From: Caryophanales bacterium UBA1424
GTDB taxonomy: Bacteria > Bacillota_I > Bacilli_A > RFN20 > CAG-826
DNA length: 15,377 nt
Reading direction: 5' to 3'
NCBI GenBank assembly: GCA_002329705.1
Contig: DCUC01000010.1
Coordinates: 1 to 15,377, forward strand
The notes below the pieces were generated by a model. It was not told where the DNA came from. It did no database searches and saw only the letters and a program-made list of their open reading frames with translations. The translations under genes and the position numbers were made by a program. Shown here piece after piece: positions 1-15,377 of this stretch. Numbering within the stretch: the first letter of the stretch is position 1; each line of letters begins with the position of its first letter.

Positions 1-255
1 GGCGTCGACTGGGCCGGCCTCTTTCCTTATCTTGGATATACCTTTTTAGGCGGTTTTTTAGGCGAGCTTTTATATGCTCGGAAGAAGAGTCTAATTTTTA
101 AAAAAGAAAGTGATACTTGGCACCCCGTTGAAAAAGTCTTTCGACCTCTTACGTTCATCGGTTCTAAGACGATATATATCTACCTGATGCATCAGGTTGT
201 TTTAGCGGCCCTGACCGCCTTGATCTTCATCCTGCTTGGCATACCTTTAAAATAA
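1..255 (+). CDS. DUF1624 / HGSNAT-type membrane acyltransferase, C-terminal fragment
   Basis: This reading frame is open from the window edge and stops with TAA at 253-255, so only the last 84 residues are visible. The fragment starts with an aromatic and glycine-rich membrane segment (DWAGLFPYLGYTFLGGFLGE). A short charged stretch follows, then FIGSKTIYIYLMHQ and a final hydrophobic helix. A DW-x-PxLG segment followed by an IG-x-x-x-x-x-IYLxHQ segment is typical of the DUF1624 family, which is related to the catalytic domain of heparan-alpha-glucosaminide N-acetyltransferase. That family comprises polytopic membrane proteins thought to move acyl groups across the membrane onto sugars. The acyl-CoA ligase begins only 10 nt downstream, so the two are probably cotranscribed. 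The substrate cannot be read from this fragment. A member of another membrane acyltransferase family is the main alternative. Confidence 0.7.
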   Translation, partial: GVDWAGLFPYLGYTFLGGFLGELLYARKKSLIFKKESDTWHPVEKVFRPLTFIGSKTIYIYLMHQVVLAALTALIFILLGIPLK

Positions 256-265
256 GAGGAATCAC

Positions 266-1864
266 ATGAAAAAAAACACGACTTTATATGGTGCCTTGCT
301 CGCCACCAGCACACGCTATCCGAAGCGAAACGCACTCATATATATGCGGCAAAAAATTACTTATGAAGGGCTTTTGCGCGATGTTAATCGTCTAGCGAAA
401 GGCCTGGCTGACTACGGGGTCAAAGCCGATGATGTCGTCTCCGTCTGCCTCCCTAATATTCCGAGTGCCGTCCATCTTTTATATGCCATCAACCAGCTCG
501 GAGCCATCGCTAATCTCATCCATCCTCTGATGAAATACGAGCAGATGAAAGGCATCATGGAGGAGACGAAAAGCAAGCTCCTGTTCGTCTTGGACAGTTT
601 TTTTGCGGAGTTCACCGATTTGACCAAACTCGGTATTCGCGTCGTGGCTTGCTCCCCAGTCCAAACTTTAAATCCGCTCGTAAAAACGATCTATTCGTTG
701 CAGAACCGAAGTAAAATCAAAAATATTGCAAATAGCGACAAAATCCTGTCTTTTTATCAAAAAGAAGGCGTTTTTGCATGCGATAATGATTTTACGAAAG
801 ACGCTATTTACCTCCACAGCGGGGGGACGACCGGCAAACCAAAAGTGGTGGCCCTTTCCTCTTTTAGCATCAATGCGCTGGCCAGTAACGGGCTTGACAT
901 TTTAGGAATTAACGACACCAAAGACAAGTTCATGCTCGCCGTCCTTCCCATCTTTCACGGCTTCGGTTTGTGCATGGGAATGCATGCCTGTCTAGCGTTT
1001 GGCGCCTGCAATACACTCATGCCTAAATTTCACTCAGAACAAGTGGTAAAATATTTAAAAAAGAAACAGATTTCCTTTATCATCGGCGTCCCGATTTTAT
1101 TTGAAGCGCTCTTGCGGAATAAGCACTTTCGCGGTCCGGCCCTTAAAAATCTGCTCATCTGTTTTGTCGGGGGAGACTTTGTCGCCCCGTCCCTTTTTGA
1201 ACGCTTCAATAATCTGATGGAAAAATATGGTTCATCCGCCCGGCTTTATGAAGGCTATGGCCTGACTGAAGTCGTCACGGTTTGCTCCGTTAATAACCAT
1301 CGTTTTCACAAAGCCGGAACAGTCGGAAAAATTCTTCCTAATGTCGCGATGAAAGTCGTCGATCTCGACACTAAAAGCGACATGCCTTTCGGTCGTGACG
1401 GCGAGCTCTATGTCCGCGGCGAAACAATGATGAATGGCTATCGCTTTTTGCAAGACGAAAAGGATCAACCGTTTGTTCGGGACAAAGATGGACAAGTCTG
1501 GATTGCGACCGGCGATTACGGAAGTCTGGATGAAGATGGTTTTGTCTACTTTCGGCAAAGGTTAAAACGCATTATTAAGGTCAGCGGCATCAATGTCTTT
1601 CCTAACGAGATTGAAGGCGCGGTTATGGATATGGGCTCGGTTCACGAATGCGCGGCGGTGGCCATCGCTGACGAAAAGCTCGGGAATGCCATTAAATTGT
1701 TCGTTGTTCTGGATCATGCGGCCAAGGCCTCAAATTTCGACGATGAGATCAAAGCGGTAGTTTTGAAGCGCTGCGGAGTTTATGCGGTACCCAAGGAAAT
1801 TGTCTATCGCGATCATCTTCCCAAGACTTTAGTAGGTAAAGTCGATACAAAGGCTCTTTCATAA
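266..1864 (+). CDS. AMP-forming acyl-CoA synthetase (long-chain-fatty-acid-CoA ligase type)
   Basis: The 532-residue protein is a full-length member of the ANL (AMP-binding) superfamily, which activates a carboxylic acid with ATP to an acyl-adenylate and transfers it to CoA or another thiol. The core motifs are intact: the P-loop-like YLHSGGTTGKPK at about 182-193, YEGYGLTE at 328-335, the hinge region with GDYGSLDEDGF at 416-426, and the C-terminal catalytic lysine in PKTLVGK at 519-525. The ATG at 266 follows AAGAGG at a good distance. It lies 10 nt after the stop of the membrane acyltransferase, which suggests an operon in which the ligase supplies an activated acyl group. No signal peptide or membrane helix is evident, so it is cytoplasmic. 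Chain length and acceptor are not determinable; a ligase for aryl or short acids is possible. Confidence 0.85.
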   Translation: MKKNTTLYGALLATSTRYPKRNALIYMRQKITYEGLLRDVNRLAKGLADYGVKADDVVSVCLPNIPSAVHLLYAINQLGAIANLIHPLMKYEQMKGIMEETKSKLLFVLDSFFAEFTDLTKLGIRVVACSPVQTLNPLVKTIYSLQNRSKIKNIANSDKILSFYQKEGVFACDNDFTKDAIYLHSGGTTGKPKVVALSSFSINALASNGLDILGINDTKDKFMLAVLPIFHGFGLCMGMHACLAFGACNTLMPKFHSEQVVKYLKKKQISFIIGVPILFEALLRNKHFRGPALKNLLICFVGGDFVAPSLFERFNNLMEKYGSSARLYEGYGLTEVVTVCSVNNHRFHKAGTVGKILPNVAMKVVDLDTKSDMPFGRDGELYVRGETMMNGYRFLQDEKDQPFVRDKDGQVWIATGDYGSLDEDGFVYFRQRLKRIIKVSGINVFPNEIEGAVMDMGSVHECAAVAIADEKLGNAIKLFVVLDHAAKASNFDDEIKAVVLKRCGVYAVPKEIVYRDHLPKTLVGKVDTKALS

Positions 1865-1881
1865 CTGCCGCAGTATAATGC

Positions 1882-1910
1882 TTAGAAAATCACCGCAAAT
1901 GTCGTATACT
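1882..1910 (+). promoter_or_regulatory. Candidate sigma-A promoter for the zinc-ribbon/amidohydrolase genes
   Basis: TTAGAA at 1882-1887 and TATACT at 1905-1910 are separated by 17 nt. Transcription would begin near 1917, just before the AAGGAG at 1924-1929. The -10 box is good, the -35 box is weak, and there is no strong competing promoter in the 73-nt gap. Confidence 0.4.
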
Positions 1911-1937
1911 ATACTTATCTTATAAGGAGATTTTCCT

Positions 1938-2060
1938 ATGCAAAAATATCGTTGCCTTAGATGCGGGCAGATCGTCGTGCCAAACGAAGACGGAACATGC
2001 CCGGTTTGCGGCGCTCCCAAAGAAAAACTTCGTCCGCTTCCGGAACCGAAAAAACAATGA
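1938..2060 (+). CDS. 40-residue stand-alone rubredoxin-like zinc ribbon protein
   Basis: This small gene reads ATG at 1938 to TGA at 2058-2060 and has a clear AAGGAG at 1924-1929. The product has two cysteine knuckles, YRCLRCG (Cys6, Cys9) and CPVCGAPKE (Cys21, Cys24), followed by a proline/lysine tail. The spacing and the CPVCGAPK knuckle closely resemble the rubredoxin-like domain found at the C-terminus of rubrerythrins, which binds one iron or zinc through four cysteines. Here it stands alone without the ferritin-like diiron domain. It could act as a small electron carrier in oxidative-stress defence, or simply as a structural zinc ribbon. It lies 41 nt upstream of the amidohydrolase and probably shares its transcript. 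The function is inferred from the fold only. Confidence 0.75.
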   Translation: MQKYRCLRCGQIVVPNEDGTCPVCGAPKEKLRPLPEPKKQ

Positions 2061-2101
2061 TATGCTTTGCTTCTTGAGCATATTTATAAGGAGGATTTGA
2101 A

Positions 2102-3382
2102 ATGCGCATATTATTTGAAGATGCCCGCATTCTCAGCATGAACGATAAGCCCCTATTCCGCGGCGATCTCGTCGTCGACGGAAACCGCATTGTTTATCTC
2201 GGTCATAACGGTTCGCGACAAGGTCCCTTTGATCGCGTCATATTATGTGACGGAAATGTTTTGATGCCCGGATTTAAAAACGCCCATACGCACTCGGCGA
2301 TGACTTTTTTAAGAAGTTACGCCGATGATTTAGCGCTTCGCGACTGGCTTTACAACTGGGTTTTTCCGATCGAGGCAAAACTTCAGCCGAGCGATGTCTA
2401 TCATCTGTCCAAATTAGCTTTTGCCGAATATTTGACCAGCGGTATTACCGCGAATTTTGATATGTATTATTTCCCCAAAGAAATCGCCCGCGCTTCAATG
2501 GATTTTGGCATGCGGACACTCATTCTCGGCACTCCGACCTCCTTTAAAGAATCAATCGAAGGTTTGCGTGAGAATTACGAGGCGATCAACGGCCGCTCGC
2601 CGCTCGTCAATTTCCGGCTCGGTTTTCATGCCGAATATACCTCAACTCACGAGATGCTCGTATCTTTAGCTAAATTAGCTAACGAACTCAAAGCGCCCGT
2701 CTTCACACACATCAGCGAGACGCAAAATGAAGTCAACGGCTGCATTGAAAGACATGGTGACACACCGGCCGTCTACTTTGAGAAATTAGGTTTATTTAAC
2801 TATGGCGGAGGCGGTTTTCACGGCGTCTATTTGACTGATCAGGACATGGAGATATTTAAGCGCCGCAATCTCCATCTCGTCTCCTGCCCGAGCAGCAACA
2901 CGAAGCTGGCCAGCGGCATCGCCCCCATTCAGAAGTTTTATGACTACGGAATCAACCTTTCGTTAGGCACTGACGGTCCGGCCAGCAACAACTGCCTCGA
3001 CTTCTTCCGCGAGATGTTTTTGGCAACCGGTCTTTCCAAGCTCAAGACGATGGATCCGACTTCTCTCGATGCTTATAAAGTCTTGAAGATGGCGACCGTC
3101 GGCGGAGCCAAGGCGATGGGCTTAGATGAGGCGGATACCCTCGAAGTTGGCAAACTCGCCGACATTATCATGATCGACCTCAAGCGCCCGAGCATGCAGC
3201 CGCTCAATAACATCGAAAAAAATATCGTCTACAGCGGCGCAAAAGATGTCATTAAGATGACGATGATCGATGGCCGTATTTTATACGAAGATGGTAAGTT
3301 CTTCCTCGGCGAACCGATTGAAGACCTCTACAAGCGGGCCCAGGAAGTTACTGACCGCATTAAACAAGAGATTACGAAATAG
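2102..3382 (+). CDS. mtaD: 5-methylthioadenosine/S-adenosylhomocysteine deaminase-type amidohydrolase
   Basis: The 426-residue protein belongs to the metal-dependent amidohydrolase superfamily, in the SAH/MTA deaminase (MtaD, TrzA/AtzA-like) branch, which hydrolytically deaminates adenosine-type thioethers to the inosyl form. Metal ligands and catalytic residues are visible: HTH at 62-64 in the segment NAHTHSAMTFLRSYADD, His176 in GFHAEYT, HISE at 203-206, His240 in FHGVYL and Asp291 in TDGPASN. The C-terminal LADIIMIDL motif re-forms the small beta-sandwich domain. The length is normal for the family. The ATG is preceded by AAGGAGG at about 2088-2094. The role would be salvage or detoxification of SAM by-products. 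Related enzymes act on other amino-purines or guanine, so the substrate assignment is moderate while the family is firm. Confidence 0.8.
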   Translation: MRILFEDARILSMNDKPLFRGDLVVDGNRIVYLGHNGSRQGPFDRVILCDGNVLMPGFKNAHTHSAMTFLRSYADDLALRDWLYNWVFPIEAKLQPSDVYHLSKLAFAEYLTSGITANFDMYYFPKEIARASMDFGMRTLILGTPTSFKESIEGLRENYEAINGRSPLVNFRLGFHAEYTSTHEMLVSLAKLANELKAPVFTHISETQNEVNGCIERHGDTPAVYFEKLGLFNYGGGGFHGVYLTDQDMEIFKRRNLHLVSCPSSNTKLASGIAPIQKFYDYGINLSLGTDGPASNNCLDFFREMFLATGLSKLKTMDPTSLDAYKVLKMATVGGAKAMGLDEADTLEVGKLADIIMIDLKRPSMQPLNNIEKNIVYSGAKDVIKMTMIDGRILYEDGKFFLGEPIEDLYKRAQEVTDRIKQEITK

Positions 3383-3409
3383 CCTATTTATAATCATATC
3401 GTTATGAAA

Positions 3410-3445
3410 TGACCTCCAAATATTTTAATATTTATGCGGAGGTTA
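3410..3445 (+). promoter_or_regulatory. Hairpin that encloses the ribosome binding site of the lactate dehydrogenase gene
   Basis: TGACCTCC (3410-3417) pairs with GGAGGTTA (3438-3445) over 8 bp, including one G-T pair. Inside it AAATAT (3418-3423) pairs with ATATTT (3428-3433), leaving a TTTA loop and a 4-nt bulge, ATGC (3434-3437). The 3' arm contains the GGAGG that serves the ATG at 3452. In RNA this would hide the Shine-Dalgarno sequence. There is no following T-run, so it is not a typical terminator. A TATAAT at 3389-3394 could be a -10 box for a local transcript, but no good -35 accompanies it. Confidence 0.5.
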
Positions 3446-3451
3446 TTTACT

Positions 3452-4408
3452 ATGGAAAACCGCAAAGTTGTCATCATCGGAGACGGCGCCGTCGGCTCAT
3501 CGACCGCCTTTGCTCTCTTGCAAGGTCAAAGTGTTAACGAAATCATCATCATCGATATAAATAAAAGCAAAGCCGAAGGCGATGTCTTGGACATGCAGCA
3601 CGGCATCTCATTTGTCTCGCCGAAAATTTTAAAGGCCGGAGACTATCGAGATTGTCAAGATGCCCACATCATCATCATCACGGCCGGCGTCGCTCAGCGC
3701 GATGGCGAAACGCGCATCGACCTGCTTAAACGAAACGTCAAAGTGTTCGATTCGATCATCGAAGGCATTCGTCCTTATCTTGATGAAGAGGTTATCGTCT
3801 TGGTCGTTACCAATCCTGTCGATATTTTATCTTACTATGTAAACAAGAAACTTAATCTGGCCCCCGGCCGTGTCATCGGAAGCGGGACGGTCCTCGACAC
3901 TTCGCGCCTGAAATACTTAATCAGCGAAGATACCGGCGTCGATCCGCGCAACGTCCATACCTACGTCGTCGGCGAACACGGCGACAGCGAAGTCGCCACT
4001 TTTTCAATTACGACGATCGGCGGCGTCAATCTGGAAGACTACTGTGCGAGCTGCAATCGCTGCGCCTGCCACGGCAAGCTGAAGTTTGAAGAATTACTCG
4101 ACGAAGTTAAACGCGCCGCCTACGATATCATCTCCAAAAAAGGCGCGACATACTATGCCGTCGCCCTCGCCGTCGCCCGCATCGTTGAAGCGATCGTCAA
4201 TAACACAAATAGCATTCTGACCGTGTCCTCGTTGATTGAAGATGCTTATGACGGACGCATTTATGACGTTTATCTTTCGCTGCCTTCCATCGTCAACCGG
4301 CAGGGAGCGTCACGGCTTTTGACACCGAAGTTTTCGAAGCAGGAAATCGACGATCTGGTCAAGTCGAGCGAGCATCTGAAAAATAGTATTCGCGAATTGG
4401 GCTTGTAA
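3452..4408 (+). CDS. ldh: L-lactate dehydrogenase
   Basis: The 318-residue NAD-dependent enzyme converts pyruvate to L-lactate and regenerates NAD+ in fermentation. The Rossmann motif GDGAVG is at 10-15. AGVAQRDGETR carries Gln82, the residue that marks lactate rather than malate specificity, and Arg88. VLDTSR supplies Asp149 and Arg152, and GEHGDSE supplies the proton-relay His176. An upstream in-frame ATG at 3434 would give 324 residues, but it lies before the GGAGG at 3438-3442, so ATG 3452 with a 9-nt spacer is the better start. Residues 198-206 contain four cysteines in a C-x2-C-x2-C-x-C pattern, which is not part of the catalytic set. A strong terminator follows. The gene stands 69 nt downstream of the amidohydrolase and may be separately controlled by the hairpin over its ribosome binding site. 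Confidence 0.9.
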   Translation: MENRKVVIIGDGAVGSSTAFALLQGQSVNEIIIIDINKSKAEGDVLDMQHGISFVSPKILKAGDYRDCQDAHIIIITAGVAQRDGETRIDLLKRNVKVFDSIIEGIRPYLDEEVIVLVVTNPVDILSYYVNKKLNLAPGRVIGSGTVLDTSRLKYLISEDTGVDPRNVHTYVVGEHGDSEVATFSITTIGGVNLEDYCASCNRCACHGKLKFEELLDEVKRAAYDIISKKGATYYAVALAVARIVEAIVNNTNSILTVSSLIEDAYDGRIYDVYLSLPSIVNRQGASRLLTPKFSKQEIDDLVKSSEHLKNSIRELGL

Positions 4409-4414
4409 AAATAG

Positions 4415-4447
4415 AAAGTGCGACTTATGCGGTCGCACTTTTCTTAT
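4415..4447. terminator. Bidirectional rho-independent terminator between ldh and the convergent lipoprotein gene
   Basis: AAAGTGCGAC (4415-4424) pairs perfectly with GTCGCACTTT (4432-4441) around a 7-nt loop. A T-rich tail follows on the plus strand. On the minus strand the stem is followed by a run rich in T (complement of AAAAATAG). It therefore fits termination of both converging genes. The minus-strand stop codon (4444-4446) lies at the edge of the stem. Confidence 0.85.
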
Positions 4448-5553
4448 TCTAGAACGCTTGTCGCAAGCGGCAGGCTGTAATCAAGAAACGCTCTTATGAG
4501 CGGATCATGATAAAGGGCGGCTTTCTCGTGCTTCCAAGTCACATTTGCCCCATCGATATCAACATCGGCGGCAGGAACTTCTTTAGCGACTAAAATTGGA
4601 TCGCCGACAAAATCGGTTAAGTATGAAAGAGAATTTTCTCTTTCCTGAGAATAAAAACTTTCGGTCACTTCATATACGGCGGGATTCGCGCTTATCGTCA
4701 GCACATCGTTAAGATAAACCGATTGTGCTTTGATAATCGACCCGTTCGTGTCAATCCCATTTGGCTCGACATATTGGGCGGTCGGGACAAAGCCAGTCCC
4801 GTAGCCAAGAGTGGCGTTATTAAGCGCGGAGAGACCATAGGTGTCTTTAAAGCCTTGCCATTGGTTTTCATCATAGACACCACTTTTAAGTTTGATGCCG
4901 TCAACATCCGTGTCTAATAGATAAAGATTATTCATTGTGGCTGCGTTTTCGCGCGCATAGCTTTCAAGAAAATTTTCGCGAAGATATGTCGATTCCGTCT
5001 CATCATCATAATAAATGACGGTAAAACTCGAATCTTGGGCATATAAGTTCGTAAGCTTAGTGAGGTTGATGTCGATGATCGTCGGAAAAACGATCAACTC
5101 TTTCATATAAGTCGCAAATGAGTCCTTGCTGCCCCAAATCTTGTGGGTTGAGTTGTATGGGCGGTTTTCTTTGATGACGCCGTCTTTAAAAAGGCCTAAG
5201 GTTTGTGATGAACTGATAAAATCAAGGCCATACGAATCGCGCTTGGCGTTATCATCGTCAAAGAATTCGGAAAAATGCACGGTGTAGACGATGAGATTAT
5301 TGGCTTTGCGGTAAGGCATCAGGATTGAATCGCGGAAACTCGTCCAGCAGGTGCAGGGCGAATTCGGCGTCGAAAATACCAAAAAATTATCTTTGTCTTC
5401 TATTTTTTCGACGTACTGCTCATAACTTAAAGCGACAAGTTCATCTTCGAGCGTCCCAAACAGGAGCGGAGTTTTGTTCTTGCTTACATCGCAGCCGGCA
5501 AGTAGCGAAGCGGTTATGCTCAAGGCGGTGATTACTAATCCAAGGCGTTTCAT
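4444..5553 (-). CDS. Lipoprotein with a CxC thioredoxin-like segment, function unknown
   Basis: The 369-residue product starts with a lipoprotein signal peptide: MKR, a hydrophobic core and the lipobox LLAGC with the modified cysteine at 21. An upstream in-frame ATG would add ten residues, but GAGGG precedes the ATG whose first base is 5553, so that start is preferred. The segment at about 45-110 looks like a thioredoxin fold: a strand FLVFSTPNSP, then Cys67-Thr-Cys69-Trp, a helix and a strand LIVYTVHF. The CxC replaces the usual CxxC. A second strand-rich region resembling another thioredoxin-like unit starts near 160. The protein would be anchored on the outer face of the membrane. It may be a surface thiol-disulfide protein, or a scaffold that has lost redox function. 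I do not recognise a named family. It is monocistronic between a terminator and the divergent pot operon. Confidence 0.65.
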   Translation of the reverse strand: MKRLGLVITALSITASLLAGCDVSKNKTPLLFGTLEDELVALSYEQYVEKIEDKDNFLVFSTPNSPCTCWTSFRDSILMPYRKANNLIVYTVHFSEFFDDDNAKRDSYGLDFISSSQTLGLFKDGVIKENRPYNSTHKIWGSKDSFATYMKELIVFPTIIDINLTKLTNLYAQDSSFTVIYYDDETESTYLRENFLESYARENAATMNNLYLLDTDVDGIKLKSGVYDENQWQGFKDTYGLSALNNATLGYGTGFVPTAQYVEPNGIDTNGSIIKAQSVYLNDVLTISANPAVYEVTESFYSQERENSLSYLTDFVGDPILVAKEVPAADVDIDGANVTWKHEKAALYHDPLIRAFLDYSLPLATSVLE

Positions 5554-5572
5554 AAATGTCCCTCGAGATAAT

Positions 5573-5578
5573 ATTATA
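5573..5578 (-). promoter_or_regulatory. Candidate -10 box of the lipoprotein gene
   Basis: On the minus strand this reads TATAAT and would start transcription about 10-15 nt before the ribosome binding site of the lipoprotein gene. No close match to TTGACA is found at 16-18 nt upstream; TTGTCG is 20 nt away. The call therefore rests on the -10 alone. Confidence 0.35.
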
Positions 5579-5811
5579 TTCATCGCTTGCTAAATATGCG
5601 ACAAATAACATTTTTCGATTTTTGAAAGTGCGTGATACGGAGCCCGGAAAAATGCCGTAAAAAAGTCAGAAAAAAAGGAGAAAGACTTCTTTTGAATTTA
5701 TGCGACCGAAAACAATTTCAAAAAAGGTGCGGAAAAAAACGCTTACTAAGTTAAACAAATATTGCGATGCCGTCGAATAAATTTGCAGAAACCGAACTTT
5801 CAAAAAACAGG

Positions 5812-5890
5812 GTGAAAATATTTTCATTTTTTCTCGATTAAAATTTGTTGTATTTTCACGCGATTTCTTCTATATTTTATTCGTGAAAAT
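5812..5890 (+). promoter_or_regulatory. Three GTGAAAAT half-sites around the pot promoter (candidate operator)
   Basis: GTGAAAAT occurs at 5812-5819 and 5883-5890 on the plus strand and at 5852-5859 on the minus strand. The first copy belongs to the perfect 14-bp palindrome TGAAAATATTTTCA (5813-5826). The other two form the 9-bp inverted repeat ATTTTCACG (5852-5860) and CGTGAAAAT (5882-5890), which flanks the -10 box and overlaps the predicted transcription start. The arrangement suggests a dimeric DNA-binding repressor, perhaps with looping. The regulator is unknown. Confidence 0.5.
5848..5876 (+). promoter_or_regulatory. Sigma-A promoter of the potABCD operon
   Basis: TTGTAT (5848-5853) and TATATT (5871-5876) have an ideal 17-nt spacer. 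The transcript would start near 5883, giving a leader of about 60 nt with GAGGTG at 5928-5933 before the potA ATG. Confidence 0.65.
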
Positions 5891-5941
5891 TTTCGGGCCC
5901 GTTCGCCTTGAAATAAACACGGCTAGCGAGGTGAACAATCA

Positions 5942-7456
5942 ATGTCTAAAAATGAAACTATTATCAGCCTAAAAAATGTTTCCAAGCAATTTGACGGCAC
6001 GCTCGTCGTCGATGCTTTTAATCTCGACATCAAGCGCGGAGAATTTGTGACGATCCTCGGGCCATCCGGCTGCGGAAAAACGACAACCTTGCGCATGATT
6101 GCCGGCTTTGAGACGCCCTCAAGCGGAGAAATATTGCTCAACGGCACGGATATTTCCGTACTTCCCCCTTATAAACGTCCGGTCAATACTGTCTTTCAAC
6201 GCTATGCCCTCTTTCCCCACCTTGATGTCTACGATAATATCGCCTTTGGTTTAAAACTTAAAAAGATTAACGAGACCTACACCGATAAAAACGGCGAAGA
6301 GAAAGTCCGATGCCGTCATCTGAGTATTGAGGAAATCGACGAAAAAGTCGCCAAAGCCTTAAAGATGGTCGACCTGGAAGAACTCGAAGACCGCGATGTG
6401 CAGACGCTTTCCGGCGGCCAGCAGCAAAGAGTGGCCATCGCCCGTTGCATCGTCAATGAACCAAAGATTTTATTACTCGATGAGCCCTTAGGAGCTCTCG
6501 ATCTCAAGATGCGCAAAGATATGCAACTCGAACTTAAGGCCATGCATGATAAATTGGGCATCACTTTTATCTATGTCACCCACGACCAAGAGGAAGCCCT
6601 GACGATGTCCGATACGATCGTCGTCATGAAAGACGGCGTCATTCAGCAGGTCGGTACACCGATGGACATCTATAATGAACCCGCCAATGCTTTTGTCGCC
6701 GACTTCATCGGAAATTCGAATATTTACAATGCGACGATGGTCGGACCAAAAGTCGTGCGCTTTATCAATGCCAACTTCCCGTGCGATGACGATTATCCGC
6801 TCAACGAAAAAGTCGATGTTGTCATCCGCCCCGAAGACGTCGAAATCGTCGCCAGCGGCAAAGGCATGGTCGAAGCCAAAATCGTCAATAAAATTTTTAA
6901 AGGAGTGCATTTTGAGTATGTCGTGATGGTCGGAAAGAATGAAGTTGTCGTGCAAAGCACGAAGGACTTTCCCGAGGCCGAACCGATCGCCCTTATCATC
7001 GATTCGGAAAGCATCCATGTCATGAAGAAAGAATTCACGATCAACAGTTTCTATGACGCCTGGATCAACAAAAACAATCAAGTCGTCATCGGCAATATCG
7101 CTTTTGATTGCGATGTGACAAAACTCGTCCCCCAATCAACGCTTGATCAAGATGGCTATGTCGTCAGCAAAAAAGGCGTGCGTTACGACTTTAACGATGC
7201 CGAAGTCGTCGCCGAGATTCAGTTAAGCGATATTGAACTCTCCGATGATATCAGCCAGGGTCAGACGACGGGAACGGTTGTCTCCATGCTTTACATCGGC
7301 GACCACTATCAGTACACGGTCCGCACCGAAGAGGAAGAAGATTTTGTCGTCGACACCCAGTATTTATTTAACGAAAACGATGTCGTTTCCATCAACGTTG
7401 CGCCGCAGCACATCTTGCTTCGCGTCAAAGGAGATATTGCTAAATATGAACTTTAA
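5942..7456 (+). CDS. potA: Spermidine/putrescine ABC transporter ATPase PotA, extended form
   Basis: The protein is the ATPase that drives polyamine import. All ABC elements are present: Walker A GPSGCGKTT at 40-48, Q-loop glutamine 86 in VFQRYALFPH, signature LSGGQQQR at 156-163, Walker B ILLLDEP at 176-182 and the switch His214 in VTHDQEEA. At 504 residues it is much longer than typical PotA proteins of about 350-380. Two additions explain this. One is a polar insertion of about 20 residues near 109-130 in the helical subdomain. The other is an enlarged C-terminal regulatory region, in which one TOBE-like block lies at about 290-360 (RPEDVEI and after) and a second at about 440-498. The ATG at 5942 follows GAGGTG at 5928-5933. 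It overlaps potB by 11 nt. The transporter identity is supported by the PotB, PotC and PotD genes that follow. The duplicated regulatory region is inference. Confidence 0.9.
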   Translation: MSKNETIISLKNVSKQFDGTLVVDAFNLDIKRGEFVTILGPSGCGKTTTLRMIAGFETPSSGEILLNGTDISVLPPYKRPVNTVFQRYALFPHLDVYDNIAFGLKLKKINETYTDKNGEEKVRCRHLSIEEIDEKVAKALKMVDLEELEDRDVQTLSGGQQQRVAIARCIVNEPKILLLDEPLGALDLKMRKDMQLELKAMHDKLGITFIYVTHDQEEALTMSDTIVVMKDGVIQQVGTPMDIYNEPANAFVADFIGNSNIYNATMVGPKVVRFINANFPCDDDYPLNEKVDVVIRPEDVEIVASGKGMVEAKIVNKIFKGVHFEYVVMVGKNEVVVQSTKDFPEAEPIALIIDSESIHVMKKEFTINSFYDAWINKNNQVVIGNIAFDCDVTKLVPQSTLDQDGYVVSKKGVRYDFNDAEVVAEIQLSDIELSDDISQGQTTGTVVSMLYIGDHYQYTVRTEEEEDFVVDTQYLFNENDVVSINVAPQHILLRVKGDIAKYEL

Positions 7457-8240
7457 GCGTAAATATCTGGCCATCCCGTATAGCCTTTTCTTGGCGCTTT
7501 TTGTCATCATACCGATCCTTTTGATCGTCTACTATGCCTTCTCTAATGCCGACGGGCAAATTTCATTTGATTCGCTCGTCCGTTTCTTTTCTTCGACGAC
7601 CAAACTGAATGTCTTGCTCGTCTCCTTTTTCATCGGCATCCTCAATACCCTTTTGTGTCTGATCATCGGCTATCCTCTCGCCTATTTTCTGGCCCGTAAG
7701 CAATACAACACAAATACCGTTTTAGTTTTGCTTTTTATCATGCCGATGTGGATCAATTTCGTGTTGCGGACGGGCGCCACTCGCGATTTGCTCACGTGGT
7801 TTGGCATCAATGGCGGACAATATCCCTATTTGGCGACGATGATCGGCATGGTCTATAACTTCTTGCCGTTTACCATCTTACCTCTTTACTCGACGATGCT
7901 TAAACTCGATCAGAGCCAAATTGAAGCGGCAGCGGACCTCGGCGCCAACCCTTTTCAAGTGTTTACCAAATCAATCCTCCCGCAGTCCTTGCCCGGCATC
8001 GTCTCGGCATCGACAATGGTCTTCATGCCGACGATGTCAAGCTATGTCATCTCTGATGTTCTTTCCGAAGGAAAAATAACGCTATTTGGCAATTCAATCT
8101 ATCTTAATTTCTCAAGTTCGCAGTGGAACGATGGCTCGTTCATGGCTTTGATCATGCTGGCGATTGTCGGCGTCACCTTGCTCATTTCCCGTCGCTTTAA
8201 TAAAGATGATTTTGCCTCGCGAGGTAGCAACCTATGGTAA
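7446..8240 (+). CDS. potB: Spermidine/putrescine ABC transporter permease PotB
   Basis: The 264-residue integral membrane protein has about six hydrophobic helices, beginning with YSLFLALFVIIPILLIVYYAF at about 12-32. It carries the ABC permease coupling motif EAAADLGANPFQVFTKSILPQ at about 160-180, which docks on PotA. The frame continues upstream inside potA, but the first residue of a sensible permease is the ATG at 7446, preceded by AAAGGAG at 7427-7433. Its start overlaps the potA stop by 11 nt, indicating translational coupling. The length matches PotB of other bacteria (about 275). The pair with PotC forms the heterodimeric channel. Identity as PotB rather than another type I permease rests on position and similarity. 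Confidence 0.88.
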   Translation: MNFKRKYLAIPYSLFLALFVIIPILLIVYYAFSNADGQISFDSLVRFFSSTTKLNVLLVSFFIGILNTLLCLIIGYPLAYFLARKQYNTNTVLVLLFIMPMWINFVLRTGATRDLLTWFGINGGQYPYLATMIGMVYNFLPFTILPLYSTMLKLDQSQIEAAADLGANPFQVFTKSILPQSLPGIVSASTMVFMPTMSSYVISDVLSEGKITLFGNSIYLNFSSSQWNDGSFMALIMLAIVGVTLLISRRFNKDDFASRGSNLW

Positions 8241-9097
8241 AAAGCAAAAAACTCTTCGCGAGCATCTATGTCTATCTCATATTGTTTTTGATGTATCTTC
8301 CGATTCTCGTCTTAATCGCATTTTCTTTTACCGAGGCGACGAACATCGGCGTCTGGACAGGTTTTTCATTAAACTTGTACGCTCGTCTTTTTCAAAGTCA
8401 GGAGATTATGGTCGCTCTTGGCAACACCCTTATCATCGCCTTTATCAGCGCCGCGATTTCGACGCTATTAGGAACCGCTGGAGCCATCGGAGCTTTTTAC
8501 AGTCGCAAGCGCACCCTCAAAGCCATCGAAGGCGTCACTCAGATTCCGATTGTCAATGCTGAAATTGTCATGGCATTATCCTTAACCGTCTTATTCGTCT
8601 TTGTCGGCAGCGTCATCTTTCGCGGACAATCGATCTTCGGTTTCTGGACTCTGCTCATCGGCCATGTCGTCTTGTCGGTGCCGTTTGTCTACATCTCGGT
8701 CCGCCCGAAATTGATGCAGCTTGATCCGCATCTATACGAGGCTGCTCTTGATTTGGGTGCCACTCCGCAAAAAGCCTTGTGGAAAGTCATTATTCCGCAG
8801 ATTATGCCGGGTATCCTATCAGGCTTTCTGCTGTCATTGACATTGTCGCTTGATGATTTTATTATCACGGCTTTTACCAGAGGCACGGGTCTCCTTAATG
8901 GAGAAGGGACCATCGAAACCTTATCGACGCTCGTCCAAGCCAAGATTAAGCGCGGGCCGATTCCGCCGGAAATGCGGGCGCTGACGCTCATTATCTTCAT
9001 CGTTGTCTTGCTCGTCGTCGTCGGTATTACTATTTATCGCAACAAAACCAAAAATGTGAAAAAAATTCGCAAGGGGAGGGAAAACCATGAATTTTAA
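8234..9097 (+). CDS. potC: Spermidine/putrescine ABC transporter permease PotC
   Basis: The 287-residue polytopic membrane protein is the second permease of the polyamine importer. The N-terminal helix (IYVYLILFLMYLPILVLIAF, about 11-30) is followed by further membrane segments. The coupling loop EAALDLGATPQKALWKVIIPQ lies at about 169-189, and SLDDFIITAF at about 205-214 is characteristic of PotC-type permeases. The ATG overlaps the potB stop by 7 nt (ATGGTAA) and has a GAGGT-like site just upstream. A very basic tail after the last helix ends inside the start of potD, which overlaps by 11 nt. This tight packing points to equal expression of the subunits. Confidence 0.9.
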   Translation: MVKSKKLFASIYVYLILFLMYLPILVLIAFSFTEATNIGVWTGFSLNLYARLFQSQEIMVALGNTLIIAFISAAISTLLGTAGAIGAFYSRKRTLKAIEGVTQIPIVNAEIVMALSLTVLFVFVGSVIFRGQSIFGFWTLLIGHVVLSVPFVYISVRPKLMQLDPHLYEAALDLGATPQKALWKVIIPQIMPGILSGFLLSLTLSLDDFIITAFTRGTGLLNGEGTIETLSTLVQAKIKRGPIPPEMRALTLIIFIVVLLVVVGITIYRNKTKNVKKIRKGRENHEF

Positions 9098-10679
9098 GAA
9101 GACATTGGCCGGAACATCAGCTGTTTTATTCTCTGCGCTTTTAATCGCCGCCTGTAGCGGTAATCAACCGCATGAAGGCGGTAGTCAAGTTCTCCGCATC
9201 TTGAACTGGGAAGACTACATTTATCTCAACGACCCCGAGAACGGCTATGAGGCCAAAAATTTAGTCGATCAATTTGAAGATTTTATCATGGACACCGAAG
9301 GAATTGAAGTCGATGTCGTTTACGACACATTTGATACCAACGAGACGATGCTCAACTCCTTGCAGACGGGTAAATCAGTATACGATCTCGTCTGTCCGAG
9401 TGACTACATGATTCAGAAGATGATTGCTAACGACATGCTCGAACCGCTTGATGATGCGGCGGCTAACATTCCCAATTACGAAACGTTTGCCTCGCCTTAC
9501 TTAAAGTCAATTTTTGATAATCTCGAGGCGACTAACGGCGTCACCCAAGAAGTTCATTCGGTCTCGGAATACGCGGTTGGATATATGTGGGGTACGTTTG
9601 GTATTTTATACAATCCGACATATGCGACTTTTGCGGACCGCGGTCTATCTTCCGACGATGTGATGAGTGATATGGAAGACTGGAATTCCCTTTGGAATGT
9701 CGATTATAAGGATACAATTTCGGTCAAAGATTCAATGCGCGACACATACTCGGTCGGCATCATGCGTGTCTACGACGAAGAAATCAGAACTCTGCAGGAT
9801 ACATATCTTGACGAAGCGAAAGCCGAATATGATCCCGCTTTATACAACGCACAGCTGACTGATATTTTCAACCGTTCAGATGCCGAGACGGTTGCCGCCG
9901 TCAAAGAGGAACTTCTTAAACTTAAAGAAAATATTTACGGCTTTGAAAACGATTCGGGAAAACAAGACATTGTCACTGGTAAAATTGGTATTAATCTCGC
10001 CTGGAGCGGCGATGCCGTCTACGCGATGGATCAGGCTGATGAAGAAACCGAAACCGAGCTCTATTACAACATGCCGGAAACCGGCGGAAATATCTGGTTT
10101 GACGGCTGGGTCATGCCCAAAAGCGATTCTTTAAATAAAGAATTGGCTCAGAAGTTTTTAAATTTTGTCTCGGATCCGGTCAATGCCGCTCAAAATATGG
10201 ACTATATCGGCTACAGCTCGTTTATCGGCGGTGAAGATATCAACACCCTTGTCCATGAGTGGTATGACGTTCGCGAAGATGAGTGGGAGACGCCGATTGA
10301 CGAGTGGAAACTCGCCAACGACATCACCGATGACTACATCGCCTATGATTTGACCTATTTCTTTGGCGACACTGTCGATACCGAGACGATTATCTATATC
10401 GAAGAAGATAGCGTCGGCCGTCAGCTCTATGCCCAATATCCCGAAGCGGACATGATTCCGCGCCTTTCTTTGATGCGCGATTTCGGCGATAATAATCGCT
10501 ATATTTTGGCGATGTGGGAAGAATTTAAAGCCAGTTCTTTACCGGGCTGGGCAATCGCTCTCATCGTCGTCGGTGTCCTCGCCGTAGCCGGGGTCGGAGG
10601 CTTCTTTTTATATCGCAAGAACCTCGCCAAAAAGAATCGGAGCGCCCGCCGCCAGCAAGCCGCTTCTTCACGGCGCTGA
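9087..10679 (+). CDS. potD: Polyamine-binding lipoprotein PotD with an added C-terminal membrane helix
   Basis: This is the extracellular spermidine/putrescine-binding component. A signal peptide ends in the lipobox LLIAAC with Cys23 as the lipidation site. The mature protein opens with VLRILNWEDYIY, and DTNETMLNSLQTGKSVYDLVCPSDY fits the PotD binding cleft region. NLAWSGDA and GGNIWFDGWVMPKS lie in the second lobe. At 530 residues it is far longer than E. coli PotD (about 348). The length comes from internal insertions, an acidic C-terminal extension and a hydrophobic helix at about 486-509. A strongly basic cytoplasmic tail rich in Arg and Lys follows. The protein thus appears held in the membrane at both ends. 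The ATG at 9087 follows GGGGAGGG at 9073-9080. It is the last gene of the operon, and no strong terminator is visible before the tRNA promoter. Confidence 0.9.
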   Translation: MNFKKTLAGTSAVLFSALLIAACSGNQPHEGGSQVLRILNWEDYIYLNDPENGYEAKNLVDQFEDFIMDTEGIEVDVVYDTFDTNETMLNSLQTGKSVYDLVCPSDYMIQKMIANDMLEPLDDAAANIPNYETFASPYLKSIFDNLEATNGVTQEVHSVSEYAVGYMWGTFGILYNPTYATFADRGLSSDDVMSDMEDWNSLWNVDYKDTISVKDSMRDTYSVGIMRVYDEEIRTLQDTYLDEAKAEYDPALYNAQLTDIFNRSDAETVAAVKEELLKLKENIYGFENDSGKQDIVTGKIGINLAWSGDAVYAMDQADEETETELYYNMPETGGNIWFDGWVMPKSDSLNKELAQKFLNFVSDPVNAAQNMDYIGYSSFIGGEDINTLVHEWYDVREDEWETPIDEWKLANDITDDYIAYDLTYFFGDTVDTETIIYIEEDSVGRQLYAQYPEADMIPRLSLMRDFGDNNRYILAMWEEFKASSLPGWAIALIVVGVLAVAGVGGFFLYRKNLAKKNRSARRQQAASSRR

Positions 10680-10705
10680 CATTTTTTGAAGTAATTTATT
10701 ACTTA

Positions 10706-10734
10706 TTGAAGGTTCAAAAGCCATTTGCTATAAT
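10706..10734 (+). promoter_or_regulatory. Strong promoter of the tRNA cluster
   Basis: TTGAAG (10706-10711) and a perfect TATAAT (10729-10734) are 17 nt apart, and TG two bases before the -10 gives an extended -10 element. Transcription would start at about 10741, only a few bases before the mature tRNA-Cys. Confidence 0.8.
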
Positions 10735-10744
10735 TACTTGCGCT

Positions 10745-10818
10745 GGTTCCTTAGCCAAGTGGTAAGGCAATTGACTGCAACTCAATGATCGTCGGTTCAA
10801 CTCCGATAGGAACCTCCA
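10745..10818 (+). tRNA. tRNA-Cys (anticodon GCA)
   Basis: The acceptor stem GGTTCCT pairs with AGGAACC. The anticodon stem ATTGA/TCAAT holds the loop CTGCAAC with anticodon GCA. The T-loop TTCAACT is normal and CCA is encoded at 10816-10818. The gene is separated from the next tRNA by 68 nt that contain a second promoter. Confidence 0.93.
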
Positions 10819-10830
10819 TTTATTTCTTAC

Positions 10831-10860
10831 TTGTATAATGTGAACTGCCTGGTTTATATT
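10831..10860 (+). promoter_or_regulatory. Internal promoter upstream of tRNA-Arg
   Basis: TTGTAT (10831-10836) and TATATT (10855-10860) are 18 nt apart, and both boxes are identical to those of the potA promoter. Transcription would begin near 10867, just ahead of the GC-rich hairpin and tRNA-Arg. Confidence 0.5.
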
Positions 10861-10867
10861 ATATGAG

Positions 10868-10882
10868 CCGCCATCTTGGCGG
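10868..10882 (+). other. GC-rich hairpin in the leader of tRNA-Arg
   Basis: CCGCCA and TGGCGG pair perfectly over 6 bp around a TCT loop. No T-run follows, so it is not a terminator. It sits 4 nt before tRNA-Arg and may mark the 5' end of the transcript from the internal promoter or guide precursor processing. Confidence 0.5.
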
Positions 10883-10886
10883 ACAC

Positions 10887-10963
10887 GCGCCCGTAGCTCA
10901 ACTGGATAGAGCGTTAGACTACGGATCTAAAGGTTACGGGTTCGACTCCTGTCGGGCGCGCCA
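10887..10963 (+). tRNA. tRNA-Arg (anticodon ACG)
   Basis: The acceptor GCGCCCG/CGGGCGC, D-stem GCTC/GAGC, anticodon stem TTAGA/TCTAA with loop CTACGGA, and T-loop TTCGACT are all intact. The anticodon ACG would be deaminated to ICG and read CGN codons. CCA is encoded. Confidence 0.95.
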
Positions 10964-10967
10964 GTGT

Positions 10968-11044
10968 CGGGATGTAGCGTAGCTTGGTATCGCGTCTGCT
11001 TTGGGAGCAGAAGGCCGCAGGTTCAAATCCTGTCATCCCGACCA
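10968..11044 (+). tRNA. tRNA-Pro (anticodon TGG)
   Basis: The acceptor CGGGATG/CATCCCG has the C1-G72 pair typical of bacterial tRNA-Pro. The anticodon stem TCTGC/GCAGA carries the loop TTTGGGA with anticodon TGG, and the T-stem GCAGG/CCTGT (one G-T pair) has the loop TTCAAAT. It starts only 4 nt after tRNA-Arg and encodes CCA. Confidence 0.95.
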
Positions 11045-11074
11045 TTACTATCCAAGCTCTGATTAGGAGTTTTA

Positions 11075-11148
11075 GGGGATATAGTTAAACGGGATAACAC
11101 TAGCTTTGCAAGCTTGAATTCGGAGTTCGATTCTCCGTATCTCCACCA
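11075..11148 (+). tRNA. tRNA-Ala (anticodon TGC)
   Basis: The acceptor GGGGATA pairs with TATCTCC and contains the G3-U70 wobble that defines alanine identity. The loop TTTGCAA carries anticodon TGC. The D-stem GTTA/TAAC and T-stem CGGAG/CTCCG are complete and CCA is encoded. The anticodon stem CTAGC/GCTTG has one T-T mismatch at its second pair. The order Arg-Pro-Ala agrees with Bacillus-type arrays. Confidence 0.9.
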
Positions 11149-11156
11149 AACGAAAT

Positions 11157-11233
11157 GGCTGCGTAGCTCAGTTGGCTAGAGCAATCGGTTCATACCCGGT
11201 GGGTCGAGGGTTCAAATCCCCCCGCAGCTACCA
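11157..11233 (+). tRNA. tRNA-Met, elongator (anticodon CAT)
   Basis: The loop TTCATAC has anticodon CAT. The acceptor GGCTGCG/CGCAGCT has a G1-U72 wobble, and the fourth and fifth pairs are U-A and G-C. These differ from the C-G pairs expected of tRNA-Ile2. The anticodon stem lacks the three consecutive G-C pairs of initiator tRNA, so this is elongator Met. It precedes the Ile2 gene as in Bacillus arrays. Confidence 0.88.
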
Positions 11234-11238
11234 TTTTC

Positions 11239-11314
11239 GGACCAATAGCTCAACGGTTAGAGCTCCCCGCTCATAACGGGTAGGTTCTAGGTTCGAATCC
11301 TAGTTGGTCCACCA
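11239..11314 (+). tRNA. tRNA-Ile2 (gene anticodon CAT, expected lysidine-modified)
   Basis: The anticodon reads CAT, but several features point to the minor isoleucine tRNA that TilS modifies to read ATA. The acceptor is GGACCAA/TTGGTCC, with C4-G69 and C5-G68 pairs recognised by TilS, and G1-C72 pairs normally. The position between Met and Ser matches Bacillus-type arrays, where Ile2 occupies this slot. CCA is encoded. An annotation program would probably call it Met from the anticodon alone. Confidence 0.8.
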
Positions 11315-11319
11315 GACGT

Positions 11320-11410
11320 GGAGGCTTACCCAAGCGGCTGAAGGGGTCGGTCTTGAAAACCGATAGAGGATGCAAGTCCTGCTAGGGTTCAAATCCCTAA
11401 GCCTCCGCCA
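11320..11410 (+). tRNA. tRNA-Ser (anticodon TGA)
   Basis: The 91-nt gene has the long variable arm expected of serine tRNA (about 11366-11387). The acceptor is GGAGGCT/AGCCTCC, the anticodon stem TCGGT/ACCGA carries TGA, and the T-stem is TAGGG/CCCTA with the loop TTCAAAT. G73 and CCA are encoded. It is the last tRNA of the cluster. Confidence 0.95.
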
Positions 11411-11423
11411 TTCACGATACTTA

Positions 11424-11455
11424 AGTCATATCCGCGGGTATGATTTTTTATTTAT
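11424..11455 (+). terminator. Rho-independent terminator of the tRNA cluster
   Basis: AGTCATATC (11424-11432) pairs with GGTATGATT (11437-11445) around a CGCG loop, giving a 9-bp stem with two G-T pairs. The run TTTTTT ends at 11449, followed by ATTTATTT. It lies 13 nt after tRNA-Ser. Confidence 0.7.
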
Positions 11456-11484
11456 TTAAGCCGATTTTTATATAATAAGATGTA

Positions 11485-11512
11485 TAACATATTGACAACC
11501 ATCAATGTGTTA
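11485..11512 (+). promoter_or_regulatory. Inverted-repeat operator of the arsR operon
   Basis: TAACATATTGA (11485-11495) and TCAATGTGTTA (11502-11512) are complementary at 10 of 11 positions around a 6-nt centre. The TTGA...TCAA core and AT-rich arms are typical of ArsR/SmtB-family operators. The site covers the -35 region of the arsR promoter, as expected for autorepression. Confidence 0.75.
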
Positions 11513-11521
11513 GAATAGTGT
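11492..11521 (+). promoter_or_regulatory. Promoter of the arsR operon, apparently giving a leaderless mRNA
   Basis: A perfect -35 TTGACA (11492-11497) lies inside the operator. The best -10 at allowed spacing is TAGTGT (11516-11521, 18 nt); TAGAAT at 11511-11516 looks better but leaves only 13 nt. Either choice starts the transcript at about 11522-11529. The arsR ATG is at 11528 and no Shine-Dalgarno sequence lies before it. Confidence 0.5.
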
Positions 11522-11527
11522 TTATGT

Positions 11528-11866
11528 ATGGCAAAAATAAATGATGAGCATTTTATTCAACTCATGAAAATACTTAGCGATACAACGCGTTTTGCGATCG
11601 TTCGCCTGCTTGCTCAAAAAGGCAGTCTTTGCGCTTGTAAGATTCTCGATTGCTTGCATATATCGCAAGGCACTTTATCGCATCATATGAAGGTTTTAAC
11701 AAACGCGAAAATTGTCAGCTGCAGCAAAGATGGTAAATGGCGGCATTATCGCCTTCTTCCACATTCCTTATACAAATTATCGACTTTTATTCAAGAGATC
11801 ACTCTTATTCCTTCCGAGACGACCGAAGAAAACTGTGCATGCTCAATTGATGTGATAGGCAAATGA
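11528..11866 (+). CDS. arsR: ArsR/SmtB-family metalloid-sensing repressor
   Basis: The 112-residue winged-helix protein would bind the inverted repeat just upstream and leave it when As(III), Sb(III) or a related ion binds. The fold signature is clear: ILSDTTRFAIVRLLAQKG at about 15-32, then LCACKILDCLHISQGTLSHHMKVL at 34-57, where HISQGTLSHHMKVL forms the recognition helix. A beta wing GKWRHYRL follows at 69-76. Cys35 and Cys37 sit at the LCAC position where classical ArsR proteins carry the metal-binding ELCVCD motif. Cys42 lies nearby, and a second CAC pair is at 103-105 near the C-terminus. No ribosome binding site precedes the ATG at 11528. The stop overlaps the permease start by 4 nt (ATGA). 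Arsenic is the likeliest inducer, but other thiophilic ions are possible. Confidence 0.88.
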   Translation: MAKINDEHFIQLMKILSDTTRFAIVRLLAQKGSLCACKILDCLHISQGTLSHHMKVLTNAKIVSCSKDGKWRHYRLLPHSLYKLSTFIQEITLIPSETTEENCACSIDVIGK

Positions 11867-12981
11867 CCAAACGAAAAATAACTATTATTATCGCTTCAAG
11901 TGTGGTGGCACTATTAGCGGCCGCTAACATTTTGGTTGGCATTATTGTTTCTTGGGATGCCGCAAAAGCGCCATGGAATTTTATTAGTTCGCAGATTTTG
12001 GGCATGAAGTGGCTCAACGATTTGATATGGAAAATTGTGCAAGCCGTCAGTGGCGTACACAGTTTAGAGACATGGCAATACAAAGTTCAATCGTCTATCC
12101 AGTTTTTTGTCTATGACATTATCAAAATTACCGTACTATTATGCTTTTTAATCTTTGTAATATCGTACATTCAATCGTATTTTCCGCCCGAACGCACAAA
12201 GAAAATATTGAGCAAGTATCACGGAATCGGCGCCAATATTATCGGGGCATTACTCGGAACCGTCACTCCTTTTTGCAGTTGTTCTTCTATCCCGATTTTC
12301 ATTGGATTTACACGCGCCGGTCTATCGACTGGAGTAACGTTTAGCTTTCTCATTTCAAGTCCGTTGGTGGATCTTGGCTCCTTAATGCTTCTGGTCGGGG
12401 TTTTTGGCTGGCCAATCGCAATTGCTTACGTCGTCGCTGGCCTCATTATTTCTGTCATTGGCGGAACGATTATTGAAAAAACCGGACTGGGAAAACATGT
12501 CGAAGACTTTGTTTCAAAGGGCGAGAGCGTCGATATAGAAAGTCCGGAATTAACAAGGAAAGATCGCATAATTTACGCTCGCGACCAAATGTGGGGAACA
12601 TTTAAAAAAGTATTTCCTTATATGCTGATTGGCGTGGCGATCGGAGCGGCAATTCATAATGTTATTCCGAGAGAATGGATTGAAAACATTTTAGGATCCG
12701 AAAAATGGTATGGAGTGCCTTTGGCGGCCCTTCTTGGCGCACCGATGTACGCCGATATTTTCGGGACATTGCCGGTCGCCGAAGCCCTTTACAACAAGGG
12801 CGCTGGCCTCGGCACAGTCTTGACTTTTATGATGAGTGTGACAGCTTTATCTCTTCCGTCATTAATCATGCTGCGGAAAGCCGTTAAACCCAAGTTGGTT
12901 ATCGCTTTTTTAATCATTGTTCTCATCGGAATTATTGCTATCGGCTATCTATTTAATTTGTTTGGGTACTTTTTCATATAG
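11863..12981 (+). CDS. ArsP/YraQ-type permease (UPF0718/DUF318), putative metalloid exporter
   Basis: The 372-residue membrane protein has about eight hydrophobic segments split by a polar loop near 205-245. The hallmark TVTPFCSCSSIPI at about 133-145, with Cys138 and Cys140, matches the conserved cysteine motif of the permease family that includes ArsP. ArsP is known to export trivalent organoarsenicals, and other relatives are linked to metal efflux. A second family block, LLGAPMYADIFGTLP, lies at about 290-304. Immediate 4-nt overlap with arsR shows coupled translation and supports a metalloid role. The isoleucine codons favour ATT (about 31 ATT, 14 ATC, 7 ATA by hand count) more than the upstream potC gene. 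A gene symbol is withheld because the transported compound is not shown by sequence. Confidence 0.82.
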   Translation: MTKRKITIIIASSVVALLAAANILVGIIVSWDAAKAPWNFISSQILGMKWLNDLIWKIVQAVSGVHSLETWQYKVQSSIQFFVYDIIKITVLLCFLIFVISYIQSYFPPERTKKILSKYHGIGANIIGALLGTVTPFCSCSSIPIFIGFTRAGLSTGVTFSFLISSPLVDLGSLMLLVGVFGWPIAIAYVVAGLIISVIGGTIIEKTGLGKHVEDFVSKGESVDIESPELTRKDRIIYARDQMWGTFKKVFPYMLIGVAIGAAIHNVIPREWIENILGSEKWYGVPLAALLGAPMYADIFGTLPVAEALYNKGAGLGTVLTFMMSVTALSLPSLIMLRKAVKPKLVIAFLIIVLIGIIAIGYLFNLFGYFFI

Positions 12982-12991
12982 GAGGAAAAAT

Positions 12992-13333
12992 ATGAAAATT
13001 CAAGCTTTAGGCGGATGTTGCAAAAAATCAACTTCAAATTATGAAGCAATCGTTCAAGCCGTTAAAGAGTTAGACCTCAAAGTTGAGGTCGAACACGTCA
13101 CTGATTTTGACGAAATCATGAAGCTAGGTGTCATGTCAACACCCGGCCTTGCCATTAATGGCAAAATACTTTCAGTTGGCAGAGCACTCAATGTCATGCA
13201 GGCAAAAGAATTAATTAACAAGGTTATGAAGAGCGAAAGCGAATGCTCCTGCGGCGAACGATGTGATTGTGGCGATAATTGCGAATGCGAAGATGGCTGT
13301 GATTGCGCCGATGACCCTTCTTGCTGCAAATAA
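12992..13333 (+). CDS. Small thioredoxin-fold protein with a metallothionein-like Cys tail
   Basis: The 113-residue protein starts at ATG 12992, 6 nt after GGAGG (12981-12985), and the upstream extension of the frame lies inside the permease. Residues 1-80 match the TM0996/MTH895 family of tiny glutaredoxin-like proteins: a MKIQALG strand, a helix, the VEVEHVTDFDEIMKLGVMSTPGLAINGKI segment with its cis-proline TP (Thr50-Pro51), and a last helix. The active site reads Cys9-Cys10-Lys-Lys-Ser13, so the second cysteine of CxxC is serine. Residues 85-112 hold ten cysteines, with CxC pairs at 85/87, 91/93, 97/99 and 103/105 and a final pair at 111/112. Such a tail would bind soft metal ions. The likely job is to hand thiol-bound metal or arsenic to the permease, or to buffer it. 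This is inference from context. Confidence 0.8.
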   Translation: MKIQALGGCCKKSTSNYEAIVQAVKELDLKVEVEHVTDFDEIMKLGVMSTPGLAINGKILSVGRALNVMQAKELINKVMKSESECSCGERCDCGDNCECEDGCDCADDPSCCK

Positions 13334-13365
13334 TTATCAATAAATATTATTGCTCTCTAATACTT

Positions 13366-13374
13366 TGCTAAAAT
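13366..13374 (+). promoter_or_regulatory. Candidate extended -10 promoter for the DUF2804 gene
   Basis: TGCTAAAAT at 13366-13374 is an extended -10 element (TG-N-TAAAAT). No good -35 exists at 16-18 nt; ATTATT at 13346-13351 is the closest. The transcript would start near 13381, ahead of the GGAGG at 13391-13395. Confidence 0.4.
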
Positions 13375-13401
13375 AGAAATGCAAATCATTGGAGGTTTTC
13401 T

Positions 13402-14424
13402 ATGCAACATTTATTAGACCAGGGTCCGCTTTTAAACGAGGAAGGCAACTTAACAGAATCTGGCTATGCTTTTTCGTTAATCAAAAAATATTCTCGCGAT
13501 GCCATTAAAGCGCCTGCTATGCGCATCAAAGAATGGGATTACTACTATGTCGGAAACAATCATGTCGGCGTAGCTTTGACGGTGGCCGATAACGCCTATA
13601 TGTCGCTCGTCGGAGCGACGGTTTTTAACTTCGACAAAGCCTATGACAAAACCAAGAACGTGATGGGCTTGCTTCCCAAAGGGAAAATCATGATGCCCTC
13701 TTCTTCAGCAAGTGGCGATGTCATCTTTAACACCAAGAATTTTTCCTTCCATTTCACTCATGAAAACGGCAGGCGTCACCTCGTCTGCGAGATGAAGAAC
13801 TTCGATGGTGAAAAGCCCTTTCGCTGCGACATATATCTCGAGGAAACAATCAAAGATTCAATGGTGATTGCCACGCCTTTTAATAAACCGAAACACTTCT
13901 ATTACAATCAGAAGATCAATTTACTCAAAGCCAACGGTTACGCCAAAGTGGGCGATGAGACATACGATTTATCAAAAGACACATGGGGCGTTCTCGACTG
14001 GGGTCGCGGAGTGTGGACATATAGTAACACTTGGTACTGGTCTTCGATGAGCGGTACCTACAAGGGCAAGAAGATCGGATTCAATCTCGGCTATGGTTTT
14101 GGCGACACAAGTGCCGCCAGCGAAAATATGTTCTTTTACGATGATAAGGCTTATAAGTTTGAAGATGTTAAATTTGATATTCCAATCGCCAGCAATGGAA
14201 ATGATGATTTCCTTAAACCATGGAAGTTTCGCAGTAAAACCGGTGACATTTCTTTGACTTTTGAACCGATATTAGATCGTTTCAGCAATACGAATGCTCT
14301 CATCATCAAGTCGATTCAGCATCAGGTATTCGGCAAATTCCACGGCTATTTTGTCATCGAAGGCAAGCAGGTATATTTTGAAGACATCCTCGGGTTTGCC
14401 GAAAAAGTCAGGAATTGCTGGTAA
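13402..14424 (+). CDS. DUF2804 family protein, function unknown
   Basis: The 340-residue protein matches the DUF2804 family by its ordered signature segments. LLNEEGNLTESGYA lies near the start, followed by IKAPAMRIKEWDYYYVGN at about 35-52. MMPSSSASGDVIF lies near 97-109, SMVIATPF near 153-160, GVLDWGRGVWTYSNTWYW at about 196-213 and LGYGFGDTSAASENM at about 229-243. It has no signal peptide or membrane helix and is beta-strand rich. The family has no established biochemical role. The conserved Trp/Asp cluster in the middle suggests a binding or catalytic pocket, possibly lipocalin-like. ATG 13402 follows GGAGG at 13391-13395. The return to GTC/ATC-rich codons indicates it belongs to the host background and not to the preceding ars-type operon. 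Confidence 0.85.
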   Translation: MQHLLDQGPLLNEEGNLTESGYAFSLIKKYSRDAIKAPAMRIKEWDYYYVGNNHVGVALTVADNAYMSLVGATVFNFDKAYDKTKNVMGLLPKGKIMMPSSSASGDVIFNTKNFSFHFTHENGRRHLVCEMKNFDGEKPFRCDIYLEETIKDSMVIATPFNKPKHFYYNQKINLLKANGYAKVGDETYDLSKDTWGVLDWGRGVWTYSNTWYWSSMSGTYKGKKIGFNLGYGFGDTSAASENMFFYDDKAYKFEDVKFDIPIASNGNDDFLKPWKFRSKTGDISLTFEPILDRFSNTNALIIKSIQHQVFGKFHGYFVIEGKQVYFEDILGFAEKVRNCW

Positions 14425-14438
14425 TTTTGCGATTTTTT
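14413..14438 (+). terminator. Weak terminator after the DUF2804 gene
   Basis: AATTGC (14413-14418) pairs with GCGATT (14429-14434) around a 10-nt loop, with one G-T pair. A run of six T (14433-14438) overlaps the 3' arm. The 5' arm lies in the last codons of the gene. The stem is short, so this is a low-confidence call. Confidence 0.3.
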
Positions 14439-14496
14439 CGTGTCTCTTTTTAGATAATAAGTTTACAATAAACATTAGTTAATAAGGAGCAGACTC

Positions 14497-15377
14497 ATGA
14501 AAATTAACTCCACTTTTACCGGGGAAATCGTCCCGCGTGCAACCAAATGGATTTATTCGGCGACGGCGATGGGAAGAGATGCAGCCTATACTTTAATCAG
14601 TTTATTCTTAATCGCCTATATTCAGTTCGCGGCTCCGATTGGCTATGTTAATGACGTTTATAGTCGAGGCGATTACTTCGCCCAGTTTGGCGTCATTTCC
14701 ATCATCGTCATCATCGCCCGCATCTGGGATGGCCTCAATGATCCGATCATGGGTTTTATCATCGAGCGCTGCCACTTTAAGATGGGTAAATATAAACCTT
14801 GGATTCTAATTGGCGCGATCACTAATACCGCCGTCATGCTCGTCTTGTTTTTAGCCCGCCCGCAAGGCTGGGCTTATGTCGCCCTTTTCGGAGTCTTCTA
14901 CTTCCTTTGGGACATCACATACACGATGAACGACATCGGCTATTGGTCGATGCTTCCGGCTTTGACAAGCGACGAAAAACAGCGCAACGAAATCACGACG
15001 ATTATGTCGATATTTATAAGCATCGGAGCCTTCGCTGTCGGCGGTGTTGTGCCTTTGACGGTCGCCAATAATGCCGTCCAAAACTATGGCATCATCGCTA
15101 TCGTCGTCTCAGTCGTCTTTCTTCTCTCGCAGTTAATTCTTGTTTTCTTTGCAAAAGAATCGGCCCGTAATCTCGAGCAGGAAAAAATTTCGCAAAAGAC
15201 AAAATTCGGGGATATGTTCCGCCTGATGAAGACCAACGATCAACTACGTTGGATTGTCATCGTCATCCTCATCTACTATATCGCCTCGAACATTCTTAAT
15301 GGCCTTGGTCTCAACTATTTCTACTTCATGTTCGGCTACGGAAATGACGCCGGCGAAGGCGGAAATATTCAGTTCCT
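14497..15377 (+). CDS. GPH-family sugar:cation symporter, N-terminal part (runs off the window)
   Basis: The frame opens at ATG 14497, 7 nt after AAGGAG (14484-14489), and stays open for 293 codons to the edge. The protein has long hydrophobic helices and the signature of the glycoside-pentoside-hexuronide:cation symporter family within the major facilitator superfamily: RIWDGLNDPIMGF followed by a basic loop ending GKYKPWILIG. The segment FYFLWDITYTMNDIGYWSMLPALTSD, with downstream charged loop EKQRNEITT, also fits the family. It would import a sugar or glycoside with Na+ or H+. The substrate is not readable, and the C-terminal half is outside the window. No clear promoter was found in the 72-nt gap; TACAAT at 14464-14469 and GATAAT at 14453-14458 lack good -35 partners. 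Confidence 0.82.
   Translation, partial: MKINSTFTGEIVPRATKWIYSATAMGRDAAYTLISLFLIAYIQFAAPIGYVNDVYSRGDYFAQFGVISIIVIIARIWDGLNDPIMGFIIERCHFKMGKYKPWILIGAITNTAVMLVLFLARPQGWAYVALFGVFYFLWDITYTMNDIGYWSMLPALTSDEKQRNEITTIMSIFISIGAFAVGGVVPLTVANNAVQNYGIIAIVVSVVFLLSQLILVFFAKESARNLEQEKISQKTKFGDMFRLMKTNDQLRWIVIVILIYYIASNILNGLGLNYFYFMFGYGNDAGEGGNIQF

Follow-up and report, generated by a model that had tools for sequence, protein, structure and literature searches.

ArsD (PF06953, NF033727; structures 3KGK, 3KTB and 3MWH) is the As(III) metallochaperone of ArsAB. The PF01451 (LMWPc) family includes the thioredoxin-coupled ArsC as well as other phosphatases, and bacterial metallothioneins combine dense CxC motifs with probable disorder in the absence of metal. 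In the accessible text of two reports, the chaperone site of ArsD is formed by Cys12, Cys13 and Cys18 (PMC4562236, PMC12607644). Members of another thioredoxin-like family occurring in ars operons, MTH895/ArsE, were read as redox proteins, possibly acting for ArsC, in the accessible part of a 2010 survey (PMC2963123). In the literature as seen from titles and abstract openings, with few subscription journals covered, neither the cysteine-rich tail nor the CxxC-less branch described below was treated.

Here, a 15,377-nucleotide stretch of Caryophanales bacterium UBA1424 (GCA_002329705.1, contig DCUC01000010.1, positions 1 to 15,377; hereafter the window) was found to encode a protein of the MTH895/ArsE family in which the CxxC motif is absent and a cysteine-rich tail follows the folded domain. 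The loss of CxxC together with the presence of a vicinal cysteine pair points to metalloid binding rather than to redox chemistry. By analogy with ArsD, we give an even chance to the reading in which the tailed protein would hold a metalloid, as ArsD does, on behalf of an ArsP-type permease, the tail providing extra thiol capacity.

The gene (12992..13333, + strand) runs from an ATG at 12992 to a stop codon at 13331-13333 and encodes 113 residues, with cysteines at positions 9, 10, 85, 87, 91, 93, 97, 99, 103, 105, 111 and 112. The tail comprises residues 85-113 (13244..13330, + strand; the codon of residue 85 is 13244-13246 and that of the final residue ends at 13330) and consists of four CxC pairs followed by CC. 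Recomputing the frame and the coordinates returned exactly the ten-cysteine tail described in the initial annotation, including its six-residue period (spacings of 6, 6 and 6). Ten cysteines in 29 residues correspond to a binomial P of 1.7e-13 at the cysteine frequency of the 12 other window genes joined (44/4383 residues), where 29-residue stretches contain 4 at most. The annotation had also proposed the expansion of a 6-codon unit, which is in line with relatives carrying three or four CxC at spacing 6 but is less well borne out by the DNA, where the repeat copies are 63% and 74% alike, partly as a consequence of the encoded residues. A frame error or an assembly artefact was considered and ruled out, since tails of the same kind are present in P0003 (82% identical, 6 contigs) and in P0004 to P0012. 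Among relatives, the tail is kept and expanded. P0002 is 99% identical to the window protein; it is given with no source and may come from the window's own cluster.

The only Pfam match of the tailed protein is Thioredoxin_3 (PF13192, residues 1-75, 75.9 bits), and the NCBIfam model TIGR00412 (“MTH895/ArsE family”) scores 68.9 bits, above its cut-off of 62. Hence, the annotated thioredoxin fold is retained and is of the MTH895 kind, and the domain normally ends where it had been expected to end, near residue 80: it stops at about 76-80 in 83/83 CxxC relatives, all devoid of a cysteine tail. The likeness to metallothionein stands as a resemblance, with no metallothionein family among the Pfam matches. 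No other PF13192 match was found in the window's genome (assembly 88.9% complete). AlphaFold2 modelled residues 1-80 with mean pLDDT values of 93-97 per ten-residue block and residues 84-113 with values under 50, and the tail is predicted to be disordered without ligand. Foldseek ranked 1ILO first (E 1.2e-4) and placed ArsD 3kgk chains at ranks 17 and 39 (rank 17: E 0.02, TM 0.54 by target). The best 50 rows of VIA-align were mainly thioredoxins and KaiB-like folds, with 1ILO in row 33 and ArsD absent; the fold alone therefore does not single out ArsD.

The domain had been annotated as a thiol-transfer domain, a view that its active site does not support. The corresponding motif of MTH895 (1ILO) is CANC; alignment to it and to CxxC relatives shows that the second cysteine is replaced by Ser13 and that the residue preceding the first one has become Cys9, resulting in a vicinal pair, C9-C10-K-K-S13 (13016..13030, + strand), instead of CxxC. 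Ser13 is at least 90% conserved in a 20-member set (A2). For the comparison of relatives, identical entries among 223 sequences (127 protein records, window included, and 96 locus rows) were merged, which left a set of 214 distinct sequences with that of the window among them. This set is biased towards the query, as it was gathered from protein searches (92; best 120 of 596) and genome loci; from the genome-sample matches beyond the named loci, 40 stretches were added, the remaining weaker ones being omitted. It comprises 125 sequences of the CC type, 6 of the CGC type (C-G-C-x-x-S) and 83 with CxxC. Seven of these 83 (L032, L033, L035, L036, L039, L053 and L054) carry an N-terminal cysteine-rich extension with at least two cysteines, mostly after an LF or IF start and several lysines, which from the sequences appears to be another way of adding thiols to an ArsE-family domain.

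As annotated, the tailed gene is the third of an ars-type operon. The first gene (11528..11866, + strand) encodes a 112-residue ArsR-family repressor with 81.5 bits on NF033788 (cut-off 55), a CAC at 35/37 in the a3 region, another one close to the C-terminus at 103/105, and Cys42; it thus has both a score above the model cut-off and a CxC in the a3 region. The second (11863..12981, + strand), whose start overlaps the end of arsR by 4 bases, encodes a 372-residue ArsP_1 permease (PF03773, 223.3 bits, cut-off 32.3) with the motif TPFCSCSSIP, and an AGGAGG at its end lies ahead of the ATG of the tailed gene. No ArsA gene adjoins the tailed gene in the window. A possible ArsR operator upstream of arsR, TAACATATTGA-N6-TCAATGTGTTA (11485..11512, no strand assigned), has 11-base arms with 1 mismatch and overlaps the -35 hexamer TTGACA of a promoter-like TTGACA-16-AATAGT (11492..11519, + strand). 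The latter, with 10/12 consensus matches, is a consensus match only, because shuffles contain as many such sites (mean 6.2) as the region itself (6). Likewise, 15/200 block shuffles of the region reached the score of the inverted repeat, and therefore the candidate operator is weak taken alone. Similar outer arms with the same 12-base gap occur upstream of arsR in L006 and, in degenerate form, in L004, and other repeats are found at this place in L002, L005 and L028. Elsewhere in the window (4444-5583, - strand), a lipoprotein-like open reading frame of 379 residues with no confident Pfam match has an early NSPCTCW and looks thioredoxin-like by eye.

The operon occupies the interval between tRNA-Ser(TGA) and a DUF2804 gene (window 11320-13402). 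In G001, a genome of the same genus (L125), the tRNA-Ser(TGA), the DUF2804 gene and an MFS gene are in like order; the interval there contains an AAA_14/DUF4143 gene (L125:3478-4830), and the three ars genes gave no tblastn match between the tRNA and DUF2804. In G004 (L126), a shorter interval harbors a YhhN-family gene. At E 1e-8, relatives were found in 6/224 genomes of the family and 7/279 of the order, the window's genome being counted in both. Because of this patchy distribution and of the differing contents of the interval in related genomes, the operon has probably been acquired as cargo in this variable interval next to tRNA-Ser.

The gene context was counted for 96 thioredoxin-like rows from 92 loci, with some genomes represented twice and some rows lying at contig ends. 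Both ArsP and ArsR were present within the stretch for 63 rows, ArsP only for 17, ArsR only for 8 and neither for 8. Fourteen rows belong to the CC or CGC type, and for them these numbers were 8, 2, 1 and 3, respectively; the row with ArsR only is L021 (a truncated GGCC copy), and both genes are missing for L003 and L026, which share one sequence and lie at a contig end, and for L007. Two further CGC-type genes, in L110 and L112, adjoin ArsP_1 genes. The L021 copy (L021:4986-5138, Acholeplasma laidlawii QMP CG1-1743) is a CC-type sequence shortened to 50 residues behind arsR, in a stretch with no ArsP match. The expected co-occurrence of the tail with ArsR and ArsP was observed for the short tails of L002 and L004 and for the long tail of the window, but not for the long tail of L007, where neither an ArsR nor an ArsP match lies in the 10.2-kb stretch and an LMWPc/arsC-like gene (PF01451) is found downstream; for long tails, the context comes from these two loci only, as P0003 to P0017, P0088, P0092, P0095, P0107 to P0109 and P0112 are known here from protein sequence alone. 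Besides, using simple patterns, 58/64 distinct ArsRs were seen to have a CxC in the a3 region. A CC or CxC at the C-terminus was found in the ArsRs of 6/7 CC/CGC-type gene sets versus 13/57 CxxC-type ones (7/8 versus 12/56 if L021 is counted as CC type). The window ArsR has this C-terminal CAC (residues 103-107, window 11834-11848), common in CC-type gene sets, in addition to that of the a3 region, and a dual sensor site is possible.

Regarding the toxicant, arsenic is favoured by several neighbourhoods. Over 88 residues, the window ArsR shares 50% identity with that of L097, a locus where an SBF/ACR3-type permease is encoded together with ArsD and ArsA. In Cetobacterium, an annotated ACR3 gene lies next to the permease, the thioredoxin-like gene and ArsR, and in Acetoanaerobium (L104), a CxxC-type ArsR/ArsP_1/thioredoxin-like set faces arsR-arsD-arsA; the PF01451 gene of L007 points in the same direction. 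These observations bear on an explanation in which the tail would act as a metallothionein-like sponge buffering Cu(I), Zn or Cd, the permease exporting such a metal and not arsenic. The CxC arrays, with a spacing of 6 or 7 and acidic and glycine spacers, do look metallothionein-like, and SO_0444, a Cu/Zn exporter, is among the NCBIfam models nearest to the permease. However, the permease scores only 100.1 bits on SO_0444 (cut-off 300), and the likeness of the window ArsR to that of an acr3-arsD-arsA locus, together with the two related modules adjoining ACR3 or arsDA, makes this explanation unlikely. As candidate identities for the permease, both SO_0444 and SaoE (108.3 bits, cut-off 325) were rejected as being far under their equivalog cut-offs. 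Within arsenic, inorganic As(III) and methylarsenite are considered with no preference, since the ArsP of C. jejuni exports trivalent organoarsenicals and not inorganic arsenite according to the accessible text of one report (PMC6205960), and an ArsR with two conserved cysteines responds to methylarsenite according to that of another (PMC9213503).

The occurrence of tails was then related to the active-site motif. A C-terminal extension with at least two cysteines is present in 83/125 CC and 5/6 CGC sequences, i.e., in 88/131 sequences without CxxC, versus 0/83 with CxxC; at least six cysteines were counted in 22/125, 0/6 and 0/83 sequences of the three types, respectively. In a less query-biased genome sample, with a match in 88/395 genomes and 72 rows examined, a tail with at least two cysteines was found in 3/6 CC-type rows versus 0/66 others. 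In the FastTree tree (212 rows and 72 columns, motif columns excluded, P0089 and L021 dropped), one branch (support 94, not starred) separates all CxxC rows from the others, with 2 changes needed for the three motif labels. The independent-pairs test of motif against tail found 1 pair and thus gives no support for a repeated link. Therefore, the loss of CxxC on one branch and the tail represent one historical association: on this tree, motif and tail appear to be linked by one old event, and the length of the tail appears evolutionarily restless.

Such a distribution could also be expected if the tail thiols stood in for the missing resolving cysteine, the protein being still a reductase, of arsenic species or of the permease, with a swinging tail. 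The tail is long and flexible, cysteine tails at the C-terminus are confined to sequences without the second active-site cysteine, and a redox role of the family in ars operons is what the 2010 survey, in its accessible part, had proposed (PMC2963123). However, 42/125 CC sequences have no tail cysteine at all, and therefore the tail is not essential to the job of the family; in addition, no PF01451 match was found in the window's genome (88.9% complete). We consider this redox explanation decidedly improbable.

Tails in relatives range from none, or ends such as CSC and CCC, up to 14 cysteines. Six-residue units characterize the window's branch (P0001 to P0012) and seven-residue units are found in P0017, P0088, P0095, P0107 and P0109, while P0092, P0108 and P0112 have cysteine-rich tails without regular unit. 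This variability raises the question of whether the tail could be a slippage-prone repeat doing little, drifting under little selection, in which case only the vicinal CC, or some other function of the fold, would matter. Indeed, within the clade without CxxC, a minimum of 14 changes was counted for the tail (at least two cysteines) and of 7 for the long tail (at least six), these counts being rough because 72 columns leave many forks unresolved, and the cysteine columns were significantly better kept (p below 0.05) in only 4/9 pairwise tests. Yet they differed less often than the other tail columns in 9/9 comparisons, as illustrated by P0001 and P0003 (1/11 columns with cysteine versus 11/22 others, p 0.027), and CxC arrays of spacing 6 and spacing 7 stand in separate branches of the tree. 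Drift of this kind is hence held to be quite remote as an explanation.

When residues 74-113 alone served as the query of a protein search, P0002 was both the one candidate and the one match; this result therefore says little on such tails joined to other domains. Among the genomes of the order of G255, searched for relatives of the long-tailed P0107, 2/43 matched, both already known and neither long-tailed. No relative was found in the viral contigs searched; matches with 54-73% query coverage occur in 19 plasmid and 2 phage records, and a relative with 44% identity across residues 3-77 is encoded in a Blautia phage record (PV036434.1:23853-24077, H20). In P0095, P0072 and L004:4749-5267, a ferredoxin-like Fer4 domain is fused to the CC-type thioredoxin domain; P0095 has a long CxC tail as well, and the L004 fusion gene lies directly behind an ArsP gene.

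The layout of the protein was then compared with that of ArsD. In the ArsD of L096, which belongs to a genome of the same class, strand 1 is followed by ALCC, with CC at residues 9-10, and by helix 1; the vicinal pair after strand 1 is thus C9-C10 in the window protein and in this ArsD alike. The same ArsD ends in CCC..CC, and a C-terminal cysteine tail is present in 4 of 6 aligned ArsDs and absent from 2. On TIGR00412 (cut-off 62), L096 reaches 27.4 bits and two other ArsDs only 14-16 bits; on the Pfam ArsD model PF06953, the relative P0099 scores 26.4 bits, just under the cut-off of 27. When 20 A2 members were scanned up to E 1, ArsD was matched by 4/20 (best E 0.00064) and DUF1525, an unrelated-looking family, by 2/20 with a better E (0.00026); as DUF1525 and others also match these members, single weak matches mean little. 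Profile comparison with ArsD gave 94.4% over 62 columns for the CC set and 95.7% over 38 columns for the CxxC set, the cysteine pair falling outside the alignment in both. Taken together, these comparisons indicate that the tailed protein is remotely related to ArsD. Since the profiles skip the cysteine pair and ArsD is matched no less well by the CxxC set, convergence may account for the CC found in both proteins.

The identification of the tailed protein as an ArsD was rejected: it has no match to PF06953 or NF033727, the latter giving 120-133 bits (cut-off 90) with three true ArsDs, and the third ligand Cys18 (pair +5) corresponds to Ser15. Neither was any PF06953 match found in the window's genome. 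Since the layout and the remote kinship are alike while the ArsD models failed and the third cysteine is missing, we infer that the protein would work like ArsD without being one. A function of the tail in inducer sensing, making the protein a second regulator of the operon, would have a parallel in the C-terminal pairs Cys112/113 and 119/120 of ArsD, which are predicted to be regulatory and without which ArsD did not bind its promoter in the accessible text of one report (PMC4562236), but it is highly improbable, given that no DNA-binding domain is among the Pfam matches of the protein, that the operon already has an ArsR and that an array of ten cysteines seems beyond sensing needs.

In the ArsD-like reading that we prefer, the toxicant would enter the cell and be sensed by ArsR, which would let go and open the operon, the permease and the tailed protein being made together. 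The latter, no longer a disulfide reductase, would grip a trivalent thiophilic metalloid, i.e., As(III), Sb(III) or an organic form such as methylarsenite, through C9-C10, where helix 1 begins. The CxC tail, being flexible and acidic, could give extra or third thiol ligands and raise the capacity like a small metallothionein, which would keep the free toxicant low until export, and the metalloid would finally be passed on to the ArsP_1 permease. More tentatively, a branch of the ArsE family may have become a separate metalloid chaperone, dropping CxxC, acquiring an ArsD-like pair and building CxC arrays several times from 6- or 7-residue units, in the service of a secondary ArsP-type permease without the ArsA ATPase.

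Thioredoxin-like proteins of ars operons have so far been taken as redox helpers, as far as the accessible part of the 2010 survey tells (PMC2963123), and one branch of them has ArsD-like thiols and no CxxC. This branch makes ArsE function testable with few cysteine mutants, and it hints at the existence of metallochaperones that serve secondary metalloid permeases. Moreover, as one domain occurs naturally with tails of 0 to 14 cysteines, a ready set is at hand to measure the contribution of a metallothionein-like tail.

Compared with the MTH895/ArsE family (TIGR00412, PF13192, 1ILO), the window protein has the same domain, the same length to residue 76, the same TPGL region and the same place in ArsR-ArsP_1 gene sets, whereas CxxC is absent and a vicinal CC and a cysteine-rich tail are present. 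With bacterial metallothioneins, the tail shares the dense CxC motifs and the probable disorder without metal; unlike them, it is an appendage on a folded domain, with no family match, and its binding of metal is a proposal. Finally, the protein appears to resemble ArsD in its thioredoxin-like fold, and it has in common with ArsD a vicinal CC after strand 1, a C-terminal cysteine tail that is variable and arsenic-type neighbours. It differs from ArsD in failing the ArsD models, in having no cysteine at +5 and a longer CxC array, and in its gene adjoining that of a permease instead of ArsA.
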